Part shown: positions 1 to 37,785 of the stretch, piece after piece
How the letters are laid out: each line of letters starts with the position of its first letter
How positions within the stretch are numbered: position 1 is the first letter of the stretch
Virus record (IMG/VR): IMGVR_UViG_3300020405_000007
Location: 1-37,785 of that record
DNA length: 37,785 nt
Strand: one strand, 5' to 3'
Source of the DNA: a virus
Program-made: the position numbers and the translations under genes
Notes under the pieces: generated by a model
What the model was told of the DNA's origin: nothing
Databases searched by the model: none
Seen by the model: the letters and a program-made list of their open reading frames with translations, nothing else

Positions 1-834
1 TCGTGTGTATCATATACTACCTCTGGTAATACTTTTTCCAATTCTTGTGCAATAAGCCCTGTAGATTTCTTGCCATCTTTTTTGTAATTAAATGTAATAC
101 CTTGCAATTGACAAACCTTTTCTAGTGCATCAGGAATAACCTCAATGTTTTCTTTTAGTCTTATATCTGATGGAGACCCAAATGCTGTGACGTCACCTTT
201 ACAGATTATGGCACCTGCAGCTGACATATCAATCTGAACAGCATTTATACCATTTCCTCCGTCATTTCCTGCAAATATAATGTCCTTATCTTGCGTGGGG
301 TGTGTAATAAAAGCATTTGAAGTACTATTATCTCTAGTTATTGTTAAGAAATGTGTTCCTGCGCATTCATATCTAAAATCGTTTCCTGCCGCATCAAAAA
401 CTATGTCATTGTCAACATCAAAAGTTAAATCGCCAGTTGAGTTAGTAATATATGAACTAGTGCTGCTATGGTAGATAGTCATATCGTTTCCATCACCAAA
501 TACAGCTTTTTTATTATCTGGAAATTTTAAACCATCAGCAGAGGTAGAAACCATAACTGAGTTATTATGTAATAAATCTACTGCACCACCATTTGTGCAA
601 CGAATGTAATCAGCAGTACCACCACTATTTGCTACTCTTAGATCATTTCCTTCAAGTCTTAAATTTCCTGTGCCTGCATCTTTAATATAACTATCACTTC
701 CATCGTGGAAAATTTCTAAATCGTTTCCTGTTCCAAACCTTGCTTTAACATTATCATTAAAATCTACTCCGTTAGATCCACCGACACCAGCTGGTACTGA
801 TCCAAAAGACAAAGTTCCACTACCGTTTGTTGTT
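1..834. repeat. Terminal fibre-gene repeat, copy A (pairs with 36952-37785)
   Basis: This segment aligns to 36952-37785 over its full length with no net insertion or deletion. The ends are nearly identical (1-240 and 700-834), whereas about 555-700 differs at roughly half the positions. Both copies encode the same part of the tail fibre in the same frame. The simplest reading is that a circular or terminally redundant genome was assembled with two alleles of the fibre gene at the ends. A real tandem duplication is the alternative. A normal direct terminal repeat should be identical, so the divergence argues against that. Confidence 0.85.
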
Positions 835-2759
835 AAAAATTGTCCGTTGCTACCGTCAGCTGTTGGATAAGATAAGCCGTCAATAACTACTGCGCCAGAC
901 CCTTTAGGTGTTATTTTAAGGCCTATGTTTGTATCATCACCTGTTGCTGATATTTCAGGAGGATTACCTGTTGCAGCGTTTGTGACGTCTATTTGGTTGA
1001 CTGCAGATGATGTTGTTTGAAAAATTATTTGTTCATTGCCATTTTCGTCTGCAATAAAATGTGCATCATCAATTAATATATTGTTTGAGTTTGTGTCAAG
1101 GTTGCCGCCAAGTTGTGGTGATGAATCTTGAACTATATCTGTCAATGACCCTGCTACAATAGCGTTCCAAGATGATCCGTCATAATATTTTAAAGCAGAC
1201 GCTGTGGTATTAAAAACAAGGTCCCCTGCATCTAAAGACGATGATGGGTCACTACCTGCAACCCTATATCGTTCTGCAAAACTATTTACACCAGCTACAT
1301 TAGATGCAACGGTTGTAATATTTGAATTTGCTCCAGCTACTGTGTTGATGTTAGTTGCGTTTCCAGCTACAGCATTTATGTTTGTGCTATTGCTATTTAC
1401 AGCGTTTATGTTTGTTTCATTACTTGCTACAGCATTAATTTCAGTTGTATCACCAGCTACAGTGTTAATATTTGTTGCGTTCCCTGCTACTGCATTAATA
1501 TTTGTTGCATTACTTGCAACGGCTGAGATGTTAGAGTTAGCACCAGCTACCGTCGTAATATTTGAATTGGCACCAGCAACCGTATTAATATTAGTATTAT
1601 TACCAGCTACCGTGTTAATGTTTGTAGCATTACCAGCTACAGCATTTATATTAGTGGCATTACCTGCTACAGCGTTTATATTAGTAGCATTTGATACAGC
1701 ACTGTTTATGTTTGATTGATTCGATGTACTTGGTGTAGTAGATTGCCAGGCAGATCCTGAATAAACCTTAAATACATCATCTGTAGAATTAAAATACAAA
1801 GCACCTGTAGCAAGTGCATCACCATCATTATCAGCTGACGGGTCACTTGATTTACTACCTAAAAATATATCGTCAAAATTATCAAAACTTGTGGCTGCAG
1901 ATGTTGCGGATGATGCTGCTGCAGTTGCAGAGTTTGATGCATTTGTAGCTTGTGTTGAAGCTGTTGATGCTGATGTAGATGCGTTAGATTCACTTGTTGC
2001 CGCTGCTGTTGCTGAGTTTGCTGCAGCCGTTGCTGAGTTTGCGGCAGCTGTAGCAGAAGATGCAGCGTTTGTTGCAGATGTTGTTGCACTGGCTGCGTCT
2101 ACTAATAAACTCCATTTAGCAGAGTCTGTATTTGATGTAAGTGGCTGACTACCTGATGAGGTATGTGTGGTTGTACATATAAAAATGTTGTTTGTAGAAG
2201 TATCTTTTACAATATCTCTAGCATTATATGTAGTTCCTGCAGACCAGTTTCCAACAAACGTACCTAATTCCTGTGTCACTGATATTTCACCTGAGCCGTC
2301 AAAAGCAAGAATTTTATTCTGTCTATCAGTTGACCCAACGGTAAACTCTGTTGAGGTCATTGTATTTGTTCGAGATAACTTAATAGATCTGTCAAGTTCT
2401 TCTTGAACCTCCTGGACCTGCATTTGTAATTTGTCTAGTGCCGACTCGTGTGTCTCAGCTGGAAAAGGATCGTTTGCAACATAATCAGTTTCTTGTGTAA
2501 GATCGGTATCCCTAATTAAAACGACGGTATCGTCTGAACTTGGAATATTGCCTGATGTAAATGTGACTGTTCCTCCTGCAGCTCCTGCGTCTGCTATAGT
2601 ATAATGTGTAGTAATTGTTTTAGTTGTTTCAGTTCCAGTTGAAGATCGGATTATAACTTTTAATTCAGTGGTAGAATTGATGCCAAAAGTATAATTAAAG
2701 GCCGAAGTGCTGCCGTTCCCAGAATAGCTGTTTTTAACTGTGGTTGTACTTAAAGTCAT
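1..2759 (-). CDS. Tail fibre with S74 chaperone domain (3' end cut by window edge)
   Basis: Open from an ATG at 2759 to the window edge (919 residues). AGGA lies about 8 nt upstream of the start. The first ~100 residues resemble the T7-type fibre N-terminal domain that anchors to the tail (NSYSGNGSTSAFNYTF near residue 10). Then come an Ala/Ser-rich coiled-coil-like stretch (about 1880-2110), about 13 decapeptide repeats (1300-1715), a glycine-rich beta-structured shaft, and the start of a peptidase S74 intramolecular chaperone (SPSDIRLKENIEVIPDALEKV-type motif near 100-180). In this family the chaperone trimerises the fibre and then cleaves itself off. The last ~40 residues are missing but exist in the copy at 36834-37785. 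Joining the two gives an in-frame 958-residue protein. Role inferred: host receptor binding. Confidence 0.9.
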   Translation of the reverse strand, partial: MTLSTTTVKNSYSGNGSTSAFNYTFGINSTTELKVIIRSSTGTETTKTITTHYTIADAGAAGGTVTFTSGNIPSSDDTVVLIRDTDLTQETDYVANDPFPAETHESALDKLQMQVQEVQEELDRSIKLSRTNTMTSTEFTVGSTDRQNKILAFDGSGEISVTQELGTFVGNWSAGTTYNARDIVKDTSTNNIFICTTTHTSSGSQPLTSNTDSAKWSLLVDAASATTSATNAASSATAAANSATAAANSATAAATSESNASTSASTASTQATNASNSATAAASSATSAATSFDNFDDIFLGSKSSDPSADNDGDALATGALYFNSTDDVFKVYSGSAWQSTTPSTSNQSNINSAVSNATNINAVAGNATNINAVAGNATNINTVAGNNTNINTVAGANSNITTVAGANSNISAVASNATNINAVAGNATNINTVAGDTTEINAVASNETNINAVNSNSTNINAVAGNATNINTVAGANSNITTVASNVAGVNSFAERYRVAGSDPSSSLDAGDLVFNTTASALKYYDGSSWNAIVAGSLTDIVQDSSPQLGGNLDTNSNNILIDDAHFIADENGNEQIIFQTTSSAVNQIDVTNAATGNPPEISATGDDTNIGLKITPKGSGAVVIDGLSYPTADGSNGQFLTTNGSGTLSFGSVPAGVGGSNGVDFNDNVKARFGTGNDLEIFHDGSDSYIKDAGTGNLRLEGNDLRVANSGGTADYIRCTNGGAVDLLHNNSVMVSTSADGLKFPDNKKAVFGDGNDMTIYHSSTSSYITNSTGDLTFDVDNDIVFDAAGNDFRYECAGTHFLTITRDNSTSNAFITHPTQDKDIIFAGNDGGNGINAVQIDMSAAGAIICKGDVTAFGSPSDIRLKENIEVIPDALEKVCQLQGITFNYKKDGKKSTGLIAQELEKVLPEVVYDTH
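1300..1715 (-). repeat. Thirteen 30-bp coding repeats in tail fibre
   Basis: The fibre gene contains about 13 successive 30-bp units that encode the decapeptide consensus A-T-N-I-N-A/T-V-A-G-N. Variants include N-S-N-I-T-T-V-A-G-A and T-T-E-I-N-A-V-A-S-N. Units differ mainly at synonymous and conservative positions. Similar periodic Asn/Ile/Val repeats occur in marine phage fibres and probably form an extended trimeric shaft. Repeat number could change by recombination or slippage and alter fibre length. Confidence 0.85.
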
Positions 2760-2771
2760 ATTTTGTCCTAT

Positions 2772-2794
2772 AAAAAAACCGCTTTTCAGCGGTT
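2772..2794 (-). terminator. Rho-independent terminator or attenuator hairpin before tail fibre
   Basis: Read on the minus strand, a 7-bp stem (AACCGCT / AGCGGTT) closes on a GAAA tetraloop and runs straight into a T tract: a textbook intrinsic terminator. It lies between the promoter at 2818-2857 and the fibre ATG at 2759. It can therefore end the transcript of the ejection-protein operon, but a transcript starting at that promoter would also meet it within about 20 nt. Confidence 0.75.
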
Positions 2795-2817
2795 GGTTAT
2801 TGATGACACATTTGATG

Positions 2818-2857
2818 GATTATATCATTTTTTTTAGATTATTCGGTCAAATCTGTC
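2818..2857 (-). promoter_or_regulatory. Late promoter, copy 1 (upstream of tail fibre)
   Basis: Minus-strand -35 element TTGACC at 2850-2845 and -10 element TATAAT at 2824-2819, separated by 20 nt. This block matches the one at 23266-23305 at 34 of 40 positions, including TTGACCGAATAA and the TATAATC end. Conservation outside the two hexamers suggests it is one dedicated phage promoter type and not chance. The 20-nt spacer is longer than the usual 16-18 for sigma-70, so an activator may be involved. Confidence 0.65.
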
Positions 2858-2862
2858 AAAAG

Positions 2863-5412
2863 TTAATTGAATATTGATGGTAAACTGTCAGGTTTTCTAT
2901 CACCAGGTGACCACCAGTAAGTATTTCTGTCATTTTTCTGCGTTCTTTTAATTTTTCTATTTATCTTTGACCTATGTTTTGGGTCAATTAGTTCAGATAT
3001 ATATTCAAAAAAGTACCTTTCTAAAACTAATCTCATATACCAGGCAGATGCACCTGGTGAGTTTTTAGATAAAAATTTAGCAACATCGGCACCTACGTTA
3101 GCTTTTTTCTCAGGATCTAGGCCCTGATAAATATTTCCAAATACTAAATCTAAAGATTGAAATATAAGCCCCGTTGTTGGTCCTGCAAGTTCAGCTGTCC
3201 TGCCGCTGACTCCATCAAGACTGTATCGTCCTCCAAAAATCATATCACCAACAAAACCTAATCCACCTCCGTGAAGCATAGCATCTAGCCAATATTTTGG
3301 GTTGTTGTAATTATCGTCTGTGCTTATATTTTGACCTTTAGTGATATTTTTTAGTTCTTTAGTTAAAGCACCCATTATTGTGGTTGATAACAACAATGGT
3401 AGAATATATCCTAATTTACCTTTTATGCCCTTTTTATAAATACCTCTCATCATATGTGTAAACATAAATGTTAGAGGAAATTGTTTAAACTGCAGTATTG
3501 ATCTTGCAAGTTCACCTAATACAGTACCAGGTCTTGATCTACCACTAATAACTGTAGCACCTCGTGCGTTTGCAACAGGCACTGCGTGATCAACAAAGTC
3601 CTGTACCATATGTTGATATTTGTATGCTAAATCCTGTGCTAGTAGTGGGCTTATATCAGTTCTTGCCGCTATATCATCAGATCTTAAATATAATGCACCT
3701 TTCCACTTAGCATCCTCTACACCAGCATCAAACAATTTTGTTTGTCTAATAATATTCCACTCTGCTTCTTTTATTCCGTGTTCACCTAAATATTGATGTA
3801 ATTTTGGATTTTTTTTTGCAATTTGTTTGTAAGTTTGGTCAACATTTCTTGCCATAAAAGCTATTACTTCTAAACCAGCTCCCCATCTTCCAGCTTGTGT
3901 TAGCCAAGAAAGTTGCGTAGTTCTCAAAATAAAATCTGCTAATCTTCTTGAAAATTCGTGACTTTCTACTGCATCCGCAGAATATCTTGACATAGCTGAT
4001 GCAAGTGTACTCCAATGTTCTGCGGCTAAACCAGATGTTGCAGCTATTTTTAATCTTGTGCTTTTGTTAACGCCTGACAACGGGCTAACAAAAGTTTTTA
4101 AATTTGAAAGCATAGCTTTTGCAGATGGAACCCCAGAAATTCTTGCAGTTATTCTAGTTAAATTAAAATCATTTAGTGCCATAAAAAAGGCAGAACCTAA
4201 ATAAGACGCTGTTGACAATTGTCTTAATGACGATAAGTTTTTTGCAGTCATAGCATTTACAGGAATGTTAAGATCGCCACGTAAATAATAATACATATTT
4301 TCGGTTGCCTCGATTGCGCCTCTTGCCCTGTTAACTTCTTTTTTTTGTTTTGCAGTGGGTTGTAAGTTTGCCCATTTATTTACTTCAGCTGATATTGTTC
4401 GTAAAAAAGCATCAGGGTTTGGACCCATAACTTGCATCATTGCAATGTCCCTAGCCATTTTATCAATGTGCGTTATTGAAACATTAAATAAATCACCATC
4501 TCCAAATCTATCTGTGTAAACTTTCCAAGATTCAAAATCTTTAAAGTGTATAAATCTATGATCCAGGCGTGAGTTTGCCAACATCTTGGAATTGCGTCCA
4601 CCTCCTAATTTTGTAGCATACCCATTTGTGATTATGTTGTTGTATGCTTCACCTAAAGCAATTTTAAGTTCTGCATCATCAAAATTTTTGCCAGTTTGAT
4701 AATTAATCATTTTGTCTCTGTCTAGCATAGGCATTACAAAATCAATCCACTCTTGTTGTGAAATGCCGCCAACTTTTGTAGAATTGTGATATTGAGGTAT
4801 GTATCTAAAAAGGGCTTTTGGTATGCTGCCACCAGCTGCATTAAATTTTACTCTGGCTAATTCAAAAGTTTGTATTAAGCTTTCCGCTATTTCTTCTGCT
4901 GCCTTGTTTCCTGTGCTGCCAGGATTATACATTTCTTGACCTATAAGTTCTAAATCTGCTTTGTTTCTTGTATTTCCTAATAATGTGTGTCGATGATTTT
5001 TTAAAAATGCATACATATTATTATGTAGCTCACCCCTTACTACTCGTGTTCTAACCTCTACATTAGCAAATTTTGTAGTACCCTCTGGCACTTCTAAAAA
5101 TCCAACAATTCTTTTTAATGCTTCGGGCGGGTCAATCTTATTTTTCATATTTTTGTATTCGTTTAAAATATAATTTTTTGCCCTGTTGACTGCAATATTT
5201 TGTAAAGAAGTGATGCGTTGTTTGCGCAATGCATTATATTGGAATGATTCAAAAGTAGCTTTTCCAGCAAGACGAGCTGCCTCAGTTTCATTTGCTCCTG
5301 CATCCAATGCTTTTTGTAAATTTTCTAAATACAATTGTTCTATATTTATCTGCTTTTCTTTTGGCAAGATGCCCTCTGCAGCTAAATTATCTATACATTT
5401 TATAAAACTCAT
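2863..5412 (-). CDS. Large internal virion / DNA-ejection protein, 849 aa
   Basis: Last of four consecutive genes in the position of T7 genes 13-16, between the tail-tube genes and the fibre. The start overlaps the stop of the upstream gene by 4 bp (ATGA), so translation is probably coupled. The protein is mostly helical and basic at the C-terminus. Hydrophobic stretches are visible near residues 400 and 675-700 (e.g. GYILPLLLSTTIMGALT). I see no lysozyme-like motif such as the one in T7 gp16. Position and size suggest a capsid-internal protein ejected with DNA into the cell envelope; this is inference from synteny. Confidence 0.7.
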   Translation of the reverse strand: MSFIKCIDNLAAEGILPKEKQINIEQLYLENLQKALDAGANETEAARLAGKATFESFQYNALRKQRITSLQNIAVNRAKNYILNEYKNMKNKIDPPEALKRIVGFLEVPEGTTKFANVEVRTRVVRGELHNNMYAFLKNHRHTLLGNTRNKADLELIGQEMYNPGSTGNKAAEEIAESLIQTFELARVKFNAAGGSIPKALFRYIPQYHNSTKVGGISQQEWIDFVMPMLDRDKMINYQTGKNFDDAELKIALGEAYNNIITNGYATKLGGGRNSKMLANSRLDHRFIHFKDFESWKVYTDRFGDGDLFNVSITHIDKMARDIAMMQVMGPNPDAFLRTISAEVNKWANLQPTAKQKKEVNRARGAIEATENMYYYLRGDLNIPVNAMTAKNLSSLRQLSTASYLGSAFFMALNDFNLTRITARISGVPSAKAMLSNLKTFVSPLSGVNKSTRLKIAATSGLAAEHWSTLASAMSRYSADAVESHEFSRRLADFILRTTQLSWLTQAGRWGAGLEVIAFMARNVDQTYKQIAKKNPKLHQYLGEHGIKEAEWNIIRQTKLFDAGVEDAKWKGALYLRSDDIAARTDISPLLAQDLAYKYQHMVQDFVDHAVPVANARGATVISGRSRPGTVLGELARSILQFKQFPLTFMFTHMMRGIYKKGIKGKLGYILPLLLSTTIMGALTKELKNITKGQNISTDDNYNNPKYWLDAMLHGGGLGFVGDMIFGGRYSLDGVSGRTAELAGPTTGLIFQSLDLVFGNIYQGLDPEKKANVGADVAKFLSKNSPGASAWYMRLVLERYFFEYISELIDPKHRSKINRKIKRTQKNDRNTYWWSPGDRKPDSLPSIFN

Positions 5413-8400
5413 AAACAGTCTCTTTTAATTAGTTCTCCAATTACCAAATTATCATTATCAACATCATCTTTAAATTGTTTCAATGTTTGAGTGACATTTG
5501 TTATTTCATCACCTTGTAATTTTTCACCAACAACAATTTCAATATTGTCAACATCATCAATAACACCCTCTCGTTGTTTTATTTGATTATATGTTTCGTC
5601 AAATAATATTTTATCTTCTGCAGCAAGTTTAGCTCTGTCTGCCTCCTCTGCTTTTGTCAATTTAACTTTTTCTTTATATTTTCTGTATGCCTTGCCTTGT
5701 TCAAATACAGCTGCTAAATCTTTGTGTTGAATTTGCACCTCCATACTAAAACCCTCACGAGTCACCATATTAAAATGTATAGCTCTGTATCCGCTGTCTT
5801 TTGTGTTTACAAAATAATTTTCAATATCAACAATTTTAATATCTTGTTCTCTAGCGGCCCTAAAAACCTTGTTAACATCTTCAAGCGTATCAACAAGTAT
5901 TCGGCCACCTAAATAATCACCCATATATTGAGCATCAGCACCGTAGTATTCTATTGTTTTTTCTACCTTAGTTTTTGCTTTTTTTGCTTCTTTGACTCTT
6001 GTTTTGATGGTTGCATTTTTTATGCCAATAGTTATATTATTAAGTGTGGACTCTAAGTCATTTTGATATTTTGCTGCTAAAACCAGTAATTGGTCTACAT
6101 CGTTTATATGTTGTAATACGGATTTTTGAACTATGGGATTAAAACTACCGATAGAAATTGTTTCATCAATCAGAGATGCTGGTGTAGCTGTTGCTTTAGC
6201 AAAAACAGATGATGACGGATCAGTTGTTGTTGCTTGGAGTATTCCTAAATCGTCCTGGGTTGATGCGTCCAAAGATTTTACAGTTGGTGATGTTTTAATA
6301 GCTCCTCCGCTTACAAATTCTGGGTTATTAGATGATATAGCCAAGTCTGCCTCTAAAGCTCCTAATTCTTGATCAGCATTTTTCTTTGACTGTACAAATT
6401 TATTTGGATCCTCAAAATTTTTAAGATTTTTTTGTTCTAGGTCAAGTTTTGGCGTTGTTGATATTTCTGATGCCTGGCCTTCAACAATTGCACTCCGTCT
6501 GTCTCCACTTGCATTAATCCCCTTAGTATCGCCTCGTTCAATTGCTGCTCGGATAGACTCGATAAAAGTTTCCGTTGCTTCTCGTTTGTTTCCATCTGCC
6601 CAAAGCCTTGCTGACCTTGTAAGAGCATCTGAGACTTCACCCTTTCTGTTTGCGAGAGTTTCGATTTGGTAGATTGCGATTGCATTTTGTTCCTCCTGTG
6701 TTTTGTTATAAGTTGTATCTAACCTGTTTTTGCCGTCCTGAATAATTCTTTGTTCATTTTGCACTAATGTTGCCATTACTGTTTTGTCTTTTTTTAATTT
6801 ATTTAGTGATGCTTGAAGTACCTTGCCTCTTTCTACAATTAGGGTTTCTTTGATTGTTGTTGTGCCAAACATATCAATTGTTTGTACTTCTCGATTTCCA
6901 GCTTGTAATATAGATTCAATTTGATTTCTAAGTTCTATTCCTGTAGCAGGTTTTGTTTTCTCTAAAACTTTCATTACACTTAAATGCAAAGCTGGATCGT
7001 CAACCATTTCACCCACTGCAGCTGCTATTTTTGCATTGATGCCTGAATTTAAAAAATAACCCCAGGCGTCGTCACTTAATTTATATAATGAGGTACTTAA
7101 TCTATATAAACTGGTATTTGGGGCCACTTTGTTAGCCATTCTATTTATGTATTCTGGGCTAACACGTAAAGCTCTTGCAACATCAACGGGGTTTGCGGTT
7201 CCGTTTTGTACATTTCTAATCATAGCTTCAGCCATAACCTCTTCAGGTGTAAATCCATCCACCTCTCTTCTTACAGTGGTATTGATAATTATGTTTGCAT
7301 CAGGGTCAGCAATTGATAGTCGTTTTGCAAGGCCTAAGCGTTGGTGACCGTCTGCAACAAAATAGGTTCCGTCAGCTTTTTGGTAAACCATCAAACTGCC
7401 TGCAGCATCTCGATCCCACTGTGTGACTTTTGCAAGTGTGTCTTTAACACCTCTTGCATCTCCACCTGTTTTAAATTGAAAAGTCTCTGCATCAAATTTT
7501 ATTTGATCAGGCGTTAGATATGTATCATATGCAACAGGACGATTTTCTTTTAATACTACAGGTACTGTTGGAGAATCTAAAATTCTTGGTTGATCACCTG
7601 TTTGTAAGGCCTCAGACGCAGCTGTCATTCTGCCATTGTGTTCTACTGTTCCCTCAATAGTTTGTGGAAATGGATTTTCAGCAAAATCATTTTCTAAATT
7701 TTTAATATCCTCAACTGCTTCGGCAACTTTAGGTTTAGACAGGATAGCTGGATTTAATGTTTCTAATACAATAACTAATTCATTTGGTTTTAAATTATTT
7801 AAATTTTGTGCAAAATATTTAACCCATTCTTCATCACTAAAATCAGGAAAATTTTCTTCAACAAATAATTTTGCTTTTAAATCAGGATTAAGTTCTGCAA
7901 CACCTTTAATAATTTGTTGTTTTGCAGCTCCGTAAGCTATAGCCGTGCCTTTTGCCCCTCCTAAAAAAGCAACAGGTATAACTGCTCCTGCAATTGTAGA
8001 AAATAAAACAATTTTAGCTGCGTCGTTAATATCATAATCTATACCCACTGATTGCTTAAATGGAAGAACTTGAGACTCAATACCTATCGTAGCACCAGCT
8101 GCCAATACTGATTCTGCCGCTGCCGTTTTTAATACAGTCCCAGCAAAAGTTCTACCAGCTCCATACGTAAAACTAATAGGCAATGTTGCTAATATTAAAG
8201 GATCTGTAAAACCAGCTCCAGCACCACCTACTAATGTTCCTACAAATCTATCAAATCCACTTTCTGAAAATTGGTTAACTGTTTGTAATCTTCTTGAGCT
8301 TTTTCTTGCTTTTTCTGCTTCTATTTCAAAAAAATGCATTTCACTGTTGGATTTTGCTCTTTCTGATGGAGGAATACTTGATAAATATTTATTTACCTGG

Positions 8401-8696
8401 TTTTGTATAAATTCCTTTTTTTCTTTATAAGAAATATCTTCATTTATTGCAGCTATTCTTGGATCAATATCGTTTGCTTTTCGTTCCATATCAAGTCGTT
8501 CTGCATCGGACATTGGTAAATCAGGTCTATAGGTATCTATTTGTGGTATGTTTGCATCAGGAAACACGGTATTAAAATTACTTATATATGCTGAAGTTGC
8601 TCTCATATCTAACATATGTGCTGACATTGAATTATGATAATTTAAAAAATCATCAAAAGCAGCTGACATATTATCATTAAATCCTTGAGGGTTCAT
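5409..8696 (-). CDS. Polyvalent ejection protein with ParB-like and RelA/SpoT-like domains
   Basis: About 1095 residues from the ATG at 8696, which has AAGGGG 8 nt upstream. A GTG at 8741 that overlaps the previous stop is the alternative start. The N-terminal third has hydrophobic segments typical of ejection proteins (about residues 150-260). A ParB-like domain spans about 395-605, with the core motif DGHQRLGLAKRL near 449. Close to the C-terminus (about 875-1015) is a RelA/SpoT synthetase-like domain: basic R-x-K segment near 900, DYLGGRI (Asp927), DSGYRAIH (969-974), then MEVQIQ (Glu986) followed by the usual E-x-G-K-A-Y..YK stretch. These match substrate- and Mg-binding motifs of (p)ppGpp synthetases. 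Enzyme activity is unproven. Confidence 0.75.
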   Translation of the reverse strand: MNPQGFNDNMSAAFDDFLNYHNSMSAHMLDMRATSAYISNFNTVFPDANIPQIDTYRPDLPMSDAERLDMERKANDIDPRIAAINEDISYKEKKEFIQNQVNKYLSSIPPSERAKSNSEMHFFEIEAEKARKSSRRLQTVNQFSESGFDRFVGTLVGGAGAGFTDPLILATLPISFTYGAGRTFAGTVLKTAAAESVLAAGATIGIESQVLPFKQSVGIDYDINDAAKIVLFSTIAGAVIPVAFLGGAKGTAIAYGAAKQQIIKGVAELNPDLKAKLFVEENFPDFSDEEWVKYFAQNLNNLKPNELVIVLETLNPAILSKPKVAEAVEDIKNLENDFAENPFPQTIEGTVEHNGRMTAASEALQTGDQPRILDSPTVPVVLKENRPVAYDTYLTPDQIKFDAETFQFKTGGDARGVKDTLAKVTQWDRDAAGSLMVYQKADGTYFVADGHQRLGLAKRLSIADPDANIIINTTVRREVDGFTPEEVMAEAMIRNVQNGTANPVDVARALRVSPEYINRMANKVAPNTSLYRLSTSLYKLSDDAWGYFLNSGINAKIAAAVGEMVDDPALHLSVMKVLEKTKPATGIELRNQIESILQAGNREVQTIDMFGTTTIKETLIVERGKVLQASLNKLKKDKTVMATLVQNEQRIIQDGKNRLDTTYNKTQEEQNAIAIYQIETLANRKGEVSDALTRSARLWADGNKREATETFIESIRAAIERGDTKGINASGDRRSAIVEGQASEISTTPKLDLEQKNLKNFEDPNKFVQSKKNADQELGALEADLAISSNNPEFVSGGAIKTSPTVKSLDASTQDDLGILQATTTDPSSSVFAKATATPASLIDETISIGSFNPIVQKSVLQHINDVDQLLVLAAKYQNDLESTLNNITIGIKNATIKTRVKEAKKAKTKVEKTIEYYGADAQYMGDYLGGRILVDTLEDVNKVFRAAREQDIKIVDIENYFVNTKDSGYRAIHFNMVTREGFSMEVQIQHKDLAAVFEQGKAYRKYKEKVKLTKAEEADRAKLAAEDKILFDETYNQIKQREGVIDDVDNIEIVVGEKLQGDEITNVTQTLKQFKDDVDNDNLVIGELIKRDCL

Positions 8697-8737
8697 TTCC
8701 ATAACCCCTTGTCTGTCTTTTCTTTTAGAGTTTATGA

Positions 8738-11011
8738 TCACAGGCCACTCAATTCTTTGTATATTTTTGCCAAATCAAAAATGACTAAATTACCTTGTTT
8801 ATCAACGACCTCGTGTATAGCTGTCTGAGGGCTGTCACCAAAAGCAAAAGTATATCTTCCAAAATCATAAGGTATAAGATGAACCATATTTTGATTAAAT
8901 AAATCTTCAGCTCTTGCTTCTCTCGGTCCATCTGTTGTAAATTCACTTTCAAAGTATGGCATTGAGCTAACAGATTTTGCTAATAATTCATCAGTCATAT
9001 TGTTATCCAGCATTTCTTCTAAACTTACAGTTTGGTTAAATCCAAAACCTTTATTAAAAAAACCACCTGGATTTTGAACTGAATTGAAGTGATAAGTTTG
9101 CTCTTGATATATTCCTGGCACGATAAGTTTGTAGCCATTATATTCTTCTAAACCGCCATACCCATTGGAATAACCAGCTGCATATTGAACCGCATTTTCC
9201 ATATGCTCAATTGCTTTCTTTATTGGCTCTGTGCCACTATTAAATTTCTTTGCTGTTGCAGGATCACTAAGTAATAATCCTTGGTAAATTAAATCTGCAG
9301 CTTCATTTAGCATATTGTATGTTTTTCTGTCATCAAGCAGTGGTGATGTTTGAAATATTGAAAAAGCATCAGTTTTAATATTTGAATATTCAAATTTTGT
9401 TGATTTATATTGATTTAAAATATCCTGTGTATTTTTATCATCCCTTAAAACAAATGCCTTAATTGCACTATCTATGTGTGTTGCAGGGCCTGTAGTTGAA
9501 TACAAAGTGCCTATCATTGCAATGCCGTCAGCACCGTCAATATCAGATAATTGTTGAAACGCAGCGTATCCATATTCACCTGACATTTGGCTTACATTTA
9601 CAATTAGATTTTTTATTTGATCTTCACTTCCAGTGGCCAATATTTGAGAAATTTGGCTACGTTCAGTTTCTAAAAAAAACTGTGGTATAGGTTTGTTGTA
9701 TAAGCTAGCTGTAGCAACAGCTGTTGCTGCCCTGTCATATAATAGGGTCATATCTTCAGGATCAGACCTATCTATGTCTGTAAAATCAATTGGCTGTACA
9801 TTAAGGCCAACAGAATTTGCAACACTTAATAAATTTTTATCCTCGTTCTTTTTTCTAAAATCAATTAATTTTTTTAGAGCTTTTTCTTTAGATACATTTA
9901 ATGAGTTAAAATCGTCACTGCCTGAGCTTGCATAATTAAATGCCCTTACTTGATTATATTCTGCCTGTATGTCAGACAAAGATGCTTTTTTAAATGGCTC
10001 TATATATTTAAAAACCTCTATCGAATTATTAAGGTCTTGTATTTCATCGAATAGGCCCACTTTTCCGTTTGCAATAAGTGCAGCACTTACACTTTCTGCT
10101 TTTTCCAATAAATCATTTACCTTGCTTACGCTTGGCATATAATCGTCTTTGTTTATATCAATAACATCTTTAATTTCGTCTTTTAACTCAGAAGCTGTTG
10201 AACTTAATGCTGCAAGAGCTTTGGTTTGATTTTTACTGTTTTGTCCATCTGCTGAACTTTTTAATTGTTGGACAACTTCTGGGTCTAAAGAGTTATATGC
10301 GCCGTCCTCATACAACTCATAAAATTTTTCTAAATTTTCTGCAATTAATTTATTTGCGTGTAATACACTTAACTCAGCTTTTAAATTATCATTAAATTGT
10401 TGTTTATCTAATTCTGGTTTGACGCCTTTTCTTACAAGTTTGTCATAAATGCCTAGTACGTTTTCACTACCAAACATATTATCCTCTTGCTGTGATTTTA
10501 TAATTCTATTTCCATCAGCGTCAGCATTTAACCAGGTATTCATCATTAAAAATTTTGAATCCGTAAGATCTTCAGAAACCTTTGTTAAATTGTTTTTGTA
10601 AATACTATTCTCAATGCTTGGGTAGTATCCCCTTACCTGTGTGTTTGCTGTGTTAAAAAACCACTCACTGACGTGTTTATTATCTTGTATGTTTGCATAA
10701 TATTTTTGTATTATTTTGTCAGCTTCAGCTTTGTATTCTCTGGCCCCATTTTCTACATCACTGCTTGTTTTATATTTATTGTTTAAATCTGTTATATCTA
10801 CAGTAAAATCATTCATCACTTGTGTCTGTAATCTATCATCAGATATTCTTTTATTTTTCTCATATACAGTTATCGCAAGATCAGCTGCTGAATTTGCAAA
10901 ATTAGACACTGCATTGCCTACTTGACCTGGATTGCTTGTTAAAAATGGTCTGTTTCTTGTTGGCCTTGCTATCGGTCTTGTTTCAGATTTATATGTTGGA
11001 ATTTTTACCAT
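8738..11011 (-). CDS. Internal virion protein, 757 aa
   Basis: Third large gene of the internal-protein block. It starts at ATG 11011, overlapping the stop of the preceding gene by one base, and ends overlapping a possible GTG start of the next gene. The protein begins with a Pro/Arg-rich segment (ETRPIARPTRNRPF) and then is largely polar and predicted helical, with no clear membrane segment or catalytic motif. Gene order matches T7-like phages where gp15-type core proteins sit here. Function inferred from position: part of the inner core or ejectosome. Confidence 0.6.
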   Translation of the reverse strand: MVKIPTYKSETRPIARPTRNRPFLTSNPGQVGNAVSNFANSAADLAITVYEKNKRISDDRLQTQVMNDFTVDITDLNNKYKTSSDVENGAREYKAEADKIIQKYYANIQDNKHVSEWFFNTANTQVRGYYPSIENSIYKNNLTKVSEDLTDSKFLMMNTWLNADADGNRIIKSQQEDNMFGSENVLGIYDKLVRKGVKPELDKQQFNDNLKAELSVLHANKLIAENLEKFYELYEDGAYNSLDPEVVQQLKSSADGQNSKNQTKALAALSSTASELKDEIKDVIDINKDDYMPSVSKVNDLLEKAESVSAALIANGKVGLFDEIQDLNNSIEVFKYIEPFKKASLSDIQAEYNQVRAFNYASSGSDDFNSLNVSKEKALKKLIDFRKKNEDKNLLSVANSVGLNVQPIDFTDIDRSDPEDMTLLYDRAATAVATASLYNKPIPQFFLETERSQISQILATGSEDQIKNLIVNVSQMSGEYGYAAFQQLSDIDGADGIAMIGTLYSTTGPATHIDSAIKAFVLRDDKNTQDILNQYKSTKFEYSNIKTDAFSIFQTSPLLDDRKTYNMLNEAADLIYQGLLLSDPATAKKFNSGTEPIKKAIEHMENAVQYAAGYSNGYGGLEEYNGYKLIVPGIYQEQTYHFNSVQNPGGFFNKGFGFNQTVSLEEMLDNNMTDELLAKSVSSMPYFESEFTTDGPREARAEDLFNQNMVHLIPYDFGRYTFAFGDSPQTAIHEVVDKQGNLVIFDLAKIYKELSGL

Positions 11012-11496
11012 TATGTTTGCATAGCTTTTGCAGCCCCTCCTAATAGTGATGATGCAGCATTAAAGTATGATGCTTTTTTTGCATTTTTACCTCTTGCTAG
11101 TGCAGCCGCACCTTCCATCCTAGATATAACGGCTTGTTCAATTTTATCTGCACTATCTACTTTTGCATTGTACATTATTATTTCTTTTTCTAGCTCAGCT
11201 TCTGCATACATAGCTGTTAACACTTCTATCGGTGTCCCTTCAAGTTTAACACCTGATTTTAAATATGATGCTGTTGTTTGGCTTTGCAATGAATTAAAAT
11301 CTTTTTCAAAAATAGATACATTTCTTTTGCCTAAAGCAATTGATTGTTCTGCATCTTGCTCTGCCTTAATTGCGTTTCGTTCTGCAATTTTTTGGTTTGC
11401 TTTACCTTCTTGCTCAGCAGCTTTACCAGCGTAAATTTGACCAGCAGCTCCTGCTGTTGCAGCTGTTGCTATTGCTATTGTGACTGGATCACCCAT
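11011..11496 (-). CDS. Internal core protein, T7 gp14-like
   Basis: 161 residues, Ala-rich. A short hydrophobic N-terminus (TIAIATAATAGAAGQIYAG) is followed by a long amphipathic helix rich in Glu, Lys and Ala, and a small hydrophobic C-terminal patch (AASSLLGGAAKA). This length and layout are typical of gp14-like podovirus core proteins, which are ejected first and insert in the outer membrane. The stop of the upstream gene overlaps its start by one base. Assignment rests on layout and neighbours, not on an exact motif. Confidence 0.6.
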   Translation of the reverse strand: MGDPVTIAIATAATAGAAGQIYAGKAAEQEGKANQKIAERNAIKAEQDAEQSIALGKRNVSIFEKDFNSLQSQTTASYLKSGVKLEGTPIEVLTAMYAEAELEKEIIMYNAKVDSADKIEQAVISRMEGAAALARGKNAKKASYFNAASSLLGGAAKAMQT

Positions 11497-11933
11497 TAAA
11501 ATAACCTCGCATATAAATCATAATCGTTGTTGTCCATATATTTTTTCATAACACCCTCTGAATGTAATCCCAGCCATTTTGCAAACTTGTGTCCTGTTTC
11601 AAAATCTGATCTTACCGTTGTTTGTAATCTTTCGACCTTATTGTCAGTCATAACCTTATCAAAAATTTTTTTTATAATCCTTGCTGTTTGTATTGGGTGT
11701 TTGTGTATATCGTTAGTGGCCATCACCCAACCCTCATAGACATTTCCCCACATATTGATCATACCTCCTGCAGCAATAATTTTATCATCAACTATTCCTG
11801 TCCAACTCATACCAGGTTTTTCAAGCTGATCCAACATATCATAATATTCAGGACGAACCTTCATAAGATCATTATTCATCCGTCGTTCCGCTATGTATCT
11901 ACCGTGTTCTGCTTTAAAAGCTATAATTTGCAT
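11496..11933 (-). CDS. Internal virion protein gp13-like, GNAT fold
   Basis: 145 residues with a GNAT-like pattern: a solvent-exposed beta hairpin (SWTGIVDDKIIAAGGMINMW), a helix after HPIQTARIIKKI, and the closing FAKWLGLHSEG...KKYMDNNDYDLYARLF segment. This closely resembles the T7 gp13 family of phage internal proteins, which carry an acetyltransferase fold but are thought to act in virion assembly. It lies between the tail-tube B gene and the gp14-like gene, the expected place, with 1-base stop/start overlaps on both sides. Confidence 0.7.
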   Translation of the reverse strand: MQIIAFKAEHGRYIAERRMNNDLMKVRPEYYDMLDQLEKPGMSWTGIVDDKIIAAGGMINMWGNVYEGWVMATNDIHKHPIQTARIIKKIFDKVMTDNKVERLQTTVRSDFETGHKFAKWLGLHSEGVMKKYMDNNDYDLYARLF

Positions 11934-14458
11934 TAACCTTCGTAAACTGTTAGCTCTGGGTATATTGACAGTACAGTCAAAGGCAATGGCTGTGTTTGTC
12001 TTACAAAAATATGCCCATCACTATTATAATCATCTCGCAGCTCAATTTTTTTGTCCCCAGAAAATAAATCAATTGGTGTATCCATCAATGCTGCTGAGGA
12101 CCTAAAAGGTATATTCTCCATAGATTCTAAATCACTGCCAACTTCTACGCCTAGAGTTTTGTGTAATCGTACTGTTATTTCATTTATTCTTTTAATTTTA
12201 GATTGTGCAACACCTTGCGCAGCTCCTGCCTCTATTCGTAAGGTTTGCAAGATTGAATCATAATTCAATCCAATATGCACTTTTTGTGCTGCCCTGTCTA
12301 AAGTCACGGCACCGTCACTAACAAGTTTGTCTGCGTGTGTGGCTCCATCAGCCAGTATCGATACAGTCTCACCCTCTAGGTGACTTAATCCAGTTATTGA
12401 TGTTGTCGGGCTTCCGTCATAACTAAGGCCACTGTCCACAAAGAAAGCATCATCTTGTGTCTCACCAAAATCGAAAGCAGTTAAAAATTCAACAAACCTT
12501 CTTGTAGCTCCGTTAATGTATCTTTTTACAACTAAATATAATTGATACTCATCTTGATCAGACGGTATGACACCAATAGACTCAACGGTTGCATCAACTA
12601 AAATTTTATCAGTCCTGGCAGATGTCACACTTACATCATACTGTAAATCGACAAATGTTTTTAATTTACTGTCTAGTGCAATTTTAAATTGATCATCATC
12701 TATTTTTTTCACAAAATATTTAGCTTTGTCTGTTATGTTGCTTAAACCAGTGCCGCCTAAATTATAATAAAAATGATCACCCGTAGATAATCCGTGTGAT
12801 GCAGAATACACTACATTAGTAGCAAGATTGACACCCTTAAAAATAAATTGAGTGGTGTCTGTGCTTGGTGCTGATGTTAAATCGACCGCAGTACCCGCTG
12901 TTGCGTTTGCAGCTGTGGTTGCTAATTTTATTGTGTTAGAGTCAACTGATATTATAAAATATAGTAAGTCTGTTGTAATTCCACCAATAGCATTTGTTTC
13001 TGTAAAATAATAAACAGGATCACCTGTTGAAAAACCGTGTGAGCTGATTGTTATGCTGTTTGATGTTATGTTTACATTGCTACCATTAGACGTAAAACTT
13101 TTAAAAGACCTGGCAATATTTTTACTATTATAATCATACCCACCAAGAATGTGACGATGCCACCCAACAACTTTTTCATTTCTTTGGTAAGTTAAGCCCA
13201 GTAGTACACCATCATTTCTTGTGGCCCATAAAATCGAATCTGGCTCTTGTTGGTATGCAAAACTTTTAAGACCGCCTTTGGTTATATGTTCCGCTAAAAT
13301 TGTCATATCAGGTGCAATAAAACCATCAACCTCGTAGTTATAAACCATCTCTCTTACTTTTCGTTTTGCTCTTTGCAAAAACATTGTGACGTTAGCAATT
13401 TGAATTGCGTCAACATTGGCTGATCCGTAGTTTGTTTGCCTTATGATCTGAATATTTGTAGGTGTAATTGGCTCACTATTTGTACCAGATGTTGCAATAA
13501 ATTCACCGCCTGTAGTACCAATCAACAATTGTGTTTGGTTAGATAAAAATCTTATAGCGTTAACCTGATTACTTGCAATTGTGTAGATCATAGCATCGGT
13601 AGCGTTAGTACCTGTAGCAAAATTTTCATAACTACCGCCTACGCTAAACCATAAAGATTGCGGATTATTATTTGTACCAGCAAAAACTAATCTTTGTTCA
13701 AAAAATGTCACTGAGCTTGGAAAGTTATCTGACCCTGTAAGGCCTGGTGAAGGGGAGCCTGTTATTGAAACGGTGTTGAGTGTCCAGGAAGTGTGTCCTG
13801 TCCGTGTTAATTTACGTATAGCATAACCAGGATGGACGATGTACATAATATCAGCAGATTGTGCATATTTAATCTCAAATAAATCAGCTTTGTCGTATGG
13901 TGATGTTATTTGATATATTCTAAATGCCTCGCCGCCTGATGCGTACGTTGTAAGTGATGATGTATCAAAATTGTTGCCGTCGGTATCTTGTAATTGAAAT
14001 GTGTTAGTAGCAACTCCAGCAACTTTGAATTGTCTGCCGTTTAATTCTGTCATACCAACTATGCCGCTTAAAATTACATAATCACCGTTAGAATAGCCGT
14101 GGCTGGATGCAGTGACTACGCCAGGATTAGCTTTTGTAATACCTGTTATTGTTTTAGCAGCTTCTGTGATGATACCGTTGTCTTTAAAAAATCTAATATA
14201 TTGATCGCCAAACTCCATCATATAAGTTTGTGTCGTTGAAAACTCAAAAGGTATAAGTCTTGTTTGATCACCACTGTTTTTTACTTCAGCAACAAACTTG
14301 GTCCCAGGTCTGCGAGATGCGCCTCCGTGTGGGTGTATGACCATATTTTCTAAAGTTTTTGTACCACTAAAATATTTTTCTAAATCTATTCGCCCGTCAA
14401 GTCTTGGTGACAGTTCACCTGATGTAAAACTTGCAAAGCCAAAAGTAGTTTTTGCCAT
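11933..14458 (-). CDS. Tail tubular protein B-like (gp12-type) with FCCH-like inserts
   Basis: 841 residues. The N-terminus has the pattern FTSGELSPRLDGRIDLEKY followed by an HGGASRRPGT segment, characteristic of the podovirus tail-tube B / stabilisation family. Three short modules carry the signature SHG-x-S-N/T-GD near residues 120, 475 and 556, resembling small beta domains of the ubiquitin-activating-enzyme FCCH type found in phage tail proteins. The C-terminus is beta-rich. It probably forms the distal tail tube with the tail-tube A protein encoded just upstream. Confidence 0.8.
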   Translation of the reverse strand: MAKTTFGFASFTSGELSPRLDGRIDLEKYFSGTKTLENMVIHPHGGASRRPGTKFVAEVKNSGDQTRLIPFEFSTTQTYMMEFGDQYIRFFKDNGIITEAAKTITGITKANPGVVTASSHGYSNGDYVILSGIVGMTELNGRQFKVAGVATNTFQLQDTDGNNFDTSSLTTYASGGEAFRIYQITSPYDKADLFEIKYAQSADIMYIVHPGYAIRKLTRTGHTSWTLNTVSITGSPSPGLTGSDNFPSSVTFFEQRLVFAGTNNNPQSLWFSVGGSYENFATGTNATDAMIYTIASNQVNAIRFLSNQTQLLIGTTGGEFIATSGTNSEPITPTNIQIIRQTNYGSANVDAIQIANVTMFLQRAKRKVREMVYNYEVDGFIAPDMTILAEHITKGGLKSFAYQQEPDSILWATRNDGVLLGLTYQRNEKVVGWHRHILGGYDYNSKNIARSFKSFTSNGSNVNITSNSITISSHGFSTGDPVYYFTETNAIGGITTDLLYFIISVDSNTIKLATTAANATAGTAVDLTSAPSTDTTQFIFKGVNLATNVVYSASHGLSTGDHFYYNLGGTGLSNITDKAKYFVKKIDDDQFKIALDSKLKTFVDLQYDVSVTSARTDKILVDATVESIGVIPSDQDEYQLYLVVKRYINGATRRFVEFLTAFDFGETQDDAFFVDSGLSYDGSPTTSITGLSHLEGETVSILADGATHADKLVSDGAVTLDRAAQKVHIGLNYDSILQTLRIEAGAAQGVAQSKIKRINEITVRLHKTLGVEVGSDLESMENIPFRSSAALMDTPIDLFSGDKKIELRDDYNSDGHIFVRQTQPLPLTVLSIYPELTVYEG

Positions 14459-15045
14459 TAGTACCTCGAATTTATAAATGTACTAGCATCAATATCGTAC
14501 GGTGTTCCCTCTGTAGCGTCTGCAAATCTTGCCTCTTTTAATTTATCTCTATAAATAGCGTCAAGCTGTGATGCAACTGTGTTAGATTGTGTTATTGCAT
14601 AAGCTAATTCTGCAGCTAATCTTGCAGCAATTGTTTCAATAAGAAGAGTATCATATTGCTGCGGGTCAGTTATTTTTGCAAGATAAGTTAGAAATACACT
14701 TTCCTCGTCTGTCACTATTTTTCTACCCTCTAATTTATATGTTTGTCCGTTATCAAGCATAGAAGATGATCCATTATGAAACCCTCCTATTTGGATAACC
14801 CTGATACAGTCAGTGGGCAATGTGTATTGTTGTGTGTATTCGTAAACTGGAGCAGTGCTGTCTGCGGCTAACTCAACACGTTTTACAAGACAATTCCAAT
14901 AATGCGTTCTAAAAATAGCGTCACGAATTGGCTCGTATCTTTGATTGCATAATCTTGCGTTGCGTGAGTCCTCAGTCAATGCTGTTATGTTTGAAGCACC
15001 TAGACTGTTAAGTGCTGAATTACAAATTTCTACTACTGATGTCAT
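14458..15045 (-). CDS. Tail tubular protein A-like (gp11-type adaptor)
   Basis: 195 residues. The start MTSVVEICNSALNSLGASNI, the central YEPIRDAIFRTHYWNC segment and the YTQQYTLPTDCIRVIQI stretch are the recognised pattern of the gp11/gp4-type head-tail adaptor family. These form the ring between the portal and the tail tube. It overlaps the downstream tail-tube B start by one base, consistent with coupled translation of the two partners. Confidence 0.85.
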   Translation of the reverse strand: MTSVVEICNSALNSLGASNITALTEDSRNARLCNQRYEPIRDAIFRTHYWNCLVKRVELAADSTAPVYEYTQQYTLPTDCIRVIQIGGFHNGSSSMLDNGQTYKLEGRKIVTDEESVFLTYLAKITDPQQYDTLLIETIAARLAAELAYAITQSNTVASQLDAIYRDKLKEARFADATEGTPYDIDASTFINSRY

Positions 15046-15046
15046 A

Positions 15047-15322
15047 TTAACCTACAAGTGTCTTTTTTTTGTTTGATGCTTTGTTGTTGGCAGCAAAACT
15101 AGCTGCCGCTTCTTTACTTCCAAAACCCCATTTTTTCAGTGCAAGTTTTAACCTTGTCGGTTTACCATCTTTTTCTAAAGGACCTTGCATACCAGAAAAT
15201 CTTGCAGCAAAACTAACTCGTCTAGGGTTAGTGCCTTTGCTTACAGGTGCTTTTACACCATAAAATTCTCTGCCTTTTTTGTTCAGTCCACCTGATGGGT
15301 TTTGGTGTTCTTTTTTAGCCAT
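15047..15322 (-). CDS. Small basic late protein, DUF6321-like, ending KKKTLVG
   Basis: 91 residues, strongly basic. The N-terminal NPSGGLNKKGREFYG, the SFAARFSGMQGP segment and the K-LALKKWGF segment match a conserved small phage protein family (DUF6321-like). The function of that family is unknown. The C-terminus NKKKTLVG is the tail motif shared with five other small late proteins in this window. The start overlaps the preceding stop by one base (TAATG). Confidence 0.7.
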   Translation of the reverse strand: MAKKEHQNPSGGLNKKGREFYGVKAPVSKGTNPRRVSFAARFSGMQGPLEKDGKPTRLKLALKKWGFGSKEAAASFAANNKASNKKKTLVG

Positions 15323-15477
15323 TAACCTACCAAAGTATTTTTCTTTTTATTTTTGATAGCTGCAGCAATAACATCACCTCTAGTGACTACGTTTGGATCG
15401 CCATACATAGCTGCCAGGCTTTTATTTTTATTTTTGTTTTTTTTATTTTTGTTTTGGTGTGTGGGTGTATGTGGCAT
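15322..15477 (-). CDS. Small Asn/Lys-rich late protein, 51 aa, ending KKKNTLVG
   Basis: Open frame from ATG 15477 to TAA 15322, with AGGAG upstream of the start. It begins with a low-complexity Asn/Lys run (HQNKNKKNKNKNK) and has a short ordered-looking segment around AAMYGDPNVVTRGDVIAAA. It finishes with KKKNTLVG, the tail motif shared with its neighbours. It fills the gap between two tail-motif genes, and its stop overlaps the next start. Function unknown. Confidence 0.7.
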   Translation of the reverse strand: MPHTPTHQNKNKKNKNKNKSLAAMYGDPNVVTRGDVIAAAIKNKKKNTLVG

Positions 15478-15486
15478 AAATATCTC

Positions 15487-15672
15487 CTAACCTACCATTG
15501 TTTTCTTTTTTTTGCCTGGATCGTATGCAGTTTTTGCAGATTGAGCTAGGGCTTTATCAGTCACAGTGCCTTTGCCTTTACGGCTTGTGCCTGCAGCTTT
15601 TCTTTTGTTCATATAATAATATAAACCTTTTTTTACGGTTCTGCCGTCTTTTGTTTTGTGAGTGTCACTCAT
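15487..15672 (-). CDS. Small basic late protein, 61 aa, ending KKKKTMVG
   Basis: 61 residues, very basic (runs of Lys/Arg, KDGRTVKKGLYYYMNKRKAAG). It ends in GKKKKTMVG, a variant of the shared C-terminal tail. A clear AGGAG lies just before the ATG. It is the first gene after the GC hairpin at 15693-15712 and follows the capsid-associated gene. A basic small protein here could bind DNA or the capsid interior; that is a guess. Confidence 0.65.
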   Translation of the reverse strand: MSDTHKTKDGRTVKKGLYYYMNKRKAAGTSRKGKGTVTDKALAQSAKTAYDPGKKKKTMVG

Positions 15673-15692
15673 TTATAAATCTCCTAATTAAT

Positions 15693-15712
15693 GGGCGGCC
15701 CGTAGGCCGCCC
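15693..15712. terminator. Strong GC hairpin after capsid-region genes
   Basis: A perfect 8-bp GC stem, GGGCGGCC / GGCCGCCC with a 4-nt CGTA loop, stands out in an AT-rich genome. AT-rich flanks can extend the pairing. No T run follows on the minus strand, so it is not a classic intrinsic terminator. It may stabilise the 3' end of the capsid messages, cause partial termination or be an RNA processing site. Confidence 0.55.
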
Positions 15713-15719
15713 TAGTTAA

Positions 15720-16184
15720 TTAATCAACAACGTAAAACATTGTTAATTCAATTGAGCCAGTACCTGCTGCACCGCCCATAGTCACAGTCACGTTATAACC
15801 GTCACCATCAGCGTCGACCTCGATACCTGATCCAAGAGCAAGAGTGTTTGCTACGTTCACCTTTTGGGCTGAAGTAGAAGCTGCTGCTGCATAGAACTCA
15901 TCAACGTCTTTTGCGACAGATGTACCATCTGCATTTTTGTATGCTCCGTGTCCAACACTTAGTGTTGTGGAGCTACCCATAGCATCGTGTGCTAAGTAGC
16001 CGTGCAATATTCTTGCACCATCAGGCAGGATAAACATTTCAATGTCATCGCCAGATGCTAGAGAAGATGCTTCGTATTGTGCGTAAGCAACCCTCATTCT
16101 GCCACCAAGCTCATTAGCTTTGATTTTTTCAGAAGGTACATTCTGGTTGTATTTAGTTTTTTGAACTGAATAAACTGTAGCCAT
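15720..16184 (-). CDS. Capsid-associated protein (putative decoration protein)
   Basis: 154 residues, acidic and rich in Gly, Ala and Ser, with alternating beta-like segments (DDIEMFILPDGARILHGYL; GYNVTVTMGGAAGTGSIELTM). It lies 12 bp after the major capsid gene, with AGGAGG before the ATG. Proteins of this size and composition directly after the capsid gene are usually structural in marine podoviruses, often decoration or head-fibre-like. I recognise no specific family motif. Confidence 0.55.
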   Translation of the reverse strand: MATVYSVQKTKYNQNVPSEKIKANELGGRMRVAYAQYEASSLASGDDIEMFILPDGARILHGYLAHDAMGSSTTLSVGHGAYKNADGTSVAKDVDEFYAAAASTSAQKVNVANTLALGSGIEVDADGDGYNVTVTMGGAAGTGSIELTMFYVVD

Positions 16185-16196
16185 AATATCCTCCTA

Positions 16197-17069
16197 TTAT
16201 TCGTTGCACGGAATTTGGAATACTTTTACTTCTTCCATTCTAGTCGCACCTACTGACATACAGTAGTAAACTTGAGTCGAGTAGTTTTTATCGTTTCTCT
16301 CGTCAATTTTAGCTGTAATGTCCTTGCCAATAGCAAGTTTTACTGCGTCTTGAGTGAAGGCAAAGCATAACCTGTCATCCGTGTTAGTTGAGTCAAAGCT
16401 AAGTCTGTTTGATGTAATAAACTTGAATCCTAAGAAACTGTCTACATCACCCTGAGCTAGGGCTTTAACTGTGTTAAAATCACTAGATTTAATTTCAGTA
16501 GTTGCCAACAAATCAGAAATTTGTTGTGGACCACATACAATGTATCTAGGGATTGATGGATCAACACTTTGTAAGTCAAAACGCTTTTTAGCCGCTAATA
16601 ACTTAGCAATAGTTAAACCATCTGATTGGTTTGATGTTGCAAATTTACTTGCAGTTGGCAGAGCCGTTGAAGTTCCACCAGTAGTGCCAGTAAATGCAGT
16701 GCCGCCCAAAGCTGTAATGATAACATCATCAATAGCTCTATTCATAGCAGCAGCGGCTGCTTTGGCGTAAGAGCTAGTTGGATCGATTAACATTCTAACT
16801 TTGTCAACATCGTCGATAAGATCAGACCACACATAGTCATCTAGACTTACTCGTCTACGTGCGTGTGGAGTATCCAGTTGTGGCGTATCAGCGTGTCTTG
16901 AAGTTTTCTTAACAGCTGCTACAGAACCAATTTGTTCGAAGAACGCATTTTTTCCTGTAATACTCTCAACATCCACCGCAGATCTGAGTTGTGATCCCAT
17001 CTGTTGTGACAACATTTGTACGTTAGCAGAATACTGCTCGACAAATGCAGTTGTAATTTGTGAACTCAT
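16197..17069 (-). CDS. Major capsid protein
   Basis: 290 residues. The N-terminus ITTAFVEQYSANVQMLSQQ, the SRHADTPQLDTPHARRRVSL segment (an E-loop-like region) and YVWSDLIDDVDKVRMLIDP are features of HK97-fold capsids of the Phage_capsid_2 type seen in podoviruses. It follows the scaffold gene, as in most tailed phages. The start has a near-perfect ribosome binding site (AAGGAGG, 5 nt spacing), fitting the most abundant virion protein. Confidence 0.85.
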   Translation of the reverse strand: MSSQITTAFVEQYSANVQMLSQQMGSQLRSAVDVESITGKNAFFEQIGSVAAVKKTSRHADTPQLDTPHARRRVSLDDYVWSDLIDDVDKVRMLIDPTSSYAKAAAAAMNRAIDDVIITALGGTAFTGTTGGTSTALPTASKFATSNQSDGLTIAKLLAAKKRFDLQSVDPSIPRYIVCGPQQISDLLATTEIKSSDFNTVKALAQGDVDSFLGFKFITSNRLSFDSTNTDDRLCFAFTQDAVKLAIGKDITAKIDERNDKNYSTQVYYCMSVGATRMEEVKVFQIPCNE

Positions 17070-17195
17070 AGAGTCCTCCTTTTTTACAATGTTAAGTTAA
17101 AAAAAATCAGAAAATTATCCTTTCGGGTCCTCTTACATTTTACGATTGCTAATCGGCTGATCTATACTCAGCTGTCAAACGGAGTCTTAAAAAGA
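17070..17195 (-). promoter_or_regulatory. Leader region of capsid gene
   Basis: A 126-bp gap between scaffold and capsid genes, the longest in the head-gene block. On the minus strand it holds TTGACA near 17180, a short inverted repeat GCTGA..TCAGC around 17157-17176, and a very strong AAGGAGG ribosome binding site. No well-spaced -10 box goes with the TTGACA, so a promoter is only possible. A structured leader that raises capsid expression is equally plausible. Confidence 0.3.
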
Positions 17196-18035
17196 TTATT
17201 CCGCTAAATCTGGGTGAGCCATTTGTCTTAATTTAAAAACATCGTCCACGGCCTGTTGATGGTTTGGGTGTAATTTATCCCAATACGCAGTACCAGGCGC
17301 AGTCAGCTTGCTTATCTCTGCATTTGCTTCTTGTGGCGTCATAGCTCCTGTAGCGTGTTGATCCGCTGTGATTGTATCTTCAGAAAAGTTTTGTGCAAGG
17401 TTTGTCAATGCTTTTATAAATTGTGCATTATTACCTAGCAATGATCCATCCTCTAATACAACCTGGGCCATTTCACTACCGAAAAATTTTTGAAAAACAC
17501 CATTTGCCTCAGCTAATTTTTTATCATATGCAAGTCCATATTCTTGCCTTAGATCTTGTTCAGCTGATAGTCTATGTGTTTCTGATGCAGCATCATTTGA
17601 CTGTAATGTTTCTGTTTCTAATTCAGAATACCAATCTAGCAAAAGCTGTGCTTGATCTGTATTAAGTCCTGCTCTGTAAGCAGCATCTTGAAAACCAGGG
17701 AGGTTTGTTGCCTCATAACCCTCATATGGTGCTGTATAATTTATCTCATACGCCTCTGGTGAATCTGGTCTACCAAGTTTTCCGTAAAACTGGTTCCAAT
17801 CATCTTCAGTTGCGTGTTTGTTTGGCAGTGCAATTTTGTCTGCACCTACCATCCGCTGTGCGTGGACATAACCTTTAGCAAGTTGGTTTACATCCTGTAT
17901 GTTTTGCAAAGACGGTTCGTTTCTAATTTCTTCAGCTAAGCCATCAATAAACCTAGCTGGTGTTTCAGTTGTCGTTGCAGATTGCGTGGGAGTTTGTTGC
18001 TCCTCCGCTACAGTTGTCTGTAATTCTTCTGACAT
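17196..18035 (-). CDS. Scaffold protein
   Basis: 279 residues, acidic. A Gln/Thr-rich disordered N-terminus is followed by a helical middle and a C-terminal segment ending WDKLHPNHQQAVDDVFKLRQM. The motif LGRPDSPEAYEI near residue 90 is common in podovirus scaffolds. It lies between portal and capsid genes and is immediately preceded by a small Bbp19-like gene. Role inferred: internal template for procapsid assembly, lost on maturation. Confidence 0.75.
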   Translation of the reverse strand: MSEELQTTVAEEQQTPTQSATTTETPARFIDGLAEEIRNEPSLQNIQDVNQLAKGYVHAQRMVGADKIALPNKHATEDDWNQFYGKLGRPDSPEAYEINYTAPYEGYEATNLPGFQDAAYRAGLNTDQAQLLLDWYSELETETLQSNDAASETHRLSAEQDLRQEYGLAYDKKLAEANGVFQKFFGSEMAQVVLEDGSLLGNNAQFIKALTNLAQNFSEDTITADQHATGAMTPQEANAEISKLTAPGTAYWDKLHPNHQQAVDDVFKLRQMAHPDLAE

Positions 18036-18259
18036 TATTTCTCCTTTTGTTTGAGGACATTATCAATCCATAACACGGCAGCTCTCTGTCCCTCATAAAA
18101 AGCTGACTCGTGACTGTCACCTTTAACATTTGTTGTTGCGTAAAAATGACACCTTCTTTTTAGATCCTCGAGGACCCGTTCGCCCTCTTTAGATCCAAAA
18201 ACCATTTTATAATCAGTTATAATTTGTTTTAGTATTTTGGCTTTTTCTTTTTCATCCAT
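18035..18259 (-). CDS. Bbp19-like small head-region protein
   Basis: 74 residues. The pattern DYKMVFGSKEGERVLEDLKRRC, then EGQRAAVLWI, matches the Bbp19-like phage family, usually found between portal and scaffold. Function is not established; proposed roles include head assembly. It starts 1 bp from the portal stop and its stop overlaps the scaffold start. Confidence 0.75.
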   Translation of the reverse strand: MDEKEKAKILKQIITDYKMVFGSKEGERVLEDLKRRCHFYATTNVKGDSHESAFYEGQRAAVLWIDNVLKQKEK

Positions 18260-19849
18260 CTACTCTCCTTTCTGTAGCACTTCTGCCATTGGAGCTGCTT
18301 GACCTGCCGCTTGTGCATTTTGCATTAACTCTTGTTGCTGCATAGCCGCTTGTTCTTGTTCAGCTCTTGATTTTCTAATATCTTCTATTTCTTGATCCGA
18401 TCTTAGAACTTTTCTTGGAACGCCCAATACATCTGTTATATGTTTCACTAACATATCAGGGTCTATGTGATCCATCACAGGTAAACGATCACTGAGTGGT
18501 GCTATCATCTCCATAGTACGTAATATTGCCTGAACATCACCTTGTCGTTGTGACCTTGCTAGTGGTGATACATACTCTATATCGATAGTTTGACCTTGTA
18601 ATTGTTCAGGCGGTTCAGGTAATTTTTTCTCTCTTAATAAAATATTAAATACACGATCAATCAAAGGACGTAGCATTTCCGCTTGTAGTCGACCAAGTAC
18701 AGGTGCTAACAATCTCATTTTTTCTTCATTCCGTTGCATAACTTCTGTTGCAGTCATACGCTGGTTTTGTTCTGATATAAGTTGATCAATAAAATAAACT
18801 TGCTGTATTGATTTACGCCTTTGCTCCTCTAAATTCAAACCAACGGGCGTGTTAGCTCCGATGTTTAAAGGTTCAATTCTATCTCGTGAACCTGATCTAT
18901 AAAAATTTAATCCTCCTGGCTGTGTTCTTACAGGCAAGATAAAACTATCGTCTGGTACGAGCAATGGTGGATCAACCATTTTTTGAGCAGCTTTGATTGT
19001 AGTTTCTGCCATCTTGTTTAACATTTTAATATCAGGCAATGCTGTCATTGATGGTGATCTGCCATACACCTCACTTGATGATTTTAAGTATCTTGGGACA
19101 ATGTATGGAAACTCATTGTATCCGCTTACAGATATTATTTGGTTCTCGTCTTTGTGATAGTAAATAGATGCAAACGCCATCGATTTATTATCAAGTCTAT
19201 ACTTATTAAAATTATCGTTTGGTTTTACACAATGATGTAGCGTCACCTCTTCGTACGGATGATCATTTACTTTTTTAAGAATTACTTTTGGCAGCTTGTC
19301 ACCAAATTTTTTAAAAGCAGCTAGTGCTGTCATTTTAAATTCACGGTGAACTGTATCTACAATGCCTTTGTGATTTTCTGCAGCGTAAACTTCTTTGATA
19401 TGTCGTGTGTTAAATCTGATAACATTTTCGTCATCAGGCTCAATCAGCATACAGGCCGTACCAAAAGCCACTAAATCACTATAGACCTCGTGAACTTCTT
19501 GCTGAAAATTTGAACGGGCAAACGCCATATACATTGTCCGTGTAGATGTTTCTAGCCACTCAAGTGCGGCTTCGTCTTGTCTAAAAGACTCATCCTTAAA
19601 TCGCATATCAAACCAGGGGGTTGCTGAGTTTGTAAGCATTGAGTGTAGAGATGATGATAACAATTCTAGTGCGTGAAGTGCTGTACCATCAAAAATAAAT
19701 TCTGTCCTTTTATCACCCTTGCTCCTAGATTTTGTCACATCGGCTCTCCTAGGCAAACAATAATCAGCCACTTCTTGCCAGTGTGATTCCCAGTTTGCTC
19801 TTGAAGATTTTAATTTATCGAATTGTTTTGTAAGCTCGGTTGCTTTCAT
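18260..19849 (-). CDS. Portal (head-to-tail connecting) protein
   Basis: 529 residues. The beginning (SSRANWESHWQEVADYCLPRR) and the segments FDGTALHALELLSSSLHSML, TPWFDM and GSRDRIEPLNIG are typical of the podovirus head-to-tail connector family (T7 gp8-like). Twelve copies form the ring at the capsid vertex through which DNA is packaged. The C-terminal ~40 residues are Gln/Ala-rich and probably disordered. The start is separated from the upstream small gene by only one base. Confidence 0.9.
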   Translation of the reverse strand: MKATELTKQFDKLKSSRANWESHWQEVADYCLPRRADVTKSRSKGDKRTEFIFDGTALHALELLSSSLHSMLTNSATPWFDMRFKDESFRQDEAALEWLETSTRTMYMAFARSNFQQEVHEVYSDLVAFGTACMLIEPDDENVIRFNTRHIKEVYAAENHKGIVDTVHREFKMTALAAFKKFGDKLPKVILKKVNDHPYEEVTLHHCVKPNDNFNKYRLDNKSMAFASIYYHKDENQIISVSGYNEFPYIVPRYLKSSSEVYGRSPSMTALPDIKMLNKMAETTIKAAQKMVDPPLLVPDDSFILPVRTQPGGLNFYRSGSRDRIEPLNIGANTPVGLNLEEQRRKSIQQVYFIDQLISEQNQRMTATEVMQRNEEKMRLLAPVLGRLQAEMLRPLIDRVFNILLREKKLPEPPEQLQGQTIDIEYVSPLARSQRQGDVQAILRTMEMIAPLSDRLPVMDHIDPDMLVKHITDVLGVPRKVLRSDQEIEDIRKSRAEQEQAAMQQQELMQNAQAAGQAAPMAEVLQKGE

Positions 19850-19850
19850 A

Positions 19851-20030
19851 TTAATAACCTATTAATGTTTTTTTACCCTGGCGCAATGAATTTAGTCCAT
19901 ACAGATTATTCATTTCAGTAAAAATTCTACCTTGTTTTTTTTTCGGTTTTAAAGACTTAGTCATATCTGTTGCAGCTGATATTTTCATCGTGTTAAACGG
20001 AGCTGACAACATAGTATTTGATTGATACAT
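19851..20030 (-). CDS. Small basic late protein, 59 aa, ending KKTLIGY
   Basis: Open frame from ATG 20030, overlapping the previous stop by one base (TAATG), to TAA 19851, directly upstream of the portal gene. The sequence is Met-rich at the start ([17 protein letters not shown]), basic in the middle (KSLKPKKKQGR) and ends GKKTLIGY. That is a variant of the tail motif shared by the small late proteins. Function unknown. Confidence 0.65.
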   Translation of the reverse strand: MYQSNTMLSAPFNTMKISAATDMTKSLKPKKKQGRIFTEMNNLYGLNSLRQGKKTLIGY

Positions 20031-20353
20031 TAACCCAGTAATGTTGGCTTATACAAAATCGGGTCACCTAATATTCCTTTAGGCCCTGTCTTTGCTAAAC
20101 CTTTAAATCCTTTTTTCTTGAGTGCAACCGTTTTTTCTTTTTCAGTTGGCTCCGCTTTTGCCATTGCAGCTGGTGCAGCTGGTTTCGTTGCGGGTGCTGG
20201 TGCGGGTTTAGGTGCTGGTGCAGATACTGCCACTGGTGCAGGTGCTGGTGCAGGTGCAGGGGCCGCTGGTGGTGGTGCCGCTGGTTCAACCACACTTGGT
20301 GTTGGTATTATTTTTTTAAATGCTTTTTTTGCTATTTTTCTTATTGCTCCCAT
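20030..20353 (-). CDS. Pro/Ala-rich late protein, 107 aa, ending YKPTLLG
   Basis: Start chosen at ATG 20353, which has GGAGG 7 nt upstream. Three parts are visible: a basic N-terminus ([19 protein letters not shown]), a long Pro/Ala repeat that is likely an extended flexible linker, and a C-terminal domain with [22 protein letters not shown]-type sequence. The last part parallels the end of the protein at 20745-20996 (ILTGPQGL...YTPTLLG). Such proteins recur between terminase and portal genes in marine phages, with unknown function. Confidence 0.65.
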
Positions 20354-20744
20354 TTTTGGTCCTCCATTGGTATGGTAATTTAATTTTTGATGAATGGCTT
20401 GATGTTTGTTGCCATCCAATTCGTTTGTATAATTCAATGAGATTTTTATCAATTGGGTCAGCAATTAATGAATTAGCATATTGTGCCGTCATCTCGTAGA
20501 ATTTGTTTACAACAAAACGTGTTAAGGTTTTGCCTTTGTAGTCGTCGTGAATATATAGATGCACCATATATTCTTTTGGTTTTAATTGATACAGCCAAAC
20601 GTATCCAGCTGTGTTGTTGTTTTTTATAAATTTATATATTTTTGCATATTCAAGAACATCTTCGTGATCATCCAAAAAAGCAAATTTATTTTTTATTAAA
20701 AAATTATACAGGTCCTTATGGTCCTGTGTTTCCTCTATATCCAA
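20316..20744 (-). CDS. GNAT-family acetyltransferase-like protein
   Basis: 142 residues. The order of segments ([25 protein letters not shown], a helix [12 protein letters not shown], then [13 protein letters not shown]) follows the GNAT fold, with YKGKTL in place of the usual acetyl-CoA pyrophosphate loop. It sits between two tail-motif genes in the terminase-portal interval. The substrate is unknown, and activity is uncertain because the acetyl-CoA loop is poorly conserved. It overlaps the next gene by 38 bp. Confidence 0.55.
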
Positions 20745-20996
20745 TTATCCTAATAATGTTGGTGTATAAATATCGGCGTCGTCCGTTAAGCCTTGTGGAC
20801 CTGTTAAAATATTTTTAGTTAGTCCTGCTTTTTTCATTTTAACCTTTTTTTCTGCCTCAGCCTTAGCTGTTGTTGTGTTGCCCTCACTATCTTTATACTC
20901 AGCTTCTATTGACGCTGGTGGTGGTGTCGGGGCTGGACGTGGCGGTGCCTGTGCTGCCACTGGCATAATTATCGGTTTTGGTTTCAAAAATCCCAT
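20745..20996 (-). CDS. Small late protein, 83 aa, ending YTPTLLG
   Basis: 83 residues with a Pro-rich N-terminus (APPRPAPTPPPAS), a short acidic/basic middle and the C-terminal segment TKNILTGPQGLTDDADIY followed by TPTLLG. It starts right after the large terminase gene. The ILTGPQGL...TLLG ending is common to small uncharacterised proteins in podovirus head clusters. A structural or assembly role is likely but unproven. Confidence 0.65.
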   Translation of the reverse strand: MGFLKPKPIIMPVAAQAPPRPAPTPPPASIEAEYKDSEGNTTTAKAEAEKKVKMKKAGLTKNILTGPQGLTDDADIYTPTLLG

Positions 20997-20997
20997 A

Positions 20998-22281
20998 TTA
21001 ATCTCCTAACGGGTTGTAATTTAGACCTGCAGCCACTTTTTGCGGTGGTCGCAGCTGATTTAAATCTAATTCCTGGTGTGCTACTGCCACATACCTCCAG
21101 CAATCTGCATAATGACTGCTCCAGTCGTGAACGGGCCTAGAGTATGTTCTGTCCTTATCCATAAACTTTCTATGATACCATTTCATTGCATCTAAAAACG
21201 GTTTGCATTTTTCACGGTCAATATATGTTTTTGACAACAGCATCTGTCCTGAGTGCAGCCCATCTTCTATAGGCAGCTTTGGACAAATTTTTATTGGCCG
21301 CATACCTAATTGATACGCATATTCTTGCCTGGAGTGTCCAGTTGACATTTCCCTTACCGCAACATCGTGCGGGAAAATGTAATTTCTTATAAAATAATTT
21401 TTATCTTTTATAACTGCAGCATAATGATCAAGGCCATAATTGCTATTATCATAACAGTCAATGACGAATAATCCTCTACCAATTGTTTGAGTGAATAAAA
21501 GACACGTTTTATCGGAGATACCCAAGTCGAAATAGACGTCAACAGGGAATCCCACATCATACGGATATAGTCCAATTCTTTTCTCCTCTTCCATTTTTTC
21601 GATAAATTTAGAGTATATAGCTCCACTGCGGTTTGCTGTGAAACTTACCTCAAACTCTTGCTGGTACTGATCATCTGTCATCAGTTTTTTAGCAGAGTCT
21701 AACTCTTCTTGAGGCAATAGTTTTGTATCACTTGCCTTAAACAAACAGGTAAACCATTCAGGATTGCTTTTGGCATCCTCGTATAAATGGTAAAAGGCAT
21801 CCATCCCGTTCGGGGTACCTATAAATATTACCTTGCCTTGTCTATCAGCAATTGCTGGACGCTGCACCTCACTAAACATTCTGCTGTCCATTTGTGCATA
21901 TTCGTCGTTGACCACTAGATCCAGCCGTAATCCACGGGCAGCATCTATATTCTCTGAGCCAAACAAAGATATTCTTGCGCCGTTCGGGAAGTCTGCCCTA
22001 AGCTCAGTCTCGTTATATTTCATACCAGGTATCATCCTGGAGTATTCTTTGACATAGTCCCAAGCAACTTGCTTTGCCTGTACTCGTGTCGGACAAAAAA
22101 ATGCACCTCTAAAGTCTTTGTGCTGTGTTGTTAACGCCTCTTTGATTAAATGATTAATCGAAAATATTGTTTTACCGCCTCGTCTATGCATCACACAAAC
22201 GGCAAATCGGTATTTTTGCAACGCCTCGTGCAAAACCCTTTGTTGTGGCCTTGGTGAATACGGTATTTTTATAACCTGCAT
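20998..22281 (-). CDS. terL: Terminase large subunit
   Basis: 427 residues. ATPase motifs: Walker A HRRGGKT at 32-38, Walker B LDLVVNDE at about 120-127, coupling motif GTPNG at 155-159. Nuclease acidic residues: VYFDLGISD (Asp252, Asp257), PHD at 304-306 and HDWSSHYAD (Asp393). It cuts concatemeric DNA and pumps it into the procapsid through the portal. It starts with a one-base overlap on the preceding small gene. All key residues appear present. Confidence 0.92.
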   Translation of the reverse strand: MQVIKIPYSPRPQQRVLHEALQKYRFAVCVMHRRGGKTIFSINHLIKEALTTQHKDFRGAFFCPTRVQAKQVAWDYVKEYSRMIPGMKYNETELRADFPNGARISLFGSENIDAARGLRLDLVVNDEYAQMDSRMFSEVQRPAIADRQGKVIFIGTPNGMDAFYHLYEDAKSNPEWFTCLFKASDTKLLPQEELDSAKKLMTDDQYQQEFEVSFTANRSGAIYSKFIEKMEEEKRIGLYPYDVGFPVDVYFDLGISDKTCLLFTQTIGRGLFVIDCYDNSNYGLDHYAAVIKDKNYFIRNYIFPHDVAVREMSTGHSRQEYAYQLGMRPIKICPKLPIEDGLHSGQMLLSKTYIDREKCKPFLDAMKWYHRKFMDKDRTYSRPVHDWSSHYADCWRYVAVAHQELDLNQLRPPQKVAAGLNYNPLGD

Positions 22282-22457
22282 TAATGCACCGTTGCCTCAA
22301 ACGGTATACTGGTCTTATGCAAATCTAATAAATTTATAATAAAATCACACGCAGCTTTGGCGTCGTCATCATCTTCAAAAACGCCTATCTCAACAACAAC
22401 TTTACGCTGCAATTGATCAAAATAGACTGCTGCTTTTACATCTGGTTTGTCTGTCAT
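22281..22457 (-). CDS. Small acidic protein upstream of terL, 58 aa
   Basis: Open frame from ATG 22457 to TAA 22281. The stop overlaps the terL start (TAATG), which argues that the gene is real and translationally coupled. The protein is short, with a likely beta-hairpin then helix (VYFDQLQRKVVVEIGVF, an Asp/Glu run, then AACDFIINLLDL). It lacks a strong ribosome binding site. Function unknown. Confidence 0.5.
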   Translation of the reverse strand: MTDKPDVKAAVYFDQLQRKVVVEIGVFEDDDDAKAACDFIINLLDLHKTSIPFEATVH

Positions 22458-22587
22458 CGTGCGTACTCAAGTCCTATATATATATATAACAAAACGGCAC
22501 CCCGTCCTGGGTGGGGTCGAGCTGCAAAAAACTGCCAAAAAATACGCCTGTGTAGATATAAATACCACACACACGCCAGTTATACTC
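22458..22587 (-). promoter_or_regulatory. Gap between terS and terL block with hairpin and TA tract
   Basis: 130 bp without a gene. It contains the repeat ATAAATACCACACACA at 22558-22573 (second copy at 31557-31572), a GC hairpin with ACCCC at 22499-22503 and GGGGT at 22513-22517, and a run of alternating TA at about 22476-22487. On the minus strand the hairpin is followed by GTTTTG, so it could be a weak terminator. The combination suggests a control point inside the terminase operon. Confidence 0.35.
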
Positions 22588-23049
22588 TTATTTTTCAGGC
22601 TGTATTTGTTTGACTGGGTTGTCCAGCTGCTCCTGAACTCCTCCCCCGTGTGCGAGAGCGTGCGTTTGATGTGAAGAGCTGGGAATATCCGACTCCCACA
22701 TAACTTTGATTGTGCTTTCTCCTGTCTGTTTTACTTCTGACTTGTCACCATAAACACTGATTAATTTACTAGCAAGCCACCTGTAATGGTGCATCTGCTC
22801 ACGTAAGAAACCCAATTGATTTGGTGGTATGTCTTTCTGTTCTAATAACTCTAAGCATCTATCAAGCCAGGTAGCTGCTCCCGTCTTTCTTGCGTCCTGC
22901 AAGTCTGCTGCAAATTCTTTGTTATCTCTGGCCCATTTGTATATTGTTGTCAGTCCTGGCATATCCTTTTGCTTGGCAATCTTCGTCAGGGGCGTTCCTA
23001 ACTGTAGCTGCTCTAGTATTCTGTCTGAGTATTTCTCTAATTTCATCAT
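22588..23049 (-). CDS. terS: Terminase small subunit
   Basis: 153 residues. The N-terminal helix-turn-helix segment (YSDRILEQLQLGTPLTKIAKQ, then MPGLTTIYKWARDNKEFAADLQDAR) is the usual DNA-recognition part of small terminase subunits that pick the packaging site. The middle is helical, for oligomerisation, and the C-terminus is polar. It lies before terL in the same direction. No good ribosome binding site precedes the ATG; translation may be coupled to the upstream gene, which overlaps it by 128 bp. Confidence 0.8.
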   Translation of the reverse strand: MMKLEKYSDRILEQLQLGTPLTKIAKQKDMPGLTTIYKWARDNKEFAADLQDARKTGAATWLDRCLELLEQKDIPPNQLGFLREQMHHYRWLASKLISVYGDKSEVKQTGESTIKVMWESDIPSSSHQTHALAHGGGVQEQLDNPVKQIQPEK

Positions 23050-23254
23050 TGGTTTTATTTTTCATACTCACAAGATTGCGAAGGGCTTTTATTTTTCCCT
23101 CCTCACTCGTTGGGCCTGTGCTGTATCCTCCGTGATTTTTGCAACGATAAAAACCAGACTTCATCAAATAACCTTTTGCTTTGCACTGGACAGTATAATT
23201 GCTTCTCCTGGTCATACTCTCACAGGCAACTTTTTTGCTTGGTCGTCCTGGCAT
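22922..23254 (-). CDS. HGG-motif small protein, first gene of the late operon
   Basis: 110 residues. A cysteine/histidine cluster (Cys11, Cys24, Cys38, His41) ends in CKNHGGYSTGPTSEEGK. This is the hallmark of a small phage family found next to small terminase subunits, possibly zinc-binding. The residues after about 75 lie within the terS start region in another frame, so the C-terminal part is less certain. The -10 box of the late promoter is only 12 bp from the ATG, so the transcript would have almost no leader. I see no ribosome binding site. Confidence 0.6.
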   Translation of the reverse strand: MPGRPSKKVACESMTRRSNYTVQCKAKGYLMKSGFYRCKNHGGYSTGPTSEEGKIKALRNLVSMKNKTNDEIREILRQNTRAATVRNAPDEDCQAKGYARTDNNIQMGQR

Positions 23255-23265
23255 AATGATTTGCT

Positions 23266-23305
23266 GATTATATAATATTTGTTAGTTTATTCGGTCAAAA
23301 TTGTC
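23266..23305 (-). promoter_or_regulatory. Late promoter, copy 2 (upstream of terminase block)
   Basis: Minus-strand TTGACC at 23298-23293 and TATAAT at 23272-23267 with a 20-nt spacer, the same geometry as the site at 2818-2857 and identical at 34 of 40 positions. It points into the HGG-terS-terL operon. The upstream GACA element (23305-23302) is conserved in both copies and could be part of an activator site or a second -35. Confidence 0.7.
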
Positions 23306-23341
23306 TAATAAAAAAAAATTAAAAAAAATGTGTGTGTGGGG

Positions 23342-23376
23342 TTGACAATGTCCAAAAAGGTCATTAAGGTTATAAA
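23342..23376 (+). promoter_or_regulatory. Putative promoter for the rightward early operon
   Basis: A perfect TTGACA at 23342-23347 is followed by TAAGGT at 17 nt spacing (23365-23370) and by TATAAA at 23371-23376 with a 23-nt spacer. Neither -10 pairing is ideal. The site is well placed for the gene starting at 23399 and is divergent from the late promoter about 40 bp away. TGTGTGTGG just before it is the inverse of the CCACACACA in the repeats at 22558 and 31557. Confidence 0.4.
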
Positions 23377-23398
23377 TGTACAGAAAGGAAAAACAAAT

Positions 23399-23806
23399 AT
23401 GGAAAAAATATCAACACTTTACGGTAGATTTGGAGAGAGATCATATTCATTGTTTGTTTACTTAGATGACGACAAGTCAGTAAATTATGAAATAAGATTT
23501 TCATATTCTAAAAATACCAAGTCATATTACATTTCAGTTTATGACTGCCTTTGCAAAAAATCAGAGTCGGTCCAGGATATGGACATTGTGACTTATAACA
23601 ATCTTATGAGAAACTCTGTCAGGTCAGTAGCTGCTGAGGGTAATAGATACAGCAAAAAACAACTGGCTGCAGTAATCAATGACAATCTAGGCAATCACAT
23701 TGTCAGCAAGTATGGCCAATTCTCTGCCCTGGTTGTCTCGTTGCTCAGTGATGCTCAATACTTATATCAGTCTGACGATTTTAATAAGTATGAGGTTGCA
23801 GCGTGA
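23399..23806 (+). CDS. Hypothetical early protein, 135 aa
   Basis: Start chosen at ATG 23399, with AAAGGA 8 nt upstream, rather than a further upstream frame opening that lacks one. The protein has an N-terminal beta-rich half (SYSLFVYLDDDKSVNYEIRFSY; SYYISVYDCLC) and a helical C-terminal half. I do not recognise the family. It is the first gene of a four-gene rightward operon that ends at the terminator near 24526. Confidence 0.6.
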   Translation: MEKISTLYGRFGERSYSLFVYLDDDKSVNYEIRFSYSKNTKSYYISVYDCLCKKSESVQDMDIVTYNNLMRNSVRSVAAEGNRYSKKQLAAVINDNLGNHIVSKYGQFSALVVSLLSDAQYLYQSDDFNKYEVAA

Positions 23807-23919
23807 TTGATTTACTGCCTAAAAAAATCCAGGAGCTATCTGACAAAGTCTGGTTTAACGTGCTGCTGCTAGTTTTCTGCGGCAGCATTGCTTATCTTCA
23901 ACACATAAATTTAATATAG
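23803..23919 (+). CDS. Small membrane protein, 38 aa (GTG start)
   Basis: GTG at 23803 overlaps the preceding TGA (GTGA), with GAGG about 7 nt upstream, and runs to TAG at 23917. One hydrophobic segment, VWFNVLLLVFCGSIAYLQ, is likely a membrane helix after a charged N-terminus. The tight coupling and signal support a real gene. Function unknown. Confidence 0.55.
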   Translation: MIDLLPKKIQELSDKVWFNVLLLVFCGSIAYLQHINLI

Positions 23920-23927
23920 GGGGTACA

Positions 23928-24188
23928 ATGAAAAAAATTAAATTTATAAAATTGCCTTATGGTTATCGACACGGGGCTACTGATTCACCGTCAACTTACA
24001 GAACAGAAAGAAAAGTTAAAAAACCTGTTGTTGGTTTTGAATATGGCTATTGTGAAAATGATGGCCACGGCGGCTGGAGAGTCGGCTATTGTGACGAATT
24101 AACAAAGAACAGAGAGTTTGCCTGGCAAGTAGTGAGCAAGGCAGCTGCAATTGATATGATCAAAAAAAATATGGGAGGTGTTATATGA
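23928..24188 (+). CDS. Hypothetical early protein, 86 aa
   Basis: 86 residues starting after a GGGG ribosome binding site. Basic N-terminus (MKKIKFIKLPYGYRHG), aromatic/Gly middle (VGFEYGYCENDGHGGWRVGYCDE) and a short C-terminal helix. Its stop overlaps the next start (ATGA). I recognise no family; it could be a small regulatory or host-takeover protein, as is common in this position. Confidence 0.55.
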   Translation: MKKIKFIKLPYGYRHGATDSPSTYRTERKVKKPVVGFEYGYCENDGHGGWRVGYCDELTKNREFAWQVVSKAAAIDMIKKNMGGVI

Positions 24189-24517
24189 AACTATTAACTA
24201 AACCAATCGAGAAAAAGTTAAGGGCCAATTCTGCTGCGCAAGATGGCAGCAAGAGTTTCAATGCTGTTGTTAAATTTTTTGATCCAACTGGACAGTCCAG
24301 GTGGTACCTGTCTGAGCTTGATGACAACAACATTGCTTTTGGTGTTTGCGATCTTGGTATGGGTATGCCTGAGCTGGGCTATGTGACTTTAGCAGAATTA
24401 AAAAGCATTAAAGGTGCATTTGGTTTGGGCATTGAAAGAGACAAATATTTTGACTCAAACAAATATGGATTGTTAGATATTTTAAAAAGATTGAAGAAAG
24501 GAGATAACCTAATTTAA
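24185..24517 (+). CDS. Hypothetical DUF2958-like protein, 110 aa
   Basis: 110 residues. The arrangement AVVKFFDPTGQSRWYLSELDDNN, then FGVCDLGMGMPELGYVTLAEL, and an ending GLGIERDKYFD resembles the small DUF2958 family found on plasmids, mobile elements and phages, whose function is unknown. The match is by eye: F-x-P-x-x-x-x-W-Y-x-x-E is the recognised core. It is the last gene before a strong terminator. Confidence 0.6.
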   Translation: MKLLTKPIEKKLRANSAAQDGSKSFNAVVKFFDPTGQSRWYLSELDDNNIAFGVCDLGMGMPELGYVTLAELKSIKGAFGLGIERDKYFDSNKYGLLDILKRLKKGDNLI

Positions 24518-24525
24518 TAAACAAG

Positions 24526-24562
24526 AGCTGCCAGGGGTGTCATATCCTTGGCAGCTTTTTTG
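24526..24562 (+). terminator. Rho-independent terminator between convergent operons
   Basis: Stem AGCTGCCA / TGGCAGCT (8 bp, extended by one G-T and two G-C pairs), a loop of about 9 nt, then six T. It ends the rightward operon. The stop codon of the convergent minus-strand gene falls in the loop, and pairing on that strand lacks a good T run, so it works mainly in the plus direction. Confidence 0.85.
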
Positions 24563-24947
24563 TAAGCTCTTCACTAATCAATATTCTCATTCTTAACATT
24601 CTTATGACTTCCAGGTATCGTTTTTTTGCAGTGTGGCGGCTGCATTTTAATATATTGCTGCCGATATAATGCCAAGGCACTCTAATAGATCTAGCCCAGA
24701 CCAATTTACGTTCTTCCTGGCTAAGCATAGGGTTTAAATAAAATAACACATATTCAAAAATTGCAATCTCGTTGGCGGTAGCAATAAACCTGGGTTTAGC
24801 TTTATGCCAGGCGGCGTGTTCTGTTGCATCGTTGACAACATCAAACCGCATAGAGGCCATACCATTTTTGATTGCTGGTGGTAATTTTTTTTCAACATCG
24901 TTGGCCTTTTCAAACATATCAATAATTTGTACAGACGTGATGGTCAT
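24540..24947 (-). CDS. DUF6362-like HTH protein
   Basis: 135 residues. The segment EYVLFYLNPMLSQEERKLVWARSIRVPW followed by a helix-turn-helix-like ILKCSRHTAKKRYLEVIRML matches the DUF6362 pattern (E-R-x-L-V-W-A-R-x-x-x-x-P-W). This is a DNA-binding-like family in alphaproteobacterial phages. It overlaps the upstream HTH gene by 4 bp. With no replication enzyme visible elsewhere, these two proteins are candidates for replication initiation or its control; that is inference. Confidence 0.65.
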   Translation of the reverse strand: MTITSVQIIDMFEKANDVEKKLPPAIKNGMASMRFDVVNDATEHAAWHKAKPRFIATANEIAIFEYVLFYLNPMLSQEERKLVWARSIRVPWHYIGSNILKCSRHTAKKRYLEVIRMLRMRILISEELTKKLPRI

Positions 24948-25492
24948 ATCTTGAAGCCTTTGGGGGGTTTGATTTTACCGTCCATATAGGCAGCCCACCA
25001 CTTGGCACGGTCATACTTGTCCATTGATTCCAGGAATTTATTTTTCCTGTCCTGCTCCGCTTTTGTCGTTTTGAGTGGGGTGTTTGGCTCTTGTACTTTC
25101 ATCTTATACCCCCTGGATAGACGCTTTCCGATATATGCCATATCTGGCACTCTTACTTTAGTATTCTTAGTAGTATTTTTAGTATTATTAGTATTAAGTA
25201 TTCTATTAATATCTGCCACGGGTGACACATCAGTTAAGAGCTGTTCCTTAACATAATACATACAACTGCTCGGTAATCTTTTACGAGCAATCCATTTGGC
25301 CCGTTCCAATTCGTCTAGGGATCTAATCACGGTACGCCTGGACCACTTGAGCTGTTTTGCAAGGGTGTTTTGTCTGACATAGACACGCCCATACTTTGCC
25401 ATATATTCGCAAAGAATGAGGTATACGACCTTTGCCCTAGGGCTGATACCCGAACGAATAAAGGTAGCCCATTTTGCTGCATTATTACTCAA
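24944..25492 (-). CDS. Winged-HTH replication-initiator-like protein
   Basis: 182 residues from a TTG that overlaps the upstream stop. The N-terminal ~85 residues form a helix-turn-helix/winged domain (SPRAKVVYLILCEYM, VYVRQNTLAKQLKWSRRTVIRSLDELERAKWI) like that at the start of phage O-type replication proteins and plasmid initiators. A low-complexity Asn/Thr/Lys linker follows (about 100-115, encoded by repeated agtatt units). The tail is basic with a conserved-looking DRAKWWAAYMDGKI. A replication role is plausible from domain order but not certain. Confidence 0.55.
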   Translation of the reverse strand: MSNNAAKWATFIRSGISPRAKVVYLILCEYMAKYGRVYVRQNTLAKQLKWSRRTVIRSLDELERAKWIARKRLPSSCMYYVKEQLLTDVSPVADINRILNTNNTKNTTKNTKVRVPDMAYIGKRLSRGYKMKVQEPNTPLKTTKAEQDRKNKFLESMDKYDRAKWWAAYMDGKIKPPKGFKI

Positions 25493-25655
25493 GATGGTCT
25501 AGCCCGTGGTGATCTAATAGGACGCCGATACCGTGTTTTATATAGTCAACTTCAGCTGCGCAATAGTTTGAGTCGTAATGCTTGGCGTACACGTACAGGT
25601 TAAGTGAAACAATACAAAATATACTAAAAATAATAATGGTATCTAGAAATTTCAT
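25485..25655 (-). CDS. Small membrane-anchored protein, 56 aa
   Basis: ATG at 25655 overlaps the stop of the preceding gene (ATGA); TAA at 25485 lies inside the start region of the next gene. The N-terminus is hydrophobic (FLDTIIIFSIFCIVSLNLYVYA), likely a signal anchor, followed by a His-rich polar tail (KHGIGVLLDHHGLDHLE). Good coupling on both sides supports expression. Function unknown. Confidence 0.55.
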   Translation of the reverse strand: MKFLDTIIIFSIFCIVSLNLYVYAKHYDSNYCAAEVDYIKHGIGVLLDHHGLDHLE

Positions 25656-26146
25656 AGCAGCTCTTTTGCAGGTTTTAATTTGTCTATTGGTACTTTGTAA
25701 AACCAGGGCCTGTTGCCAACACTTGTGACGTATTCTGTGTTCTTGGCTTCACTCCCGTGTATATATCCAGCCAATTCATATTTTGTGTGACCGTGGCATA
25801 TCACAAGCAAATATTTTTGCAGGTCAGAATAATTGGGCCTAATAATCAAATAGTTTGCATCTTTGGCGGGGTCCTGGGTGTAATGCATTTGGCATTTTAC
25901 CTCAATCTCGTGCAGGTCACTTTGCGTGTAGGTGTTGACGCTAAAATCCCAATACCGATTTAAACCCTTAGCAGCTGCCATCTCAGACGCCGCAGAGACA
26001 ACTGCCCAGCCAGAGTCATACACTGGTTTACTGCTCATAGTGGCCCCGTACCCGTCCTGATGTTTTCTGTGTATGCTTTGCGTTTTTCTTAACATACCCA
26101 CAAGAGCAGCGGCGTAGTACTCGTGCCAGGTTAACTCAACTATCAT
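25652..26146 (-). CDS. PD-(D/E)XK nuclease-like phage protein
   Basis: 164 residues. The segment SEMAAAKGLNRYWDFSVNTYTQSDLHEIEVKC has Glu55, Asp77 and E-V-K at 82-84, the spacing expected of a PD-(D/E)XK active site. YLIIRPNYSDLQKYLLVICHGHTKYELAGYIHG follows. Proteins with this order are common and uncharacterised in marine and soil phages. Role guessed: DNA processing in replication or recombination, or restriction of competitors. Confidence 0.5.
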   Translation of the reverse strand: MIVELTWHEYYAAALVGMLRKTQSIHRKHQDGYGATMSSKPVYDSGWAVVSAASEMAAAKGLNRYWDFSVNTYTQSDLHEIEVKCQMHYTQDPAKDANYLIIRPNYSDLQKYLLVICHGHTKYELAGYIHGSEAKNTEYVTSVGNRPWFYKVPIDKLKPAKELL

Positions 26147-26417
26147 TTTTAAATAATAGCTTTGTCACTTTTTGGCACCAATCTTTTGGAATAGATGTTA
26201 TTCTGCTCGTTTCTAAATCCTCAAGAATAAAATCACCAGCCAGAACATATTTTTTTTCAGTCTCTTTTACAATCCAGCCAACACTTATAACTGGAGCTGT
26301 CTCGTGTCGTTCTGCTTTTTTTAAACTGCTCCATCCTGTCTCGTGGTCCTGGGCGTCCTCCCACTCAATGCAAACAAGTGGAAATTTACCGTGATAAAAT
26401 TTATTTTTTTTGACCAT
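26136..26417 (-). CDS. Hypothetical small phage protein, 93 aa
   Basis: 93 residues, beta-rich. The pattern of WEDAQDHETGWSSLKKA, then APVISVGWIVKETEKKYVLAGDF and a terminal SIPKDWCQKVTKLL helix is one I associate with a widespread small early phage protein of unknown function. It overlaps both neighbours by 11 and 17 bp, so it is read as part of one operon with the regulator. Confidence 0.55.
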   Translation of the reverse strand: MVKKNKFYHGKFPLVCIEWEDAQDHETGWSSLKKAERHETAPVISVGWIVKETEKKYVLAGDFILEDLETSRITSIPKDWCQKVTKLLFKNDS

Positions 26418-26643
26418 TCCGTTCAGCCCACTGTTTTACAAAATCGTTAGCCGTCACAGCTCCCTGTGTAATTTCTGAAATTTTAACCAACTCTGCAGGT
26501 TTAGGAAATCTCTCAGCAGTGGCCCATCTAAAGACCGATCTAGGACTAATACCGCCCAGCTGCCTGGCTATTTCTTTTTTAGACTTGCCAGTTATGTCAC
26601 ACCACTCATTCAAATTCATATTTTGTTTACAATACTTAGGCAA
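26401..26643 (-). CDS. Cro/YdaS-like HTH regulator
   Basis: 80 residues. LNEWCDITGKSKKEIARQLGGISPRSVFRWATAERFPKPAELVKISEITQGAVTANDF contains a helix-turn-helix followed by the recognition helix region W-x-x-x-x-x-x-P-x-x-x-x-x-K-I-x-x-x-T-x-G-x-V, typical of YdaS/Cro-type proteins. As the first gene facing a long AT-rich divergent region, it probably controls the two divergent operons. No second repressor gene stands next to it. Confidence 0.7.
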   Translation of the reverse strand: MPKYCKQNMNLNEWCDITGKSKKEIARQLGGISPRSVFRWATAERFPKPAELVKISEITQGAVTANDFVKQWAERNGQKK

Positions 26644-26902
26644 TCATAAAAAATAAATACACGGATCTATATTTTATTTATCTTGGTTTAAATTTGTCCA
26701 GGCGTGTCAATTATTATTACCCGTTTTCTGTCATACATATTTTTTATATGTTTATATCCTGGGTTAAAATTTTGTAGCTTTTATAAGTATTTATATATTT
26801 ATACACAAATCCACAGGACAACTTTGGTCAATGCTATAAAAAATATTTTAAAAATATTTGCAAAACTTAAATTTTTTTTTTAAATTTTTTGGCAAGAAAG
26901 AA
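26644..26902. promoter_or_regulatory. AT-rich divergent control region
   Basis: 259 bp without a gene between the Cro-like gene (minus) and the exonuclease operon (plus). An inverted repeat ACATAT-ttttt-ATATGT (26735-26751) is a candidate operator. TTGACC on the minus strand at 26832-26827 has TATAAA about 22 nt downstream and may serve the regulator. Several TATAAT-like sites occur on both strands, but I cannot choose one for the plus operon. The extreme AT content also makes it a candidate for a replication origin. Confidence 0.45.
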
Positions 26903-27826
26903 ATGAAAAATTTAGATGAAATATTAGAATTACCGCCCCAGGCATTTACCGATCTTGGTATCAATCATTATTCACCAACACAGTTAAACTCAAGCGTAGC
27001 GTTATGGGCATATAAATACGCTGTTTTAACTTCTGCGGAACGTAGAAAATTAAGATCAACTTTCAAAATGTTTTTAGGCACCACAATTGGTGACATATGC
27101 CAATTAAATTTTTGTGATGAAATATATACTTTTGATACAGGTGAGTATGTACCTAATAAAAAAAAGACAAGCAAGACAAAGGGTGACGATGTATTAGGTA
27201 TGGCCATTGAAAAATATGAGCCGTGGGACGACGATGATAAAAAGTATTATGACAATGTAAAAAGTGCAGCACAGGAGATGTACAACAATGCATACAACGG
27301 TTGGAAATCAATGAGTATGCAATCTCCAGTCGTTGGAGAGAACACAGTTAAAATGAAATTTAATTATGTATTTTGTGAAGGCAGGACAGATGGAGAGGAC
27401 AAACTAAAATTACTAGAACAAAAAATGAAATGCCCAGGATTAAACAAAGTAAAAAAAGACGGCACTCAATCTGTAAGGACTAACCCGTTGCCAAAAGATG
27501 AGCCAGACATAAACCACGCCAGGCAAACAGCTTTCTATCATTTTGCTACTGGCAAAAGACCTTTTATTTTATATGCAAACGAGAAAGAATATAAAATTTT
27601 TGATTCTGCAAATTGTGAAAGATTAACCAAGGACGGTATGCAAGAAAGTTTACAACATTATAAACGTATGGCTGCTATTCGTGATAGAGCAATTATGAGA
27701 TCAAACGGAGTAATAAATGATTTATTAAAAGACCTGGACCCAGACTGGCAGCATAATTATGAATGGAAAATTGGAGACGAGTGGCTCCAACACGCACAAG
27801 AAACATACAAGGAGGCACAGAAATGA
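26903..27826 (+). CDS. RecB/Cas4-like PD-(D/E)XK exonuclease
   Basis: 307 residues from ATG 26903; a TTG frame opening further upstream is less likely. Motifs in order: HYSPTQLN at 22-29, Asp163 in GRTDGED, E-Q-K at 172-174, and Q-x-x-x-Y at 208-212 (RQTAFYHF). This series is that of phage recombination exonucleases and Cas4/AddB-type nucleases. Its neighbour is a predicted single-strand annealing protein, so the pair probably works like lambda Exo and Beta. The stop overlaps the next start by 4 bp. Confidence 0.75.
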   Translation: MKNLDEILELPPQAFTDLGINHYSPTQLNSSVALWAYKYAVLTSAERRKLRSTFKMFLGTTIGDICQLNFCDEIYTFDTGEYVPNKKKTSKTKGDDVLGMAIEKYEPWDDDDKKYYDNVKSAAQEMYNNAYNGWKSMSMQSPVVGENTVKMKFNYVFCEGRTDGEDKLKLLEQKMKCPGLNKVKKDGTQSVRTNPLPKDEPDINHARQTAFYHFATGKRPFILYANEKEYKIFDSANCERLTKDGMQESLQHYKRMAAIRDRAIMRSNGVINDLLKDLDPDWQHNYEWKIGDEWLQHAQETYKEAQK

Positions 27827-28443
27827 AGCAACGACAAGATAGAGATGAGTTATTACAATCAGCTCGTAAAGAAATACAAGATAATGAAAAAACATTATCT
27901 ATGAATATAAAGGGTAAAAACTATTTAGGAGTTGCAACACGTCTTGGATTGCTGCGTAAATATTTTGGTACAAGAGCTGTCATCAGTACAAAAATAATAG
28001 AAAACAATGAGAAACGTGTATTGATGAAAGCAAACATATTTATTGACAGGGAATTAGTATCAAACGGATACTCTGAACAATTTAGAGATTCTACTCCTGT
28101 CAATAAAACTTCAGCACTTGAGAATTGCGAAACACACGCTGTCGGCCGAGCTTTGGGTTTACTCGGATTGACCAACGACAACGTCGCATCATTTGAGGAA
28201 GTACAACAGGCGGAAGATGAAAAAAATCAAACGCCTAGTTCCCCCCGTATCACGGTAGATCTAATTGAGAAAAAAATAAACACTGTGGATACCCTTAGTC
28301 AATTAGAAGCCGTGGTAGAAGAGCCGCAGGTACGTAGATTTTTTGAACATTTACAAAAGAAAAATCACGATGATTACAAAAAACTTGCGGCTCTATTTTC
28401 AAATAAACAAAAACAACTAACGAAAGGTAAACAAGATGGTTAA
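27823..28443 (+). CDS. Single-strand annealing protein, Rad52/Sak3-like
   Basis: 206 residues from ATG 27823, which has AAGGAGG 7 nt upstream and overlaps the previous stop. The core is NYLGVATRLGLLRKYFG at about 33-49, then VSNGYSEQFRDSTPVNKTS (79-97) and ALENCETHAVGRALGLLG (98-115), a pattern of phage annealing proteins near exonucleases. The C-terminal third is acidic then basic and probably flexible. Role inferred: annealing of resected ends in replication and repair. I name the superfamily with moderate certainty. Confidence 0.6.
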   Translation: MKQRQDRDELLQSARKEIQDNEKTLSMNIKGKNYLGVATRLGLLRKYFGTRAVISTKIIENNEKRVLMKANIFIDRELVSNGYSEQFRDSTPVNKTSALENCETHAVGRALGLLGLTNDNVASFEEVQQAEDEKNQTPSSPRITVDLIEKKINTVDTLSQLEAVVEEPQVRRFFEHLQKKNHDDYKKLAALFSNKQKQLTKGKQDG

Positions 28444-28657
28444 AAAATATATAAAGGTTGGCAATGGAACAGCATATAAAAATGATAAAAACGGCAATCC
28501 TAAAGCTCCTGATTATACTGGGCCTATTACTGTTATTAACGCAGACAAAACTGAAAGACAGCTTCGAGTATCTATTTGGGATGCTGAAGAAGGCAAAGAT
28601 TATGAGTATTCAGTATCATTGCAAGAAGTCAAAGAGGAGGAGGATGCGCCATTCTAA
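28436..28657 (+). CDS. Small SSB-like protein with DAPF acidic tail
   Basis: 73 residues. A compact beta-rich body (KAPDYTGPITV..ERQLRVSIWD..YEYSVSLQE) resembles small phage proteins in which NPKAPDYTG and a W-containing strand are typical. The C-terminus, EEEDAPF, copies the acidic tip of bacterial SSB (DDDIPF), which recruits partners. Next to an exonuclease and an annealing protein this suggests a minimal single-strand DNA-binding protein. It overlaps its upstream neighbour by 8 bp. Confidence 0.55.
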   Translation: MVKKYIKVGNGTAYKNDKNGNPKAPDYTGPITVINADKTERQLRVSIWDAEEGKDYEYSVSLQEVKEEEDAPF

Positions 28658-28860
28658 TGAATAATATTTATTACATAGGAAAGTATAAAGGTCATAATGA
28701 AATAGAAGAACTTATACAAAGCTGTAAAAATTTAATGGATGCAAAATCACCAATCGCACAGGACTTTGCTGAGGCAGGACTAACGATTACTGACGAACAT
28801 ATAATTTACACAGCATTAGAAAAATACAGATCGCATTTAATTGCAATGGAGGATGTATGA
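28657..28860 (+). CDS. Hypothetical protein, 67 aa
   Basis: 67 residues starting with a one-base overlap on the previous stop (TAATG) and ending with ATGA overlap into the next. Mostly helical in appearance (NEIEELIQSCKNLMDA; HIIYTALEKYRSHLIAME). No recognised family. Confidence 0.5.
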   Translation: MNNIYYIGKYKGHNEIEELIQSCKNLMDAKSPIAQDFAEAGLTITDEHIIYTALEKYRSHLIAMEDV

Positions 28861-28943
28861 ATTACATATCACCGTTTGGTTGGAAAACAATTGCAATTGC
28901 AATCATTGGTTTAGTTTTATTTATGCTGGTGTTTGTATGGTAG
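28857..28943 (+). CDS. Membrane miniprotein, 28 aa
   Basis: ATG 28857, preceded by GGAGG, runs to TAG 28941. The sequence is nearly all one membrane helix (WKTIAIAIIGLVLFMLVFVW). It overlaps the stop before it and the start after it, so it is probably translated as part of the operon. Function unknown; other short early phage membrane proteins alter host physiology or superinfection. Confidence 0.55.
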   Translation: MNYISPFGWKTIAIAIIGLVLFMLVFVW

Positions 28944-29170
28944 ATGATGATCCTGTAAACAGACCATCACATTATACAGGCACCTTGTATGAAACAATTG
29001 ACATAATAGAGGATACGTTGTCCCCAACTGAGTTTCGTGGCTATTGTAAAGGGTCAACACTGAAATACATTATGAGAGCTGAAAGAAAAGGGCATCCAAC
29101 ACAAGACTTGCAAAAGGCCCAATGGTTTTTAGATAAATTAATTACATATGATCGCAAAAGGAATAATTAA
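28937..29170 (+). CDS. DUF3310 protein
   Basis: 77 residues. DDPVNRPSHYTGTLYETIDII, then YCKGSTLKYIMRAERKG and DLQKAQWFLDKLI, are the defining pattern of DUF3310 (V-N-x-P-x-H-Y near the start, K-Y-I-x-R in the middle, K-A-x-x-x-L-D at the end). The family is widespread in phages and has been linked to nucleotide kinases, but this short form has no kinase domain. Start chosen at ATG 28937, within the preceding miniprotein gene. Confidence 0.8.
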   Translation: MVDDDPVNRPSHYTGTLYETIDIIEDTLSPTEFRGYCKGSTLKYIMRAERKGHPTQDLQKAQWFLDKLITYDRKRNN

Positions 29171-29376
29171 TGACACCAACACAGAAAAAAGTTTTAGATT
29201 TTATAAAAACATTTATTGATAAAAACGGCTACAGCCCATCACATCAGGAAATCGCAAATGCTATGTCAGTGACAGAACCAACGGCCAGGTCACATATATT
29301 ATCATTGATTAGGCGTAAACAAATTGCAGTGATACCTGGCGCAGCCAGATCAATACAAATAATACAAAATGTCTGA
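29170..29376 (+). CDS. LexA-type DNA-binding domain protein (no peptidase)
   Basis: 68 residues matching the N-terminal domain of LexA: TPTQKKVLDFIKTFIDKNGYSPSHQEIANAM, a helix with the recognition sequence EPTARSHILSLIRRKQI, and an ending PGAARSIQI. The C-terminal self-cleavage domain is absent. It could bind SOS-like boxes without being cleaved, silencing or mimicking the host SOS response, or act as a phage regulator. Overlaps its neighbours by 1 and 8 bp. Confidence 0.75.
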   Translation: MTPTQKKVLDFIKTFIDKNGYSPSHQEIANAMSVTEPTARSHILSLIRRKQIAVIPGAARSIQIIQNV

Positions 29377-29776
29377 ACGGGAAAAATTACCAGACAGAAT
29401 GAATTGTGTCACTTTTGAAATGAAAGTTGATAACAGAAACCTTACAGTTGTTGTTGATTATATAAAAAAAGCTAATCATAGTTATACAATCAAAGCAGCT
29501 TGGATCAAGATGGTACCGCAGGATTCCTATTTAGATAGAGAGTTAAGAGCATCGGGTAAAATGCTATCCAGGTGTTTCCAACGTGGTGAGACTGTAAAAG
29601 ATATGGCTGATACATTAAGCCAGGACAACATAGCAGGTGTAGTCGCAAACTATATGAATAAACATATGATAAGTATACTCAGTGGAGAACAGCCAAGTGA
29701 AAACGATAAAAAAAATATTACGACAGATCCATATAGAATCAAAGCTAAGCCGCCCGAAGTACAATATGAGTCTTAG
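29369..29776 (+). CDS. Hypothetical TSCPD-like protein, 135 aa
   Basis: 135 residues. The start LPDRMNCVTFEMKVDNRNLTVVVDYI, a central ELRASGKMLSRCFQRGETVKDMADTL and SQDNIAGVVANYM follow the outline of TSCPD-domain proteins, small relatives of the C-terminal region of some ribonucleotide reductases found in phages. It lacks other reductase parts. Family call is tentative. The C-terminal ~30 residues look disordered. Confidence 0.4.
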   Translation: MSEREKLPDRMNCVTFEMKVDNRNLTVVVDYIKKANHSYTIKAAWIKMVPQDSYLDRELRASGKMLSRCFQRGETVKDMADTLSQDNIAGVVANYMNKHMISILSGEQPSENDKKNITTDPYRIKAKPPEVQYES

Positions 29777-29939
29777 GTGTGATGGCTGCAAGGTCAGATT
29801 TAATGCAAAGCAGCGTAATAATTTTTCTTATGAATATGACGATAAAGGGAAAGAAGTTGTGTTTTGTACTCCAAAATGCAAAAAAAGTCTTTCAAATTTG
29901 CACGAGGATGCCACTACTTTGACACCCCTGGTACCCTAG
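29766..29939 (+). CDS. Small zinc-ribbon protein, 57 aa
   Basis: Start chosen at ATG 29766, overlapping the previous gene. Two cysteine pairs, CDGC near the start and CTPKC in the middle, form a likely zinc ribbon. The frame ends at 29939 and overlaps the convergent small gene by 26 bp. No specific family seen. Confidence 0.55.
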   Translation: MSLRCDGCKVRFNAKQRNNFSYEYDDKGKEVVFCTPKCKKSLSNLHEDATTLTPLVP

Positions 29940-30087
29940 CACCCCCCTGAAATGGTCTTGTTCTGGGCCAATACAATATTTTTTTACCGATTACTTTGCT
30001 CGATAGATCCCTGTTAGGCAGTATTTCTTTCATAAAAAATGCCTCTAGATCATCAAAGTTTTTAAATGATTTTGCGTGTATTTTCAT
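29914..30087 (-). CDS. Small basic protein after integrase, 57 aa
   Basis: ATG 30087 overlaps the integrase stop (ATGA) and the frame runs to TAG 29914. The first half is amphipathic (KSFKNFDDLEAFFMKEILPNRDL), the second half is basic (KVIGKKILYWPRTRPFQGG). Coupling to the integrase suggests expression with it. It might be an accessory recombination factor, but there is no motif to show this. Confidence 0.45.
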   Translation of the reverse strand: MKIHAKSFKNFDDLEAFFMKEILPNRDLSSKVIGKKILYWPRTRPFQGGARVPGVSK

Positions 30088-31247
30088 TGTATGAGTTTGT
30101 TTACCTTATCAAGATTGTTAAACCATTTGTCCTGGTCATTAAAACATTTAGCATACCTTTTCATTGTAAACCCTGGGTCCTCGTGGCCCAAGAAAGCAGC
30201 TATTTCTAAATTACTGTATACCTTAGAATCAATTAAAAAAGATGCGTAAAAGTGTCTAAAACTGTGTACGCCGCCATTATATTTTGCATTGCTTTTTTCT
30301 TTGAGTTTTAGAAAGTTGCGTCTAAATGTTTCGTAAACAATCCAGGTGCCGTTCCTGCCAAACACATACTCATTGTCACTTTCGTCGTCATTATGCCATT
30401 GTCGCAATTTTCTGGCTACATTATTAAAGAGTGGTATTGATCGTTTTGCAGCGTCAGTTTTACCTCTGCCTTTCATTGCGTCTTGTCCTGTATCTGTCCT
30501 ACATATAAAATTGTTAATATGTATGCTGCCAGTATTCCATCCTATGTCGGACCATCGAAGAGCAGCCCAATCTTGCCATCTACAGCCCATCCAGGGAACG
30601 GTTGAGACAATAGCATTGTAGACACCGCTGCTGTTTTTTTTCATTGATATTAGATCATTTTTAGATGGTATCTCAATCAGCTCTACTTCTTTAACTTGCC
30701 TTTTTCTTTGTTTCCATTTGAACGATCTTAGCTTGTTTGTGTGTATAATATTTTTTGATACACACACATCAAGTATGCCTTTTGCATTAAACAAACAACG
30801 TCTAATCTTATCGTTGCTGCAGCCCATATCACGTAAATCAGAAATAAGCTGCTTGCAGTCGTCAGCAACAAGGTCTTTTATTGGTTGTTTTGCAAAGTCA
30901 GTTTTGGCTATCAGCTCACTACACTGGTATTTATAGTTATCTAATTCCTTCTTGCTTAAATCATCGTTGTCATAATCGTGCTGTTTTGACGATATATACG
31001 GTTTGATACCATCTAGAAGGGTATACTCAGTGAAAAACTGATTATGCCCTGTAGCGTTAATTTTGGCACAATATGCATTTGCTGCTTCTTGAGCTGCTTG
31101 TTTTGGTTTTGAGTGAGCAGCATAGTCTGTTGACGGGTTGAATTTTTTTATTTTACTTTTTAACTGGTGACCATCCATATAGGGTGCTACCACTTTGAAA
31201 CCCTGTTTGCCCTCACGGTTTGTGTATCTTTGTACTGTTGCTTTCAT
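30084..31247 (-). CDS. int: Tyrosine integrase
   Basis: 387 residues from ATG 31247, which overlaps the upstream stop (ATGA) with GGAGGAG in front; another ATG at 31268 would add 7 residues. Catalytic set: Arg223 (MGCRWQDW), Lys263 or Lys268, H-S-F-R-H at 328-332 (His328, Arg331), His355 (GHED) and Tyr365 (MKRYAKC). A core-binding domain precedes it at about 75-180. It recombines attP at 31732-31755 with a host tRNA-Ser gene. All active-site residues are present, so a temperate lifestyle is likely. Confidence 0.9.
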   Translation of the reverse strand: MKATVQRYTNREGKQGFKVVAPYMDGHQLKSKIKKFNPSTDYAAHSKPKQAAQEAANAYCAKINATGHNQFFTEYTLLDGIKPYISSKQHDYDNDDLSKKELDNYKYQCSELIAKTDFAKQPIKDLVADDCKQLISDLRDMGCSNDKIRRCLFNAKGILDVCVSKNIIHTNKLRSFKWKQRKRQVKEVELIEIPSKNDLISMKKNSSGVYNAIVSTVPWMGCRWQDWAALRWSDIGWNTGSIHINNFICRTDTGQDAMKGRGKTDAAKRSIPLFNNVARKLRQWHNDDESDNEYVFGRNGTWIVYETFRRNFLKLKEKSNAKYNGGVHSFRHFYASFLIDSKVYSNLEIAAFLGHEDPGFTMKRYAKCFNDQDKWFNNLDKVNKLIQ

Positions 31248-31519
31248 ATTATCTTTTTGCTCCTCCATACCTCATATCTGCCTGGGCCGTACTCCCTGAT
31301 TGTTTCTCTAAGGTATGGGTGATAAAAAAAGCCATCTTTGTCTCTGCGTATTTTTATTTTAAACTCTTTTAGAAAACCAGCAGAGTCTGACATTAACAAA
31401 GATTGTGCTGAGGCAACTCTTTCATAATCAGTTATGGTTGCATATTTTTGCTTATGCTGATTAGCTGACCATTCGTCAAGAGCTGGGCCATTGTCGTGAT
31501 CGTGTCCAATCTTATTCAT
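31244..31519 (-). CDS. Hypothetical protein upstream of integrase, 91 aa
   Basis: Start chosen at ATG 31519, with AAAGGA about 8 nt upstream; an upstream in-frame ATG lacks such a signal. The protein has a His/Asp-rich N-terminus (GHDHDNGPALDEW), a helix, and a basic C-terminus (EFKIKIRRDKDG; GPGRYEVWRSKKI). It overlaps the integrase start by 4 bp. Its position makes an excisionase or directionality factor possible, but no such motif is clear. Confidence 0.55.
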   Translation of the reverse strand: MNKIGHDHDNGPALDEWSANQHKQKYATITDYERVASAQSLLMSDSAGFLKEFKIKIRRDKDGFFYHPYLRETIREYGPGRYEVWRSKKII

Positions 31520-31556
31520 TTTTTTTCCTTTCTGTGACTTTTGTGTTTTATATGTA

Positions 31557-31587
31557 ATAAATACCACACACAGACCATATTGGTCAA
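31557..31587 (-). promoter_or_regulatory. Putative promoter and operator of the integrase operon
   Basis: On the minus strand TTGACC (31587-31582) is followed 18 nt later by TATTTA. An inverted repeat GACCA-tat-TGGTC (31573-31585) overlaps the -35, an arrangement typical of repressor binding. The downstream part is the repeat ATAAATACCACACACA, also present at 22558-22573. It would drive the genes from 31519 down to 29914. Confidence 0.45.
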
Positions 31588-31608
31588 CAGAAAAAAATTT
31601 CAATGGGT

Positions 31609-31624
31609 TGGGTTGTCTTTGTTT
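31609..31624. repeat. Direct repeat flanking attP (left), possible Int arm site
   Basis: The 16 bases TGGGTTGTCTTTGTTT occur here and, exactly, at 31801-31816. The two copies lie in the same orientation on either side of the tRNA-derived core, about 108 and 45 bp away. Paired direct arm sites of this type bind the N-terminal domain of lambda-like integrases. Role is inferred from position. Confidence 0.6.
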
Positions 31625-31731
31625 TTTTTTGTAAAATTTTTGTGAGTTTTGTTGAGGTTTTTTATACCATTATTTTTCCAAGATAAAATAATTTTTGGCT
31701 GTAAATAAAGTATTTTTGTTAGGTAGGGTAG

Positions 31732-31755
31732 ATTCGAATCCCACCCTCTCCGCCA
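31732..31755 (+). other. attP: attP core: 3' end of tRNA-Ser
   Basis: The sequence from ATTCGAATC to CTCCGCCA is the T-loop to CCA end of a tRNA whose acceptor end (CCTCTCC, discriminator G, CCA) matches the usual tRNA-Ser. Only the 3' part is present and the preceding T-stem bases do not pair, so it is not a working tRNA. Lying about 210 bp from the integrase operon start, it is the expected attachment core: integration would restore the host tRNA. Confidence 0.8.
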
Positions 31756-31778
31756 TTAAATATAATAAAAACAATTAT

Positions 31779-32021
31779 TTATTTTGCAGGGGTGTTTGAG
31801 TGGGTTGTCTTTGTTTCTTTTTTGTCAAAAGTGGTGACCTGTTTGGTCTGATCTATGCCCCAATGTTTGTATAAACAATTGGTTTCAGGGTTGATGGTGT
31901 GGCAAAAAAATCTCTTGTAAATGACTTTGTAAGGTTCAACAACAAAGGGAGTGCCAAAGGCGTGAAGCTGCTTTCCACAATAATCACAATCACCTATTAT
32001 CCTGTTTTTGACCTTTTTCAT
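31779..32021 (-). CDS. Small zinc-ribbon-like protein, 80 aa
   Basis: 80 residues with Cys12-x2-Cys15 and Cys40, Cys49, the layout of a short zinc ribbon (GDCDYCGKQLHAFG ... FFCHTINPETNCLY). The last ~20 residues are Thr/Lys-rich and coincide with an attP arm repeat. It is the last gene of the late transcription unit and overlaps the previous one by 4 bp. Function unknown. Confidence 0.55.
   Translation of the reverse strand: MKKVKNRIIGDCDYCGKQLHAFGTPFVVEPYKVIYKRFFCHTINPETNCLYKHWGIDQTKQVTTFDKKETKTTHSNTPAK
31801..31816. repeat. Direct repeat flanking attP (right), possible Int arm site
   Basis: Second exact copy of TGGGTTGTCTTTGTTT (first at 31609-31624). It lies inside the 3' end of the small zinc-ribbon gene (31779-32021), so the sequence serves both as code and possibly as an arm site. 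Confidence 0.55.
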
Positions 32022-32236
32022 TCGATAATTTTAATGATCCTTTTTCTGTCACCCATATCAATCTCGACCTCGGCTTTGACCTGTTGGCATTGCATTGAGA
32101 TGCCGTCCTGATTCTCACCAATTTGTCTTGTGACAATGCGTTTCTGTTCCAGGCAGTCAGCCATACCGCTAGTAGGTACATATTCTATAACAGCTCCATT
32201 CTGTATCATTAGGATAGCAAATACTACTTCAATCAC
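32018..32236 (-). CDS. Small secreted or membrane-anchored protein, 72 aa
   Basis: 72 residues with a short hydrophobic N-terminus (MIEVVFAILMI), then a polar body holding two cysteines (Cys28, Cys50) that could pair outside the cytoplasm. Part of the lysis-region gene string with 4- and 8-bp overlaps. Related-looking small two-cysteine proteins are common in marine phage lysis regions; role unknown. Confidence 0.5.
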   Translation of the reverse strand: MIEVVFAILMIQNGAVIEYVPTSGMADCLEQKRIVTRQIGENQDGISMQCQQVKAEVEIDMGDRKRIIKIIE

Positions 32237-32588
32237 TGTGTCCGTTCCTTAGTTTGTCAGTTAATGTTTCCAGATCTATGACCCTGTCCTCAAGAAATTG
32301 TGAGTGCATATCGACAGCGTCAATCATTGGTAGTTTTTCCTCCACATCTTGCTTGAGCTTGTCGTGTTCTTTACTTAAAAATTCCAGGAGCATATATTGC
32401 TCTTGATCTATGGGGGTTTGAGCCGCTGCTTTTAGCAAGTCAGCGTTCATCAATTGAATTTCAGTCTCAACTATATTTAATCTTTGCTCGATACCAAAGT
32501 ACGCCCATACTCCTACTGCAACTGCACCAATAATTGATAGCAGGTTGCGTACAGGCATTGATATTGAGGTGTTGTCACTTACTTTCAT
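32229..32588 (-). CDS. Membrane protein with coiled coil, 119 aa (spanin-like candidate)
   Basis: 119 residues. The motif SMPVRNLLSIIGAVAVGVWAYFGI forms one N-terminal membrane helix, followed by a long heptad-like coiled coil rich in Glu, Asp and Leu (about 35-115). Its topology (N-in, periplasmic coil) fits an inner-membrane spanin, and the place between holin and endolysin fits lysis. There is no clear partner lipoprotein. The SMPVRNL start is one I associate with uncharacterised T7-like and cyanophage genes. Confidence 0.5.
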   Translation of the reverse strand: MKVSDNTSISMPVRNLLSIIGAVAVGVWAYFGIEQRLNIVETEIQLMNADLLKAAAQTPIDQEQYMLLEFLSKEHDKLKQDVEEKLPMIDAVDMHSQFLEDRVIDLETLTDKLRNGHSD

Positions 32589-32812
32589 ACTTCCTCCAGC
32601 TGTGTTCCTTCACAAAAAAATGTCCAGGTCTTTAATGTTTTATCTTCTCTAGTGCCGTGTACTTCAACAAGTTTATAAACTAGCTCTGCCTTATTCCAAA
32701 AAACATAATCCAGGCACTCTATCTTTGTTTTAAATGTTTCGTCGTTATATATTGAATATGTTGGCCCTGTTATATCGTGGTGCCATAGCATTGCAGTTAT
32801 AACCCAAATCAT
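32585..32812 (-). CDS. Small protein with N-terminal hydrophobic segment, 75 aa
   Basis: 75 residues. A short hydrophobic start (MIWVITAMLW) and two cysteines (one in KIECLDYVFW, one near the end FFCEGTQLEE) suggest an exported or membrane-associated protein. It is coupled to the spanin-like gene and the holin by 4-bp overlaps. Possibly a lysis accessory; no family recognised. Confidence 0.5.
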   Translation of the reverse strand: MIWVITAMLWHHDITGPTYSIYNDETFKTKIECLDYVFWNKAELVYKLVEVHGTREDKTLKTWTFFCEGTQLEEV

Positions 32813-33216
32813 TTTTTAAACTTATTAAGTGTTGTGACACCAAAACTACCTCCAACAATTGTTAGTATAATTATCCAAAAGTAATCGTTTGCTGATTTAA
32901 GTATCTCCCATCCCGCTGCCATCCAGGGCTGCGTCCAGGGTAAAAAATGCATTAATAGTATGGCAGAAAACCACAGGGTTAAAAATTCATCTTTAAGACT
33001 ATTCTCTTGTTGCTTAACTTGCTCTAACTGTACACCAATCTTGGCAACATCAACTTGCTTTGCAGCCTCAATCTCTTTTGCTTTTATAATTTTATCTTTA
33101 TCAATTTTGTGCTGTATTGCACCAACGGTTTTTTCTGTAATAATTTTTGTAATAGGATTATTAAGAAGGCCACCACCTAAACCAAGTAAAGGTTTTATTA
33201 ACATCAAAGGATTCAT
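32809..33216 (-). CDS. Holin of the GTA 3-TM type
   Basis: 135 residues. A Gly/Leu-rich N-terminus (LIKPLLGLGGGLL) precedes a charged helical stretch. ENSLKDEFLTLWFSAILLMHFLPW, a middle segment, and YFWIIILTIVGGSFGVTTL follow. This layout, with the SLKDEF entry to the membrane region, is that of the GTA_holin_3TM family. It lies one base after the M15 endolysin stop, as expected for a lysis pair. It forms holes in the inner membrane to release the endolysin. Confidence 0.75.
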   Translation of the reverse strand: MNPLMLIKPLLGLGGGLLNNPITKIITEKTVGAIQHKIDKDKIIKAKEIEAAKQVDVAKIGVQLEQVKQQENSLKDEFLTLWFSAILLMHFLPWTQPWMAAGWEILKSANDYFWIIILTIVGGSFGVTTLNKFKK

Positions 33217-33217
33217 A

Positions 33218-33601
33218 TTAGTACTTCCATATTGTTGGGTTAGGTCTTCGGTCCAAGTGTATAAACGATGGAGTGTTTATACCAATACCTGTCCAGCCAA
33301 GGTTTAATGCCAGTGTTAATAACTTTATTGCATCTTCCCCACTTACGGCAACATCCACGGCCCCCGACGAGTGATAACCTGGACTGGACTTCTTGGCTTC
33401 TATAGGATGTTCTGGTGATCTATAACCTGATGTTATTCTCATAGGTTTGCCGTAGGCATCCCGCAGCTCTTGTAGAGCTATCAAAAAATCTTCTGGTAGA
33501 TTTATAGTACCTGTATGTTGACAAGCTAACTCTTTGTAAGAAAATGAGGGCCACTTGTCCTGTCCACTGTTAAAGTGTGACTCGTCCGTTATCATCGACA
33601 T
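33218..33601 (-). CDS. M15-type endolysin peptidase
   Basis: 127 residues. SFSYKELACQHTG, then ALQELRDAYGKPMRITSGYRSPEHP, YHSSGAVDVAV (His77 and Asp83) and FIHLD (His115) are the zinc-binding pattern of peptidase M15 (family 3) endolysins, which cut peptide cross-links in peptidoglycan. No signal peptide, so it needs the adjacent holin. Its 5' end overlaps the upstream nuclease-like gene by 32 bp. Confidence 0.85.
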   Translation of the reverse strand: MSMITDESHFNSGQDKWPSFSYKELACQHTGTINLPEDFLIALQELRDAYGKPMRITSGYRSPEHPIEAKKSSPGYHSSGAVDVAVSGEDAIKLLTLALNLGWTGIGINTPSFIHLDRRPNPTIWKY

Positions 33602-33884
33602 ATATTATCTCTATCCTTATTGGTCTTAAATTTTTTGCCAAAGATCGTTGAAAGCTATTTAAAGCTCTATTGATCCGTGGGTTGTGTGTTTTTTTTACAG
33701 TCTTGCGCATAGATGCAAACTTTACATCATAGTATCTATGCTCACCTGTTTTTTTATTTATTGTAATTATATCAATTGGCCCAAGACCGCCCGTGGGCAA
33801 AAAAGTAAGTATGTCTGGGTCATTTGCTAAATATGCTACTGCTCGTAGCTCTGCTACGACTCCTCTGGTATTTGATAATGCCAT
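33570..33884 (-). CDS. Small PD-(D/E)XK nuclease-like protein in lysis cassette
   Basis: 104 residues. GVVAELRAVAYLANDPDILTFLPTGG carries Glu12, GPIDII gives Asp38 and YYDVKF gives D-V-K at 53-55. These are the E...D...(D/E)xK residues of Holliday-junction resolvase-type and VRR-Nuc folds. The rest is basic (RKTVKKTHNPRINR). DNA-cleavage function is likely, but why it sits between two lysis genes is unclear. Confidence 0.6.
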   Translation of the reverse strand: MALSNTRGVVAELRAVAYLANDPDILTFLPTGGLGPIDIITINKKTGEHRYYDVKFASMRKTVKKTHNPRINRALNSFQRSLAKNLRPIRIEIIYVDDNGRVTL

Positions 33885-33887
33885 CCA

Positions 33888-34097
33888 TTAAATAAAAAAG
33901 GCCTTAATTAAGAGAGTAATTACTCCTGAAAATAAAACTGTTGATACAGTCACAACAATTTTAGTCAAAGAGGAAATGTCTCTGTTGATATGCCAAATAT
34001 GATTGTTTACCAGGGTGTCTAATTTTTGATTTATAAGACGCAGCTCTCCCCTAATCTCAATTATATCTTCTTTATTTTTTTGTGCTTGATCTGTCAT
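33888..34097 (-). CDS. XhlA-like holin or lysis accessory, 69 aa
   Basis: 69 residues. A polar coiled-coil start (EDIIEIRGELRLINQKLDTLVN) leads into a C-terminal membrane helix (IVVTVSTVLFSGVITLLIKAFF). That is the layout and length of the haemolysin XhlA family, found with holins and endolysins. It may assist the holin at 32809-33216. Confidence 0.6.
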   Translation of the reverse strand: MTDQAQKNKEDIIEIRGELRLINQKLDTLVNNHIWHINRDISSLTKIVVTVSTVLFSGVITLLIKAFFI

Positions 34098-34098
34098 T

Positions 34099-34308
34099 TT
34101 AAAAATAAACTAAAACATTTAAGTAATCTAATATTGGTGCGTACTTCCATCCAAAACCAAAGAAAAAGTTTGCAACATAAATAAATCCATTGATTATTAA
34201 TATTTTGGTACCTAAAAATATAAAAATTAACCACAGTATGGTTTTGAGTAAACCGTAATTTCTATAAAAATTAATTATGATTCTAAGTAGAGGCCAGTTC
34301 CATTTCAT
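34099..34308 (-). CDS. Small membrane protein, 69 aa
   Basis: 69 residues, very hydrophobic and aromatic, with two probable membrane segments (LKTILWLIFIFLGTKILIING; FIYVANFFFGFGW). It is coupled by ATGA overlap to the COQ4-like gene and precedes the XhlA-like gene. It could be an extra holin or a partner of the COQ4-like protein at the membrane. No family recognised. Confidence 0.5.
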   Translation of the reverse strand: MKWNWPLLRIIINFYRNYGLLKTILWLIFIFLGTKILIINGFIYVANFFFGFGWKYAPILDYLNVLVYF

Positions 34309-35162
34309 ATTGTGTCAATCTTATTAGACTTCTCCATATCTTTTTTTTCGTTTTCTACCCAGGGATTATAGTAATCAAACTTTTCAATATGCAGACAAGC
34401 GTAAGGACTAAAATGATTATGATACCTTTTTTCAAACGCTTCATATAAAGGCACTTCACCAATGTTAAATTTTTTTCTAACCTCTTCTAAATCACTTTCT
34501 AAAAATTCTAATGGACTGCGGTAGCCAATATCTTTTACACACTTGTTTAAATTAGCCTGGCACTCTTTGTACACTTCCCAAACACCCCTGTAATCTCCTG
34601 TTCTTCTTGCAACAGATAAGAAAACAAAGAAGCCAATAATCTTTGATGGTTTGTAATCTAATAAATGTCCTGTTATTTGTTGTACCAATCCCTCACCTAA
34701 TGCGTGAGTATTGTATTTAAAAAGTGTATGCAATATATCGTGTGAAATAACAACGTGACGAGATAAGTTTGTTCTCACAACATCAAGACGAGATTTTACT
34801 TCGGCATCTTTAAATCTTTGGTTATATAAACTTTCTAGACCGTGATTTTTTACAATCTTATAATACGCAGCACCCACTGTATTTTCTGGTAAAGATGATA
34901 AATATTTAAGATCCATTAATTTAGGTAAGACTGTTCGTTCAACATATTCTTTATCATTGTGTTTACGGCCCCATACAATATCTTGACCTAAAGTTGTTTG
35001 GGTAGCTTTATTCATCATCATTAAACCAAATGGAAATTGCATTTCTCGGTATAGTGTTGTGACAGGTATACCAAGTTTATCCTCCTCCATCTGCTCCTCA
35101 TTTTTACTGTATATGTTAACAATGTCATTTAATGATTTACCAATTTTATATAAATTCCACAT
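34305..35162 (-). CDS. COQ4-like ubiquinone-biosynthesis-family protein
   Basis: 285 residues. Features of the COQ4 family in order: LPENTVGAAYYKI at 91-103 (family pattern L-P-x-x-T-x-G-x-A-Y), then SRHVVISHDILHTLFKY with HDILH at 141-145 and Glu157, which is exactly HDxxHx11E, the family's metal-binding motif. A helical region with IGFFVFLSVAR follows. In eukaryotes COQ4 acts at the C1 position of the ubiquinone head group. Bacterial and phage homologues are less understood. The gene is in the late region between tail-tip and lysis genes. Activity is unproven, but the metal residues are intact. Confidence 0.7.
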   Translation of the reverse strand: MWNLYKIGKSLNDIVNIYSKNEEQMEEDKLGIPVTTLYREMQFPFGLMMMNKATQTTLGQDIVWGRKHNDKEYVERTVLPKLMDLKYLSSLPENTVGAAYYKIVKNHGLESLYNQRFKDAEVKSRLDVVRTNLSRHVVISHDILHTLFKYNTHALGEGLVQQITGHLLDYKPSKIIGFFVFLSVARRTGDYRGVWEVYKECQANLNKCVKDIGYRSPLEFLESDLEEVRKKFNIGEVPLYEAFEKRYHNHFSPYACLHIEKFDYYNPWVENEKKDMEKSNKIDTI

Positions 35163-35164
35163 TA

Positions 35165-35872
35165 TTACCTCGATATTAGAAATATTCTTAAAACTTTATC
35201 TGAAGTATTTTGTACTTCAATAGAAATACTTGTAAATTTTCTACAGGTATATTGATCTATTTGTGCTGCGCCTACAGTGCAGCTCTGACTAAAAAAAATA
35301 TATTTAAGTGAATTTGAATTGTAATCTTGGTTAATAGTTTTTGTTTCACCTACAGGAATATCTAAAACATCTATTTCAAAGTTTTCCTCTTTAGATAAAA
35401 CACAAAATAATCTTGTATCATCTTCAAGAGCTTCTAACTTTGTTCCCACGGCCAATAAGTGTCTGCTTGAGTTTGGACTTATAACATCATAGTCTGCTCC
35501 AAATTTATATGTGTATAAATATTTTTTGTTTGCAATTGCATCCTCTGTTGTGCTTTCAGTAAAATCACCCTGTCTTACTTTGTCATTGTTGTTGAGAGCT
35601 TTCATTCTATCAATGTCAGCTGCTGTGATGTTGTCATCATCGTTCCAATAACTGGTGTGTTCTACTTTACCTTGCACTAATGATATTCTATTTGTTCTAC
35701 CAAAAACTTTATTGCTTTGACTATCATACGTCACCGTATCTGGTTTCATAACATCATCCATTGAGTCTCGGTCAATAACTTTACCTATATCACCAGATAC
35801 TATTGTTGTTTGAAATAAATCATCAATATTCATAGACCACGATGGATCTTTAGCACTAAACTCGTATTTCAT
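35165..35872 (-). CDS. Hypothetical protein, 235 aa
   Basis: 235 residues, mixed beta/alpha, acidic, without membrane segments. It lies 2 bp before the COQ4-like gene and directly after the unknown gene at 35873. Visible stretches include VDRDSMDD-like acidic turns and a beta-rich C-terminus (FTSISIEVQNTSDKVLRIFLI). I do not recognise a family. Position next to tail-tip genes suggests a virion-associated or receptor-related role. Confidence 0.5.
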   Translation of the reverse strand: MKYEFSAKDPSWSMNIDDLFQTTIVSGDIGKVIDRDSMDDVMKPDTVTYDSQSNKVFGRTNRISLVQGKVEHTSYWNDDDNITAADIDRMKALNNNDKVRQGDFTESTTEDAIANKKYLYTYKFGADYDVISPNSSRHLLAVGTKLEALEDDTRLFCVLSKEENFEIDVLDIPVGETKTINQDYNSNSLKYIFFSQSCTVGAAQIDQYTCRKFTSISIEVQNTSDKVLRIFLISR

Positions 35873-36229
35873 CTATATACTTGTACTTTCTGTCATCTCT
35901 TGTTCTTCATCAAAATTATTTAGATGATATTCAAATTTTTGTTTTCTTTTATCTATTATTTCGTGCGTTTCAAAATCCACAAAATAATTTTCTGTATCAT
36001 ACCCAAGTTCTTTCAGCCATTGTTCGTGTATTTTTATTAATTCATCTCTATGCTTAATATCCCAATCAATGTGATTATCTCTTAAATAAAAATATTTAGT
36101 TTCTGCAGTAAAGTTTTGAGGGATATATTGAGTCTCAATTAAATCATCAAAACGAATAACACCATTGACTATATGCTCACAGCCCTTTTCTGCATAAACA
36201 GATTGTTTTTTTTCGTATTCTAAAATCAT
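35873..36229 (-). CDS. Hypothetical protein, 118 aa
   Basis: Start chosen at ATG 36229, which overlaps the tail-tip gene stop (ATGA); an upstream in-frame start at 36289 would overlap that gene by 64 bp. The protein is acidic and helical with many aromatic residues (KYFYLRDNHIDWDIKHRDELIKIHEQW). A C-terminal run of Glu/Asp/Asn follows. No family recognised. Confidence 0.5.
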   Translation of the reverse strand: MILEYEKKQSVYAEKGCEHIVNGVIRFDDLIETQYIPQNFTAETKYFYLRDNHIDWDIKHRDELIKIHEQWLKELGYDTENYFVDFETHEIIDKRKQKFEYHLNNFDEEQEMTESTSI

Positions 36230-36837
36230 TGGTTTATAATATTTGTTCCTGAGCCACTTGTTGAAAATTGAAAACTTTGATTGGCCCATTCCCAGGTTGT
36301 TGCATTACCACCTGTCGAATAACTTGCATTAGCTCTAAGCAATGTTTTATTGCCTACTAAATTTCCAAGATTTAAACAACTTGACGGTATAAACCAACTG
36401 GTAAAACCACTATTTGCTAATGTACCACTAGCAATTAATCTGAGGTCAGTTATACTTTGTCCTCCTTTACCAATACTTGATGATGACCCCATAACCACCC
36501 AAGTTGGGTTAAATCCATTTGAAAATGCAGTTGATTGAGGGTTGTTGCTTAAACTTCCAATATTTGTAGCACTTGCAAATCCTACTATACTTCCTAAACC
36601 ACCGTTTCCATTAACCATAGCATAACTGTAGCTTGTTGGAGCAGGGCTTGTATTGCTCTGTCCGTGAAAGTCTGACAAAGAGATAGTTCCTGATGTTGGT
36701 ACATTTGCGTTGTTGCTGTGATTAGCTACAAAACTTCCACCTTTATAATACTCGGAAAGTGAGTGACTTCCACTCCCTCCGTACTCCCCAACCAGTGAAT
36801 TTATCGATATTGCGTTTCCTGCTGCTGGTAAAGTCAT
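36226..36837 (-). CDS. Putative tail-tip / receptor-associated protein, 203 aa
   Basis: 203 residues rich in Ser, Gly and Asn. The N-terminus MTLPAAGNAISINSLVGEYG, then SLSEYYKGG and GTISLSDFHGQS, is a recognisable phage tail module (start MTLP-x-x-G-x-I-S, end I-S-L-S-D-F-x-G). The body looks beta-sandwich-like. It follows the fibre gene with a 4-bp overlap and probably decorates the tail tip or fibre. Confidence 0.65.
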   Translation of the reverse strand: MTLPAAGNAISINSLVGEYGGSGSHSLSEYYKGGSFVANHSNNANVPTSGTISLSDFHGQSNTSPAPTSYSYAMVNGNGGLGSIVGFASATNIGSLSNNPQSTAFSNGFNPTWVVMGSSSSIGKGGQSITDLRLIASGTLANSGFTSWFIPSSCLNLGNLVGNKTLLRANASYSTGGNATTWEWANQSFQFSTSGSGTNIINQ

Positions 36838-37785
36838 ACTTTGCTTTTTAATTCTTCGATTTCAGCTTTTAATTCTTTGATTGATTCAACAAGCAATCCA
36901 ACAACATTTCCATATCTAACAGATTTAAATTTTTCATCGTCATTGCCTATTTCGTGTGTATCATATACTACCTCTGGTAATACTTTTTCCAATTCTTGTG
37001 CAATAAGCCCTGTAGATTTCTTGCCATCCTTTTTGTAATTAAATGTAATACCTTGCAATTGACTAACCTTTTCAAGTGCATCAGGAATAACCTCAATGTT
37101 TTCTTTTAGTCTTATATCTGATGGGGACCCAAAGGCTGTGACGTCACCTTTACAGATTATGGCACCTGCAGCTGACATATCAATCTGAACAGCAGTAATT
37201 GCAGAACCCCCGTCATTTCCTGAAAAGAAAATGTCCTTATCTTGTGTAGGGTGTGTAAAATAAGCATTTGAATTACTATTATCTCTAGTTATTGTTAAGA
37301 AATGTGTTCCTCCACATTCATACTTAAAATCGTTTCCTGCTGCATCAAAAACTATGTCCGCACCAACGTCAAAAGTTAAATCACCAGTATCGTTAGTAAT
37401 ATACGAACTACTACCACTATGATAGATAGTCATATCGTTTCCATCACCAAAAATAGCTTTTTTGTTATCTGCAAAATGCAATCCATTAGCAGAGGTAGAA
37501 ACCATTAAAGTATCATCGTGATAAAGACTTACCGCCCCATCACCATCAGCAGCTATCATAGTTTCAGTTCCTGCTGAATTTTGTAATCGGAAATTATCTG
37601 CCATAATCTCAAGACCTGTTAGTGCGTCTTGTTTAATTATTCCATTACTGCCATCGTGGAAAATTTCTAAATCGTTTCCTGTTCCAAACCTTGCTTTGAC
37701 ACTATCATTAAAATCAACGCCGTTAGATCCACCGACACCAGCTGGTACTGATCCAAAAGACAAAGTTCCACTACCGTTTGTTGTT
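36834..37785 (-). CDS. Tail fibre with S74 chaperone domain (5' end cut by window edge)
   Basis: Runs from the window edge to TGA at 36834-36836. It holds the shaft part (NGVDFNDSVKARFGTGNDL...) and the complete C-terminal peptidase S74 domain: SDIRLKENIEVIPDALEKV, GLIAQELEKVLPEVVYDTH and the closing Lys/Glu coil ending KSKV. The Met at 37763 is not a start; the frame continues upstream with SFGSVPAG preceded by NGSGTL. This is the missing end of the gene at 1-2759 (or its paralogue). Confidence 0.9.
   Translation of the reverse strand, partial: TTNGSGTLSFGSVPAGVGGSNGVDFNDSVKARFGTGNDLEIFHDGSNGIIKQDALTGLEIMADNFRLQNSAGTETMIAADGDGAVSLYHDDTLMVSTSANGLHFADNKKAIFGDGNDMTIYHSGSSSYITNDTGDLTFDVGADIVFDAAGNDFKYECGGTHFLTITRDNSNSNAYFTHPTQDKDIFFSGNDGGSAITAVQIDMSAAGAIICKGDVTAFGSPSDIRLKENIEVIPDALEKVSQLQGITFNYKKDGKKSTGLIAQELEKVLPEVVYDTHEIGNDDEKFKSVRYGNVVGLLVESIKELKAEIEELKSKV
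36952..37785. repeat. Terminal fibre-gene repeat, copy B (pairs with 1-834)
   Basis: Diverged second copy of the segment at 1-834, offset 36951. Near-identical at both ends, with about half the positions changed in the part corresponding to 555-700. Together the copies imply a circle of 36,951 bp with two fibre alleles. Confidence 0.85.

What the first reader, a model, noticed from the sequence alone, without database searches (positions are those of the whole stretch)
5640..7515. Ejection protein carrying ParB-like and RelA/SpoT synthetase-like domains
The ~1095-residue protein in the internal-virion block has a ParB-like core motif (DGHQRLGLAKRL) and, near its C-terminus, a RelA/SpoT-type segment with DYLGGRI, DSGYRAIH and MEVQIQ followed by E-x-G-K-A-Y..YK. 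Key synthetase residues appear intact. Large multidomain 'polyvalent' proteins that enter the cell with phage DNA are an established theme. A virion-delivered alarmone-like or nucleotide-transfer enzyme would let the phage act on host metabolism or defence before any gene is expressed.
Basis: partly seen in the sequence, partly recalled or inferred. Interest (0 to 1): 0.8.

Follow-up and report, generated by a model that had tools for sequence, protein, structure and literature searches.

The report
Swappable enzyme cargo on phage ejection-block protein
A marine phage of the abundant SAR11-infecting kind encodes, among its DNA-ejection proteins, a large protein that carries an alarmone-synthetase-like enzyme, and in related phages the same carrier holds other toxin-type enzymes or none, so these phages probably inject exchangeable enzymes into the bacterium together with their DNA.

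Summary
ORF 5409..8741(-), 1110 aa, holds a ParB domain (aa 401-735) and a RelA/SpoT synthetase domain (Pfam PF04607, aa 914-1025, E 1e-10, 42.3 bits against a cut-off of 27). The predicted RelA/SpoT structure (pLDDT 92) matches small alarmone synthetases (Z 17), the tRNA toxin CapRel (14.3) and Tas1 (13.7). The K, D, GY, H, E and Q of the synthetase motifs are invariant in 12 relatives; dN/dS is about 0.16. The ParB part folds like Noc/ParB with its HTH domain.

The context says more. The same carrier was confirmed in 151 IMG/VR stretches and 19 bacterial contigs, in a fixed slot of a T7-like virion block. The enzyme is a cassette between the ParB core and a Cys-ending tail. In relatives it is a Zeta-toxin kinase (28), a divergent RelA-like domain (22), a PBECR RNase, an ART, or nothing. 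Near-identical genomes differ only there. No immunity gene lies downstream.

Best explanation: the protein is packaged and ejected, delivering an exchangeable effector, here a pyrophosphotransferase. Delivery, activity and acceptor are not shown. Virion-borne RelA domains are already known (polyvalent proteins, MuF/Apk2), so this is a new variant of a known kind.

The parts
5409..8741 (-). Whole gene: 1110-aa protein (GTG start), in the slot between the 757-aa internal protein gene and the phrog_684 virion-protein gene
   Evidence: the ORF listing; overlaps both neighbours by a few bases; full-length relatives L002 and L012
7617..8741 (-). N-terminal part (aa 1-375) with a hydrophobic, Gly-rich segment near aa 170-265; presumed ejection/assembly part
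   Evidence: aa 132-258 align to HTVC203P gp46 'internal virion protein D' (E 1e-4) and aa 2-277 to a Vibrio podovirus protein (E 7e-6); aa 170-265 recur in most carrier proteins. Role inferred
6537..7541 (-). ParB-like core (aa 401-735): ParB/Srx N-domain followed by the HTH domain and a helical extension; ADGHQR P-motif around 7317-7352
   Evidence: phrog_10691 E 3.5e-39; alignment A7 with invariant A-D-G-H-Q-R; model pLDDT 84 matches Noc 7nfu E 1.5e-4 and ParB Z 9-10
6327..6536 (-). Conserved linker just before the cassette (about aa 736-805)
   Evidence: The same ~49-column stretch precedes both the Zeta and the divergent RelA-like cassettes
5556..6101 (-). RelA/SpoT-type synthetase domain (aa 881-1062), the cassette
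   Evidence: PF04607 E 1e-10; AlphaFold2 pLDDT 91.9, pTM 0.86; SAS1 5ded Z 17.1 over 168 aa, CapRel 14.3, Tas1 13.7
5991..6002 (-). syn1 TRVK (aa 914-917): K invariant in 12 relatives; R kept only in window, L002, L012
5898..5921 (-). syn2 GDYLGGRI (aa 941-948): metal-binding Asp (D942) invariant
5775..5798 (-). syn3 DSGYRAIH (aa 982-989): G, Y and H invariant
5727..5744 (-). syn4 MEVQIQ (aa 1000-1005): Glu (E1001) and Gln invariant
5412..5555 (-). Conserved C-terminal tail (aa 1063-1110) ending TLKQFKDD...KRDCL; near-invariant Cys
   Evidence: The tail occurs in nearly all complete carrier proteins of the main group whatever the cassette, including cassette-less ones; the Cys is nearly invariant in A5
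8738..11011 (-). Upstream 757-aa gene, co-conserved with the carrier
   Evidence: Homologues found upstream of the carrier in many loci, all close relatives among them
11011..11496 (-). Internal virion protein (T7 gp14-like)
   Evidence: phrog_418 internal virion protein E 3.4e-17
2863..5412 (-). Downstream 849-aa virion structural protein; no immunity gene in between
   Evidence: phrog_684 E 5e-143; found in 88 of 92 loci with a complete carrier, median gap -4 nt
11933..14458 (-). Tail tubular protein B
   Evidence: phrog_376 E 2.8e-204
3..2759 (-). Tail fibre with C-terminal Peptidase_S74 chaperone
   Evidence: PF13884 E 4.9e-16

Best explanation
The gene encodes an internal virion (ejection-block) protein used as a carrier for an enzyme. 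The N-terminal part and the Cys-ending tail place it in the particle. The ParB/HTH core probably binds DNA and a nucleotide, perhaps the phage genome itself. The cassette between core and tail is the effector. In this phage it is a RelA/SpoT-type 3'-pyrophosphotransferase that enters the SAR11-type host with the DNA and moves pyrophosphate from ATP to a 3'-OH, before or independently of phage gene expression. The more likely acceptor is a guanosine nucleotide or a tRNA 3' end rather than ATP (weak inference). The result would be a rapid brake on host translation, replication or defence. Shown: the domains, fold, intact motifs, purifying selection, fixed slot, and exchange of cassettes between near-identical genomes. 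Inferred: packaging, ejection, catalysis, acceptor and benefit.
For: Synthetase family and fold. Invariant K, D, GY, H, E, Q across 12 relatives. dN/dS ~0.16 in the domain. Slot: TTA-TTB-145-161(gp14-like)-757-carrier-849-fibre in the window and its nearest relatives, with TTB upstream and/or the 849-aa gene downstream in nearly all loci scored. An N-terminal lysozyme (Pesticin, PF16754) in relatives L013 and L016 fits a wall-penetrating virion protein. Exchange: clusters of cassettes; Pfam tally Zeta 27, RelA_SpoT 5, PBECR1 2, ART 1 (weak) of 61; PBECR3 and ART in bacterial contigs; divergent RelA-like cluster. The core tree needs at least 29 changes of cassette type. DNA-level replacement or absence with conserved flanks in L047/L074, L075/L088, L024/L027. 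These enzyme classes are used as effectors in polymorphic toxins and polyvalent proteins (PMC5512222, PMC5576092).
Against: There is no proteomic evidence that the protein is in the particle. No activity was measured. syn4 reads EVQIQH instead of EIQIRT, and the His of the canonical H..YK motif is Tyr here. In farther relatives the syn1 Arg is Asn or Asp, and L095 and L099 lack the syn2 Arg, so some copies may be weak or altered. There is no immunity gene, so how the producing cell tolerates the enzyme late in infection is unexplained. The N-terminal link to ejection proteins is weak (E 1e-4).
Confidence: 0.6

Rival explanations
1. The domain has lost catalysis and works by binding: it occupies a nucleotide or a host/defence partner (for example as a decoy for CapRel-type toxSAS immunity) or has only a structural role.
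For: syn1 Arg and part of syn4 are altered in the family, and two relatives lose the syn2 Arg. The 22-member divergent cluster has GYFDxK instead of GYRxxH and could be partly dead. The domain matches PADLOC candidate defence family PDC-S33 at E 5.7e-9.
Against: In the window all of K, D, R, GY, H, E, Q are present, and the catalytic D and E are invariant in all 12 relatives. Purifying selection is clear. The alternative cassettes are enzyme domains too.
Confidence: 0.2
2. The enzyme acts in the producing cell late in infection (for example superinfection exclusion or timing of shut-off), and not after ejection.
For: The gene lies in the late structural operon, so it is made late. No immunity gene protects the producing cell. 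An integrase gene in the window leaves a temperate life open.
Against: Fusion to a virion-slot protein with a conserved tail kept in cassette-less forms makes more sense for delivery; a late enzyme would not need this fusion.
Confidence: 0.13
3. A MuF-like weapon: the particle delivers the enzyme into competitors of a lysogen, and lysogens are protected.
For: MuF polymorphic toxins with RelA-like (Apk2) ends do this in the published model (PMC5576092, PMC12226406). Members of this carrier lie in bacterial contigs. The window has an integrase gene.
Against: No immunity ORF follows the gene (87 of 88 loci have no room; [quoted passage not shown] No MuF domain was found.
Confidence: 0.07

Closest known systems
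Phage polyvalent proteins with RelA/SpoT and DdrB-like ParB domains (Iyer et al. 2017, PMC5512222)
   Same: Large phage proteins encoded with late genes, predicted to be injected; RelA/SpoT, ParB-like, Zeta, PBECR and ART domains all occur; RelA and ParB are reported in one protein of Helicobacter prophages
   Different: [quoted passage not shown] That paper says polyvalent proteins do not follow the fixed-front/variable-end plan; this family has a fixed carrier with one replaceable cassette and a conserved tail. The ParB here is not recognised by Pfam at E<=1, and its model has an HTH domain like Noc/ParB
MuF polymorphic toxins, especially Apk2 (PMC5576092, PMC12226406)
   Same: A phage head protein with a variable toxin end; RelA-like ends exist and make (p)ppApp
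   Different: No MuF domain; podoviral ejection block; cassette internal, before a Cys tail; no immunity ORF; syn3 keeps the RSH-type His (GYRAIH), where Apk2 has GxN
Small alarmone synthetases RelQ/RelP (SAS1, SAS2)
   Same: Best structural match, Z 17.1 over 168 residues; same catalytic motifs
   Different: Those are stand-alone ~200-aa cellular enzymes; this is a domain in a 1110-aa phage protein with an altered syn4 and a His-to-Tyr change
CapRel and other toxSAS; Tas1/Apk1 secreted effector
   Same: Same fold (Z 14.3 and 13.7); toxic use of the synthetase fold, Tas1 also delivered
   Different: CapRel is host immunity with a fused antitoxin; Tas1 is a T6SS effector with an immunity gene; neither arrangement is seen here
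T7 gp14/gp15/gp16 ejection proteins and pelagiphage internal virion proteins
   Same: Same genomic slot; positional counterpart HTVC203P gp46 'internal virion protein D' with weak N-terminal similarity
   Different: HTVC203P gp46 is 490 aa and its match covers only the N-terminal part, not the ParB core or the cassette

Membership tests
RelA/SpoT synthetase superfamily (PF04607) | Profile score over curated cut-off | tested here: met
   42.3 bits against 27, E 1e-10
RelA/SpoT synthetase superfamily (PF04607) | Synthetase fold | tested here: met
   Model pLDDT 91.9; Z 17.1 to 5ded, 14.3 CapRel, 13.7 Tas1
RelA/SpoT synthetase superfamily (PF04607) | Catalytic Asp and Glu, GY..H, syn1 R/K | tested here: met
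   TRVK, D942, GYRAIH, E1001 and Q1003 present in the window; syn1 Arg not kept in farther relatives
RelA/SpoT synthetase superfamily (PF04607) | Pyrophosphotransferase activity | not testable with these tools
   Needs purified protein
ParB/Noc-type ParB | ParB N-domain with P motif and HTH domain | tested here: met
   ADGHQR invariant; model residues 16-236 align to Noc 7nfu and 26-231 to ParB, Z 9-10
ParB/Noc-type ParB | NTP binding, DNA clamp | not testable with these tools
   PMC12704722 finds that sequence does not predict the nucleotide
DdrB-like ParB of polyvalent proteins | Match to the DdrB-ParB family | tested here: inconclusive
   No Pfam ParB model of any kind at E<=1, although the fold is ParB
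MuF polymorphic toxin | N-terminal MuF domain | tested here: not met
   No MuF hit in full-length Pfam scans of window and L013, L016, L050
MuF polymorphic toxin | Downstream immunity ORF | tested here: not met
   Gap to the next structural gene: median -4 nt, above 150 nt in 1 of 88 loci
Polymorphic toxin-like organisation | Fixed carrier, exchangeable effector domain | tested here: met
   At least 29 changes on the core tree; DNA-level exchange
Phage polyvalent protein | Several functional domains in one virion-linked phage protein | tested here: met
   ParB + RelA, with Pesticin lysozyme in L016; virion link by gene order only
T7-type ejection protein | Present in virion and ejected | not testable with these tools
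   Only slot and weak N-terminal similarity

The most novel reading that the evidence does not exclude
Marine and alphaproteobacterial podoviruses own a general protein-delivery device: an ejection-block protein with a ParB/Noc-type DNA clamp, which may ride on the entering genome, and a Cys-ended tail that together carry an exchangeable effector cassette (alarmone synthetase, Zeta kinase, RNase, ART or none) swapped by recombination. It would be a polymorphic-effector system without immunity genes, used for host take-over.
Probability: 0.45. Interest if true: 0.8.

Novelty: new variant of a known kind. Interest (0 to 1): 0.62.

Why it matters
SAR11 phages of the HTVC010P type are among the most abundant viruses in the sea, and how they act on the host in the first minutes is unknown. 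If the cassette is delivered, the cell receives an alarmone-like or tRNA-modifying enzyme before any phage gene is read. The natural set of near-identical phages that differ only in the cassette gives a ready comparison for testing what each effector does. It could also help explain why the region with the internal virion protein is reported as a hypervariable island in HTVC010P-type phages (PMC6487183, PMC10504331).

Tried and rejected
1. Matches of the RelA domain in the 'phages' collection: MT835702 (L008) is a complete bacterial-type long RelA/Rel, i.e. host DNA in a phage record. Several others are annotated as host RelA/SpoT, so they were not used.
2. A sequence search of the ParB core profile against PDB found nothing significant; the assignment rests on the motif and the predicted structure.
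3. phrog_4773 and phrog_14421 hit the RelA part but have no function assigned.
4. Choosing between (p)ppGpp, (p)ppApp and tRNA as product from motifs: syn2 and syn3 resemble guanosine enzymes (H kept), but syn4 does not, and exchanging these motifs did not change specificity in Apk2, so this is left open.
5. A first BLAST clustering joined 63 C-termini through the shared linker and tail; it was redone on the inner part.
6. A self-alignment search for repeats flanking the cassette returned nothing usable; the L075/L088 junction shows no obvious repeat.
7. Paper searches found no description of this carrier with exchangeable cassettes; the library is partial, so absence is weak evidence.

Full report
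WHAT IS THERE. The window is a virus record whose portal-capsid region is about 67-69% identical in DNA to 22 cultured Pelagibacter phages of the HTVC010P type. On the minus strand the structural genes run head-tail connector, protease/scaffold, major capsid, tail tubular A and B, two small genes (one a gp14-like internal virion protein), a 757-aa gene, the gene in question, an 849-aa virion structural gene and a tail fibre. The gene, 5409..8741, encodes 1110 aa and overlaps both neighbours by a few bases.

DOMAINS. Pfam finds RelA_SpoT at aa 914-1025 (E 1e-10, above cut-off). AlphaFold2 on 12 aligned family members gives pLDDT 91.9 for aa 868-1064. Foldseek's best matches are RelP and RelQ small alarmone synthetases (E 3e-9). 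VIA-align gives Z 17.1 for SAS1 (168 residues, 3.0 A), 14.3 for the tRNA pyrophosphokinase CapRel, 13.7 for Tas1. The middle part (aa 401-735) has no Pfam match, but the model (pLDDT 84) matches Noc, ParB and KorB over both the N-domain and the HTH domain (E 1.5e-4, Z 9-10), and A-D-G-H-Q-R is invariant in 49 sequences.

ACTIVE SITE. In the 12 aligned members K of syn1, D of syn2, G-Y and H of syn3, E and Q of syn4 are invariant. The window, L002 and L012 also keep the syn1 Arg; the others have Asn or Asp. syn3 is GYRAIH (RSH-like, not the GxN of adenosine-specific Apk2). syn4 is EVQIQH rather than EIQIRT. dN/dS of the domain is about 0.16 against both L002 and L012. An active enzyme is therefore likely in the window's lineage; the acceptor is open.

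THE CARRIER FAMILY. A scan with the ParB core confirmed 151 viral stretches, of which 80 were kept, and 19 bacterial or MAG contigs, mostly alphaproteobacterial. Gene order around the carrier is conserved: tail tubular B upstream and/or the 849-aa gene downstream in nearly all loci scored, and 88 of 92 loci with complete carriers have the 849-aa gene at a median of -4 nt. Proteins of the main group share an N-terminal segment, the core, a linker and a tail ending near a Cys, including those with only about 60-145 aa after the core. A few giant relatives (L106, L107, L109) and L110/L111 do not end in this tail.

THE CASSETTE. Between linker and tail sit different domains: 28 Zeta-type kinases, 11 RelA/SpoT of the window's type (plus L001 and L095), 22 of a divergent kind, 4 PBECR1, 1 PBECR3, ART or ART-like in four (L026 weakly; L107 and L109 by similarity to L106), 4 unknown, and 24 complete carriers with none. 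The 22-member cluster has no convincing Pfam hit, but its profile aligns to the RelA alignment with probability 97 and E 1e-10 with the motifs in register, while a Zeta control gives nothing. It has GYFDxK in place of GYRxxH.

EXCHANGE. On a tree of the core the cassette type changes at least 29 times (shuffled mean 57, so it is partly inherited and often exchanged; a 'quick' tree with some long branches). Near-identical genomes show it directly: L047 and L074 are about 86-92% identical in DNA on both sides but carry a RelA-like and a Zeta cassette; L075 and L088 (about 88-94%) differ by presence and clean absence of some 890 nt; L024 and L027 (83-89%) differ in the cassette while both flanks align.

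MECHANISM. Shown: domains, fold, motifs, selection, slot, exchange. Inferred from established knowledge of podoviral ejection proteins (PMC8954989): packaging and ejection. Inferred from the effector classes (PMC5512222, PMC5576092): action on the newly infected cell. The cassette can be absent, so it is not needed for assembly. The lack of an immunity gene separates it from MuF toxins (89% with a small downstream ORF) and fits an effector used by the infecting phage itself.

COMPARISON AND NOVELTY. RelA/SpoT domains in injected phage proteins, also together with DdrB-like ParB, were described by Iyer et al. in 2017, and MuF-RelA toxins making (p)ppApp are characterised. What I did not find described is this carrier in SAR11-type podoviruses, the cassette between ParB core and Cys tail, the Noc-like HTH, the divergent RelA-like branch, and exchange seen at DNA level. 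I call it a new variant of a known kind.

Noticed in passing
window 30084-31268 (-): Tyrosine integrase (PF00589, E 1.5e-13): the phage may be temperate.
   Followed up: no
window 3-2759 and 36834-37784 (-): Open-ended ORFs at both ends each carry a Peptidase_S74 domain, and the frames would join if the record were circular.
   Followed up: no
window 34305-35162 (-): A Coq4-like protein (ubiquinone biosynthesis, PF05019, E 6e-7), unusual in a phage.
   Followed up: no
window 2810-2860 and 23259-23308: A ~50-nt repeat (about 80% identical, same strand) in the gap upstream of the tail fibre and at a far site; also seen with L002. Possibly a regulatory element.
   Followed up: no
L027, L033, L047, L051 and 18 more: Divergent RelA/SpoT-like family unseen by Pfam: TDvaR.G, vlDEG, GYFDxK, gEiQiw motifs.
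   Followed up: partly
L050 aa 892-942 and 1142-1192: The tail of cassette-less L042 matches twice in L050, on both sides of the PBECR1 cassette: insertion may have doubled the tail.
   Followed up: partly
L013 aa 4-154, L016 aa 5-150: N-terminal Pesticin-type lysozyme fused to the carrier (PF16754, E about 1e-34).
   Followed up: no
KC292027 (halovirus HCTV-5) gene 114: An archaeal virus protein annotated as 'zeta toxin and ParB nuclease domain protein' matches the Zeta cassette: the same pairing outside bacteria.
   Followed up: no
L009 7624-15315 (Prochlorococcus phage P-SCSP1k): A 2563-aa protein in a T7-like cyanophage carries the ParB core.
   Followed up: no
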